From contig CALULC010000007.1 in the NCBI GenBank assembly GCA_944321385.1, forward strand, positions 1-35,603: 35,603 nt of DNA, read 5' to 3'. The position numbers were made by a program, and so were the translations under genes. This DNA comes from an uncultured Atopobiaceae bacterium. Its GTDB lineage: Bacteria; Actinomycetota; Coriobacteriia; Coriobacteriales; Atopobiaceae. Under the pieces are notes generated by a model. The model was given only the letters and a program-made list of their open reading frames with translations, had not been told where the DNA came from and did no database searches. Shown piece by piece: positions 1 to 35,603 of the stretch; the stretch's first letter is position 1, and the number at the start of each line of letters is the position of its first letter.

Positions 1-377
1 TCGGCGTCGGCCTTCATCTTGGAGAGGATCATGGCGCTGATCTGCTCGGGGGTGAAGTCCTCGCCGTCGATCTCCACCACGGCACGGTTGCCCACGCCGG
101 GCTTGACCTTGTACGGGACGGTCTTGAGCTCGGAGCTAACCTCGTCGTAGCGACGACCCATGAAGCGCTTGATCGAGAAGACCGTGTTGGTGGGGTTGGT
201 GACGGCCTGGTTCTTGGCCGCCTTGCCAACGATGCGGTCGCCGTCGGTACGGAAGCCCACGACGGACGGGGTGGTGCGGTCGCCCTCGGCGTTGACGATG
301 ATCGTGGGCTCGCCGCCCTCGAGAACCGCCATCGCGGAGTTGGTGGTACCCAGGTCGATACCAAGAATCTTGCCCAT
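1..377 (-). CDS. dnaK: Chaperone DnaK (Hsp70), N-terminal part, cut by window edge
   Basis: The reverse strand reads [20 protein letters not shown], the first phosphate-binding loop of Hsp70 ATPase domains, followed by [11 protein letters not shown] and [12 protein letters not shown], all standard DnaK motifs. About 125 codons are inside the window; the rest of the ATPase domain and the substrate-binding domain lie beyond position 1. The ATG at 377 follows AAGGAGAGCAACT, a good ribosome site. DnaK is the cytosolic ATP-dependent chaperone working with DnaJ and GrpE. Upstream I see a -10-like TATAGAAT on the reverse strand near 470 but neither a CIRCE nor a HAIR heat-shock operator, so its regulation is not readable here. 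Identity is near certain. Confidence 0.97.
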
Positions 378-790
378 AGTTGCTCTCCTTTGCTGTGCGC
401 GGGCGGCGTGGCCGACCGCTGCTTGTATCCGTTGTGTACGGTGGAGTTTATCCCCTTTGCGCCCCCATTCTATACATAATCTAAGTCTCCACATATGAGA
501 TTTCTTTAAGCATGGATTTTAGGGGGAGCTTCAGGGGCGCGAGGGCACGGTTTGGGGTGGCGGGGGCGCGGTTTTCTCGCCAATTCGGCGGTCCGCATTG
601 CGGAAGTGGGGACTTTTGCACGAGCGCTTCGGGATGCTGTTTGGTTGCGTATTGCATATGTGCAGGTAGTTGAGCCGCGTTGTCCTTATCGCTTGGCGAG
701 AAGTACGGTGTGCTCGTGCAAAAGTCGGGATTTCGAAACGTTAGGGGGCGACGGGCGCGGCGGCGCGGCAAGCACGGCGCGGCGCGCGAC
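378..790. other. Intergenic region between dnaK and yfcE
   Basis: About 410 bases with no convincing gene. It carries the dnaK promoter region, a widely spaced 15-bp inverted repeat (611-625 and 712-726, listed separately) and two copies of the octamer GGCGAGAA/TTCTCGCC (574-581 and 695-702). The short open frames here overlap the repeat and lack ribosome sites. Confidence 0.6.
611..726. repeat. Interrupted 15-bp perfect inverted repeat
   Basis: GACTTTTGCACGAGC at 611-625 is exactly reverse-complemented at 712-726, with 86 bases between. The sequence shows only the symmetry. It could be a long-range RNA hairpin, a pair of protein-binding sites, or recombination sites around a short segment. 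Other gaps in this window have the same design with different arm sequences. Confidence 0.7.
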
Positions 791-1339
791 CTACAGCAGG
801 CGGTGCTCGAAGTTACCGCTCTCGTAGACGCCGTAGCTGGCAGAGCCGTCCTTGGGAATGCCAACGGAGCCGGGATTGAAGATCCAGGCGTCGTGTTCCT
901 CGTCCTTCTCGCTCACCTTGATGTGGGTGTGGCCGTAGACCAGCGCCGAGTGCGGCGGCAGCGCGGGCCAGGCGTCCACGCTGTTGTGTCGGCCGGGGCC
1001 ATAGACGTGGCCGTGCGTGAGGAAGAGCGTGAGGGGGCCAGCCGGGGCGTCTGGGTCCAGCAGGACGTTGTGGTCTGCCATGCAGGGAAACTTGAGGACC
1101 ATCTGGTCGACCTCGGCCTCGCAGTTGCCGCGCACGGCGATCACGCGGTCGGCCACGGAGTTGAGCATCTCGATGACGCGCTTGGGCGCGTAGTCCGAGG
1201 GGAGGTCATTGCGCGGCCCGTGGTAGAGCAGGTCGCCGAGAAGGACGATGCGGTCCGGGGACTCCGCCTCGACGGCGGACATGAGGCGCGCGCAGGCGTC
1301 GGCGGCGCCGTGGATGTCGGATGCGATGACGAGCTTCAT
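791..1339 (-). CDS. yfcE: YfcE-type metallophosphoesterase (phosphodiesterase)
   Basis: The 182-residue protein has the calcineurin-like phosphoesterase motifs of the YfcE/MJ0936 family: SDIHG (residues 8-12), GDLLYHGPRND (about 35-45), RGNCE (about 70-74), LTHGH (about 107-111) and GHTH (about 136-139), which together bind two metal ions. Length matches the family (about 180). These enzymes hydrolyse phosphodiester bonds in vitro; their physiological substrate is generally unclear. The ATG at 1339 follows AAGGAG with good spacing and overlaps, as ATGA, the end of the upstream cbiK-like frame, so the two were probably translationally coupled. Cytosolic. The family call is very secure; the exact role is not. 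Confidence 0.93.
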   Translation of the reverse strand: MKLVIASDIHGAADACARLMSAVEAESPDRIVLLGDLLYHGPRNDLPSDYAPKRVIEMLNSVADRVIAVRGNCEAEVDQMVLKFPCMADHNVLLDPDAPAGPLTLFLTHGHVYGPGRHNSVDAWPALPPHSALVYGHTHIKVSEKDEEHDAWIFNPGSVGIPKDGSASYGVYESGNFEHRLL

Positions 1340-2076
1340 GTGAGCTCCTTTCTCGAAAATGATACGAAGGGACAGTCCCTTTGTATCATTGCGTGTTTGA
1401 TGACAAGGGCGCGGACGGCAGGCAGCTCGGCGAGGGAATGCGCCCAGGGCGTGACGGCGAGGCCGTCGGCGGCCAGGCGGGCGGCAAGGCCGCCGAGCAC
1501 GTCATGGCGCGCGTGGCGGCCGAACGCCATCAGGAGCGGGCCGAGAAGCACGGCGCGCTCGGTGCGCTAACGGAGGCGAGAGCGCAGGAGGTCGGGTGCG
1601 GCAACAAGGACGTCGGAGCGCCCGCGAGCGCGTAGCGCCGCCTCAAGCTGGGCAAACGCGGCGGCGCATTCCGGGCCGCGATGGCCGGCAAGCGCAACGG
1701 CGCGTCCGGGTGCCGGGGGTAGGGTCTCGTCGAGGGCGGCGGCCACGGCGGCATGATCCTTCTCGTCCGCGAGAAGCGGAGGGGCAAGGCGAAGCTCATC
1801 AAAGCCGGCGGCCGCCACGCGCACGGCGTCCGCAGCCGCCCGCTGCAGGCGCCCATCCGCGATGTGCGTAGTCGCCACCAGCACGCGCCGAGCGCCACTG
1901 CGCCGCAGGTCAGACAGCACGTCCGGCAGCAACGCGCCCACGGGCCGGCCGCCCGTGCGCGCACGGGCCACCACTTCCGCGCCGACCGCAGCCGTGAGCT
2001 CGTCCACGAGCGCCGCAGCGCCCGCGTCAGCCTTCTCGCCAGACAGACAGCCGGCTATGACCAGCGCGTCCACCAT
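1336..2076 (-). pseudogene. CbiK-type sirohydrochlorin cobaltochelatase with in-frame TAG stop
   Basis: One continuous reverse frame resembles anaerobic cobaltochelatase CbiK but is broken by TAG at 1567-1569. The first part (169 residues) has the mid-domain pattern VLVATTHIADG and ALAGHRGPE, with a histidine at the place of the first metal-ligand histidine. After the stop the same frame continues with LLGPLLMAFGRHARHD, matching the CbiK 'PLMLVAGDHA.ND' motif with its second histidine, then HSLAELPAVRALVIKH. The frame runs through a 31-bp palindrome (1359-1389), which adds a short tail, and ends ATGA over the yfcE start. CbiK inserts cobalt (or iron) into sirohydrochlorin for B12 or siroheme. 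The acidic residue seen in typical CbiK between the two histidines is not obvious here. A nonsense mutation is the simplest reading; a sequencing error or stop readthrough is possible. The ATG at 2076 follows GGAGG. Confidence 0.65.
1359..1389. repeat. REP-like 31-bp palindrome, copy 1
   Basis: ATGATACGAAGGGAC, a central A, then the reverse complement with one change (CCTTTG instead of CCTTCG). On the reverse strand it lies inside the 3' end of the cbiK-like frame and about 20 bases before the yfcE start codon, so it would be both translated and able to fold in the mRNA. Confidence 0.9.
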
Positions 2077-2088
2077 CCGTCCTCCAAA

Positions 2089-2119
2089 ATGATACGAAGG
2101 GACTGTCCCTTCGTATCAT
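2089..2119. repeat. REP-like 31-bp palindrome, copy 2
   Basis: Perfect palindrome with arms ATGATACGAAGGGAC around a single T. Its first base on the reverse strand is the last base of the TGA stop of the NifX-like gene, and its far end is 12 bases from the cbiK-like start codon. In reverse-strand RNA it forms a 15-bp stem followed by UUUU, so it may act as a terminator or attenuator between the two genes. Confidence 0.92.
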
Positions 2120-2481
2120 CAATGGTGGCAGGCGTGCTCCTCGCCCATGACGGGGAGCGTGCCGGCGGCGGCCATCTGCGCGACGTCGCCGACGCCGGGG
2201 GTCTGGTTCTCAAAGTAGACGGTGATGCCCGCCTGCGCGAAGCCCATCATCGGGCGCATTCCCATTCCGGCGGCCACGATGGCGTCGATGCCGTTCTGGG
2301 CGAGCAGCGCCACGGGACGCATGCAGCCGCCCTCCTCGTGGGGCGGGTTGTCGATGACGCTCACGGCGCCGACCTGGCCGTTCTCCACGTCGACCACGGT
2401 GAAGCAGTCACAGTGGCCAAAGTGACCGGAGCGCTCGCAGTCCAGACCGCCCTTGCCCAGGGTCGGGATGGCAACCTTCAT
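2119..2481 (-). CDS. Dinitrogenase iron-molybdenum cofactor biosynthesis family protein (NifX/NifB C-terminal type)
   Basis: The 120-residue protein starts MKVAIPTLGKGGLD, then has GHFGHCDCFTVVDVE, the conserved HFG segment of the NifX/NafY/NifB-C superfamily (RNase H-like fold that binds metal clusters). GGCMRPVALLAQNGIDAIVAAGMGMRPM is also typical. The C-terminus EEHACHH is rich in possible metal ligands. There is no nitrogenase nearby, and small stand-alone members of this family are common in anaerobes with undefined roles in metal-cluster handling. The ATG at 2481 follows GAGAGGAG. It precedes the cbiK-like and yfcE genes on the same strand, separated by a palindrome that touches its stop codon. 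Confidence 0.9.
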   Translation of the reverse strand: MKVAIPTLGKGGLDCERSGHFGHCDCFTVVDVENGQVGAVSVIDNPPHEEGGCMRPVALLAQNGIDAIVAAGMGMRPMMGFAQAGITVYFENQTPGVGDVAQMAAAGTLPVMGEEHACHH

Positions 2482-2839
2482 GGGATTCTCCTCTCGTGGG
2501 GCGTCGCGCGGGCGCCCGCCCGTGCCCGGGCGCAGGAATTTGCTCGGGTTTTACTCGGCCATTCTCTCACATACTCGAGAGGTCGAATAAATAACGTACT
2601 TTGGTTTGCTGAAAATGGCCCTCGCGAAAGGAAAAGCCCAGCTCGCGATTTTCTTTCAGGAATCCAAACTGCATTATTTTTTGAGCTCGACAAGTAGCCC
2701 CCGTTTCAGACTCCTCGGCAGGCGCGCCAATGACCGCCAAAGGGCGACGCCCAGTGACAATCTCATCAGAAAAACGGACGGCCGGGCCTACCATGGGAGA
2801 AACGCGTCGCACGAGGCGGCGCAAAAGGAGAGGAACGCC
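2482..2839. promoter_or_regulatory. Divergent intergenic region with a hairpin (2609-2659)
   Basis: This 358-base gap separates the divergent NifX-like gene and the flavoprotein-sulfite reductase fusion. It holds an imperfect inverted repeat: CTGAAA (2609-2614) pairs with TTTCAG (2654-2659), and inside it TCGCGA occurs twice (2622-2627 and 2643-2648). It could be an operator or a leader hairpin for the fusion gene. I could not define a confident -35/-10 pair. The AT-rich run near 2670-2685 is the likeliest promoter area. Confidence 0.4.
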
Positions 2840-5419
2840 ATGAGGTACCTGATCGTGGGCGGCGTGGCCGCCGGAACCAAGGTCGCGGCCAAGCTCAAGC
2901 GGCGCGACCGCTCGGCCGAGGTCGTGGTCGTGACCAAGAGCGAGGACATCAGCTACGCCGGGTGCGGCCTGCCGTACTACATCGGCGGGGACATCCAGAC
3001 GCGCGGCGAGCTCATCGTCAACACGCCGGCCGCCTACGAGGGGCTTACCGGCGTGGAGGTGCGCACGGGTGTGGAGGCCGTGGCGCTCGACGCCGCGGCG
3101 CACGAGGTCACGGTGCGCGAGAAGGACGGCTCCGAGCACGGCGAGAAGTACGACAAGCTGGTCATCGCCACCGGTGCCTCGCCGATCGTGCCCGCGAGCA
3201 TCCCCGGCACCGACCTGCCCGGCGTCTTCACCGTGCGCACGCCCGACGACGCCGAGGCCATCCGCGACTACGCCGACGCCGGGGCGCGCCGCGCCGTGAT
3301 CGTGGGCGCCGGCTTCATCGGCCTGGAGGTGGCCGAGAACCTGCTCGCGCGCGGCCTCTCCGTCACGGTGATCGACGCGCTGCCGCAAATCCTTCCCAAC
3401 GTCTTTGACCCCGAGATGGCTGGCTTCGCTCAGCGCCAGCTCAAGGCGGCCGGGATGCGCGTCATGACGTCGTGCCCGCTTGCGGCCATCAAGGGCGGCG
3501 ACAAGGTCGAGGGCGTGGAGACCGGCGCGGGAACGCTGCCAGCGGACCTCGTGATCCTCTCCATCGGCATCAGGCCCAACACGGCATGGCTTGCGGGCTC
3601 CGGTGTGGAGCTTGACAAGGGCTGCGTTATCGTGGACGAGTTTGGCGCCACCAACCTGCCGGACGTCTACGCCGCCGGCGACTGCGCCGAGGTCACGAAC
3701 GCCATCACCGGCCGCCCGTTCTGGAGCGCCATGGGCTCGACGGCCAACATCGCCGGCCGCGCGATCGCCCGCACGCTCACGGGCACGCCGACGCCCTACC
3801 CCGGCGCGCTCGGCACCGGCGTGGTTCGCCTGCTGCCCACGCTGAACGGCGGCCGCACCGGCCTCACCGAAGCGGCGGCGCGCGAGGCGGGCTTTGACCC
3901 GGTGAGCGTGGTCTCCGTGGTGGACGACAAGGCCCACTACTACCCCGGCTCCTCGAGCTTCATGGTGAAGCTCGTTGCGGACCGTGCGTCGCACCGCCTG
4001 CTCGGCGTGCAGGTGCTCGGCGCCGGCGCCGTCGACAAGGTGGTGGACGTGGTCGTGACCACGCTCTACCAGAAGGCGCGCGTGGAGGACCTTGACCTGA
4101 TGGACCTCTCCTACGCGCCGCCCTTCTCGACAGCCATCCACCCGCTAGTCACGACGGCCTATATCCTGGAGAACAAGCTCGCGGGCCAGCTCGAGAGCTT
4201 CACGCCGGCAGAGTACGCTGCCGGTGCCGCCGCGGACTACCACGTCATCGACGTGCTGCCCGCGCCCACGATCCCCGGTGCGGAGTGGATTGACCTCACC
4301 AAGATCGGCCCGGACGGACTGCCCGGTCACGAGAAGGACGAGAAGCTCCTGCTGGTGTGCGCCAAGGGCAAGCGCGGCTACTTCGCGCAGAACCGCCTCA
4401 AGGCCGCGGGCTACACGCAGACGCGCGTGCTCGAGGGCGGCATAACGTTCAACGAGGTTCGCGTGCCGCGGCCGGCAGGCAAGAAGCTGCCCGCCGCGGA
4501 GGTCAAGCGCCTCAAGGGCCTGGGCTGCCTGCAGGACAAGCGCTATGACGACGTCTTCAACATCCGCGTGATCACGCGCAACGGCAAGATCACGGTGGAC
4601 GAGCAGCGCGCCGTGGCCGAGGCCGCCGAGCGCTTTGGCTCCGGCGAGGTCACGATGACCACGCGCCTCACGCTGGAGATCCAGGGCGTGCCGTACGACA
4701 ACATCGACGCGTGCATCGGCTTCCTGCAGGACCACGGCCTGGACGCCGGCGGCACCGGCTCCAAGGTGCGCCCGGTCGTGAGCTGCAAGGGCACCACCTG
4801 CCAGTACGGCCTGATCGACACCTTCGGTCTGTCCGAGAAGCTGCACGAACGCTTCTACGTGGGCTACCACGGCATCGACCTGCCGCACAAGTTCAAGATC
4901 GCCGTGGGCGGCTGCCCCAACATGTGCGTCAAGCCCGACCTCAACGACCTGGGCATCGTTGGCCAGCGCGTGCCGCAGATTGACCTCGAGAAGTGTTGCG
5001 CGTGCAAGGTCTGCCAGGTCGTGAAGGCGTGCCCGATGGGTGACGCGCAGATCGGGCCGGACGGTAAGATCACGATCGACGGCTCCGCATGCAACCACTG
5101 CGGCCGCTGCGTGGGCGCGTGCCCGTTTGGTGCCGTGACCGAGGGGCTTGCGGGCTACAAGGTCTACATCGGCGGACGCTGGGGCAAGAAGGTCGCGCAT
5201 GGGCGGGCGCTGGACAAGATCTTCACCAGCGAGGACGAGGTCATGGACCTCGTGGAGCGCGCAATTCTCTTCTTCCGCGACGAGGGCGAGAGCGGCGAGC
5301 GCTTTGCCGACACCGTGGCGCGCCTCGGCTTTGACTACGTGCAGGAGAAGCTGCTGACCGCGCCGATCGACAAGGACGCCATCCTGGGCAAGACCGTCAT
5401 CGGCGGCGCCACCTGCTAA
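2840..5419 (+). CDS. Multidomain CoA-disulfide-reductase-like flavoprotein / rhodanese / siroheme sulfite reductase / ferredoxin fusion
   Basis: The 859-residue protein joins four modules. Residues 1-450: FAD/NAD(P)H disulfide oxidoreductase of the CoA-disulfide reductase/NADH oxidase type, with VGGVAAGTK at the N-terminus and the single active cysteine in YAGCGLPYY (C42). Residues about 467-543: rhodanese-like domain with a cysteine in LVCAKGKRG (C507). Residues about 560-715: nitrite/sulfite-reductase domain with SCKGTTC (C649, C654) and GGCPNMC (C692, C696) as likely 4Fe-4S/siroheme ligands. Residues about 717-765: two ferredoxin motifs, CCACKVCQVVKACP and CNHCGRCVGACP. It is probably a cytosolic enzyme moving electrons from NAD(P)H through FAD and clusters to a sulfur substrate, with sulfur relayed by the rhodanese; substrate unproven. 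The ATG at 2840 was chosen because it follows AAAAGGAGAGG and starts exactly at the FAD-binding strand; the open frame extends upstream without motifs. A CbiK-like chelatase lies nearby. Confidence 0.9.
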   Translation: MRYLIVGGVAAGTKVAAKLKRRDRSAEVVVVTKSEDISYAGCGLPYYIGGDIQTRGELIVNTPAAYEGLTGVEVRTGVEAVALDAAAHEVTVREKDGSEHGEKYDKLVIATGASPIVPASIPGTDLPGVFTVRTPDDAEAIRDYADAGARRAVIVGAGFIGLEVAENLLARGLSVTVIDALPQILPNVFDPEMAGFAQRQLKAAGMRVMTSCPLAAIKGGDKVEGVETGAGTLPADLVILSIGIRPNTAWLAGSGVELDKGCVIVDEFGATNLPDVYAAGDCAEVTNAITGRPFWSAMGSTANIAGRAIARTLTGTPTPYPGALGTGVVRLLPTLNGGRTGLTEAAAREAGFDPVSVVSVVDDKAHYYPGSSSFMVKLVADRASHRLLGVQVLGAGAVDKVVDVVVTTLYQKARVEDLDLMDLSYAPPFSTAIHPLVTTAYILENKLAGQLESFTPAEYAAGAAADYHVIDVLPAPTIPGAEWIDLTKIGPDGLPGHEKDEKLLLVCAKGKRGYFAQNRLKAAGYTQTRVLEGGITFNEVRVPRPAGKKLPAAEVKRLKGLGCLQDKRYDDVFNIRVITRNGKITVDEQRAVAEAAERFGSGEVTMTTRLTLEIQGVPYDNIDACIGFLQDHGLDAGGTGSKVRPVVSCKGTTCQYGLIDTFGLSEKLHERFYVGYHGIDLPHKFKIAVGGCPNMCVKPDLNDLGIVGQRVPQIDLEKCCACKVCQVVKACPMGDAQIGPDGKITIDGSACNHCGRCVGACPFGAVTEGLAGYKVYIGGRWGKKVAHGRALDKIFTSEDEVMDLVERAILFFRDEGESGERFADTVARLGFDYVQEKLLTAPIDKDAILGKTVIGGATC

Positions 5420-5450
5420 ATGATACGAAGGGACAGTCCCTTCGTATCAT
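5420..5450. repeat. REP-like 31-bp palindrome, copy 3 (left edge of accessory island)
   Basis: Perfect palindrome with arms ATGATACGAAGGGAC around a single A. It begins at the base after the TAA of the sulfite-reductase fusion gene. It is followed by TTCTTCG, so it may help end transcription. It marks the left edge of the accessory region whose right edge is copy 4. Confidence 0.93.
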
Positions 5451-5467
5451 TCTTCGTAACATTAGGC

Positions 5468-5501
5468 GGGCTCGGACGTGAGTGTCCGGGCCCGTCCGTT
5501 C
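5468..5501 (+). terminator. Probable Rho-independent terminator of the fusion gene
   Basis: GGGCTCGGAC, a 6-base loop, then GTCCGGGCCC (one G:U pair), followed by GTCCGTTCTTG. The T-run is weak, but nearly the same hairpin with the same TTCTTG tail follows the GH20 gene at 35075, which supports a terminator role. Confidence 0.6.
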
Positions 5502-5533
5502 TTGTCGGCTGAGGCCCCTTTGGCTCGTTGCCA

Positions 5534-5571
5534 TTCCGGAAAACTGGTCTATGGACCAGTTTTCTCCGGAA
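5534..5571. repeat. Near-perfect 17-bp hairpin
   Basis: ATTCCGGAAAACTGGTC pairs with GACCAGTTTTC-CGGAAT across a few-base loop (TATG), with a 2-base bulge in the second arm. It is not followed by a T-run. It lies between the fusion-gene terminator and the toxin-antitoxin promoter. Function unknown. Confidence 0.65.
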
Positions 5572-5704
5572 TGTGTGCTCCGTAGCCCCCAGCAACCGAT
5601 TCCTAAACAGTCTCGTGCAGCCCCTGCGAGACGGACTCTGAGAGTGTTAGTCGTTTCCCATCGTGACGTGCCAGCCACCAGAAACCTATCCGAGCGCAAC
5701 GCGA

Positions 5705-5740
5705 ATAGCAGCTATTTCACTGCGAATTTCCTGCTATGAT
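5705..5740 (+). promoter_or_regulatory. Extended -10 promoter and possible operator of the phd-parE operon
   Basis: TGCTATGAT (TATGAT at 5735-5740) is an extended -10 element about 30 bases before the antitoxin start. ATAGCAG at 5705-5711 and CTGCTAT at 5731-5737 form an inverted repeat overlapping the -10, as expected of an operator bound by the antitoxin or the toxin-antitoxin complex. The -35 is not clear. Confidence 0.5.
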
Positions 5741-5770
5741 GAATTCACTGTCTCACGTCGAGGAGGGCCC

Positions 5771-6061
5771 ATGGCTTCAGTCGCTTCGCTCACCGACTTT
5801 AATCGCAATCAAAATGCGGTTCTTGCTGATTTGAGGGACACGCAGAAGCCTATGTACCTCACCAAGAACGGCAAGGCCTGCGCCGTAATCATGGACGCGG
5901 AGGCTTTCGATCGCATGATGGCCGAGCGAGAGGAAACGCGCTCCCGAGAAGAACGTGTCTACCAGGGGATTATTCGAGGCATCGAGGAGTTCCAGCGCGG
6001 CGAGACGACGGACGCCGCCAAGGGGTTTGCCGCCATACGTGACCGCAAAGGCTGGAACTGA
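5771..6061 (+). CDS. Phd/YefM-type antitoxin
   Basis: The 96-residue protein has the Phd/YefM DNA-binding fold signature: ASLTDFNRNQNAVLADLRDTQKPMYLTKNGKACAVIMDAEAFDRMM (residues 5-50). The C-terminal half is charged and probably wraps the toxin. Such antitoxins neutralise the partner toxin and repress their own operon. The ATG at 5771 follows GAGGAGGGCCC. Its TGA overlaps the toxin ATG by one base, so translation is coupled. The hairpin and the extended -10 promoter lie directly upstream. The pair sits at the left end of the accessory island. Confidence 0.93.
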   Translation: MASVASLTDFNRNQNAVLADLRDTQKPMYLTKNGKACAVIMDAEAFDRMMAEREETRSREERVYQGIIRGIEEFQRGETTDAAKGFAAIRDRKGWN

Positions 6062-6354
6062 TGGCGTATCGGGTCCTGTTTGCAAACGGCGCGCTCTCGT
6101 TCATAGAGGATCACGTGTACTCGGAGCGCGTCTTGGCGCGCATCGAGACGTATTCCGAGCTGCTGGCGGACTATCCCTACCTTGGAACGGTCTACGATCC
6201 TGACTACCCGGCGGCGCGGCCGCCCCTCCCGTGTCGGCACATCCGCATCCCGGACACGCCGTTCGCGCTGTTCTACTCCGTGGACGAAGCCGCCGAGGAA
6301 GTTGACGTGTTCTACGTTGACTTCTCGGCGGGAGATCCGCGCGGGCGGCTCTAG
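6061..6354 (+). CDS. RelE/ParE superfamily toxin
   Basis: The 97-residue protein, MAYRVLFANGALSFIEDHV..., has the small alpha-beta ParE/RelE layout. A helical N-terminus is followed by CRHIRIPDTPFALFYSVDE and VDVFYVDFSAGDPRGRL, typical of the family's C-terminal strands. ParE members poison DNA gyrase and RelE members cut mRNA on the ribosome; which applies cannot be read here. The start overlaps the antitoxin stop (TGATG), the normal arrangement. Family call strong, target open. Confidence 0.88.
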   Translation: MAYRVLFANGALSFIEDHVYSERVLARIETYSELLADYPYLGTVYDPDYPAARPPLPCRHIRIPDTPFALFYSVDEAAEEVDVFYVDFSAGDPRGRL

Positions 6355-6441
6355 GGGGCCGCCGCGCATAATCAAAGTCGCATTGATTGGGCAAAATGCC
6401 GAATAGATTACCTGCCCTCTATCGCTTTATCTCATTTTATT

Positions 6442-6469
6442 TTGGACTGAAGCGTACTAAAATGATAAT
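6442..6469 (+). promoter_or_regulatory. Promoter of the AbiE-like operon
   Basis: TTGGAC (6442-6447) and GATAAT (6464-6469) with a 16-base spacer form a good housekeeping-type promoter just before the ribosome site GGGAGGAG and the start at 6488. The surrounding sequence is notably A+T-rich for this window. Confidence 0.65.
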
Positions 6470-6487
6470 GAGCCGAAGGGAGGAGCT

Positions 6488-7507
6488 ATGGCAGGCAAAA
6501 AGAATCCTTACGCGACCGTGCTCGGGATGGAGCTGACGCTGGAGGGGAATGCTTTGGCAGAAAGCAACCTGCCCAGGATTCATCGCGAGAGATACGACCT
6601 GCTAAACGCTACGCTCAAAGGCTCCAAGGACCACCACTTTATCGCGGCTGTCGCCAAGCCCGATCCGACCATTCTTTCAGCGAGAAGCCTCAGGTCGGCA
6701 GTTCAACGGCTTGGAGAGAAACTGCCAGTCGTAATCTGCCTCGATCGAATAGACCCCGGAATGAAGCGAGGGTTAGCAAGCGAGGGCATCCCCTTCATAT
6801 CTGAAGACGGAAATGTCTACCTCCCATTCCTCGGCATCCAGGAGACTCCCACGCTCCCGCTCCCCTCGCCGCTCTCACCCCAGGCACAGCGAATTGCACT
6901 CAACCTCGCTGCAGGCAGATGGGTGGGGGTCACCGCGACGGAGCTGGCAGAACGGTGTGGCAAAAGCAGGGCCTCCGTCACGAAGTACCTGCGCGAGATA
7001 GAAGCGATCAAGCCGGCCCTTCTCAACACGTCTTGGAGAAGCCGCATTCTGGGCAACGACGATCTGAGCCGAGAAGAGCTTCTTGACCTGTTTGAGCCGT
7101 ACCTCGTAAACCCGGTTGCACGGAGGCATCGGCTTGCGACGCTGCCCGACATTGATGTCCTGACGGGCCATAACGCAAGGCTATCCGGGCTGAGCGCGCT
7201 GCCGTTCTTCTCCGACCTTGCGCACGACCCATCGCATCTGGTTGTCATGATGGGCCATGATGACGTCGACGCACTGCAGAACGCGCTTGGGAATACGTGG
7301 GAAGAGACAACCTGGTATGAAGACACTCCTCTGGTCATAGAGGAGTGGACCTATTCTCTTGATTTCACTTCGGACGTAAGCGCCCCCTCAACCGGCTTGA
7401 AATGCGTTGACCCGTGGTCACTATACGCGGAGCTGGTTAACGAGAAGCATGAGGATAGCCGTATAGAAGACGCAGTCGAACAGCTCAGGGGGCGTCTATG
7501 CCAGTAG
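6488..7507 (+). CDS. AbiEi-like antitoxin/regulator with winged helix-turn-helix
   Basis: A 339-residue protein. Residues about 134-184 (LSPQAQRIALNLAAGRWVGV..ELAERCGKSRASVTKYLREIEA) form a clear winged helix-turn-helix. The rest matches nothing I can name securely. It overlaps by 10 bases the following AbiEii-type nucleotidyltransferase gene. In type IV AbiE systems the first gene is a DNA-binding antitoxin repressing the operon and the second is the toxin, so I infer that role from context. It has its own promoter at 6442-6469 and a good ribosome site (GGGAGGAGCT). Lower G+C than its chromosomal neighbours suggests transfer. It is longer than typical AbiEi, so it could be a variant family. 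Confidence 0.6.
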   Translation: MAGKKNPYATVLGMELTLEGNALAESNLPRIHRERYDLLNATLKGSKDHHFIAAVAKPDPTILSARSLRSAVQRLGEKLPVVICLDRIDPGMKRGLASEGIPFISEDGNVYLPFLGIQETPTLPLPSPLSPQAQRIALNLAAGRWVGVTATELAERCGKSRASVTKYLREIEAIKPALLNTSWRSRILGNDDLSREELLDLFEPYLVNPVARRHRLATLPDIDVLTGHNARLSGLSALPFFSDLAHDPSHLVVMMGHDDVDALQNALGNTWEETTWYEDTPLVIEEWTYSLDFTSDVSAPSTGLKCVDPWSLYAELVNEKHEDSRIEDAVEQLRGRLCQ

Positions 7508-8271
7508 TGGGCGGAATCGAAGCGTTTCGGGAGGCGATGGCAGGGCACGAGGATGAATACGTGCTGATTGGCGGAGGCGCATGCAGCGTCCTGTTTGATC
7601 GAGAAGCCGTTCCGTTTCGCGCGACAAAAGATCTCGACATGGTGGTTTTGGTCGACAAGGGCGGGAGCGGGTTCGCCAGGGCCCTCTGGAGCTTTATTGT
7701 AAGCAATAGCTACGACTGCTGGAAGCATGCAGAAGGGGGCTGCTCCTACTATCGTTTTGTGCTCCCAAAGAATAGCCCGAGCGCGACAAGGCTGCCGGAA
7801 CAAATTGAGCTCTTTGCCCGTCACCCAGACTTCACGCTGGAAGACGAAGAATCAGAAATAACTCCCCTGCCCTTCGATGAGGGCATCTCCAGCCTGTCCG
7901 CCATCATCCTCGATGACGGCTACTACGAGTTCATTCAAAAGCACGCACTCACGGTCGACGGCATTCCGATGTTGGACGCGATTCACATCATTCCTCTCAA
8001 GATGCGCGCGCACATTGACCTGAACAGGAAGCATGAGGCTGGTCGGCATGTCAACGATAAGGACCTCGTAAAGCATCGCGGCGATGTTGCAAAGCTAGCG
8101 CTTCTGCTCTCTACCACCAACAAGCTCCCGCTTGAGGGCAGAATGCGCGACGATGCCGAAGCGTTCATTGCAGATTTTGGCAACTACGCTCAGCGCCAGA
8201 CAAATCGAAAGCAGCGGCGCATGCTAGAAGACGGCCTCAAGGTTCTGAGGTCGACCTATCTTGAGGCATAG
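7498..8271 (+). CDS. AbiEii-like nucleotidyltransferase toxin
   Basis: The 257-residue protein has the minimal nucleotidyltransferase core: VLIGGGACSVLFD (G25-G27), then RATKDLDMVVLV with D45 and D47 as metal ligands, the pattern of AbiEii/AbiGii enzymes. Related toxins (for example MenT) add nucleotides to tRNA 3' ends, and AbiE systems abort phage infection; the exact activity here is unknown. The ATG at 7498 follows AGGGGG and lies inside the end of the upstream regulator, implying co-translation. The next gene converges from the other strand. Confidence 0.72.
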   Translation: MPVVGGIEAFREAMAGHEDEYVLIGGGACSVLFDREAVPFRATKDLDMVVLVDKGGSGFARALWSFIVSNSYDCWKHAEGGCSYYRFVLPKNSPSATRLPEQIELFARHPDFTLEDEESEITPLPFDEGISSLSAIILDDGYYEFIQKHALTVDGIPMLDAIHIIPLKMRAHIDLNRKHEAGRHVNDKDLVKHRGDVAKLALLLSTTNKLPLEGRMRDDAEAFIADFGNYAQRQTNRKQRRMLEDGLKVLRSTYLEA

Positions 8272-8360
8272 ACGGGTGGGCAGACGGAACGGCACCTCCT
8301 GTGCTAACCGTACCTCTATCCGTCGCGCCAACCTGGTCGACTAACAGGGCCATCCAATTG

Positions 8361-9287
8361 TTACTCTGCGGCCCCGCTTTTCTCCGCAAGCCGTTTCGCG
8401 AACTCTTCGCTGAGTTCAAGCTCGCCAGGTGCAGTAAAGTCGCCCTTCAGGTTCTGCGCAAACACATCGGCAAGACGCTCCCCCATGGGGCGAAAGGTTG
8501 CAAACGTAATTGCCCCCGAAACAACACCCCCGACCACCGGAACCGCTTTCGTTATGGTCTTCTCGACAGTCTTCTTGGTGATTTTCTGTCCGACAAGCGC
8601 TCCAACCTTCTTGATGAGCGGGTACCACGTAGTTTTTGTCAGAGCTTTAGCCGCAACCTTCTTGCCAACAGTCTTGCCCACAGCTTCGGAAGTTACTTTT
8701 ACCAGCTGCGCGGCGCCTCCCGCTCCAAACATGACGCCCAAATACGCGAGTATTTTAATCTTGGCTTCCTCGGACATCTCCGTAGATCCATCCTCGAAGA
8801 GCTCGTCCTCCCCAAACAGGTATGCCAGCCTTTCGGCAAGGTAAATCGCGAAGCCGAAATACTGGACAACATCGGCGCCGCCCGCAGCGACCATGGTAAG
8901 CGGGCTCGAGGGCAAGCCAGAGACGAAGCTCGCCACTGATGTCTTAGTGGTGCATTCATTTATTACAGTGTTGGCCTTCTTACGTAGCGCATCCGGAGAG
9001 TACACCGCTTGAGGTCCATGTTCAATGATCTCATCAAGATACGGTGACTTTGCAAACTGCTTGCGGAGAAACTCATCACGATCGCCCCGAATGATGGACA
9101 GCCGCGAAACCTTGGCAATCATGCCAATTGCCGTGTCGTAAAGCGAATCCTCGCCGTCGCCCTCCACCGAAGCGACAAGAGCGCCCCCCGCTGACTCCGA
9201 GGCTGTTTCTTTGATTTTTGTTCCGCAGCTCGGACAGAACTTCGCAGCTGAAACAAGGCTGCGGCCACAATTGGGACAAACGGCCAT
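8361..9287 (-). CDS. Zinc-ribbon EcsC-like protein
   Basis: A 308-residue protein. Residues 4-21 form a zinc ribbon, CPNCGRS...FCPSCG (C4, C7, C18, C21). The rest is helical with small-residue-rich segments. Near the C-terminus AVPVVGGVVSGAITFATFRPMGERL closely resembles the end of EcsC-family proteins. EcsC-like proteins are membrane-associated and of unknown biochemistry. I prefer the ATG at 9287, which follows AAGGAGCCGCCTC and starts at the zinc ribbon; an earlier in-frame start at 9323 has no ribosome site. It is last in the minus-strand block, 156 bases after the single-pass membrane protein. Family call moderate. Confidence 0.7.
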   Translation of the reverse strand: MAVCPNCGRSLVSAAKFCPSCGTKIKETASESAGGALVASVEGDGEDSLYDTAIGMIAKVSRLSIIRGDRDEFLRKQFAKSPYLDEIIEHGPQAVYSPDALRKKANTVINECTTKTSVASFVSGLPSSPLTMVAAGGADVVQYFGFAIYLAERLAYLFGEDELFEDGSTEMSEEAKIKILAYLGVMFGAGGAAQLVKVTSEAVGKTVGKKVAAKALTKTTWYPLIKKVGALVGQKITKKTVEKTITKAVPVVGGVVSGAITFATFRPMGERLADVFAQNLKGDFTAPGELELSEEFAKRLAEKSGAAE

Positions 9288-9443
9288 GAGGCGGCTCCTT
9301 AGGCGACGACGCTCGGACGACAATCTGCAAGACAGCTTTAGGATAAGCCCGGAGCGACCGCGCGCAAATTACACTCCCAACAGAAAGTACAGCCTTATTC
9401 CCAAGCTCATGCAGTCGCATCAAAACAGGGCCAGTCAGAGTAT

Positions 9444-10373
9444 CTACTCCAAGCGCGTAAGGCTCTCAATTACCGCGGCCTCTATGTCCTTTTGCTGGGA
9501 CGCCATCAGATAGTCCGATGTCCTCACCACACATGTACCCACAACCGTGTGGGAACCAGTCGAGAGCATGCCCCCATCAAAGGCCCCGAGATAAGCGTCG
9601 CGCTCCTCCGCATCCTCGACGGTCGCGTAAACCTCAACCGCGCCACCAGCGTCTGTTCCAAGGGCGGGAATACCCGTATAACCTTCGCTTGGCCATACCT
9701 CATCTTGGTTTACCAAGTCAGACGAGAAGTACACCGTAGCCGTATAGCCGCCCTGCTTGTTCAGATTGCCGTTTGGATCGTTGTTCTCGGTGACAGCCTC
9801 AACACCGGAAATATTTGGAAGGCCCGTAATTCGCTCGATTACAAACTGCTCAGTCGGATTGGTAACCTGTTTGAGCTGGTCAATGCTGTTTTGCAGGTTC
9901 GCCTGCGCCTCCGCAAGAGAGGCGATTTGAGCGGAATAATCACCCACCCCTTCCACCTCGTCGGCAAGGGCATGAATCTCCTCCGTCCCGCTAGGCATCT
10001 TGGGGGCATCACACCTGGCGCCCTGCGCTTCTCCAATAGCAGCACTTGCCGCATCTAGGGTGGCGGGATCAAGAGGGCCAGGCTCGGAGCCCATAAGTTC
10101 CTGCAAATCCGCAATGGCGTCATCAAGCTCCGCATTGCGCTCATTGAGTCCAGCAACCGCGGCGTTGAACTCAGACTCCGCCTCACTATGCGGAATCTGG
10201 TAGCTTACCACCCAAACTCCAATGGCAATCGCAGCGACTACGATGACGGCAGCAATGAGGCCAATCTTTCTTGCGGCGAGCTTCTTTTGCTGAGATAAGC
10301 TCTCGGTTATCTCGATCGCCTCAGGCTCCTCGGTCTTCCCCGGCTCTTCGGAATTGTTTGGCTGCTCAGACAT
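9444..10373 (-). CDS. Single-pass membrane protein with coiled-coil and conserved C-terminal domain, unknown function
   Basis: A 309-residue protein. The N-terminus (1-35) is acidic and cytosolic. Residues about 37-57 (IGLIAAVIVVAAIAIGVWVV) form one membrane helix. Residues about 62-185 are helical with heptad-like spacing. Residues about 200-309 form a compact domain (GGYTATVYFSS, GGAVEVYATVEDAEERDAYLGAFDG, GSHTVVGTCVVRTSDYLMASQQ) that looks conserved, but I cannot name it. The layout suggests an extracellular sensor or anchor. Its promoter region carries the CAGTTGNNAACTG operator also found before the kinase and the lipoprotein, so it is probably co-regulated with them. The EcsC-like gene follows. 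Confidence 0.65.
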   Translation of the reverse strand: MSEQPNNSEEPGKTEEPEAIEITESLSQQKKLAARKIGLIAAVIVVAAIAIGVWVVSYQIPHSEAESEFNAAVAGLNERNAELDDAIADLQELMGSEPGPLDPATLDAASAAIGEAQGARCDAPKMPSGTEEIHALADEVEGVGDYSAQIASLAEAQANLQNSIDQLKQVTNPTEQFVIERITGLPNISGVEAVTENNDPNGNLNKQGGYTATVYFSSDLVNQDEVWPSEGYTGIPALGTDAGGAVEVYATVEDAEERDAYLGAFDGGMLSTGSHTVVGTCVVRTSDYLMASQQKDIEAAVIESLTRLE

Positions 10374-10404
10374 TCTTGGTCCCCCTCTCCCTTAATTCCA
10401 CTTC

Positions 10405-10447
10405 ATTCTGGGAGAGCTGGCCGAGAGAATCCTCAGTTGGCAACTGA
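10405..10447 (-). promoter_or_regulatory. Shared CAGTTGNNAACTG operator and promoter, site 1
   Basis: CAGTTGGCAACTG at 10434-10446 is a perfect palindrome with a 1-base centre. On the reverse strand it is followed by GAGGATTC and then CAGAAT (10410-10405) as a weak -10, 19 bases after a TGAGGA-type -35. The same blocks, in the same order, precede the lipoprotein and kinase genes. Confidence 0.7.
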
Positions 10448-10569
10448 AATACGTTTGGCTGCCCTTTTCAACGTCTGGCAATTATCTGTCATTACGTAAG
10501 CGAGCCGCCCTGCCCCAGTTCCCAGAAACGCCGCCTACCTCAACCTAAGCGGGCAACGAGTAAAATGGC

Positions 10570-10611
10570 GGCTCGCCTCAGCCAAAACTCGGTTTTGTAC
10601 TGAGGCGAGCC
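10570..10611 (-). terminator. Nested hairpin terminator after the immunity gene
   Basis: GGCTCGCCTCAG (10570-10581) pairs perfectly with CTGAGGCGAGCC (10600-10611), and within the loop CAAAAC pairs with GTTTTG. On the reverse strand it is followed closely by ATTTTA. It probably ends transcription of the GTPase-ATPase-nuclease-immunity operon. Its CTGAGGCGAGCC arm resembles the CTGAGACGAGCC arms of the arrays around the GH20 gene. Confidence 0.7.
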
Positions 10612-10666
10612 ACGGTTCATAAAGCCTCCGCTGAGCAGGGTGGAACCTCGCTGTCTATGCACGCAA

Positions 10667-11044
10667 CTAAATGAGAGCGTCTTGTTGGTCGATGACTGTC
10701 AGCGTTTCGTTCGTAAACTGAAGGGCGATGCCATGCTCAGGGTCAAAGCGGTATGCACAGAGTAGCAAAACAACGCGCTTGTTCTCATTCCTCTCAACGT
10801 AGAGCCCCTCGGGAATCACATACTTAAATACATTGTCTACAGTCTCGGAGCCGATGTCTCTTCCGTTGTTTTCGAGACAGTACCGCTCGACCTCAGGCTT
10901 GGCCTCATCGACCACCTGCCAGGACTTCCGCAGGGCCTCAAGGGCGTCCTTCTGCGACTGAAGAATCTCTTCGCCCGTACAACAATCAAAGTAGACCCTT
11001 AGAGAAAAGTCTCTTCCCCAAACCTTAGTTGTCAAAGATTGCAT
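10667..11044 (-). CDS. Probable immunity protein for the upstream HNH nuclease
   Basis: A 125-residue soluble protein. An N-terminal strand region (WGRDFSLRVYFDCCTGEEI) precedes a helix, then YVIPEGLYVERNENKRVVLLLCAYRFDPEHGIALQFTNETLTVI, a pattern I associate with small immunity-type proteins next to polymorphic toxins. The ATG at 11044 lies inside the nuclease gene, giving a 20-bp overlap, the usual layout for a toxin and its immunity gene. It is visibly richer in A+T than the chromosome around the island. The immunity role is inferred from position, size and fold pattern, not shown. The operon ends in a strong hairpin after it. Confidence 0.62.
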   Translation of the reverse strand: MQSLTTKVWGRDFSLRVYFDCCTGEEILQSQKDALEALRKSWQVVDEAKPEVERYCLENNGRDIGSETVDNVFKYVIPEGLYVERNENKRVVLLLCAYRFDPEHGIALQFTNETLTVIDQQDALI

Positions 11045-11738
11045 AAAGCCTCTTCACTCCCGTCGCTTCATCCCGATGCCTGCACTCAGAAACGCCCCCT
11101 GAATGCCTAAACGTTGCATGTATGTCCCTGTCTACAAACATGCAGGTCTTTCTATCGGAGCATTCGTGGATTGTTAGGTTATTTGCCTCGCACCACGTCT
11201 TAACGTCTCTTGAAGTCCAATCTGTCCTGCCGTCACGCCCAGACTTATTCCATTGTTCGGCAAGTTTCAATCTTGCTTGTTCGAAATTCCCGCTAAGCCC
11301 GTACCTCTCAACACCCATATTGTCAATCTTGACAACCGCCTCGGAGCAGGGCTCAAAATCCGGCACCGCATCCCGAAACTCGATACCGTCGAGGCCGTAG
11401 CACTTGAGCTTTTCCTCTGCGCGCGCCCCCCTCTCGCTTTCGGGGTTTGGGACACACATAGACTCCCCTTTTTCACCAATAAAGAACGCGTCTTTTCCAG
11501 CGGGGGTTAACCCTAGTCTCTCGAGGTAGTCTGTGAAAAAAGGGCTTCGGACTTTTTCGATTAAGTCCCCGATGCTCTCGCCAATGGATTCCACTCGCTC
11601 GTGAACTGCCCCACCAACCTCTCTTATTCGGTCGCCAAAATCTATCCCGCTCTGACTCTTCACATTCTCTGAAAGAGGCTTCGCAGCTTCGAAGAACTCC
11701 CCTCCCATACCTCCTACACCACCTTTGAGCGCCCGCAC
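11025..11738 (-). CDS. HNH/Endonuclease VII (WHH-like) nuclease, probable toxin
   Basis: Up to 237 residues. The C-terminal part (about 165-225) reads WTSRDVKTWCEANNLTIHEC followed by FVDRDIHATFRHSGGVSECRHR, matching the HNH/Endo VII toxin pattern 'W/LHH...G.MQLVP..IH....H.GG' with key histidines kept, although the usual first His pair is IHE. The N-terminal 60 residues are glycine-rich then amphipathic; the middle is unknown. HNH toxins of this type cut DNA. The longest frame starts at GTG 11738, inside the ATPase gene. ATG 11708, just after AGGAGG at the ATPase stop, may be the true start although the spacing is short. It is coupled upstream to the HerA-like ATPase and downstream to the immunity gene. 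No signal peptide is seen, so it acts inside the cell or is exported by another route. Confidence 0.68.
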   Translation of the reverse strand: MRALKGGVGGMGGEFFEAAKPLSENVKSQSGIDFGDRIREVGGAVHERVESIGESIGDLIEKVRSPFFTDYLERLGLTPAGKDAFFIGEKGESMCVPNPESERGARAEEKLKCYGLDGIEFRDAVPDFEPCSEAVVKIDNMGVERYGLSGNFEQARLKLAEQWNKSGRDGRTDWTSRDVKTWCEANNLTIHECSDRKTCMFVDRDIHATFRHSGGVSECRHRDEATGVKRLYAIFDN

Positions 11739-14700
11739 CAGTTACGGAAAGCCTGCTCGTCGTTGAGCTTTCGATACAAGCTGTCAACCATAACGCAGTG
11801 AATAATCGTCCTTCTAACCTGATCAATAATCTCTTCTTCAAGACATCCACGCAACGCGGCATCTGCGGCGTCAGTCCAAGCATCAGGGTTCTTGGTCCGG
11901 ATGTAGGCATCTTCTACGGCGACGCTCACAGACGGGAACAGAGCCGCAACGAGAGGCGCAATCGCGGCAATCTTTGGCTTTTCCCTTTCAGGGCGAACCG
12001 CCTTGAGAATTGCGACCTTCGTAGAGGCACTGAGATCAAGGTGCGAAAGCCGCATCTTTACGTCCTTCAAAACCTGTTCCCCACTCAAAGAAGTGATGCC
12101 ACAAAGAACCTCGGCCACCCTTGCGGCGTCATCGAGGTCCTCGTATTGGCGAGTCCGGCTCTCCCGCACATACTCATACCGACCTCCACCATGCTCAGCC
12201 TTGTCGATCTTGCACAGCACGGCCTCGATCCAGTCGTTCTGGTATACCGCCGCAACGCCGCGCGGCAGCCTCGCGAGCTCCGTTGTCTGCGCCTCGGTCA
12301 GCGCCTCTGCTCCACCAACAAGCTGACGGTCACTGCCGTCGGGTAGGCGCATAACAATCTTGGTGTTCGTGTTCCTAATCACCGACGCGTCAAGCAAACC
12401 CGGAGCTTGGTCGGCAATGATGAAGCCTTCCCCATACGTGCGCATTTCGGCAACAGCGTTCGAGAGCATCTCCACGCTCTTACCCAGCAGATTGCCACCC
12501 TCAACAGGCTGCTCCGTCGACGTCTTCCTAAGAAGGTTGTGCGCCTCCTCAAGAACGGTCACGTGGCGTAGCCCAGCATTGTGCGCAATCCCCTGAGTCA
12601 TGCGCCGCTCTTGCAGCTTGAGAACGAGAATGCCCATGAGCAGGGACTTTGTCTCACTCGAGCCAACCCGGCTCAAATCAACAATCGTCCGTCCATCAAA
12701 TAGGTCGGCCTGATCGGTCTCATCCGAGGAGAACACCATCCCGTTGATGCCGGAGGAAAGGGAACTCAGGCGCGTGAGCAGCGAACCCTTGTAAGCACCC
12801 TTGTTCTCAGCATCGTACTCGCTCGAATCGATAATCTCGCGTACGTTGCGAGCCACGTCGGCAAAGCAGGGATAGAGGTCATCGCCGTACGGGTTTCTCG
12901 ACTCCACCAGATTCCAGCCGCAGTCCTCATAGGACTTCTCGATAGCGCTCTTGAGAACCGCTGGCATTGCCGCATACATAGGCCAGCATACGTTGAAAAT
13001 CTCCACGAGCCGGTCAAGGTGCTCGAGCACGTGCATGCCCGCAGGGAAGCCGAAGGGGTTGAGCCTGAGCAGCGGCGCGTACTCAGGATTGGTGCCGTAC
13101 ACGCGCGCCCCAGCGTCAGCACCAAAGACGTCCTTGTACTCCCCCTTTGCCGGCTCCACAACAAGGAAGCCAACGCCCTCTTGGGCCACTCCCTCGAGCA
13201 GGCGGTATACGGCGTTGCTTTTACCCGCGCCAGTGCTGCCCGTCACAAAGACGTGCGACGCCAATGAATTCATATCGAGAAGTACGGGGGTAGGCTCCTC
13301 GCGATGCATGTGGAAGATGGAGCCGAGGCGAACGCTCTTGCCGTTCGATCGCCCGTCGAAGGTGGAGACGTTCCTGCCAAAACTGGCACACTCAAAGACT
13401 GGAAGGCCCGCCACGGACTTGCGTGGGAAGTTGAGCGACCGCGCAAGCTCCTTGCCGGTCAGAGTCGTCGTTGCCGTCACTGCCGCGGGATACGGCAGCA
13501 CGTTGGGCTGGCTCTCCACGATATCGAGGTTGAGTCCAAATGCAGGGTGGCGCAGGTCCCTTAGGTAGCTGCAGATTGTAGCCGCGGCATGATTGTCTGG
13601 AACATCACCACGCCAGACGTTCACCGACGCCTGCGACATGAAGGATTCCTCGCCCTGGGTCAGCGCCAGATAGGAGTGGGCAACGTTGTTGGCGGTCACC
13701 ACATCTTCGCTCAAGACATAGGCGGCAAAATCCCAGAGGCCGAGCGCCGCACCCTGCTCCAAGCGCGCCATCTGCTTCTCGAGAAGTTCGAGGGCATGCT
13801 TGATGGCGTAGTTGGTATGAGTCTGGGTGATGCCCTCGTTTTTTCCGATCGTTGCCGTAACGGTAGAAGAGCGTGCAAAGTTGACGCCAAAGTTGCCGCC
13901 GAGATTGGCGCTGGCAAAGCTGCCAACGGTATTGGTGAGGGAGCGGGTAACGGACTTGCCGAGGGTGTTGGAGAGAGCGCGGCTGGTGGTGCGTCCCACG
14001 GTCTCGCTGATGCCTTTGGTTAGTCCCTTTGAATATGAAGCAGAAACGCTGCCTTGAACAGAAACCGGAGAAAGGACCGAGGTTCCAACGGAAACATTCG
14101 ATGATCCTCCCGCAGTATCAGTCTCAGACTCCGACTCCGCCACCTGCCTCGAATCGCCCTCGGTATCCGTGGTCCCACGACTCTCGGACTCCGCCAGGGC
14201 CTCGCCGTCGCTCAGCGACTGGTTGTTCCCCTGCTGGCTGCCTATGCTCAGACCCGCATTCACGCCAACGGTTGCCGAGGAGCCCTGGGCGCTGGATTCT
14301 TGGTACGTGTACTGCGTCTGCCAGGAGGAATATGGCGCCAAGCCCGTATAGAGCTGCTCGAGGCGCAGTTTGCGCTCCTCAACATCGAGGGTGGGCGTTG
14401 CCAGCAGGACGAGCGCGTACTCCTCCCGATGGTTGCGCGGGACAATGCCGTCAAGCAGCTTTTCGATGGTCTGGCTCACGAACTTCTCGGACTTCTCGGT
14501 AGGCACGTTTGAGACCGTGGCGACCGAGACTTCACCCATGCCTCGAAGACAAGGCGGAGTGCCGGAACCAACTCCCCCGGAGCACTCAGACCCTGGAAAG
14601 TTACCGCGAAGCGCCTCCTCGAGCCTGCGCGCAAACGAGTCGGCATCAACGTTGTTGTTGGCGTTCTCCGTATTGACAACGGCAAGGTAGACATCTGTCG

Positions 14701-15133
14701 AGAGCTTGGTTCGATGAAACACCAGCGCGATGTTGCACCTATCGCTGGACAACACGTCATAGACGTTGACCAGCTTCTCTAGGCTGTTCTCCTCCGGGTC
14801 GCTCACCCACTTTGTGATGTTAAGAAACCTGATGTTGCGAGCGGCGTCGAACGGTCCGTCGTACTCCGCCTCAGAGCCGAGGGGCAGGTAGATGCTGCCA
14901 ATCTGAGGAAGATAGGCGCTGTAAATCTCTACGCCCGCAGCGGCGATAAGACGGCTCGTCTGCTCGATTGCCGTGGCGTCATCAGCGGACGGCATCTCCT
15001 CGAGATAGCGGGCGCGCTTCTCCTCAACCTCCTTGAGCTGGCCGGGGCTGAGAGTGGAGAGCTTGAAGACGGCGTTTCCCGCTTTGCCCGCAGCCTTGCC
15101 GATTGCTCCCCCGATGGCGCTCTTAATTCCCAT
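11714..15133 (-). CDS. HerA/VirB4-like P-loop ATPase with long Ser/Gly-rich insertion
   Basis: A 1139-residue protein. Residues 1-27 are Gly/Ala-rich (GIKSAIGGAIGKAAGKAG). Residues about 60-270 form an alpha-beta region of unknown fold. Residues about 280-440 are a low-complexity Ser/Thr/Gly stretch with repeated SxS, TVGRTTSRALSNTLGKSVTRSL and similar. The ATPase core has Walker A GSTGAGKSN (about 631-639), LVVEPAKGEYK, and Walker B TVLEEAHNLL (about 853-862), and ends with MRLPDGSDRQLVGG and an arginine-rich segment, as in HerA (DUF87) pumps and the VirB4/TraC core. Such enzymes form hexamers that move DNA or protein. The ATG at 15133 is 3 bases after the GTPase stop, with GGGGAGG overlapping that gene's end. 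The nuclease gene overlaps its 3' end. The ATPase family is secure; the system-level job is not known. Confidence 0.82.
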   Translation of the reverse strand: MGIKSAIGGAIGKAAGKAGNAVFKLSTLSPGQLKEVEEKRARYLEEMPSADDATAIEQTSRLIAAAGVEIYSAYLPQIGSIYLPLGSEAEYDGPFDAARNIRFLNITKWVSDPEENSLEKLVNVYDVLSSDRCNIALVFHRTKLSTDVYLAVVNTENANNNVDADSFARRLEEALRGNFPGSECSGGVGSGTPPCLRGMGEVSVATVSNVPTEKSEKFVSQTIEKLLDGIVPRNHREEYALVLLATPTLDVEERKLRLEQLYTGLAPYSSWQTQYTYQESSAQGSSATVGVNAGLSIGSQQGNNQSLSDGEALAESESRGTTDTEGDSRQVAESESETDTAGGSSNVSVGTSVLSPVSVQGSVSASYSKGLTKGISETVGRTTSRALSNTLGKSVTRSLTNTVGSFASANLGGNFGVNFARSSTVTATIGKNEGITQTHTNYAIKHALELLEKQMARLEQGAALGLWDFAAYVLSEDVVTANNVAHSYLALTQGEESFMSQASVNVWRGDVPDNHAAATICSYLRDLRHPAFGLNLDIVESQPNVLPYPAAVTATTTLTGKELARSLNFPRKSVAGLPVFECASFGRNVSTFDGRSNGKSVRLGSIFHMHREEPTPVLLDMNSLASHVFVTGSTGAGKSNAVYRLLEGVAQEGVGFLVVEPAKGEYKDVFGADAGARVYGTNPEYAPLLRLNPFGFPAGMHVLEHLDRLVEIFNVCWPMYAAMPAVLKSAIEKSYEDCGWNLVESRNPYGDDLYPCFADVARNVREIIDSSEYDAENKGAYKGSLLTRLSSLSSGINGMVFSSDETDQADLFDGRTIVDLSRVGSSETKSLLMGILVLKLQERRMTQGIAHNAGLRHVTVLEEAHNLLRKTSTEQPVEGGNLLGKSVEMLSNAVAEMRTYGEGFIIADQAPGLLDASVIRNTNTKIVMRLPDGSDRQLVGGAEALTEAQTTELARLPRGVAAVYQNDWIEAVLCKIDKAEHGGGRYEYVRESRTRQYEDLDDAARVAEVLCGITSLSGEQVLKDVKMRLSHLDLSASTKVAILKAVRPEREKPKIAAIAPLVAALFPSVSVAVEDAYIRTKNPDAWTDAADAALRGCLEEEIIDQVRRTIIHCVMVDSLYRKLNDEQAFRNWCGRSKVV

Positions 15134-15136
15134 TTC

Positions 15137-17653
15137 CTATTCCTCCCCGCGCCAGCTCATGAGCGACGAGACGCGCTCCTCCGCACGCCGCAGCCGGTCT
15201 CGCTTGAGCCTGAGCTCCGCAAGCTCGCGCTCATTCTTGCGAATGAACTCGAGCTTTGCGCGAAGCTCGGGATTGAGACCCACGATGTTCTCGCCCAGCT
15301 CATCAGTCAGCTCCTCCAACCACTCAAGGAAGCTCGCCTCGTGCGCCGGCTCAACGGCAGCACGCCACTGCGAGACGCGCCGCGAGAGCTCGAGGTTGTG
15401 CTGCAGGGCAAGGGGCGCCTTCCAGAGCCTGTTGGGATCAAACGGGAGCCGGATGTCCTTGATCTCCGGGACCGAACCCACAAGGCTCAGAGGGCGGAAG
15501 CTCAGGATGATGCCGCGAAGGGCGTCCCGCTGGGATTCGTCGATCTCCTCACCATTGGAGACCAGGTCCAGCAGGCCGTCCCTCGCCCTTTGGGCGCAGA
15601 GCTCCCAATAGTGCTTCGACCTTGCCTCGACCATGCTTATCGACCGGCTCAGCTCGGTGTCAAAGTGCTCGCGCACGTGACCGAGAAGGTCTTCCGAGGC
15701 GCTCCTGTCCGCGGCGTGTCGCGCATCCATCTCCTCGGAATGGCTCTCCAGTGCTTTGGAGATGTCGCCAACCAGACTTGCAGCAAGGTTCCCCAAACCA
15801 AGGAAGTCCCTGGAGTCGACCATCGTGGAGAAGCGCTCCTTGAATCTCCGGGTAACCGCAAGACGTGACTCGTCGGCGGCGCGGTCCTTCTCGTCGACTC
15901 CCTCTTCCTGCTGTCGGACCCTTGAATACTCGTCCTCCCATCCGCGAAGTATGTCCGTGTCGAGCATCGCCCCAGACGTAAAGTCGCGCTCGTTCATGAA
16001 GGGCAGATAGCCGCCGGTCGCCTGCTCTCGAAGGGCGGCAGACATAGCGTCAAGGCGCTCAAGGTGCGCCGCGCGACTCTCGTCCAAGTCGTTCTCGCCC
16101 AGGCGCTTGCTTTCCTGGAGCCTGGACGAAGCGTCCTCAAGCGCGTCGTCGGTTTTCTCGATGAGCTTACGGAGAAGGGCATCCGAGCGATAGCACTTGT
16201 TGTAGACGGAATACTTGGTGGCAAAGTCCTCAATTCCGCACTCCACGCTGTAGAGTCCGCTGTTGGCGAGAACCGCGTCCGGGCAGGCCTCCGCATCGGC
16301 GAGCATCTCTGCTCTGAGCTGCGCGGGCATAAGATCGTAGTCGTACAGCCTCGTGTAGTAGCGGTCCTCCGGGTCCTGGTAACTCATGAGCAGCTGGCGA
16401 TAGCAGCGGTCGTAGTGACGATCGAACAGGCGCCCTCCGCTCTTTGCCCCGAGGCCCATGACTGAAGAGGCGAAATAGACTCCCTGGGCATAGAGATTTC
16501 GAGCCACGGCGGTTCCCATGACGTAGTCAACGTCGTCGGGCGTGAGCCCTCCCTCGGGAAGGTCTGCCGCATCCGCCTTGTTCACCACAATCATCGAGAA
16601 GCGCTCATCAAGGGCTTCGATTTTCTTTATCTCGTCGTAGAGCTCGGCGTTGTCGTTGCTGTCTATCGCGCTGTACTCCGTCACGTAAATCGGCAGACCG
16701 TCCGACATGCCCCGCATGGCCTCTTGCAAAACGCGAAGATGGTCGACGTTAGAGTTGGAGTTTGATCCCGGCGTGTCAAAGATGACGAAGTGCTTGTCTC
16801 GCATCCATGCGTCGCTCCTGTACGGAACCCGCACTTTCACGAGATTACCGATGAGCTCTCCCTCTTCTGCCTTGTAGCCATTGATTGAGGCGAGGATCTT
16901 ACGAGCTCTCTCCACAACAGGAGAAGTGTCATCCGGGGAGACCGCTGCTGCGATCTTCTGTGCAAACGCCCCTTCGGGTTTGGGGCTCGATACCGTTGCG
17001 CCGCTATCCGCCATGTTAACCACAAGCTCGCCGCCCATGTAGTCAATCGCAATGCTCGCCCTGTCAGGCTGATCGGAACGCTCGATGCGATAGACGCGGG
17101 CAGTGAGGGGCTTGTCACCGCTTGGAAGAAGCTCCGCGCCAATGAGGGCGTTGATGAACGTGGACTTTCCGGAGCTGTAGTTGCCAACGACACAGACGGG
17201 AACAACGTCTCCCGAGGCATCCTTGAACTTCTTCAGGAGGTTGCCGGCAACCGCATCGCCTCCCAAGGATCCGGAGATGATCGAAGAGACGCCCTCGAAC
17301 TCGCTTCTCACAAAGGGAAGGATGTCGCGCGCGTTTGCTAGGGAGCGACCTCCTCGCACAAGCCGCACGCTCTCGCGAAGGGGAGACTCGGCACATACGC
17401 CAATAAGCTCGGCCCATTCGTCATCCGGGCCCTCGAACACAATCTCAGTGGGTTCGTCCGGACGGCCGTACTCGGATATGATGCTCTCCACGATCTGATG
17501 GGCCTTAAAGGGCAGAAAACCCTGCACAAACTGCTTGCCCAGGAGCGCACTGTTTGGATTGCTTTCCCGGTCAAGGGGGACCCAGGCATTGTTCCAGCTC
17601 ATGAACTGTGTTGAGCGGCGATACGGGTTGCTGACGATCTTAACCTTGGACAC
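15137..17653 (-). CDS. Dynamin-like large GTPase
   Basis: An 838-residue protein. Residues 1-130 are unique. The GTPase domain has G1 GNYSSGKST (about 157-165), a G2 threonine in PLTARV, G3 FDTPGSNSNS (about 292), and G4 VNKAD (about 357-361), the pattern of bacterial dynamin-like proteins. Residues about 480-838 are long charged helices (for example RLQESKRLGENDLDESRAAHLERL and a C-terminal EFIRKNERELAELRLKRDRLRRAEERV coiled coil), as expected of a stalk. No membrane helix is seen, so membrane contact would be peripheral. Bacterial dynamins remodel membranes, and some protect against phage or membrane damage. It heads the tightly coupled GTPase-ATPase-nuclease-immunity operon. The ATG at 17653 follows a GGTTAAG stretch rather than a strong ribosome site, so the start is somewhat less certain. 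Confidence 0.85.
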   Translation of the reverse strand: MSKVKIVSNPYRRSTQFMSWNNAWVPLDRESNPNSALLGKQFVQGFLPFKAHQIVESIISEYGRPDEPTEIVFEGPDDEWAELIGVCAESPLRESVRLVRGGRSLANARDILPFVRSEFEGVSSIISGSLGGDAVAGNLLKKFKDASGDVVPVCVVGNYSSGKSTFINALIGAELLPSGDKPLTARVYRIERSDQPDRASIAIDYMGGELVVNMADSGATVSSPKPEGAFAQKIAAAVSPDDTSPVVERARKILASINGYKAEEGELIGNLVKVRVPYRSDAWMRDKHFVIFDTPGSNSNSNVDHLRVLQEAMRGMSDGLPIYVTEYSAIDSNDNAELYDEIKKIEALDERFSMIVVNKADAADLPEGGLTPDDVDYVMGTAVARNLYAQGVYFASSVMGLGAKSGGRLFDRHYDRCYRQLLMSYQDPEDRYYTRLYDYDLMPAQLRAEMLADAEACPDAVLANSGLYSVECGIEDFATKYSVYNKCYRSDALLRKLIEKTDDALEDASSRLQESKRLGENDLDESRAAHLERLDAMSAALREQATGGYLPFMNERDFTSGAMLDTDILRGWEDEYSRVRQQEEGVDEKDRAADESRLAVTRRFKERFSTMVDSRDFLGLGNLAASLVGDISKALESHSEEMDARHAADRSASEDLLGHVREHFDTELSRSISMVEARSKHYWELCAQRARDGLLDLVSNGEEIDESQRDALRGIILSFRPLSLVGSVPEIKDIRLPFDPNRLWKAPLALQHNLELSRRVSQWRAAVEPAHEASFLEWLEELTDELGENIVGLNPELRAKLEFIRKNERELAELRLKRDRLRRAEERVSSLMSWRGEE

Positions 17654-17813
17654 AACGGCCCCTTCCGACGAGCAGCGCTACGTTTGCCAAGCCATTGGAA
17701 GCCCGGCGTCCAACTTCGCTAATTCTATCTGGTGATATAAGTCCGTTTACCGACCTAGCGGCGGGCGAGCGCATTGAGGAGTAAACGGAGAGACGGGGCC
17801 CGCCTGAACGGGA

Positions 17814-17844
17814 GCCGCCCCCATTCGCTGTGAATGAGGGCGGC
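17814..17844. terminator. Hairpin downstream of the lipoprotein gene
   Basis: GCCGCCCCCATTC and GAATGAGGGCGGC pair over 13 bases with one mismatch across a 5-base loop. It lies just after the stop of the minus-strand lipoprotein gene and before the GTPase gene. No T-run follows, so terminator activity is only probable. Confidence 0.45.
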
Positions 17845-17877
17845 AAGGTTACGTTAGATTTCCCGCCATTGATGCTT

Positions 17878-18762
17878 CTACGCTGTCTCCACAGCTATGC
17901 ATAAGGCGTCGTAATAGTCTCGGTAAACCACTTCGATGGTATACCCTTCATCATTAGAAGCTTCGAACCAAGTATCACTATCTGTTTCGACGTTAGAAAA
18001 CCCTGCGCTCTTGCATTGCTCAACGTAGGGCGCAAAGTCGTCTTCCGTTGGTCCGTAGACGTAAACGTATGAGCGATCATCTTCGTCGTCGTGTATAACA
18101 ACGGCATCCTTTTTTTCGATAACGGGAGCGAGCTGACCAAGCTCACTATCAGGCCAATCAACGACTTCCTTTGTATGGTCAATATCAATTGAATAATTAT
18201 CGTTGAGGAAGTCGTAATACTCGAGATAGACCTTTCCATCCCCACCAAGATACTCGATGCCGATGTAGCTTGGCTCCATAAGCTCGTATTGGTCCATTGT
18301 CAAAATCTTACCCGTATATGCCAGAGTGCAGAGAGACGGCTCAGCGCTCTCGCCGGGCTTCGTGTAGTGTGCATTTTCTCCATCGACATAGAACTCGCTC
18401 GGCTCAACAGTAGGCGCAAAATCACCTTCGTAAACTTCATCAAATACTGATCTCTGTTCATCAGTAACGTCTTCACGCTGAGTGAATTGCATGTCGATGT
18501 TAATGACTGCGTATTTTGAATTATTCGTATAGGCAAGGGTAACTCGTCTGGTCCCGTTTTCTATTGTTGGCTCAACTGTCCAATCAATCTCGTCAATCTT
18601 GATTGAGTCATCCTGACCGGGTCCGTCGGTTGCTGGAATCGCTTGCTGCCCCTGCGTCCCTCCTGACGGCGTCGCCGCCCCACCGGGCTGTCCACCGCCG
18701 CACGCGCCGAGCGACAGCGCAAGGGCCGCCGCGCAGACCACGACAAACATCTTCTTGGCCAT
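17878..18762 (-). CDS. Secreted lipoprotein of unknown function
   Basis: A 294-residue protein with a classic lipoprotein signal: MAKKMFVVVCAAALALSLGAC, lipobox LGAC with C21 as the lipid-bearing cysteine, then a Gly/Pro/Thr-rich linker. Residues about 50-190 read as a beta-rich domain (EIDWTVEPTIENGTRRVTLAYTNNSKYAV...), similar in feel to the extracellular part of the neighbouring kinase. Residues about 195-294 include VVIHDDEDDRSYVYVYGPTEDDFAPYVEQCKSAGF, an unnamed domain. Markedly lower G+C than its neighbours. The ATG at 18762 follows GAAAGGAGGCCAAG. The shared CAGTTGNNAACTG operator lies about 60 bases upstream. Being surface-anchored, it could supply signals to the kinase; that is inference. 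Confidence 0.75.
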   Translation of the reverse strand: MAKKMFVVVCAAALALSLGACGGGQPGGAATPSGGTQGQQAIPATDGPGQDDSIKIDEIDWTVEPTIENGTRRVTLAYTNNSKYAVINIDMQFTQREDVTDEQRSVFDEVYEGDFAPTVEPSEFYVDGENAHYTKPGESAEPSLCTLAYTGKILTMDQYELMEPSYIGIEYLGGDGKVYLEYYDFLNDNYSIDIDHTKEVVDWPDSELGQLAPVIEKKDAVVIHDDEDDRSYVYVYGPTEDDFAPYVEQCKSAGFSNVETDSDTWFEASNDEGYTIEVVYRDYYDALCIAVETA

Positions 18763-18791
18763 CTTGGCCTCCTTTCAGAACGGTGAGTCCC

Positions 18792-18833
18792 ATTCTGAGA
18801 AGGCGTGTTGAGTGATTCCTCAGTTGCCAACTG
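18792..18833 (-). promoter_or_regulatory. Shared CAGTTGNNAACTG operator and promoter, site 2
   Basis: CAGTTGCCAACTG at 18821-18833. On the reverse strand GAGGAATC follows, then CAGAAT (18797-18792) after a 19-base spacer from TGAGGA, the same spacing as site 1. The start codon of the lipoprotein gene is about 30 bases further on. Confidence 0.72.
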
Positions 18834-18867
18834 AATTATGCGAGCGGTCGCCGGGCGCCCCCAAACG

Positions 18868-20511
18868 CTACCACTGCATAGCGCACACGTCATACGAGGC
18901 GAAGTCGGGAGCGCCAAACATGCTGACCTCGAACGACGTCGACTCACCCTCCGCCGGGGTGCTCACAAAGCTCACGGTCCCGCACAGGATGGCGCCCGTC
19001 TCATCGCGCAGCACCACCACAACTGCAACCTCTTGGGGTCCAATCTGCGGATCCCCGGAGGACACAGTCGTCAGATCACCCGTGAAGTTCGTGTTTCCGA
19101 TGCTATCCGTGGTCGCGTTCGTCCCAGACACCGAAAAGCGCGAAGCCTTGGCACCCTCTTTCAACTGGTAACTTTGAGGTTTAATGGGAGCAAAGTCCAC
19201 CGTCGCGGGCTTGGTTCCGTTGCCCGCCTGAGAGCCCCAGTACACGGTTTCGCCGGGTTCCAGAACAAGGAGAGCTTGCTCTTCGGAGAAGACCACGCGA
19301 CCGGACGCATCACGACCTGTAATAGTAAAGCTCGGCGAACTCACGGCAACGTCGCTGTTGTTGCGCAGCCCGACCGCGTAGTGCACGTAACCTTGATCGC
19401 TCGCCACCCACCCGGACTCCACGATCTCAAGGTCGGCCGTCAGCTCCTCGGGAGCCTCGCCGCCCGCGGGATCGTCGCTCGCTGCGGGCGCGTCTCCGCC
19501 GGCGCCCTCGCCGTCCGCGCCCTCGCCTCCCGCAGGTGCCTCCGCCGCCGGCGCGTCCGCGGGCCCATCGCTCTTCTCGCCGCCGCGACCAAACGTCACC
19601 GCCAGGATGATGCCCACCGCCGCCACAAACGCAACGACGGCCATCACAGCGAGAAGCACCTTCACCCAGTTGCGCCTCCGCGGCGCGAGCTCAAACGCGG
19701 GCGGCGCCATCGGGTCCGCAACTGCCTCGGCCTCCACGACCTTCTCGCTGCCCAGCGCCCGGGCCAGCTCGGCCACGCTCTGGTAGCGAGCGCTCGGCTC
19801 GAGCGCGCTCGCCCGGCGCACCACCTCGCGCACGCCCGCGCCCACCACGCTCTCGTCCGCGAGGGCCCGCTCGTACTCCGCGGTGTCCGGCGTCTCCGGC
19901 CGCACACCCGTGAGCAGGTAGCCCAGGACGCGACCGAGCGAGTAGACGTCCGAGCGGGCGTCGGTCTGCGCGTAGCCGCACTGCTCCGGCGAGGCAAAGC
20001 CGCGCGTGCCGAGCTGCGTGGTGTCGTGCGTCACGCCCTCGGTGCGAAAGCGCGCGATGCCAAGGTCGATGAGGTGCACGCCGTCCGCCGCCATCACGAT
20101 GTTCGACGGCGAGATGTCGCGGTGGATGATGCCGTGCGCGTGCAGCGCTGCCACCGCCTCGCAGAGCTGGGCGACTATCGTGCACGCGTCCTTCTCGCCA
20201 ACACGGCCATGCCCGGCGACAAACTCCTCGAGATTCTCTCCGGGGACAAAGTCGCAGACCACCACAAACTCGTCGGGCATCTCGTAGGTTGCCACCACGC
20301 GCGGGAGACGGGCGCAGCCGCACTCGGCAAGCATGGCCCACACGCCGCGACGGGCCAGCTTGGAGGGTATACGCTTGCGGATGAACGGGCCCGAGCCGTC
20401 AAGCGAGACAAGCTCGGTCACACCGCCGGGCCCGCTCGCGAGCACACGGTCGACCGTGTAGGCATCGTCGATGCCCAGCGCATGTATGACCTGGCGGTCG
20501 TTCACATCCAT
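18868..20511 (-). CDS. Transmembrane Ser/Thr protein kinase (PknB-like) with extracellular domain
   Basis: A 547-residue protein. Residues about 15-260 form a eukaryote-type kinase domain: invariant lysine in FIRKRI, catalytic loop HRDISPSNIV (H130-R131-D132), metal loop DLGIAR (DLG in place of DFG) and GTRGFASPEQ in the activation segment. The glycine loop is weak (ASGPGGVTEL). Residues about 283-305 form one membrane helix after an RRR stop. An Ala/Gly/Glu/Pro linker leads to a beta-rich extracellular domain (about 355-547; LEIVESGWVASDQGYVHYAVGLRNNSDVAV), similar to FxLYD-type modules. It probably senses an outside signal and phosphorylates cytosolic partners, perhaps the HTH protein or the GTPase. 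The ATG at 20511 is preceded by a TATAAC -10 and by operator site 3. Confidence 0.9.
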   Translation of the reverse strand: MDVNDRQVIHALGIDDAYTVDRVLASGPGGVTELVSLDGSGPFIRKRIPSKLARRGVWAMLAECGCARLPRVVATYEMPDEFVVVCDFVPGENLEEFVAGHGRVGEKDACTIVAQLCEAVAALHAHGIIHRDISPSNIVMAADGVHLIDLGIARFRTEGVTHDTTQLGTRGFASPEQCGYAQTDARSDVYSLGRVLGYLLTGVRPETPDTAEYERALADESVVGAGVREVVRRASALEPSARYQSVAELARALGSEKVVEAEAVADPMAPPAFELAPRRRNWVKVLLAVMAVVAFVAAVGIILAVTFGRGGEKSDGPADAPAAEAPAGGEGADGEGAGGDAPAASDDPAGGEAPEELTADLEIVESGWVASDQGYVHYAVGLRNNSDVAVSSPSFTITGRDASGRVVFSEEQALLVLEPGETVYWGSQAGNGTKPATVDFAPIKPQSYQLKEGAKASRFSVSGTNATTDSIGNTNFTGDLTTVSSGDPQIGPQEVAVVVVLRDETGAILCGTVSFVSTPAEGESTSFEVSMFGAPDFASYDVCAMQW

Positions 20512-20550
20512 CGCCCCAGTTGTTCGGTGGCCGGTATGTCAATGGTAAAG

Positions 20551-20590
20551 GTTATATTCAGTTGATGACTGATTCCTCAGTTGAGAACTG
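20551..20590 (-). promoter_or_regulatory. Shared CAGTTGNNAACTG operator and promoter of the kinase gene, site 3
   Basis: CAGTTGAGAACTG at 20578-20590, then GAGGAATC on the reverse strand, then TATAAC (20556-20551) 17 bases after TGAGGA (20579-20574). An extra half-site CAACTGAA lies between operator and -10. It is the best-looking promoter of the three, about 40 bases from the kinase start codon. Confidence 0.75.
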
Positions 20591-20664
20591 AATCGCGTGC
20601 GGCAGGCGGGCGTCTTTGACGCGTCGGGCGGCGAGAAGCGCGCACCGCCAGCAACCACGCGCCC

Positions 20665-21159
20665 CTACTTGAGCGGACTGGTCCCGAACAGGGTCTTCTC
20701 GCCCAGGCGGTAGAGTTCTTCATCCGTCTGCAGGCGGGTGAAGCCGTGATTGATGCACCAGATGATGATGGCGTCGCGGCGAACCTTGGGCCAGAGCTCC
20801 GCCACGCCGTCCAAGCGCAGAAGGCGCTGGGCCTCAAGCAAGGTGCAGCCCATGCCGAGCGCGAGCATGATGGCGTTGTCGCGGCCGAGACGGCTCTTAC
20901 CTTTGAATACGTCGTAGACGAAGGTGGCGTTGACGTCCGAGGCGCGGATGATCTCCGAGCGCTTGAGGCCCTTCGCCGCGCGGAGCTGCTCGAGGTAGTC
21001 CGGCAGGGTGCGGTCGAGCGTGAGGTCCTGCTCGAGGTAGGCGTCCGGCGTGGGGGCGGCAAGCAGCTGCTCGAGGAGCTCGCCGGTCAGGCGCTCGCGC
21101 GGGGTCTCGTTCTTCTCGACGTTCTTCTCGACGTTCTTCTCAGCGCTCTTCTCGGCCAT
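20665..21159 (-). CDS. XRE-like helix-turn-helix protein, probable regulator of the kinase block
   Basis: A 164-residue protein. The N-terminus has a short tandem repeat (EKNVEKNVEKNE). Residues about 50-115 (TLPDYLEQLRAAKGLKRSEIIRASDVNATFVYDVFKGKSRLGRDNAIMLALGMG) fit a Cro/XRE-type HTH. The C-terminal part (LLRLDGVAELWPKVRRDAIIIWCINHGFTRLQTDEELYRLGEKTLF) is a helical module I have seen in HTH proteins next to Ser/Thr kinases. I use the ATG at 21159 because it follows GAGGAGCGTGC; an earlier start at 21255 would add unrelated residues. It sits immediately upstream of the kinase on the same strand, with the shared operator between them, so it is the first candidate to bind CAGTTGNNAACTG. Confidence 0.75.
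   Translation of the reverse strand: MAEKSAEKNVEKNVEKNETPRERLTGELLEQLLAAPTPDAYLEQDLTLDRTLPDYLEQLRAAKGLKRSEIIRASDVNATFVYDVFKGKSRLGRDNAIMLALGMGCTLLEAQRLLRLDGVAELWPKVRRDAIIIWCINHGFTRLQTDEELYRLGEKTLFGTSPLK
21109..21144. repeat. 12-bp tandem repeat in the HTH gene
   Basis: GTTCTTCTCGAC occurs twice in tandem followed by a diverged third copy. It encodes the EKNV repeats near the N-terminus of the HTH protein. It is in frame, so copy-number slippage would change protein length without breaking the gene. Confidence 0.85.
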
Positions 21160-21274
21160 GCACGCTCCTCTGGAGTGAGTGGGAATCCCCCACATCTTAG
21201 CGCCCGGCGAGAAGAGCGCGCGGGCGCGGAAAACCGGAAATCCGAAACCACGCATGCGCTTTCAAAGTTTTCAA

Positions 21275-21305
21275 ATGATACGAAGGGACTGTCCCTTCGT
21301 ATCAT
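21275..21305. repeat. REP-like 31-bp palindrome, copy 4 (right edge of accessory island)
   Basis: Perfect palindrome with arms ATGATACGAAGGGAC around T. On the reverse strand its first base is the last base of the metA TGA stop, the same placement as copy 2. With copy 3 it brackets the whole accessory region from the Phd gene to the HTH gene. Confidence 0.93.
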
Positions 21306-22279
21306 CAGAACTTGTCCACGTGGCCGGTCGCGGCCGTGGCCCGCGCGTGCAGGTCGGCGATCGCGGCCGGGATCTCGTCCAGGTCGTACGGCGTCATCTG
21401 GTAGACCCAGTTGAGCCAGTTGCGGTAGAGCAGGTTGGCGTGCGCGCGCCAGGTGAAGAGCGGCTGCTTCTCGGGGTCGTCGTCCGGGAAGTAGTTCTCG
21501 GGCACGCGGATGGGCAGGCCCTTGTGGAAGTCGCGCCAGAACTCGTCGGCCAGGGTGTCGCGGCCGTACTCAAAGTGGCCGGTCACGTAGACCTCGTGGA
21601 AGTCGCGCGTGGCGAGAAGCGACGGGCCGCTCGTGAAGCCCTCGGAGAGCGTGCAGAGCTCCGGGTGCTCCGCCAGCGCACCGGTGTCGATGGCGGCGTG
21701 GCGGCTGTGCGGCATGTAGTGGACCTCGTCAAAGCCGTTGGTGAGGAAGCTGTACTCGTCGCAGAGGCGCTGCTTGAAGACGCCAAAGAGCTTGGCGCCG
21801 AGCTGACGCTTGGGAATGCCGTAGAGGTGCCACAGCGCGCCCAGCGCGCCCCAGCAGAGGAACATCGTGGAGAACACGTGCTCCTGGCTCCAGTCCACGA
21901 TCTCGCAGAACTCGTCCCAGTAGTCGACCTCCTCGTACTCGAGGTGCTCCACGGGCGCGCCAGTGATGATGAGGCCGTCGTAGTTCTTGTCGCGGAACGC
22001 GTCGAACGTGTCGTAGAACTTGACCAGGTGGTCCTGCGAGACGTGCGTGGACTCGTGGGTGGAGACGCGCATGAAGTCGCAGCTCACCTGCAGCGGAGAC
22101 TTGGAGATGAGGCGCAGGATCTGCGTCTCGGTCTCGATCTTGGTGGGCATGAGGTTGAGGATCGCCACGCGCAGCGGGCGAATCTCCTGGTGGCTGGCCA
22201 CCTCCTCCTCGAGGGCGAAGATGCGCTCCTGCTGGAGGATAGTCTTGGCGGGCAGGCCGTCGGGGATGTTGATGGGCAT
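21305..22279 (-). CDS. metA: Homoserine O-acetyltransferase (MetA family)
   Basis: A 324-residue protein of full MetA length, starting MPINIPDGLPAKTILQQE and containing LMPTKIETETQILRL. Catalytic residues are in place: nucleophile C142 (FLCWGALGAL), H235 and E237 (VTGHFEY). Residue 111 is glutamate (GAPVEHLEYEEVDYW). In this family Glu111 goes with acetyl-CoA and Gly with succinyl-CoA, so I predict acetylation of homoserine, the first committed step of methionine synthesis. Cytosolic. The ATG at 22279 lies about 35 bases after a TATACT -10 at 22319-22314 on the reverse strand. Its TGA touches palindrome copy 4. Confidence 0.96.
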   Translation of the reverse strand: MPINIPDGLPAKTILQQERIFALEEEVASHQEIRPLRVAILNLMPTKIETETQILRLISKSPLQVSCDFMRVSTHESTHVSQDHLVKFYDTFDAFRDKNYDGLIITGAPVEHLEYEEVDYWDEFCEIVDWSQEHVFSTMFLCWGALGALWHLYGIPKRQLGAKLFGVFKQRLCDEYSFLTNGFDEVHYMPHSRHAAIDTGALAEHPELCTLSEGFTSGPSLLATRDFHEVYVTGHFEYGRDTLADEFWRDFHKGLPIRVPENYFPDDDPEKQPLFTWRAHANLLYRNWLNWVYQMTPYDLDEIPAAIADLHARATAATGHVDKF

Positions 22280-22584
22280 GCTCTGGTCTCCGTTTCTGCG
22301 GCTTTACCCGTTCAGTATACGGCGGAGAGGAGCCAAAGGCAGCTGGAGGGTGCCGCTGTGTCACTTTGGGCCTCGTCTGAGGGCCTAATCCGATTCGTCT
22401 CGAGAGCCCGGTCGAGTTTTCCCAGTTGGTGATTCCCTGTCGAGCAAGCTTTGCGCCCTTTCGGCTTTTTGAGGTCCTCAGACGAGGCTCAAAGTGACAC
22501 AGCGCCCTCGTTTTTCTGCCTCGGCCATTGAAGTCGGTCTCCGATGCGCCCACGCCCAACCGCCCATGCTCTATACTTAGCCCC
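22280..22584. promoter_or_regulatory. Divergent promoter region of metA and the DEAD-box gene
   Basis: A 305-base gap. metA has TATACT at 22319-22314 (reverse strand); the helicase gene has TATACT at 22572-22577, only 7 bases before its ATG. Between them lies a long interrupted inverted repeat (22355-22503). I see no S-box or other recognisable riboswitch. Confidence 0.55.
22355..22503. repeat. 28-bp inverted repeat with 93-bp interior
   Basis: The left arm (22355-22382) begins GCTGTGTCACTTTG and ends GCCTCGTCTGAGG. The right arm (22476-22503) is its reverse complement with a single mismatch. The block GCCTCGTCTGAG resembles the GCCTCGTCTCAG core of the arrays beside the GH20 gene. It may be a long RNA hairpin, a miniature mobile element or an invertible segment; no transposase is nearby. 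Confidence 0.8.
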
Positions 22585-23847
22585 ATGACTACTACATTTG
22601 CCGAGCTCGGGCTTAACGAGCAGATTCTCGCCGGGGTGGAAGCCCTCGGCTTTTCCACCCCAACCCCCGTCCAGGAGCAGGCCATCCCAGTGGTCCTCAC
22701 CGGCCGCGACATCGTGGCCTCCGCGCAGACGGGCACGGGCAAGACCGCCGCATTCGCACTGCCCGCGCTGCAGCTCGTGGCAGGAGCGGAGGGCAAGGGG
22801 CCGCACGCGCTCGTGGTCACGCCCACGCGCGAGCTCGCGGCACAGATCGAGAAGGTCGTCTCCGTGGTCTGCGAGAAGACCGGCCAGCGCGCGGTCATCG
22901 TCATGGGCGGCGCCAAGTTCGACCGCCAGATCAAGGAGCTCGAGCGCGGCTGCGACCTGCTCGTTGCCACCCCGGGCCGCCTGATCGACCTCATGGAGCA
23001 CAACCACGTGAGCCTGACGCAGGTCAAGGTCCTCGTGCTCGACGAGGCGGACCGCATGCTGGACATGGGCTTCTGGCCGAGCGTCCGTCGCATCATGCAC
23101 GCCCTGCCGGCCAAGCACCAGACGCTGCTCTTCTCGGCCACCATCCCGCCGTCGATCAAGTCCACGATCGACGCGCTGCTCACCGACCCCGCCACCGTGG
23201 AGATCGCCCGCGTGGGCGAGACCGCGGACACCGTGGAGGAGCACCTCTGCCCCGTCACCCAGGGACAGAAGACCGAGCTTCTGCGCGCCCTCTTGGACAC
23301 CGGCGGCGCGGCGGGCGAGAAGCCCGAGCGCGTGCTCGTCTTCTGCCGCACCAAGCACCGCGTGGACGACGTCTCCAAGACGCTCAAGGCCGCCGGCGTC
23401 AAGGTCGACGTCATGCACGCCGACCGCCCGCAGAAGGCCCGCGAGCGCGCGCTCGAGAAGTTCCGCGAGGGCAAAGTCCAGGTTTTCGTGGCAACCGATG
23501 TCATGAGCCGCGGCATCGACGTCTCCGGCATCGACGCCGTGGTCAACTTCGACGTCCCCATGGACCCGGAGGACTACGTGCACCGCATCGGCCGCACGGG
23601 CCGCGCGGGCGCCACCGGCCACGCCTACACCTTCGTGGCGCCGGACGAGATCAGCCCCCTGCGCGAGATCGAGTACTTCACCAAGAAGCTCGTGCCCGTG
23701 TGGGACCTGCCCGGCTTCTCCTACGACGCCGGCCGCATCGTGCCGCAGGAGGGCCGCCCCACCAAGCGCGCCGCCCGCACGATGTTTGCCGGGTCGCGCG
23801 GACGTGGCCGCGGCATCGCCGGCGGTCGCTACGGCCGCCACTACTAA
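22585..23847 (+). CDS. DEAD-box RNA helicase
   Basis: A 420-residue protein with all core motifs: Q motif FSTPTPVQEQAIP, motif I AQTGTGKT (about 50-57), PTREL, VLDEADRML (motif II), FSAT (motif III), VFVATDVMSRGID and HRIGRTGRAG (motif VI). The short tail is Arg/Gly-rich (AGSRGRGRGIAGGRYGRHY), typical of RNA-binding extensions in RhlE/CsdA-like enzymes that unwind RNA during ribosome assembly or cold adaptation. The ATG at 22585 is chosen because the motifs begin at once, and TATACT ends only 7 bases before it with no ribosome site, so the mRNA may be leaderless. The RlmI-like gene follows after 16 bases, so the pair probably forms an RNA-processing operon. Confidence 0.95.
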   Translation: MTTTFAELGLNEQILAGVEALGFSTPTPVQEQAIPVVLTGRDIVASAQTGTGKTAAFALPALQLVAGAEGKGPHALVVTPTRELAAQIEKVVSVVCEKTGQRAVIVMGGAKFDRQIKELERGCDLLVATPGRLIDLMEHNHVSLTQVKVLVLDEADRMLDMGFWPSVRRIMHALPAKHQTLLFSATIPPSIKSTIDALLTDPATVEIARVGETADTVEEHLCPVTQGQKTELLRALLDTGGAAGEKPERVLVFCRTKHRVDDVSKTLKAAGVKVDVMHADRPQKARERALEKFREGKVQVFVATDVMSRGIDVSGIDAVVNFDVPMDPEDYVHRIGRTGRAGATGHAYTFVAPDEISPLREIEYFTKKLVPVWDLPGFSYDAGRIVPQEGRPTKRAARTMFAGSRGRGRGIAGGRYGRHY

Positions 23848-23863
23848 GGCTGGCGAGAAGAAC

Positions 23864-25126
23864 GTGAAGCAGGCACGCCCCTATCCTCGTGTGACGGTAA
23901 CCCGCAAGGCCGCGCGAGCGTTGGCCGGCGGGCATCCGTGGGTCTTTGAGGGCGAGGTCATCGCCGCCGAGCCTGCCGAGAACGGCGCGATCGTGGACGT
24001 CTTTGAGGAGAACGGCACGTGGCAGGGCGCTGGCCTGCTCTCGCTGGAGTCCAAGATCCGCGTACGCCTGGTGAGCCGCAACGCCAACGACCGCTTCGAC
24101 GACGCCTTCTGGGCGCGGCGCGCCACGTGGGCTTGGCAGCACCGCCGCACCACGATGGGGAGCCGCGGCCTGCCCGGCGCCGAGCCGGACACCACCTGCT
24201 GCCGCGTAGTCTTCTCCGAGGCGGACGGCATGCCCGGCCTGGTGGCGGATCGCTATGAGAACGTGCTGGTCACGCAGGTTGGCACCGTGGGCATGGAGCG
24301 CCTGAAGCCCGTTGTGTACCGCGCGCTTCTCGACGCCCTTGCCGCGGACGGCGAGAAGATCGACGCAATCTACGAGCGCAACGACGGCGCATCCCGCGCC
24401 AAGGAGGGCCTGTCGCAGTACAAGGGCTGGTGGGACGGCCTGCCCGCGCCGGAGACCGCACGACTGATGGTGCGCGAGAACGGCCTGCGCTTTGACCTCG
24501 ACATCGAGAACAGCCAGAAGACCGGCTTCTTCCTCGACCAGAAGTACAACCGGCGCGCCGTGCGCGAGATCGCGGCCGGGCGCCGCGTGCTCGACTGCTT
24601 CTGCCACGTGGGGCCCTTCGGCCTGAACGCGGCCGCCGGCGGCGCGGAGTTCGTGCGCTGCGTGGACGTGAGCGACACGGCAATCGAGCTGGCGCGCGAG
24701 AACGCCCGCCTCAACGGACTGGACGCGCGCATGGACTTCACCTGCGCGAACGTCCTCGACTACCTGCCCGAGCTCGCCCGCGATCGCGCCCGCTTGCGCG
24801 AGGAGGGCGGCCCGTTCGACCTCATCGTGCTGGACCCGCCCGCCTTCACCAAGAGCCGCGGCACCGTCGCGCACGCCGCGCGCGGCTACCGCGAGATCAA
24901 CTACCAAGCGCTGCGCCTGCTGCCGCGCGGCGGCTACCTGGCCACCTGCAGCTGCTCCCACTTCATGACGCGAGACCTCCTGGCCAAGGCGATCGCCGAG
25001 GCCGCGCATCAGACAAACGTGCAGCTCAAGCAGGTCGAGGAGCGCCAGCAGGCGCCCGACCACCCCATCCTCTGGGGCTTCCCCGAGAGCCATTACCTGG
25101 ACTTCTTCATCTTCCAAGTGGTCTAG
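23864..25126 (+). CDS. RlmI-like class I SAM-dependent rRNA methyltransferase
   Basis: A 420-residue protein. The N-terminal PUA-like part (VTVTRKAARALAGGHPWVFEGEV) is followed by a linker domain and a Rossmann methyltransferase: VLDCFCHVGPFGLNAA (SAM loop, about 243-258), CVDVSDTAIELARENARLNGL, and catalytic motif FDLIVLDPPAFTKSR (about 324-338). Family members such as RlmI make m5C in 23S rRNA; the exact base is not provable here, though the TCSCSH segment carries a cysteine suited to m5C chemistry. I chose GTG 23864, just after the helicase stop and preceded by GAGAAG; the frame also extends into the helicase gene without motifs. The stop is followed by operator-like palindromes. Confidence 0.88.
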   Translation: MKQARPYPRVTVTRKAARALAGGHPWVFEGEVIAAEPAENGAIVDVFEENGTWQGAGLLSLESKIRVRLVSRNANDRFDDAFWARRATWAWQHRRTTMGSRGLPGAEPDTTCCRVVFSEADGMPGLVADRYENVLVTQVGTVGMERLKPVVYRALLDALAADGEKIDAIYERNDGASRAKEGLSQYKGWWDGLPAPETARLMVRENGLRFDLDIENSQKTGFFLDQKYNRRAVREIAAGRRVLDCFCHVGPFGLNAAAGGAEFVRCVDVSDTAIELARENARLNGLDARMDFTCANVLDYLPELARDRARLREEGGPFDLIVLDPPAFTKSRGTVAHAARGYREINYQALRLLPRGGYLATCSCSHFMTRDLLAKAIAEAAHQTNVQLKQVEERQQAPDHPILWGFPESHYLDFFIFQVV

Positions 25127-25138
25127 CGGCGCCGACGT

Positions 25139-25268
25139 GATTCTCTAAGAACGATTTACGCGTCTAATTCGTTCTTAGAGAATCTGTGGTCTCTCTAAGA
25201 ACACGAACGTGTTCTTAGCGGCGCAGATTATATTCTAAGAACGTTTTAATCCATTAATTCGCTCTTAG
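25139..25268 (+). promoter_or_regulatory. Three CTAAGAAC palindromes overlapping the fic promoter
   Basis: Three inverted repeats share the half-site CTAAGAAC: 25139-25184 (perfect 16-bp arms starting GATTCTCTAAGAACGA), 25195-25218 (11-bp arms around AA) and 25235-25268 (9-bp arms, one mismatch). A TATATT -10 lies at 25229-25234 and the last arm touches the ribosome site GGGGGAG. This looks like a multi-site operator of the Fic gene, which encodes its own winged helix. The first palindrome may also end the methyltransferase transcript. Confidence 0.75.
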
Positions 25269-25276
25269 GGGGAGTC

Positions 25277-26452
25277 ATGCTTGACGCCATTCATCCCGGG
25301 AGGCAGGGAAGCCTTCGCCGCAATCTCTCCGGAGAGCTTGCCTACCTTTCTTTTCTCCCCTCCAGCCTCCAGAGCTGCCTGCCCCTATCCCTGAGCGACA
25401 GCTCACAGCGCGCGGTCTCTGATTGCCGCGCGCTTCTCGGCGAGATGCAGGGTATGGCGCGCTTCATCCCAAACGTGGGCATGTACCTCACCATGTACGT
25501 AAGGAAAGAGGCGCTCCTCTCCTCCCAGATTGAGGGAACCCAGTGCACCTTTGATGATGTTCTCGACCCAGAGAACGAGAAGAACGCGAGCAGGGACCTC
25601 GAGGATGTAATCAACTACGTCTCGGCAACGGAACAAGCCGTTGAGCTCATGGGCTCCATGCCGCTCTGCACCCGCCTTCTGCGGGTGGTACATGAGACCC
25701 TGCTCGAAGGCGTCCGCGGATCCGAGAAGCACCCCGGCGAGCTCCGCACCTCGCAAAACTGGATCGGGCCAAACGGGTGCACCCTCAACGAGGCCGCCTA
25801 CGTGCCCCCTAACGTTGACGATATGAGGGACGCTCTGTCTGACCTCGAGGTTTTTCTCAACGAGGAACGCACTCTCGACCCCATCGTCAAGGCGGGCCTC
25901 GCCCACTATCAGTTTGAGACGATCCACCCCTTCCTTGACGGCAACGGCAGGATTGGCAGGCTCCTCATCACGCTTTCCCTCATGAACGATGGCATTCTCG
26001 AGCTGCCCGTACTCTACCCCTCCTACGAGCTCAAGCGCCGCCGCTCGGAGTACTACGACCGCCTGACCAGCGTGCGCGAGACGGGCGACTACGAGGGATG
26101 GATCGCTTTCTTCTGCGACTGCCTGCTCGAAAGCGCCCTTGACGCGCGCGACTCCATGCGGGCGCTCGCGGAGCTTCACGCCTCTACGGAGCGCCTCGTG
26201 CTCTCGTCGATGGGCCGCGGATCGGCAAACGCGCTGCGCCTCCTGGAGCTTCTGGAGGGCAGCCCCATCGTGGACACGTCGTACGTTGCAGAGCGTCTGG
26301 GGCTAAGCGCCTCGGGGGCAAACTCCCTCATTCGGGCAATGACGGAGCTGGGGGTGCTCGTACAGCGCGACAGCTCAAAGAAGCGCTATCGGATCTTTAC
26401 CTACGAGCCCTATCTCAAGATTCTCAGGTCAGGCAGCGAGCCCTTGCGGTAG
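25277..26452 (+). CDS. Fic family protein with C-terminal winged helix
   Basis: A 391-residue protein. Residues about 85-95 (SSQIEGTQC) hold the inhibitory S/TxxxE(G/N) helix of N-terminally inhibited (class II) Fic enzymes. The active site HPFLDGNGRIGR (about 216-227) is complete, so it should transfer AMP or a similar group to protein hydroxyls. Residues about 315-385 (ALRLLELLEGSPIVDTSYVAERLGLSASGANSLIRAMTELGVL) form a winged HTH. Related Fic-HTH proteins are often self-repressing, which fits the three palindromes before the gene. The ATG at 25277 follows AGGGGGAG. The target protein is unknown. Confidence 0.93.
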   Translation: MLDAIHPGRQGSLRRNLSGELAYLSFLPSSLQSCLPLSLSDSSQRAVSDCRALLGEMQGMARFIPNVGMYLTMYVRKEALLSSQIEGTQCTFDDVLDPENEKNASRDLEDVINYVSATEQAVELMGSMPLCTRLLRVVHETLLEGVRGSEKHPGELRTSQNWIGPNGCTLNEAAYVPPNVDDMRDALSDLEVFLNEERTLDPIVKAGLAHYQFETIHPFLDGNGRIGRLLITLSLMNDGILELPVLYPSYELKRRRSEYYDRLTSVRETGDYEGWIAFFCDCLLESALDARDSMRALAELHASTERLVLSSMGRGSANALRLLELLEGSPIVDTSYVAERLGLSASGANSLIRAMTELGVLVQRDSSKKRYRIFTYEPYLKILRSGSEPLR

Positions 26453-26549
26453 CGCGCGGCGCCGGCGCTCGGGTTTTCTCGCCAGCAGGCTCGCCCCCGA
26501 GTGCTAGATTTAGTGCTTGATTGATCGCACGACCTCGGGAGTCACCGCA

Positions 26550-28109
26550 ATGTTTGAGCTCTTTGGCATGTTTGTCCTTGCCCTCGCCCCCATCATCTGG
26601 CTCGTCATCGCACTGTGCGGGCTGCACATGGAGGCCTATCTCGCGAGCCTCGGCGCACTCGTCGTGGCTGCCGTCTGCGCCGCGCTCGGCTGGGCGATGA
26701 CGCCCGTCAACATGGCCACCGCCGCGCTCGAGGGCTTTGCCATGGCGCTCTGGCCCATCGTGATCGTGATCATCGCCGCGGTCTTCACCTACAACCTCAC
26801 CGTGCACACCGGCGCCATGGAGACGATCAAGCGCATGCTCTGCTCGGTCTCGGCCGACCGCCGCGTGCTCACGCTGCTCATCGGCTGGTGCTTCGGCGGC
26901 TTCCTCGAGGGCATGGCCGGCTTTGGCACCGCCGTGGCCATCCCCGCGAGCATGCTCATGGCCCTCGGCATCAGCCCCGTGACGGCCATCCTGGCCTGCC
27001 TCATCGCCAACGGCGTGCCCACGATGTTTGGCTCCATCGGCATTCCCACCACCACGCTCGCCTCCATCACCGGCATCGACGTGGTGCAGCTCTCCACGGT
27101 CCAGGCCATCCAGGTCTTTCCGTTCGTGATCGCCTGCCCGATCCTCATGGTCGCGCTCGTGGGCCATGGCCGCAAGGCGCTCAGGGGCATGCTGCCCATC
27201 GCGCTTGTCTCCGGCGTGTCCTTTGCCGCGTGCCTGCTGATCGCCGGCCACTTCATCGGCGGCGAGCTGCCCGACGTGGTGGCCTCCGTGGTCTCGCTCG
27301 TCCTCACCTTTGCCTACGCGCTGCGCATGCATAAGAGCGGCGTCGAGGTGCCCGAGAAGTACCGTCTGACCGTCGGCTCCGCCGGCGACGACGCGCCCGC
27401 CGAGTCCGTGGCCGACAAGCTGCGCGCCTGGGCGCCGTTTGCCCTGATCTTTGTGGTCCTTCTCGCTACCAGCAAGCTCGTGCCGTTTGTGAACGGCCCG
27501 CTCTCGGCCATCAAGAGCACGGTCAACATCTACGCCGGCGACCCAACCGCCACGCTGACCTTCTCGTGGGTGAACACGCCCGGCGTGCTGATCTTCATCT
27601 GCGGCATCGTGGGCGGCCTCATCCAGCACTGCCCGCCGCGCGAGATGCTCGGCGTGCTGGGCGCCACGTGCAAGCAGATGAGCAAGACCATCGTCACGAT
27701 GCTCGGCGTGCTGGCCTGCGCAAAGATCATGGGTTACTCTGGCATGATCGCGAGCATCTCCGACTTCTTCGTGGCCGCACTCGGCAGCTTCTATCCGCTG
27801 GTCGCGCCGCTGCTGGGCGCGCTGGGCACCTTCGTCACCGGCTCCGGCACCTCCAGCGAGGTGCTGTTTGGCAACGTCCAGCTCCACGCCGCGCAGTCCA
27901 TCGGCGTCAACGAGGCCTGGCTCGTGGCGTCCAACTCGCTCGGCGTCTCCGCGGGCAAGATGCTCAGCCCGCAGAATATCGCCATTGGCTGCGCCGCATG
28001 CGGCCTTGTGGGCAAGGACGGAGAGATTCTCGGCAAGATCGCCAAGTACGCATTCGCGTTCGCCGTGGTGATGGCGGCCATCATCTACGTGGGCTCGCTC
28101 GTGCTGTAG
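26550..28109 (+). CDS. L-lactate permease (LctP family)
   Basis: A 519-residue multi-pass membrane protein with about 12-14 helices. The hallmark LctP segments are present: ALEGFAMALWPIVIVIIAAVFTYNL, GWCFGGFLEGMAGFGTAVAIPASML and ANGVPTMFGSIGIPTTTLA. These carriers take up L-lactate (or glycolate) with protons across the cytoplasmic membrane. I chose ATG 26550, preceded by GGGAG at suitable distance; a TTG at 26517 in the same frame is less likely. A TAGATT with upstream TGC (extended -10) lies near 26505-26510. No lactate dehydrogenase gene is adjacent, so the pathway partner is elsewhere. Confidence 0.93.
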   Translation: MFELFGMFVLALAPIIWLVIALCGLHMEAYLASLGALVVAAVCAALGWAMTPVNMATAALEGFAMALWPIVIVIIAAVFTYNLTVHTGAMETIKRMLCSVSADRRVLTLLIGWCFGGFLEGMAGFGTAVAIPASMLMALGISPVTAILACLIANGVPTMFGSIGIPTTTLASITGIDVVQLSTVQAIQVFPFVIACPILMVALVGHGRKALRGMLPIALVSGVSFAACLLIAGHFIGGELPDVVASVVSLVLTFAYALRMHKSGVEVPEKYRLTVGSAGDDAPAESVADKLRAWAPFALIFVVLLATSKLVPFVNGPLSAIKSTVNIYAGDPTATLTFSWVNTPGVLIFICGIVGGLIQHCPPREMLGVLGATCKQMSKTIVTMLGVLACAKIMGYSGMIASISDFFVAALGSFYPLVAPLLGALGTFVTGSGTSSEVLFGNVQLHAAQSIGVNEAWLVASNSLGVSAGKMLSPQNIAIGCAACGLVGKDGEILGKIAKYAFAFAVVMAAIIYVGSLVL

Positions 28110-28136
28110 CGGCGGCGCGTTTTTATCGCCCCCCTC

Positions 28137-28217
28137 GAAATAACACGCATAGTTTGCAATGCGTGTTATTTTCAACTGGGCTTATGCAAAGTTAAAGCAA
28201 ACTGTGCGTGTTATTTC
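28137..28217. repeat. Three-armed inverted repeat after the lactate permease gene
   Basis: Arm 1 (28137-28157) holds AAATAACACGCAT then AGTTTGC. Arm 2 (28159-28171) is ATGCGTGTTATTT and pairs with 13 bases of arm 1. Arm 3 (28197-28217) pairs with all 21 bases of arm 1 with one mismatch. The two foldings exclude each other. It lies between convergent lctP and tadA and is followed by GGCGAGAAG. It may be a bidirectional terminator or a mobile remnant. Confidence 0.75.
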
Positions 28218-28239
28218 TGGCGAGAAGAGCGCTCGCGCC

Positions 28240-28800
28240 CTAGCGCCGCCGGCGCGCGCGGAAAAACGCCCGCAGCAGCCCCGCCGCCTCGTCTGCCAGC
28301 ACGCCGCTCGTGACCTCAAACTCGTGATTGAGCCGCTCGTCGTGGCTCACGTCAAACAGCGTGCCCACCGCGCCGCCCTTTGGATCGGCCGCGCCGTACA
28401 CGCAGCGGGCCACGCGCGCGTTCACCATAAGGCCGGCGCACATGAGGCACGGCTCCAGCGTTACGTAGACCGTGCAGCCGGTGAGTCGCCAGCGCCCCAG
28501 CTCGCGGGCCGCGGCAACCATGGCGAGAAACTCGGCGTGGGCAGACGGGTCGGCGTCGGTCTCGCGACGGTTGTGCGCCCGTGCGACCACCCGGCCGTCA
28601 CACACCACGACCGCGCCTATGGGCACCTCGCCCTCCGCGGCTGCCGCTTCGGCCTCCTCGAGCGCGAGGCGCATGTACTTCTCGTCTGTCGCTGCGGCCT
28701 CATCCGCCTCGGTCAGCGCTTCGTCCGCGGCCGCGGCCGCAACCTCGACCGCGGCCGCAACCTCGTCCGCAGCCGCCGCAACGTCGTTCTTCTCGCCCAC
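28240..28800 (-). CDS. tadA: tRNA-specific adenosine deaminase TadA with Ala-rich N-terminal extension
   Basis: A 186-residue protein. The deaminase core begins near residue 40 (YMRLALEEAEAAAAEGEVPIGAVVV). It has the zinc-binding HAE motif (SAHAEFLAM) and PCLMC (TLEPCLMCAG), and ends as TadA does. It converts adenosine to inosine at the wobble position of tRNA-Arg(ACG). The first 40 or so residues are an Ala/Glu/Asp-rich segment absent from ordinary TadA. I use GTG 28800, which follows GGGAGGAAGC; an internal ATG at 28674 would give a standard-length protein but has no ribosome site. Divergent from tRNA-Ser. Confidence 0.93.
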   Translation of the reverse strand: MGEKNDVAAAADEVAAAVEVAAAAADEALTEADEAAATDEKYMRLALEEAEAAAAEGEVPIGAVVVCDGRVVARAHNRRETDADPSAHAEFLAMVAAARELGRWRLTGCTVYVTLEPCLMCAGLMVNARVARCVYGAADPKGGAVGTLFDVSHDERLNHEFEVTSGVLADEAAGLLRAFFRARRRR

Positions 28801-28814
28801 GCTTCCTCCCGCGC

Positions 28815-28844
28815 TCGGCAACGTCTCACATGGGGTAGGATACT
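28815..28844 (+). promoter_or_regulatory. Promoter of the tRNA-Ser gene
   Basis: TCGGCA (28815-28820) and GATACT (28839-28844), 18 bases apart, lie just before the mature 5' end at 28858. A short 5' leader would be removed by RNase P. Confidence 0.5.
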
Positions 28845-28857
28845 AGTGCTCACACTC

Positions 28858-28950
28858 GGAGGAGTGGCAGAGCGGTTGAATGCAGCGGTCTTGAAAACCG
28901 TCGAGCGGGCAACCCCCGTTCCGAGGGTTCGAATCCCTCCTCCTCCGCCA
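28858..28950 (+). tRNA. tRNA-Ser (anticodon UGA)
   Basis: The acceptor stem GGAGGAG pairs with CTCCTCC. The anticodon stem GCGGT/ACCGT encloses the loop CTTGAAA with anticodon TGA at 28892-28894. A long variable arm (CGAGCGGGCAACCCCCGTTCCG), the class II mark of tRNA-Ser, and a T-arm GGGTTCGAATCCC follow. The discriminator is G and CCA is encoded (28948-28950). It reads UCA and other UCN codons. Confidence 0.98.
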
Positions 28951-28963
28951 TACGCAACCACCT

Positions 28964-28995
28964 GTGGAAGAGGGCTCGCCCTTTTCCACTTTTTT
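28964..28995 (+). terminator. Rho-independent terminator of tRNA-Ser
   Basis: GTGGAAGAGGGC and GCCCTTTTCCAC form a 12-bp stem with one G:U pair and a 2-base spacer, followed by TTTTTT. It is the clearest terminator in the window. Confidence 0.92.
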
Positions 28996-29008
28996 GAACG
29001 GAGCGTCC

Positions 29009-29575
29009 GTGGACCCCATCGTTGTCATCCTGCTTGTTGGGCTGGCCATCATCGCCCTCGTCATGGTCTACACCCGCACCTACCTGAACATCATTGCCGA
29101 GGACAACCGCTGCGTCGACGCTTGGAAGGTCGTTGAGAAGGACATGGTGCGCCGGGGCGATCTGGTGCTGAGCCTCGAGGCCACGATGGCGGAGCGCGTC
29201 GGCCGCGGCTCGGACGCGATCGAGCCGATCTCCGCAGCGCGCGTTGCGGTGGAGGCGGCCGAGAAGCCCGAGGAGAAGGCCGCGGCCTCCGACGCCCTCA
29301 CGGAGGAGCTGCGCGCGATGTTTGCCATGGCGGAACGCTCCACGGTCCTCATGACCAATCCCGACCTGGTGCAGCTTCTGACGGACATCGCGGACGCCGA
29401 GAACTGCCTCGCCCGTTCGCGCGAGTCCTACGAGAAGTGCGTCCGCGGGTACAACAGCCGCGTCACCAGCTTTCCCGGCAACAAGATTTCCGGCTATCGG
29501 TACCGGCCGCGCAAGAGCCTGACCGCCAAGGCGCGGCACGAGCGGGAGCACGAGCTGCCCTGGGCGCGCTTCTAG
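29009..29575 (+). CDS. LemA family membrane protein
   Basis: A 188-residue protein. Residues about 4-24 (IVVILLVGLAIIALVMVYTR) form one N-terminal membrane helix. The helical domain has the LemA pattern: NRCVDAWKVVEKDMVRRGDLVLSLEATM, then AENCLARSRESYEKCVRGYNSRVTSFPGNKISGY near the C-terminus. LemA proteins are membrane-anchored helical bundles of unclear role. I chose GTG 29009, preceded by CGGAG, which places the start just before the helix; an upstream ATG at 28964 lies inside the tRNA terminator and is unlikely. The 41-bp repeat array follows the gene. Confidence 0.85.
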   Translation: MDPIVVILLVGLAIIALVMVYTRTYLNIIAEDNRCVDAWKVVEKDMVRRGDLVLSLEATMAERVGRGSDAIEPISAARVAVEAAEKPEEKAAASDALTEELRAMFAMAERSTVLMTNPDLVQLLTDIADAENCLARSRESYEKCVRGYNSRVTSFPGNKISGYRYRPRKSLTAKARHEREHELPWARF

Positions 29576-29924
29576 GCGACGGTGCGTGGGGGGGCTTGAC
29601 GAAAGTGGGCTCGTCTCAGCCCGAGGGGCTTCTCGCTTGACGAAAGTGGGCTCGTCTCAGCCTGAGACGGCAAAAATCCTGAGACAAGCCTCGTTTTGTC
29701 AAGTTTTCTCCCAGCGAGGCTGAGACAAGGCCCGTCTTGTCAAGCGAGAAGGACACGGGGTCGCAGCCGCTGCCTCCGCGGCGCGGAACAGCCCCACCGT
29801 TGGCCGAAGGGTTAAAGCCATCTGCCAGCTACCTGCGCAAACGCGGAATCAAAACTGAATATCCCCTGCTAGAGTGGTTTAGATTATGGGTTTCCCACCC
29901 GAAGCTCAAACGAGAGGGGAAAGC
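29576..29924. other. Intergenic region between lemA-like and GH20 genes
   Basis: About 350 bases. The first half is the repeat array 29594-29751. The second half carries the GH20 promoter region: an A+T-rich segment near 29855-29890 with TAGATT/GATTAT as -10 candidates. A 63-codon open frame (29737-29928) starts in the repeat, has no ribosome site and is probably not a gene. Confidence 0.55.
29594..29751. repeat. 41-bp repeat array, left of the GH20 gene (two direct and two inverted units)
   Basis: Units beginning GCTTGACGAAAGTGGGCTCG start at 29594 and 29635, exactly 41 bases apart. Inverted, diverged copies follow at 29679-29703 and 29719-29745 (CTGAGACAAG...TTGTCAAG). TTCTCGCTTGAC at the left and TTGTCAAGCGAGAA at the right mirror each other, so the whole array folds on itself. 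Confidence 0.85.
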
Positions 29925-32900
29925 ATGAGCAGGAAGCAACCAAAGCGAAGGCTCTTCGCGGCGCTTCTGGCCGGCGCGCTTGCGCTGGGCGGAGTGGCCG
30001 TGGCGGGCGCCGCGGCGACGGCTCAGGCAGAGCCTGAGCTGACCAACTTCGCACAAGGTGCCACGGTAACGGCATCCGGCACGGAGGAAGAGAACGGCAC
30101 GACCACCGCCTGGGCACCGGAGCGCGCTGTGGACGGCCTCGTTGGCATGATGGGCGGCGAGGACAAGCGCGCCGATAAGGACTGGCGCGATGACGGAAAC
30201 AACTTCCGGAGCCAGGAGTCCAGCCGCTGGTCCTCCAACAAGGAGGGCGACCGCTGGCTGACCGTCGACCTCAGCAAGGAGGTCGTCGTCGACAACGTGA
30301 CCATCTACTGGGGCAAGCAGTTCGGCCAGGGCTACAAGCTCGAGACCTCCCTGGACAACTCCAAGTGGACCGCCGTCACGGAGAACGGCTCCGAGACGCT
30401 CTCTGCCACTGCCTCCGAAGAGGACACCGTCCAGCTGAGCGACACCGTCGCGCGCTACGTGCGTGTCACCATCACGACCCCCAACTCCGAGTACTCCACC
30501 GGCATCTGGGAGTTTGAGGTCTGGGGCACCGATAAGGCCGCGGAGCCGGAGAACCTGGCGCGCCTCGAGACCACCAAAGTCACCGCCTCCGGCCAGGAGG
30601 TCGACGGCAAGTGGGGCCCCGAGCTCGCCGTTGACGGCAAGGTTGGCCTGACCACCGATGAGACCTGGCGCGAGAAGGACTGGCTCACGGTCCGCGAGAA
30701 CCACGTCAACGACGCCGCCAGCCGCTGGTCCGCCAACAACGCCGACGGCGTGTGGCTAGCGCTCGACCTGGGCGCCGAGGCCGACGTCTCCAGCGTGAAG
30801 ATCGTCTGGGGCAAGCAGTTTGGCAGCCCGTATCGCATCGAGACCTCCACGAACGGCACCGACTGGACCGCCGTCACGGAGAATCTGACTGGCGCCGACT
30901 CCGAGACTGTTGACATTCCGCTCAACGACGTCCAGACCCGCTACGTCCGCCTCTTCATCGAGCGCCGCAGCGCCACCTACGCGATGAGCGTGTGGGAGTT
31001 CGAGGTCTGGGGCACCTGGACGAACGGCGCCCCCGAGCCCGAGCCCGAGCCCGTTGACGAGGAGCTTCCCGCAGTCGTCCCCGAGCCCGTCTCCTACACC
31101 GCCGCCGAGGGCGACCCGTTCGTGCTGGAGCCCGACTCCGACATCGTGTACCAGGGCGAGGGCGCCCAGGCCGAGGCCGAGAAGCTTGCCGAGACGCTGC
31201 GCGTCTCCACGGGCTACGACCTTGACGTTGTGGCCGCGTCCGACGACAACGTCGCGGACATCACCCTCTCCATCAACACCGAGGCCGGCAACGGCACCGA
31301 GGAGTCCTACGAGCTCTCCGCCGGCGCCGAGGGCCTCACGCTCTCCTCGCCGTCCGCCCACGGGCTCTTCAACGGCGCCCAGACCATCTACCAGCTCTTC
31401 GGACCCTTCTCGGTGGCCGACTTCGTCACCAACGGCTCGTGGGACGTCCCGGCGCTCCAGATCTCCGACTACCCGCGCTACGAGTGGCGCGCCGTCATGC
31501 TCGATCCGGCCCGTTCGTTCCTCACGGTTGACGAGATCAAGCAGGCCATCGACGTGCTCTCCATGTACAAGCTCAACGTCCTGCACCTGCACCTGACCGA
31601 CGACCAGGGCTGGCGCGTCGAGATCACCAACGAGGGCCGCGTCGAGGACGATGACATCGACTACACGCGCCTCGCGGAGATTGCCGGCGACGCCGCGATG
31701 GGCACCACCCAGTACCAGCAGAACCCCGGCATCCGCGGCTACTACACGCAGGACGACCTGCGCGAGATCGTGGCCTACGCCAACGAGCACCACATCGAGG
31801 TCGTGCCCGAGGTCGACATGCCCGGACACTCCCAGGGCATCCTCCACGCCATCCCGCAGCTCAACTCCGCCGAGTCCTCGCACGACGGCACGGTTGACCC
31901 CAAGACCGGCGAGAAGATCGAGAACCCCGCCAAGTGGATCTGCGCCCCGGCCCAGACCACCGGCGACGTGGGCGGCTCCTATCTCGACTACAACAACGAG
32001 TACACCTGGATGTTCCTCGAGCACGTGGTGAAGCAGATCACCGACATCTGCGGCTCCGAGTACATCCACATCGGCGGCGACGAGACGCACCAGCTCAACA
32101 CCGACTATCCCGGCCGTGCGGTCCAGTTCCTCAACAAGGCCGGCGAGATGGTCCGCGAGATGGGCCTCACCCCCATCGGCTGGAACGAGTGGGCGTCGAG
32201 CGGCGTTGACCTTGAGTCCGGCGACACCATCCAGTGCTGGAACGGTCAGCCCTCCGCAGGCACCATCACCAGCTCCGACGCCCGTATCATCTGGTCCATG
32301 GCCCAGAACGCCTACTTCCCGCAGCGCCCCGGCACCAACGTGGCCGGCCCCAGCTGGGCGGGCGGCGCAGACGGCGTCTGCAACATCGACGACTTCTACA
32401 ACTACGACCCGTCCGCCCGCGCCGGCCTCTCCGACGAGTACGTGCGCGGCGTCGAGGGTGCCATGTGGAGCGAGCACGTCCGCGGCATCCAGGACTTCTT
32501 CTTCCCCTCGTTCCCGCGCGCCATGGCTCTGGCCGAGGTCGGCTGGACCCCGCAGAACAAGCGCACCGGCCAGGTTGCCGACCTGCGCGAGCGCCTGGCA
32601 GACACCGTCCCCGCCCTCACCATGAAGGGCGCCGACTTCTACGCCGAGGACGGCCTTGAGAACGAGCCTCTCGTCGCGGCCACCGACCTCGAGACCGCGC
32701 CGTCCGTGGGCGTTGCGCACACGATCGCGCACGGCTACATGCCGATGACCGACATCGCCGACGTCACCGCCACCATCGCGTGGGAGGACGGCACCACCCA
32801 GCAGCTCGGCGTGGTCCAGAACCGCCCGTACCAGGCCCCCACGGCGGCGAACAACAACAACCGCGCCCAGAACGGCCTCTGGGAGCTCACCCTCACCGAG

Positions 32901-35051
32901 CTTCCCGGGCAGGGCACCCACACCGGCACCGTGACGTTCACCGCGGGCGGGAAGACCGTCACGGACACCGTGACCGTCACCGTGACCGGCGGCGAGACCA
33001 TCTACGGCAACAACATCGCGCTCTCCGCCGCCTCCGGCGAGCAGGGCGAGAAGGTCACCGTCACGCTGAGCGACTTTGCTCCCAGCGCGTCCGTCTCGCT
33101 GAGCTTTGGCGACTCCACGCTCGGCTCCGTCACCGTTAACGAGTTCGGCGTGGGCACCTACGAGTTCACCGTCCCGGCCGTCAAGCCCGGCACCTACCAG
33201 GTGACGACCGATCCCGTCGGCTCCGGCGCGGAGTTTGAGGTCACCCCGGCCTTCTCGCCCGAGGTGACGCTGTACCCGGCCACCGCGGCCCCCGGCTTTG
33301 AGGTCTCCGTCACCGTGACCGGCCTCGAGCCCGAGAAGGACGCGACGCTGACATCCGAGTTTGGCGAGGTCGCGCTCACGGCTGACGCCGACGGCGCCGC
33401 CGAGGCAATGATCTCCGTCCCCGAGGGCGCCACGACCGGCTCCTACGAGGTGACCGTCGAGCAGGGCTGGTGGAGCGGCTCCGCAATGCTCACGATCGCG
33501 AGCGACGCGCTGGCGCACCCCATCGACCAGGAGCTCTACGAGATTGCGGGCTTCTCGTCCGAGGAGACGACCGGCGAGACCGCGCCGAGCGGACCCGCGA
33601 ACGCCGCCATCGACGGCGACCCCAGCACCTACTGGCACAGCGCTTGGCAGAGCGGCACGAGCAGCCTGCCCGGCTACATCACCATCGACCTGGGCGCCGA
33701 GTACGACGTTGACGGCGTCTCCTACCTGCCGCGCCAGTCCAACGCCAACGGCCTCATGAAGGACTACAAGGTCTTTGTGACGGCCGACAAGCCCAGCGGC
33801 GCGCCCACCGGCACCCCCGCCGCCGAGGGGACCTTCCCCAACGTGACCAGCGCCGGCAGCCGTGACGCCACCATCGTCAACTTTGACGAGCCCGTGACCG
33901 GCCGCTACGTGACGATCGTTGCCACGAGCACGCACGCCGGCAACAACTTTGTGGGCGCGGCCGAGCTCGTGGTGAGCGGCCTCGAGCACGCCGGCACCGA
34001 TCCCGAGCCCGAGCCCACGCCCGTCGACAAGACCGCCCTCCAGGACGCGCTTGACGCGGCCGAGGCCGTCGATCGCACGGACAAGACCGAGGATTCTCTC
34101 GCCGCGCTCGACAAGGCCGTTGCCGCGGGCAAGGTCGTGATGGCCAACGACGAGGCCACCGAGGCTGAGGTTGCCGAGGCCGCCCGGGCCATTCTGGACG
34201 CCATCGACGGCCTTGAGACCGTTGAGCCCGAGCCGGAGCCGGAGCCCACGCTCACCGGCATCGCGGTGAAGGCCCTCCCGGCCAAGACCAGCTACGTCGC
34301 GGGCGACGAGCTCCAGCCGTCCGGCCTCGAGCTCACCCTCACCTACTCCGACGACTCCACCAAGACGGTTGCCTACGTGGGCGCCGCGGACGAGTTTGCC
34401 TTCAGCCCCACGGCCTTCTCGGCCGCCGGGACCATTGAGGTCACCGTCACCTACGCGGGCATGACCACCACCTTCGAGGTCACGGTCTCCGAGCCCGAGC
34501 CCACGCCCGACCCCGTTGAGGAGGCGCGCAAGAACCTCCAGGAGGTCATCGAGAACAACAGCGGTCTTGCCGAGGACGACTACACGGCCGAGACCTGGGC
34601 AGTCTACGCCGAGGCGCTTGCCAACGCGCAGGCCGCGCTCGACGACGAGGGCGCCACTGCCGACGAGCTGAACGCGGCAGCCGACGAGCTGCTCGCCGCC
34701 GTCGCAGGCCTCAAGGACGCCGAGCCCGACCCCGGAACCGACCCGGATCCTGACGAGCCTGGCACCGACCCGGATCCTGACGAGCCTGGCACCGACCCGG
34801 ACGACAAGCCCGGAACCGACGAGCCTGGCGCCGACCCGGACGACCAGAAGCCGTCCGACGACCAGACGCCCGGTGACGATCAGAAGCCTGGCACCGACCA
34901 GAAGCCGTCCGGCCAGCAGAAGCCGGGCACCAGCGGCAGCGCGGGCGTGCCTGCCACGAGCGACCCGTCCTGCGGCGTTGCGCTTCTCGCCTCCATGGGA
35001 GCGGCCCTCTCCGGCGTGGGCGCCGTCCTCGTGACGCGTCGCCGCCAGTAG
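29925..35051 (+). CDS. Secreted multidomain GH20 beta-N-acetylhexosaminidase
   Basis: A 1708-residue protein. Signal peptide 1-35 (KRRLFAALLAGALALGG...ATAQA). Two F5/8C (CBM32-like) domains, about 38-202 and 209-365. GH20 N-terminal domain about 380-515 and catalytic barrel about 515-880, with VMLDPARSF, LHLHLTDDQGWR, VPEVDMPGHS and GGDETH (catalytic D719-E720, substrate-assisted mechanism). Three Ig-like modules about 926-1192, a third discoidin domain about 1203-1355, FIVAR-like bundles about 1366-1432 and 1531-1599 around another Ig-like module, an acidic Pro/Gly/Asp linker, then VPATSD (from 1675), a hydrophobic helix and RRRQ. It should release terminal GlcNAc/GalNAc (or lacto-N-biose) from mucin or milk-type glycans at the cell surface. 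The ATG at 29925 follows GAGGGGAAAGC. The sorting motif departs from LPXTG. Confidence 0.94.
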   Translation: MSRKQPKRRLFAALLAGALALGGVAVAGAAATAQAEPELTNFAQGATVTASGTEEENGTTTAWAPERAVDGLVGMMGGEDKRADKDWRDDGNNFRSQESSRWSSNKEGDRWLTVDLSKEVVVDNVTIYWGKQFGQGYKLETSLDNSKWTAVTENGSETLSATASEEDTVQLSDTVARYVRVTITTPNSEYSTGIWEFEVWGTDKAAEPENLARLETTKVTASGQEVDGKWGPELAVDGKVGLTTDETWREKDWLTVRENHVNDAASRWSANNADGVWLALDLGAEADVSSVKIVWGKQFGSPYRIETSTNGTDWTAVTENLTGADSETVDIPLNDVQTRYVRLFIERRSATYAMSVWEFEVWGTWTNGAPEPEPEPVDEELPAVVPEPVSYTAAEGDPFVLEPDSDIVYQGEGAQAEAEKLAETLRVSTGYDLDVVAASDDNVADITLSINTEAGNGTEESYELSAGAEGLTLSSPSAHGLFNGAQTIYQLFGPFSVADFVTNGSWDVPALQISDYPRYEWRAVMLDPARSFLTVDEIKQAIDVLSMYKLNVLHLHLTDDQGWRVEITNEGRVEDDDIDYTRLAEIAGDAAMGTTQYQQNPGIRGYYTQDDLREIVAYANEHHIEVVPEVDMPGHSQGILHAIPQLNSAESSHDGTVDPKTGEKIENPAKWICAPAQTTGDVGGSYLDYNNEYTWMFLEHVVKQITDICGSEYIHIGGDETHQLNTDYPGRAVQFLNKAGEMVREMGLTPIGWNEWASSGVDLESGDTIQCWNGQPSAGTITSSDARIIWSMAQNAYFPQRPGTNVAGPSWAGGADGVCNIDDFYNYDPSARAGLSDEYVRGVEGAMWSEHVRGIQDFFFPSFPRAMALAEVGWTPQNKRTGQVADLRERLADTVPALTMKGADFYAEDGLENEPLVAATDLETAPSVGVAHTIAHGYMPMTDIADVTATIAWEDGTTQQLGVVQNRPYQAPTAANNNNRAQNGLWELTLTELPGQGTHTGTVTFTAGGKTVTDTVTVTVTGGETIYGNNIALSAASGEQGEKVTVTLSDFAPSASVSLSFGDSTLGSVTVNEFGVGTYEFTVPAVKPGTYQVTTDPVGSGAEFEVTPAFSPEVTLYPATAAPGFEVSVTVTGLEPEKDATLTSEFGEVALTADADGAAEAMISVPEGATTGSYEVTVEQGWWSGSAMLTIASDALAHPIDQELYEIAGFSSEETTGETAPSGPANAAIDGDPSTYWHSAWQSGTSSLPGYITIDLGAEYDVDGVSYLPRQSNANGLMKDYKVFVTADKPSGAPTGTPAAEGTFPNVTSAGSRDATIVNFDEPVTGRYVTIVATSTHAGNNFVGAAELVVSGLEHAGTDPEPEPTPVDKTALQDALDAAEAVDRTDKTEDSLAALDKAVAAGKVVMANDEATEAEVAEAARAILDAIDGLETVEPEPEPEPTLTGIAVKALPAKTSYVAGDELQPSGLELTLTYSDDSTKTVAYVGAADEFAFSPTAFSAAGTIEVTVTYAGMTTTFEVTVSEPEPTPDPVEEARKNLQEVIENNSGLAEDDYTAETWAVYAEALANAQAALDDEGATADELNAAADELLAAVAGLKDAEPDPGTDPDPDEPGTDPDPDEPGTDPDDKPGTDEPGADPDDQKPSDDQTPGDDQKPGTDQKPSGQQKPGTSGSAGVPATSDPSCGVALLASMGAALSGVGAVLVTRRRQ
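34740..34793. repeat. 27-bp tandem repeat in the GH20 wall linker
   Basis: Two identical 27-bp units (starting GACCCGGATCCTGACGAG) encode the repeated DPDPDEPGT linker. In-frame units like this often vary in number between strains, changing the reach of a wall-anchored enzyme. Confidence 0.9.
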
Positions 35052-35074
35052 GCAGCTTCCAAGCCACACGGCCA

Positions 35075-35113
35075 GCGGGCTCGGACGCCAACCGCGTCCG
35101 GGCCCGCTTCTTG
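35075..35113 (+). terminator. Terminator of the GH20 gene
   Basis: GCGGGCTCGGACGC and GCGTCCGGGCCCGC form a 14-bp stem (one G:U) around CAACC, followed by TTCTTGTG. It closely matches the hairpin after the sulfite-reductase fusion gene. Confidence 0.82.
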
Positions 35114-35130
35114 TGTCGCACCGCAGCATC

Positions 35131-35312
35131 GCTTGACGAAACGGGGCTCATCTCAGCCCAAAGATCTTCTCGCTTGACGAAACGGGCCTCGTCTCAGCCC
35201 AAAGTTCTTCTCGCTTGACGAAACGGGCCTCGTCTCAGCCTGAAACGGCGTAAATCCTGAGACGAGCCTCGTTTCGCCAAGAAATCCCGTACCCAAGCTG
35301 AGACGAGCCCCG
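35131..35312. repeat. 41-bp repeat array, right of the GH20 gene (three direct and two inverted units)
   Basis: Units beginning GCTTGACGAAACGG start at 35131, 35172 and 35213, each 41 bases apart. Inverted copies follow at 35256-35281 (CTGAGACGAGCCTCGTTTCG) and 35297-35312. The unit is the same family as the array at 29594, so the GH20 gene is flanked on both sides. There are no spacers between units, so it is not a CRISPR array. Confidence 0.87.
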
Positions 35313-35366
35313 CCCCCCCAACACACTCCTTACACGACTCCCCGCGCTTCTGGACGGCTCATGGGC

Positions 35367-35372
35367 TACAAT
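35367..35372 (+). promoter_or_regulatory. -10 element upstream of the leader ORF
   Basis: TACAAT at 35367-35372, with a purine start expected near 35380, lies before the leader ORF and the transporter gene. I find no convincing -35. Confidence 0.45.
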
Positions 35373-35406
35373 ACTCACGACTCATCCACCTAGGAGAAAG
35401 GTCCGC

Positions 35407-35433
35407 ATGAAACCTCGACCTCACAGTCGATGA
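35407..35433 (+). CDS. Possible 8-codon leader peptide MKPRPHSR
   Basis: ATG at 35407 follows AGGAGAAAGG and is read for eight codons, Met-Lys-Pro-Arg-Pro-His-Ser-Arg, then TGA at 35431. It lies 56 bases before the PRC-barrel (MgtE-type) transporter gene. Pro-rich leader peptides control magnesium transporters in enteric bacteria (MgtL) by ribosome stalling at low Mg2+. TCGAC and GTCGA within the ORF can pair. Whether this frame is translated is unproven. Confidence 0.4.
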   Translation: MKPRPHSR

Positions 35434-35489
35434 CCTGCGGCGTGCTCACGCGAGCGAGCGCGCCCACGCGACGCACGTAAGGAGCACGA

Positions 35490-35603
35490 ATGATCTACCT
35501 GTCCCAACTCCTGGGCAACCCCGTTATTGACGCCGACGGCGAGAAGGTCGGCACGGTCTCTGACCTTGGCATCGCCACGGGCGAGGTCTTCCCCCGCATC
35601 ACG
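35490..35603 (+). CDS. PRC-barrel protein, probable MgtE-type magnesium transporter, N-terminus only
   Basis: The 38 residues visible (MIYLSQLLGNPVIDADGEKVGTVSDLGIATGEVFPRIT) match the start of a PRC-barrel domain, which in Actinomycetota often precedes MgtE-N and CBS domains of magnesium transporters. The ATG at 35490 follows AAGGAGCACGA. The gene runs off the window, so the transporter identity rests on the N-terminus alone; a stand-alone PRC-barrel protein is possible. Confidence 0.6.
   Translation, partial: MIYLSQLLGNPVIDADGEKVGTVSDLGIATGEVFPRIT

What the first reader, a model, noticed from the sequence alone, without database searches (positions are those of the whole stretch)
8361..21159. 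Candidate new system: kinase-controlled dynamin, HerA ATPase and WHH nuclease block
Nine minus-strand genes combine parts not usually seen together: XRE regulator, transmembrane Ser/Thr kinase, lipoprotein, dynamin-like GTPase, HerA-like ATPase with a Ser-rich insertion, HNH nuclease, probable immunity protein, single-pass membrane protein and zinc-ribbon EcsC-like protein. The GTPase-ATPase gap is 3 bp, and the ATPase-nuclease and nuclease-immunity genes overlap. Established: dynamins and HerA ATPases each occur in phage-defence systems, and WHH-type HNH domains are common toxins. Inference: a membrane- or phage-sensing kinase controls a GTPase/ATPase machine that uses or delivers a nuclease.
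Basis: partly seen in the sequence, partly recalled or inferred. Interest (0 to 1): 0.87.

Follow-up and report, generated by a model that had tools for sequence, protein, structure and literature searches.

The report
Dynamin-HerA polymorphic nuclease toxin system
A widespread four-gene bacterial cassette pairs a fixed two-motor machine (a membrane-type GTPase and a pump-like ATPase) with interchangeable DNA-cutting toxins and their matching antidotes, which looks like a weapon system whose machine we could not find described.

Summary
Four form the unit: dynamin-like GTPase, HerA-family ATPase with a Ser/Thr-rich insert, nuclease, small DUF6985 protein (10667-17653, minus strand). In 79 of 80 relatives from a genome scan the GTPase gene lies within four genes upstream of the ATPase gene. 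In 140 genomes of the family all 13 with this GTPase carry it beside the ATPase. The next gene is a toxin whose C-terminal domain is exchanged between relatives (Colicin-DNase/WHH, Endonuclease_NS, LHH, HNH and others), and the gene after it changes in step (DUF6985, YezG, SUKH and others). The toxin N-terminus follows the ATPase (r 0.64); the C-terminus follows the small gene (0.89), hardly the ATPase (0.18). This is the signature of a polymorphic toxin-immunity system with GTPase and ATPase as constant machine. Kinase, HTH and lipoprotein are a chromosomal neighbourhood also found without the module. No known secretion tag, signal peptide or channel was found in the four genes, so delivery to rivals (favoured) versus intracellular, anti-phage use stays open. 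My ten library searches found no published description.

The parts
15137..17653 (-). dynamin-like GTPase (838 aa), constant component; G1 GNYSSGKST, G3 DTPG, G4 NKAD (motif names recalled)
   Evidence: Dynamin_N E 1.5e-17; model pLDDT 85.5, Foldseek best BDLP 2j69 E 3e-12, then IniA, SynDLP and others; beside HerA in 13 of 13 family genomes that have it
11714..15133 (-). HerA/VirB4-superfamily ATPase (1139 aa), constant component
   Evidence: DUF87 E 9e-10; ATPase domain 587-983 aligns with VirB4 4ag5 Z 33.0, DndH-C 32.9, HerA 4d2i 28.8; Walker A residues 632-639 conserved
13832..14305 (-). Ser/Thr/Gly-rich insert of the ATPase (residues 277-434), variable length (alignment slice 115-284 aa in 62 sequences)
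   Evidence: pLDDT < 50 over 277-434; S 17%, T 16%, G 12% over the slice
11025..11738 (-). nuclease toxin: variable N-terminal part plus C-terminal Colicin-DNase/WHH domain (residues 124-221, about 11076-11369); alternative ATG start at 11708
   Evidence: Pfam above cut-off; C-terminal class exchanged in relatives; start choice
10667..11044 (-). predicted cognate immunity protein, DUF6985 (125 aa)
   Evidence: DUF6985 E 2.9e-9; its immunity cluster occurs only beside the WHH toxin class, 21 of 21

Best explanation
The four genes at 10667-17653 are a polymorphic toxin-immunity system with its own machine. Shown by comparison: the dynamin-like GTPase and the HerA-family ATPase are the constant part. 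The toxin N-terminus is matched to that machine. The toxin C-terminus is an exchangeable nuclease (or other) domain that travels with its own small gene. Inferred: the small protein blocks its nuclease in the producer. The toxin N-terminal tail docks on the ATPase ring. ATP hydrolysis by the ATPase, with membrane binding or remodelling by the GTPase, moves the toxin across or out with the membrane, so that it degrades DNA in rival cells lacking the immunity protein. The kinase, HTH, lipoprotein, single-pass and EcsC-like genes are neighbours at an insertion hot spot, not components.
For: Conserved order: GTPase within four genes upstream of the ATPase in 79 of 80 genome-contig loci, the miss (L137) being a contig end; in 89 of all 104 non-redundant loci. 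Of the 89, 80 are direct neighbours and 77 have a gap of 50 bp or less; 79 have both a toxin-position and an immunity-position gene. In 140 family genomes the GTPase (E<=1e-20) is found in 13, always beside HerA. Families in 85 toxin-position proteins: Colicin-DNase 35, WHH 34 (overlapping sets), Endonuclea_NS_2 18, LHH 6, HNH 3, Ntox15 1. In 76 small genes: DUF6985 22, YezG 17, SMI1_KNR4 13, PoNi 2, Tdi1 1. Toxin class against immunity cluster: 17 of 17, 9 of 9 and 8 of 8 for three classes; Rand index 0.93 against at most 0.74 in 200 shuffles, 79 loci. Exchange between close relatives: ATPases 92.6% identical (L087/L092) and 87.4% (window/L042) with different toxin and immunity. Mantel r (77 loci): ATPase-GTPase 0.76; ATPase-toxin N 0.64, ATPase-toxin C 0.18, toxin C-immunity 0.89. 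Toxin class changes at least 30 times on the ATPase tree. A HExxH metallopeptidase with its own small partner stands beside the nuclease pair in 14 of 86 loci; in 13 of 13 tested its first 60 residues resemble the nuclease's N-terminus in the same locus beyond shuffles.
Against: No signal peptide or channel is evident: hydrophobic windows above 1.6 occur in 4 of 89 ATPases, 5 of 89 GTPases and 2 of 86 toxins. The strongest is in the window's own ATPase (2.22 at residue 1055, helical C-terminal domain), which the other 88 mostly lack. The module occurs in one- and two-membrane bacteria without an obvious outer-membrane partner in the stretches shown. Closest sequence matches of the ATPase are DNA translocases, CedD and anti-phage HerA proteins. 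A VirB4-like N-domain is not supported by profile comparison (probability 1.5%). Orphan immunity genes, expected for rival-directed toxins, were seen only as two copies with an in-frame stop in 140 genomes, tested for one immunity class. The N-terminal motifs match 46 of 83 toxins, not the window's own. Toxin class is still somewhat clustered on the ATPase tree (30 changes against a shuffled mean of 36.4, as low in 1 of 200).
Confidence: 0.55

Rival explanations
1. Intracellular defence (abortive infection or DNA interference). The ATPase-GTPase machine senses phage or plasmid DNA or membrane damage inside the cell, releases or feeds the docked nuclease, and the small protein is a restraining antitoxin. 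Diversity of nuclease and antitoxin comes from recombination with the pool of polymorphic toxin cassettes.
For: Most core proteins look soluble. HerA ATPases pair with effector enzymes in solved anti-phage complexes, among the best fold matches (Sir2-HerA, DUF4297-HerA). WYL-domain regulators lie upstream in the Treponema and Lactococcus loci and in a distant Acinetobacter relative without a near dynamin. The module lies on plasmids and at a chromosomal hot spot.
Against: Dedicated immunity genes exchanged with toxin class are the mark of toxins used against others. Known HerA defence effectors lack such immunity genes (recalled). PADLOC models gave no clear excess in the flanks over control regions.
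Confidence: 0.33
2. HerA-NurA-like DNA-processing complex: the nuclease works on DNA threaded by the ATPase ring, for host DNA repair or turnover, and the GTPase anchors the complex at the membrane.
For: Closest solved sequence relatives include the HerA of a HerA-NurA complex (9x1l E 1.3e-11).
Against: Several different nuclease families with matching immunity families at one position, and a patchy distribution (23 of 140 genomes with any HerA match, 13 with the GTPase), do not fit a housekeeping repair complex.
Confidence: 0.07
3. One reading: a membrane kinase with an XRE regulator controls the GTPase/ATPase/nuclease machine.
For: A kinase relative lies upstream of the module in the window, L042, L043, L044 and L047; an HTH relative was also called in L042 and L047.
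Against: Kinase orthologues at E<1e-140 in 22 of 30 other genus genomes but HerA in 6 of 30. HTH-kinase-lipoprotein (L150) and kinase-lipoprotein (L152) stand at the same place without the module. A kinase match lies within four genes upstream in 5 of 80 genome-contig loci.
Confidence: 0.03

Closest known systems
[quoted passage not shown] 2012, PMC3482391; 12 of 18 passages from a term search seen)
   Same: conserved N-terminus, exchangeable C-terminal toxin domain, adjacent cognate immunity gene; toxin and immunity families shared with such systems (WHH, Ntox15; SUKH, YezG, PoNi, Tdi1: assignment to such systems from Pfam descriptions and recall)
   Different: no known trafficking domain seen in the toxins; constant partners are a dynamin-like GTPase and a HerA-family ATPase. 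The held part of the paper's text has no occurrence of 'dynamin'
Type VII secretion (YueA/EssC FtsK-HerA motor with WXG/LXG toxins)
   Same: an FtsK/HerA-superfamily motor linked to polymorphic toxins; YezG-type immunity (link to LXG toxins recalled)
   Different: no LXG/WXG match in the toxins; YukC/EssB in 0 of 14 carrier genomes; long or split EssC matches in 3 of 14, one over the cut-off; one motor domain here
HerA anti-phage complexes (Sir2-HerA/Nezha, DUF4297-HerA)
   Same: HerA-fold ATPase in an operon with an effector enzyme
   Different: extra dynamin, about 600 aa N-terminal region with Ser-rich insert, immunity-type gene, exchangeable nuclease
Bacterial dynamin-like proteins (BDLP, IniA, SynDLP, Campylobacter dynamin pair)
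   Same: Dynamin_N domain and fold; Treponema, E. coli and Lactococcus loci carry a tandem dynamin pair
   Different: here fixed beside a HerA ATPase and toxin genes
NCBIfam NF033849 'serine-rich protein' (ser_rich_anae_1)
   Same: ATPase matches it over 277-939, E 2.6e-28
   Different: 98 bits against a cut-off of 650: a relative, not a member; the eight others tried also stay far below

Membership tests
Polymorphic toxin system | conserved N-terminal part joined to exchangeable C-terminal toxin domains | tested here: met
   N-part follows the ATPase (r 0.64), C-part hardly (0.18); swaps between close relatives
Polymorphic toxin system | cognate immunity gene next to the toxin and exchanged with it | tested here: met
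   Rand 0.93 against at most 0.74 shuffled, 79 loci; families. Inhibition itself not tested
Polymorphic toxin system | a recognised trafficking domain or secretion pathway | tested here: not met
   none among the 13 Pfam families matched by 85 toxins at E<=0.01; hydrophobic segment in 2 of 86 toxins
Polymorphic toxin system | orphan toxin or immunity cassettes | tested here: inconclusive
   further toxin- or immunity-like ORFs in 19 of 86 loci by a loose BLAST test, true pairs in L046 and L071 being the locus's own nuclease pair after a miscalled or peptidase ORF; two orphan immunity copies with an in-frame stop
Polymorphic toxin system | toxicity and protection in cells | not testable with these tools
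   needs bench work
Type VII secretion (T7SSb) | EssB/YukC and EssC in the same genomes | tested here: not met
   YukC 0 of 14 carriers (control B. subtilis rings); long or split EssC matches in 3 of 14, one over the cut-off
Type IV secretion (VirB4 motor) | VirB4 N-terminal domain and other T4SS genes | tested here: inconclusive
   full-length TrwK aligns over 575 residues, Z 22, rmsd 14, but N-domain profile match is 1.5%; CagE_TrbE_VirB in 0 of 101 family genomes
HerA-type anti-phage system | HerA-fold ATPase | tested here: met
HerA-type anti-phage system | partner effector of a known defence type | tested here: not met
   nuclease and small gene match no PADLOC model at E<=0.1
MADS defence system | MADS gene set around mad6 kinase and mad8 ATPase | tested here: not met
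Dynamin superfamily | Dynamin_N GTPase with helical stalk | tested here: met

The most novel reading that the evidence does not exclude
A new protein-delivery machine: a HerA-family ring whose Ser/Thr-rich insert reaches the membrane, working with a dynamin-like GTPase, exports or injects tagged nuclease and protease effectors into rival cells without any known secretion system.
Probability: 0.25. Interest if true: 0.93.

Novelty: new variant of a known kind. Interest (0 to 1): 0.77.

Why it matters
Polymorphic toxins are sorted by their delivery machine. Here the constant partners are a dynamin-like GTPase and a HerA-family ATPase, a combination I did not find in the searches named under Tried and rejected. 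If the machine delivers toxins it is a new secretion principle and gives bacterial dynamins a role in antagonism; if it works inside the cell it links toxin-immunity cassettes to defence. Both are testable in harmless hosts.

Tried and rejected
Kinase control: rejected by synteny. EcsC-like and single-pass genes as components: relatives anywhere in 5 and 1 of 80 loci.

Membrane-inserting beta-hairpin in the Ser-rich insert: not supported overall. Beta-type amphipathicity exceeds shuffles in only 35 of 62 rows. The 286-300 segment alternates strongly (52 of 62 rows in the top 5% of own shuffles), the 414-430 segment does not (0 of 62).

VirB4-like N-domain: suggested by the full-length structural alignment, not supported by profiles (N-domain 1.5%; column-shuffled 0.3%, reversed 0.5%), left open. 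VIA-align covered mainly residues 580-990, so no statement on the N-terminal fold is made.

A single N-terminal docking motif: a first strict pattern matched 18 of 100 toxin-position ORFs. Two looser patterns, written after looking at the sequences, match 25 and 21 of 83, 46 with either (shuffled means 3.3 and 0.2; other ORFs 46 and 9 of 893). The window's toxin matches neither.

Gene calling was mechanical (longest ORFs). Of 114 loci put in, L059 and L061 gave no ATPase ORF and 8 repeats were dropped, leaving 104; plasmid loci L037 and L038 were fetched but not put in. Miscalls known: L046's 'toxin' is a chance ORF (its true nuclease pair follows), L071's is the metallopeptidase, L135's a RelA/SpoT neighbour. 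A first clustering of toxin C-termini with 115 aa merged the classes; the 75-aa version is used. Two rows of the ATPase tree (L100, L135) have very long branches, probably mis-sliced. The 80 genome-contig loci are the best matches to an alignment in which 16 of 17 members have a dynamin gene nearby, so 79 of 80 describes this clade, not all relatives.

Defence-island test: 100 flanking ORFs (12 loci) against 100 sampled from 188 control ORFs of 11 of the same genomes; PADLOC matches at E<=1e-15 in 72 and 62 families, of which 25 each are shown; kinases and PDC-S01 lead the flank list. The output counts families, not proteins, so no rate is claimed.

Papers: ten searches. Dynamin with HerA/serine-rich/toxin, DUF87/HNH, HerA/polymorphic toxin, HerA-like/toxin/immunity protein, or SMI1/HNH/immunity gave 0. 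'polymorphic toxin'+dynamin gave 2, both on Neisseria in the listing. 'polymorphic toxin'+HerA gave 20, of which three were searched by term and seen as passages. DUF87+immunity protein+toxin gave 2, and a five-term dynamin search 4 (3 listed), by listing not about this. Dynamin+HerA+defense+phage gave 22, judged by listing only. Subscription papers and preprints are not covered.
Full report
What is there. Pfam gives Pkinase, DUF6591, Dynamin_N, DUF87, Colicin-DNase/WHH, DUF6985 and a zinc ribbon; the HTH gene is only a sub-cut-off match, and no EcsC model matches the last gene, which matches PADLOC candidate PDC-S30. The window's genome (76.5% complete) holds one copy of the ATPase and one of the GTPase, with two weak GTPase-domain matches elsewhere.

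The unit. Of 114 loci read, two gave no ATPase ORF and eight were repeats, leaving 104, window included. A co-oriented dynamin gene lies within four genes upstream in 89 of the 104. The other 15 are L033, L035, L036, L054-L058, L060, five viral contigs (L144-L148) and L137, which holds no gene upstream; a GTPase profile found none in these 15 either. In the 80 genome-contig loci it is 79. Of the 89, 80 are direct neighbours and 77 have a gap of 50 bp or less; the toxin-position gene follows within 50 bp in 82 of 86 and the next gene in 74 of 79. A GTPase search of the same 140 genomes found it in 13, in each beside the ATPase. The 89 carriers are mostly Bacillota (61), then Actinomycetota and the window's own family, with one Bacteroidota and one Spirochaetota genome locus and plasmids of Treponema, E. 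coli and Lactococcus, which have two dynamin genes. The E. coli form is rare: 1 of 5,426 genomes. Two unannotated phage records hold an ATPase relative.

Toxin and immunity. 85 toxin-position proteins give Colicin-DNase 35, WHH 34, Endonuclea_NS_2 18, LHH 6, HNH 3 and single cases such as Ntox15; one RelA/SpoT match is probably a neighbour gene. 76 immunity-position proteins give DUF6985 22, YezG 17, SMI1_KNR4 13, PoNi 2, Tdi1 1. Clustering the last 75 residues of the toxins gives five classes of 35, 17, 9, 8 and 7 and ten singletons. Three classes have one immunity cluster each (17 of 17, 9 of 9, 8 of 8). The class of 35 has the DUF6985 cluster in 21, a second cluster in 4, four single ones, and no called gene in 6. 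The class of 7 has one cluster in 5 and two single ones. The class of 8 has no Pfam family that I could assign to it. The Rand index is 0.93 against at most 0.74 in 200 shuffles. ATPases 92.6%, 87.4% and 80.5% identical carry different toxin-immunity pairs. With ORF parts overlapping the ATPase gene trimmed, the first 60 residues of the toxin follow the ATPase (r 0.64, p 0.001, 77 loci) and the last 75 hardly do (0.18), while the last 75 follow the immunity protein (0.89). On an ATPase tree the five classes need at least 30 changes; the shuffled mean is 36.4 and 1 of 200 shuffles is as low, so the classes switch often but are not fully random. In 14 of 86 loci a HExxH metallopeptidase (DUF6782-like) with a small partner gene stands beside the nuclease pair. 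In the 13 where it follows the pair, its first 60 residues resemble the nuclease's N-terminus in the same locus: at most 4 of 200 shuffles score as high in any of them (for L107 I moved the start by 24 residues after looking). So the machine may serve more than one effector. These are the features of polymorphic toxin systems.

What is not part of it. The kinase is found at E<1e-140 in 22 of the 30 other genomes of the genus, HerA in 6 of 30. Seven kinase loci of genomes without the module at that place were read; no GTPase or ATPase relative was called in any of them. HTH-kinase-lipoprotein precede a variable stretch that ends at the gene matching 2606-5419 in L150, kinase-lipoprotein likewise in L152, and kinase alone in L154; in L149 and L153 my gene caller picked an antisense ORF over the kinase, whose place is known. 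The window's module therefore sits at a chromosomal hot spot.

The machine. The GTPase model (pLDDT 85.5) matches bacterial dynamins. The ATPase model (pLDDT 73) has a clear HerA/VirB4 domain at 587-983 (VirB4 Z 33.0, DndH 32.9, HerA 28.8), an unordered Ser-rich stretch at 277-434 and a helical end. Walker A and the glutamates at 862-863 are conserved. Typical membrane segments are rare in the family (4 of 89 ATPases, 5 of 89 GTPases, 2 of 86 toxins above 1.6); the window's own ATPase has the strongest, 2.22 at residue 1055 in the helical end, so membrane contact there cannot be excluded. Type VII secretion is absent or incomplete in most carriers (YukC 0 of 14, long or split EssC 3 of 14).

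How it most likely works. Shown: constant machine, machine-matched toxin N-terminus, toxin C-terminus matched to immunity. Inferred: the small protein inhibits the nuclease; the N-terminal tail docks on the machine; GTPase and ATPase act at the membrane to pass the toxin to rivals. I put about 0.9 on a toxin-immunity system with this constant machine and 0.55 on the whole statement with delivery. The main rival is intracellular defence (0.33): most of the proteins look soluble and HerA proteins are known in anti-phage complexes. I could not decide between them.

Known or not. The reference survey of polymorphic toxins (PMC3482391, 12 of 18 passages from a term search seen) names FtsK/HerA-type motors for type VII and type IV systems and has no occurrence of 'dynamin' in the held text. 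The ten library searches found no description of this combination. This covers open-licence papers only.

Noticed in passing
L079, L082, L086, L088, L089, L099, L104, L107, L108, L118, L122, L139, L142 (after the nuclease pair) and L071 (before it): A HExxH metallopeptidase (DUF6782-like, about 230 aa) with a partner gene of about 98 aa; its N-terminus resembles that of the nuclease in the same locus in 13 of 13 tested. It may be a second effector or a protease that activates the toxin.
   Followed up: partly
window 2606-23847 against L150, L152, L154: Insertion hot spot between the HTH-kinase-lipoprotein genes and the gene at 2606-5419; cargo differs between genomes of the genus.
   Followed up: partly
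L035 9110-13659, L055 8917-13460: A distant subfamily of the same ATPase is followed by a 515-aa protein with a glycine-zipper-like end (weak Pfam matches) and no dynamin neighbour found, perhaps another effector type.
   Followed up: no
L142, L143 (IMG/VR contigs): The four-gene module lies on contigs classed as viral; whether they are true phages was not checked.
   Followed up: no
G019:C17:28295-30802 and G058:C57:20359-22908: The dynamin match runs across in-frame stops in two carriers (3 and 1), so the gene may be damaged there or the assembly wrong.
   Followed up: no
window 11714-15133, residue 1055 of the ATPase: A hydrophobic stretch (19-residue mean 2.22) in the helical C-terminal domain, the strongest of 89 relatives.
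   Followed up: no
window 8361-9323: Zinc-ribbon protein strongly matching PADLOC phage-defence candidate PDC-S30 (E 5e-89); a relative (34%) sits in L149, near the same chromosomal place in another genome.
   Followed up: no
window 6488-7507 and 7498-8271: Two overlapping plus-strand genes beside the module with no confident family match in the libraries each was tried in; possibly a toxin-antitoxin pair.
   Followed up: no

Follow-up and report, generated by a model that had tools for sequence, protein, structure and literature searches.

The two repeat arrays that lie on either side of a GH20 gene in the window (the whole stretch of 35,603 nucleotides that was analyzed) belong, with a probability that we put at roughly 0.55, to a REP/BIME-like repeat that is dispersed in, and specific to, a lineage of gut Olsenella, and whose arrays would offer phased sites, about four turns apart, to a putative DNA-binding protein. 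The window is contig 7 of an Olsenella MAG of 1.87 Mb that is 76% complete (G000). Both arrays are built of the 25-nt unit CTTGACGAAANNGGNCTCGTCTCAG, which flips its orientation once per array, and arrays of this unit are referred to as family A. Within the window, same-direction units are 41 bp apart and the orientation switches with an offset of 43 bp over an 18-bp centre. The features of the locus are listed below.

28961..29575, + strand: LemA-family gene, upstream of the left array (PF04011, E=8e-20)
29595..29619, + strand: left array, unit 1, 0 mismatches to CTTGACGAAANNGGNCTCGTCTCAG
29636..29660, + strand: left array, unit 2, 0 mismatches, 41 bp past unit 1
29661..29678, no strand: left array, 18-bp centre, orientation switch with 43-bp offset
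29679..29703, - strand: left array, unit 3, inverted, 3 mismatches
29720..29744, - strand: left array, unit 4, inverted, 3 mismatches, 41 bp past unit 3
29925..35051, + strand: GH20 surface protein between the arrays (PF00728, E=2.7e-72; F5/8 type C, FIVAR and Big_3 domains)
35074..35108, + strand: GH20 intrinsic terminator, 15-bp stem and T-rich tail
35132..35156, + strand: right array, unit 1, 1 mismatch
35173..35197, + strand: right array, unit 2, 0 mismatches
35214..35238, + strand: right array, unit 3, 0 mismatches
35239..35256, no strand: right array, 18-bp centre, orientation switch with 43-bp offset
35257..35281, - strand: right array, unit 4, inverted, 2 mismatches
35298..35307, - strand: right array, terminal half unit, CTGAGACGAG alone retained (6 mismatches over 25 nt, core intact)
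35490..35603, + strand: start of an MgtE-type transporter gene downstream of the right array, running off the contig (MgtE_N, CBS and PRC domains in the homologous G001 region)

A scan of the window with up to 3 mismatches recovered 8 unit matches, compared with a mean of 0.00 over 100 shuffles. The two arrays of 2+2 and 3+2 units described in the sequence-only reading are thereby confirmed, the fifth unit of the right array being a half unit. The exact 41-bp period given there holds in both window arrays, but genome-wide it is 41 or 42 bp. An Rfam search of the window returned a tRNA as its sole match. Also, a lone degenerate family-A unit with 5 mismatches, possibly an array remnant, occurs between ORFs on the minus strand at 10600-10624.

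That the arrays flank only the GH20 gene and its terminator is correct locally but misleading at the genome scale, since the unit occurs 79 times in the G000 assembly. These copies make up about 18 arrays with 3-7 units apiece, all of them intergenic and beside unrelated genes. Five of these lie between convergent genes, 12 between genes of the same direction and none between divergent genes, with one context undetermined; the lack of divergent pairs (0/17) is only suggestive of avoidance. The search for further arrays found many beside unrelated ordinary genes, with at least 49 family-A arrays in such positions in G000, G001 and G027. G001 carries 140 units, G027 67, G004 5 and G024 4, and the unit was not found in 26 of the 30 further genomes of the genus; the carriers nearest to G000 are metagenome-derived, uncultured Olsenella. 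A phage or plasmid origin was rejected, as viral contigs gave no match to the unit and plasmids gave none to the right array.

This distribution bears directly on the suggestion that the arrays serve as recombination sites, or cassette ends, in moving the GH20 gene, which is largely refuted and now appears highly improbable. Certain features of the locus would fit it: in G003, G005 and G025 the LemA gene is next to MgtE, with no GH20 between the two (another small gene fills this interval in G007, G023 and G024), and G004 has family-A arrays solely around its GH20 gene, with a LemA gene 95% identical to that of G000, as opposed to about 60% in the equally distant G025 and G005. MgtE identity to G000 is 91% in G004, as it is in G025 and G005, and on G004 contig 8 (L108, L197) part of the GH20 gene is 96.8% identical to G000 DNA, with flanks at about 88%. 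From these identities, LemA, GH20 and both arrays have probably recombined as a block between species, into G004. Since the transferred block takes in LemA, which lies beyond the arrays, these travelled along but were not its borders, and cassette ends were rejected on this ground. Moreover, about 16 further arrays of G000 flank ordinary genes, and a GH20 homologue sits beside LemA without family-A arrays in G002 and with an array of another family in G028. In substance, then, arrays occur elsewhere with no relation to gene gain or loss, and the GH20 gene is without a special role for the arrays. A short ORF, MKPRPHSR*, precedes the mgtE-type gene at 35407-35433; its letters are identical in several Olsenella species while the preceding sequence differs, and with its Pro codons it may be an MgtL-like leader peptide.

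The geometry of family A was analyzed in 49 non-redundant arrays from G000, G001 and G027. In all 49 the units are arranged head-to-head: the + units come first, the - units follow, and orientation switches just once. The 200 direct spacings are almost entirely of 41 bp (108) or 42 bp (91), with one of 39 bp, and the centre offset is 43 bp in 45 arrays, 33 bp in two, 42 bp in one and 44 bp in one. Both 33-bp centres are orthologous to each other and fall 10 bp short of 43, that is, about one helical turn. Half units make up 44 of the 98 outermost positions and 7 of the 200 inner ones, the CTCGTCTCAG side being what remains. Between arrays, spacers are 44% identical and units 83%, and still the spacers are fixed at a length of 16 or 17, which indicates that length is held independently of sequence, with indels excluded where substitutions are free. 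The spacing of 41/42 bp corresponds to about four turns of B-DNA, suggesting helical phase as the cause of its constancy. Tandem duplication copies spacing, so that recent descent could lie behind part of this constancy, though the spacers have diverged.

Among 252 distinct units, positions 9-12 are the most variable and positions 16-25 are near invariant, the latter partly as an effect of the scan pattern, which requires those positions. What is conserved in the arrays is the site, above all GGNCTCGTCTCAG, together with the 41- or 42-bp spacing, and both spacing and conservation agree with a phased array for putative protein binding. When units were permuted among arrays, the similarity of neighbours on the same side proved higher than in the permutations (22.5 versus 20.7 of 25 positions, a value of 22.5 being reached in 0 of 1000 permutations), whereas that of facing units did not (21.0 versus 21.2 of 25, p=0.84, with no covariation) and that of second facing pairs was lower (p=1.0). 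It follows that units are multiplied on each side by tandem duplication.

These comparisons also weigh on a role at the RNA level, in which transcribed arrays would form long hairpins behind genes and thereby stop transcription, protect 3' ends or sequester RNases. The structured RNA put forward in the earlier reading stands in so far as whole window arrays fold well beyond shuffles (z -6.4 and -7.6) and would fold strongly if transcribed, and a position behind genes, with no array between divergent ones, is consistent with it. The pairing itself, however, is not conserved: facing units were no more complementary than permuted ones, single family-A units gave no stronger folds than shuffled sequence (z -0.57 and -0.82), and the 5-bp GACGA/TCGTC stem of the unit is often broken on one side. 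Given the lack of covariation and the chance-level folding of single units, hairpins are not what is conserved, and hairpin conservation was rejected. Single units of other families gave folding z values of +1.16, +0.98, -0.13 and -0.84. Hairpins also need no fixed spacing of 41/42 bp. The idea of nested terminators finds no support, as the GH20 terminator already lies upstream of the right array and a scan for intrinsic terminators, which have a G+C-rich stem with a T run after it, found 5 terminator-like sites in the window, neither array among them. We thus regard function as RNA as improbable, and these observations favour, without proving, recognition as DNA.

In the preferred reading of phased protein-binding sites, each array would present 25-bp recognition sites at regular intervals, all oriented towards a common centre. 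A putative protein would bind the units, the constant spacing would set all sites on one face of the DNA, and the bound molecules may stack or loop over the space behind genes. BIMEs of E. coli bind IHF or gyrase, which offers a parallel for such an architectural role. Tandem duplication adds units on either side of the centre, and whole arrays come and go between species; a means of reaching new sites would be part of this turnover.

Array turnover is seen when orthologous sites are compared. For 14 G000 arrays the orthologous site could be tested in G001, and at 11 of them a family-A array is present there too, in most cases with another number of units. G004 and G025 lie at about the same distance from G000, judged by flank identity, and in each of them 13 sites were compared, all lacking a family-A array. 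Several of these sites hold repeats of other sequence, among them a CTTAAGGATTCGGGGTAGTTG repeat with a 42-bp period at the G000 C28 site and GGGTTAGAAATACCGGCTCGTCCCC-type units at the C93 site. At the C27 locus of G001, G000 keeps apparent remnants of the first and last half units, and an internal deletion in G000 is likely. At the C28 locus of G001 the array is wholly absent in G005, the difference spanning the adjoining terminator, with no target duplication readable. Neither locus qualifies as a clean empty site, the former because of the remnants in G000 and the latter because the difference includes the terminator.

Other families with a period of about 41 bp occur in G004, G025, G005, G007 and G028. 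Units of the form GCCGAGGAATC...GTGTACC, as read from the sequence, lie 3' of the LemA gene of G028, and 9 of the 14 arrays called in 200 kb of G025 have a 41-bp lag. A de novo scan of 14 genomes of the genus gave lags mainly of 41-42, those at 31, 62 and 82-84 forming minor groups; the same scan found no lags in block-shuffled sequence, and samples of four genomes from beyond the genus, about 390 kb in total, contained no 41-bp lag. Unrelated families of units of about 25 nt, with periods of 41-42 or 62 bp and direct followed by inverted units, coexist, with at least three in the richest genome. Their loci include L210, L212, L213, L214 and L215 in G025, L168, L165 and L197 in G004, L149 in G028, and L205 and L206 in G007.

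Short, high-copy extragenic units, mostly in regularly spaced clusters, are known as REP elements and BIMEs in Escherichia, Pseudomonas and Stenotrophomonas (PMC2817692, PMC3733652). Family-A units resemble them in being of high copy number (67-140 per main carrier genome), extragenic, regularly clustered, located behind genes and species-specific. Unlike REPs, which are imperfect palindromes of 20-40 nt, they do not fold individually beyond chance. The tag of a REP is a GTAG or CGTC tetranucleotide at one end (PMC3733652); CGTC is present in the family-A unit, internally at positions 18-21 and not as an unpaired end tag. BIMEs consist of regularly spaced REPs of alternating orientation (PMC2817692); spacing in family A is equally regular, but every array has one switch only. 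In its abundance and genomic placement the array class thus approaches REP/BIMEs, and it may work as a BIME does, but we do not class it as one, since it lacks three defining features: the palindromic unit, the alternating orientation and a linked RAYT.

As in REPINs, an inverted pair of units surrounds a short variable centre, a single +/- pair here measuring 25+18+25 nt (PMC3116915), but the sides of family A are extended by tandem units at 41/42 bp. Ordered clusters in SBW25 repeat the whole REPIN with its flanks, with about 71 or 110 bp between REPs (PMC3116915). The arrays share with CRISPR and TIGR arrays direct repeats and variable spacers of constant length, but CRISPR and TIGR arrays keep a uniform orientation beside Cas or Tas genes, whereas these arrays invert mid-way and are dispersed over the genome. 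TIGR-Tas was rejected after a search of G000 found no Nop (Tas-type) domain.

Both G000 and G001 do encode a RAYT-type Y1 transposase, which is framed by a repeat of its own, TGACAAAGGGGTCGTAGCCGACTGTCA, present in 53 and 59 copies, respectively, and all but missing from the remaining genomes of the genus. The loci (L069 on G000 contig 116 and L100 on G001 contig 28) are laid out as ++[gene]-- or +++[gene]--. As in family A, units of this repeat are direct on one side and inverted on the other, and a weak similarity, TGAC.AA...GGG.TCGT, is visible by eye; unlike family A, the repeat has self-complementary ends, a spacing of about 30-43 bp and a central RAYT gene. The two layouts resemble each other, one having a gene at its centre; this offers a lead on kinship but does not prove it.

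This pair lends some weight to the view that the arrays are purely selfish miniature elements of the REP/REPIN kind, which a transposase (a RAYT since lost, or another enzyme) has copied and which were amplified in tandem without serving the cell, with the spacing reflecting the needs of the mobilising complex. The patchy, species-specific occurrence with bursts of copy number, the presence or absence of whole arrays between close species and the many unrelated array families within one genus all speak for it. Against it, about 39 Y1 loci were examined and not one has the family-A unit, or another named array family, on its flanks, in which respect family A differs from RAYT-mobilised REPs and REPINs, the carriers being incomplete MAGs in which such a gene could be missed. 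Further, G005 has a few 41-bp arrays yet no Y1 match, and no target-site duplication has been demonstrated. The RAYT as a partner of family A was rejected, the Y1_Tnp of G000 having a different repeat of its own, and on balance purely selfish elements seem a rather unlikely explanation.

REP/BIME-like repeats are best known from Proteobacteria. A survey located tagged REPs in 8 phyla, its text making no mention of Actinobacteria (PMC3733652), and literature text searches on repeats of Olsenella or Coriobacteria found no paper, so that this repeat class is apparently undescribed so far. Its spacer length is far better conserved than its sequence, and several unrelated families share the geometry. 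As a tentative extension, which we hold to be possible rather than probable, unit sequence may be replaced wholesale while species retain the geometry (25-bp sites spaced by about four turns and inverted once) and in some cases the location between genes, in which case the arrays would form a new class of helically phased, head-to-head arrays with a fast-evolving putative DNA-binding or mobilising factor. Arrays of this kind allow a direct test of what, if anything, selection maintains in interspersed bacterial arrays, be it DNA architecture or RNA.

Intergenic enrichment of CTTCTCGC is modest, at 1.3-4.8 fold in array-bearing samples and 0.6 in G026, and carries no weight in the argument. Copies of the motif CTTCTCGCC / GGCGAGAAG turn up close to gene ends and within array spacers in several Olsenella genomes, CTTCTCG or GTTCTCG preceding about one third of the units; its enrichment relative to coding DNA is likewise modest. 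At locus L121 (3300-3800, G001 contig 28), a family-A array lies between TGACAAAGGGGTCAGACCCCTCTGTCA-type hairpins, and its G027 orthologue occurs without them.
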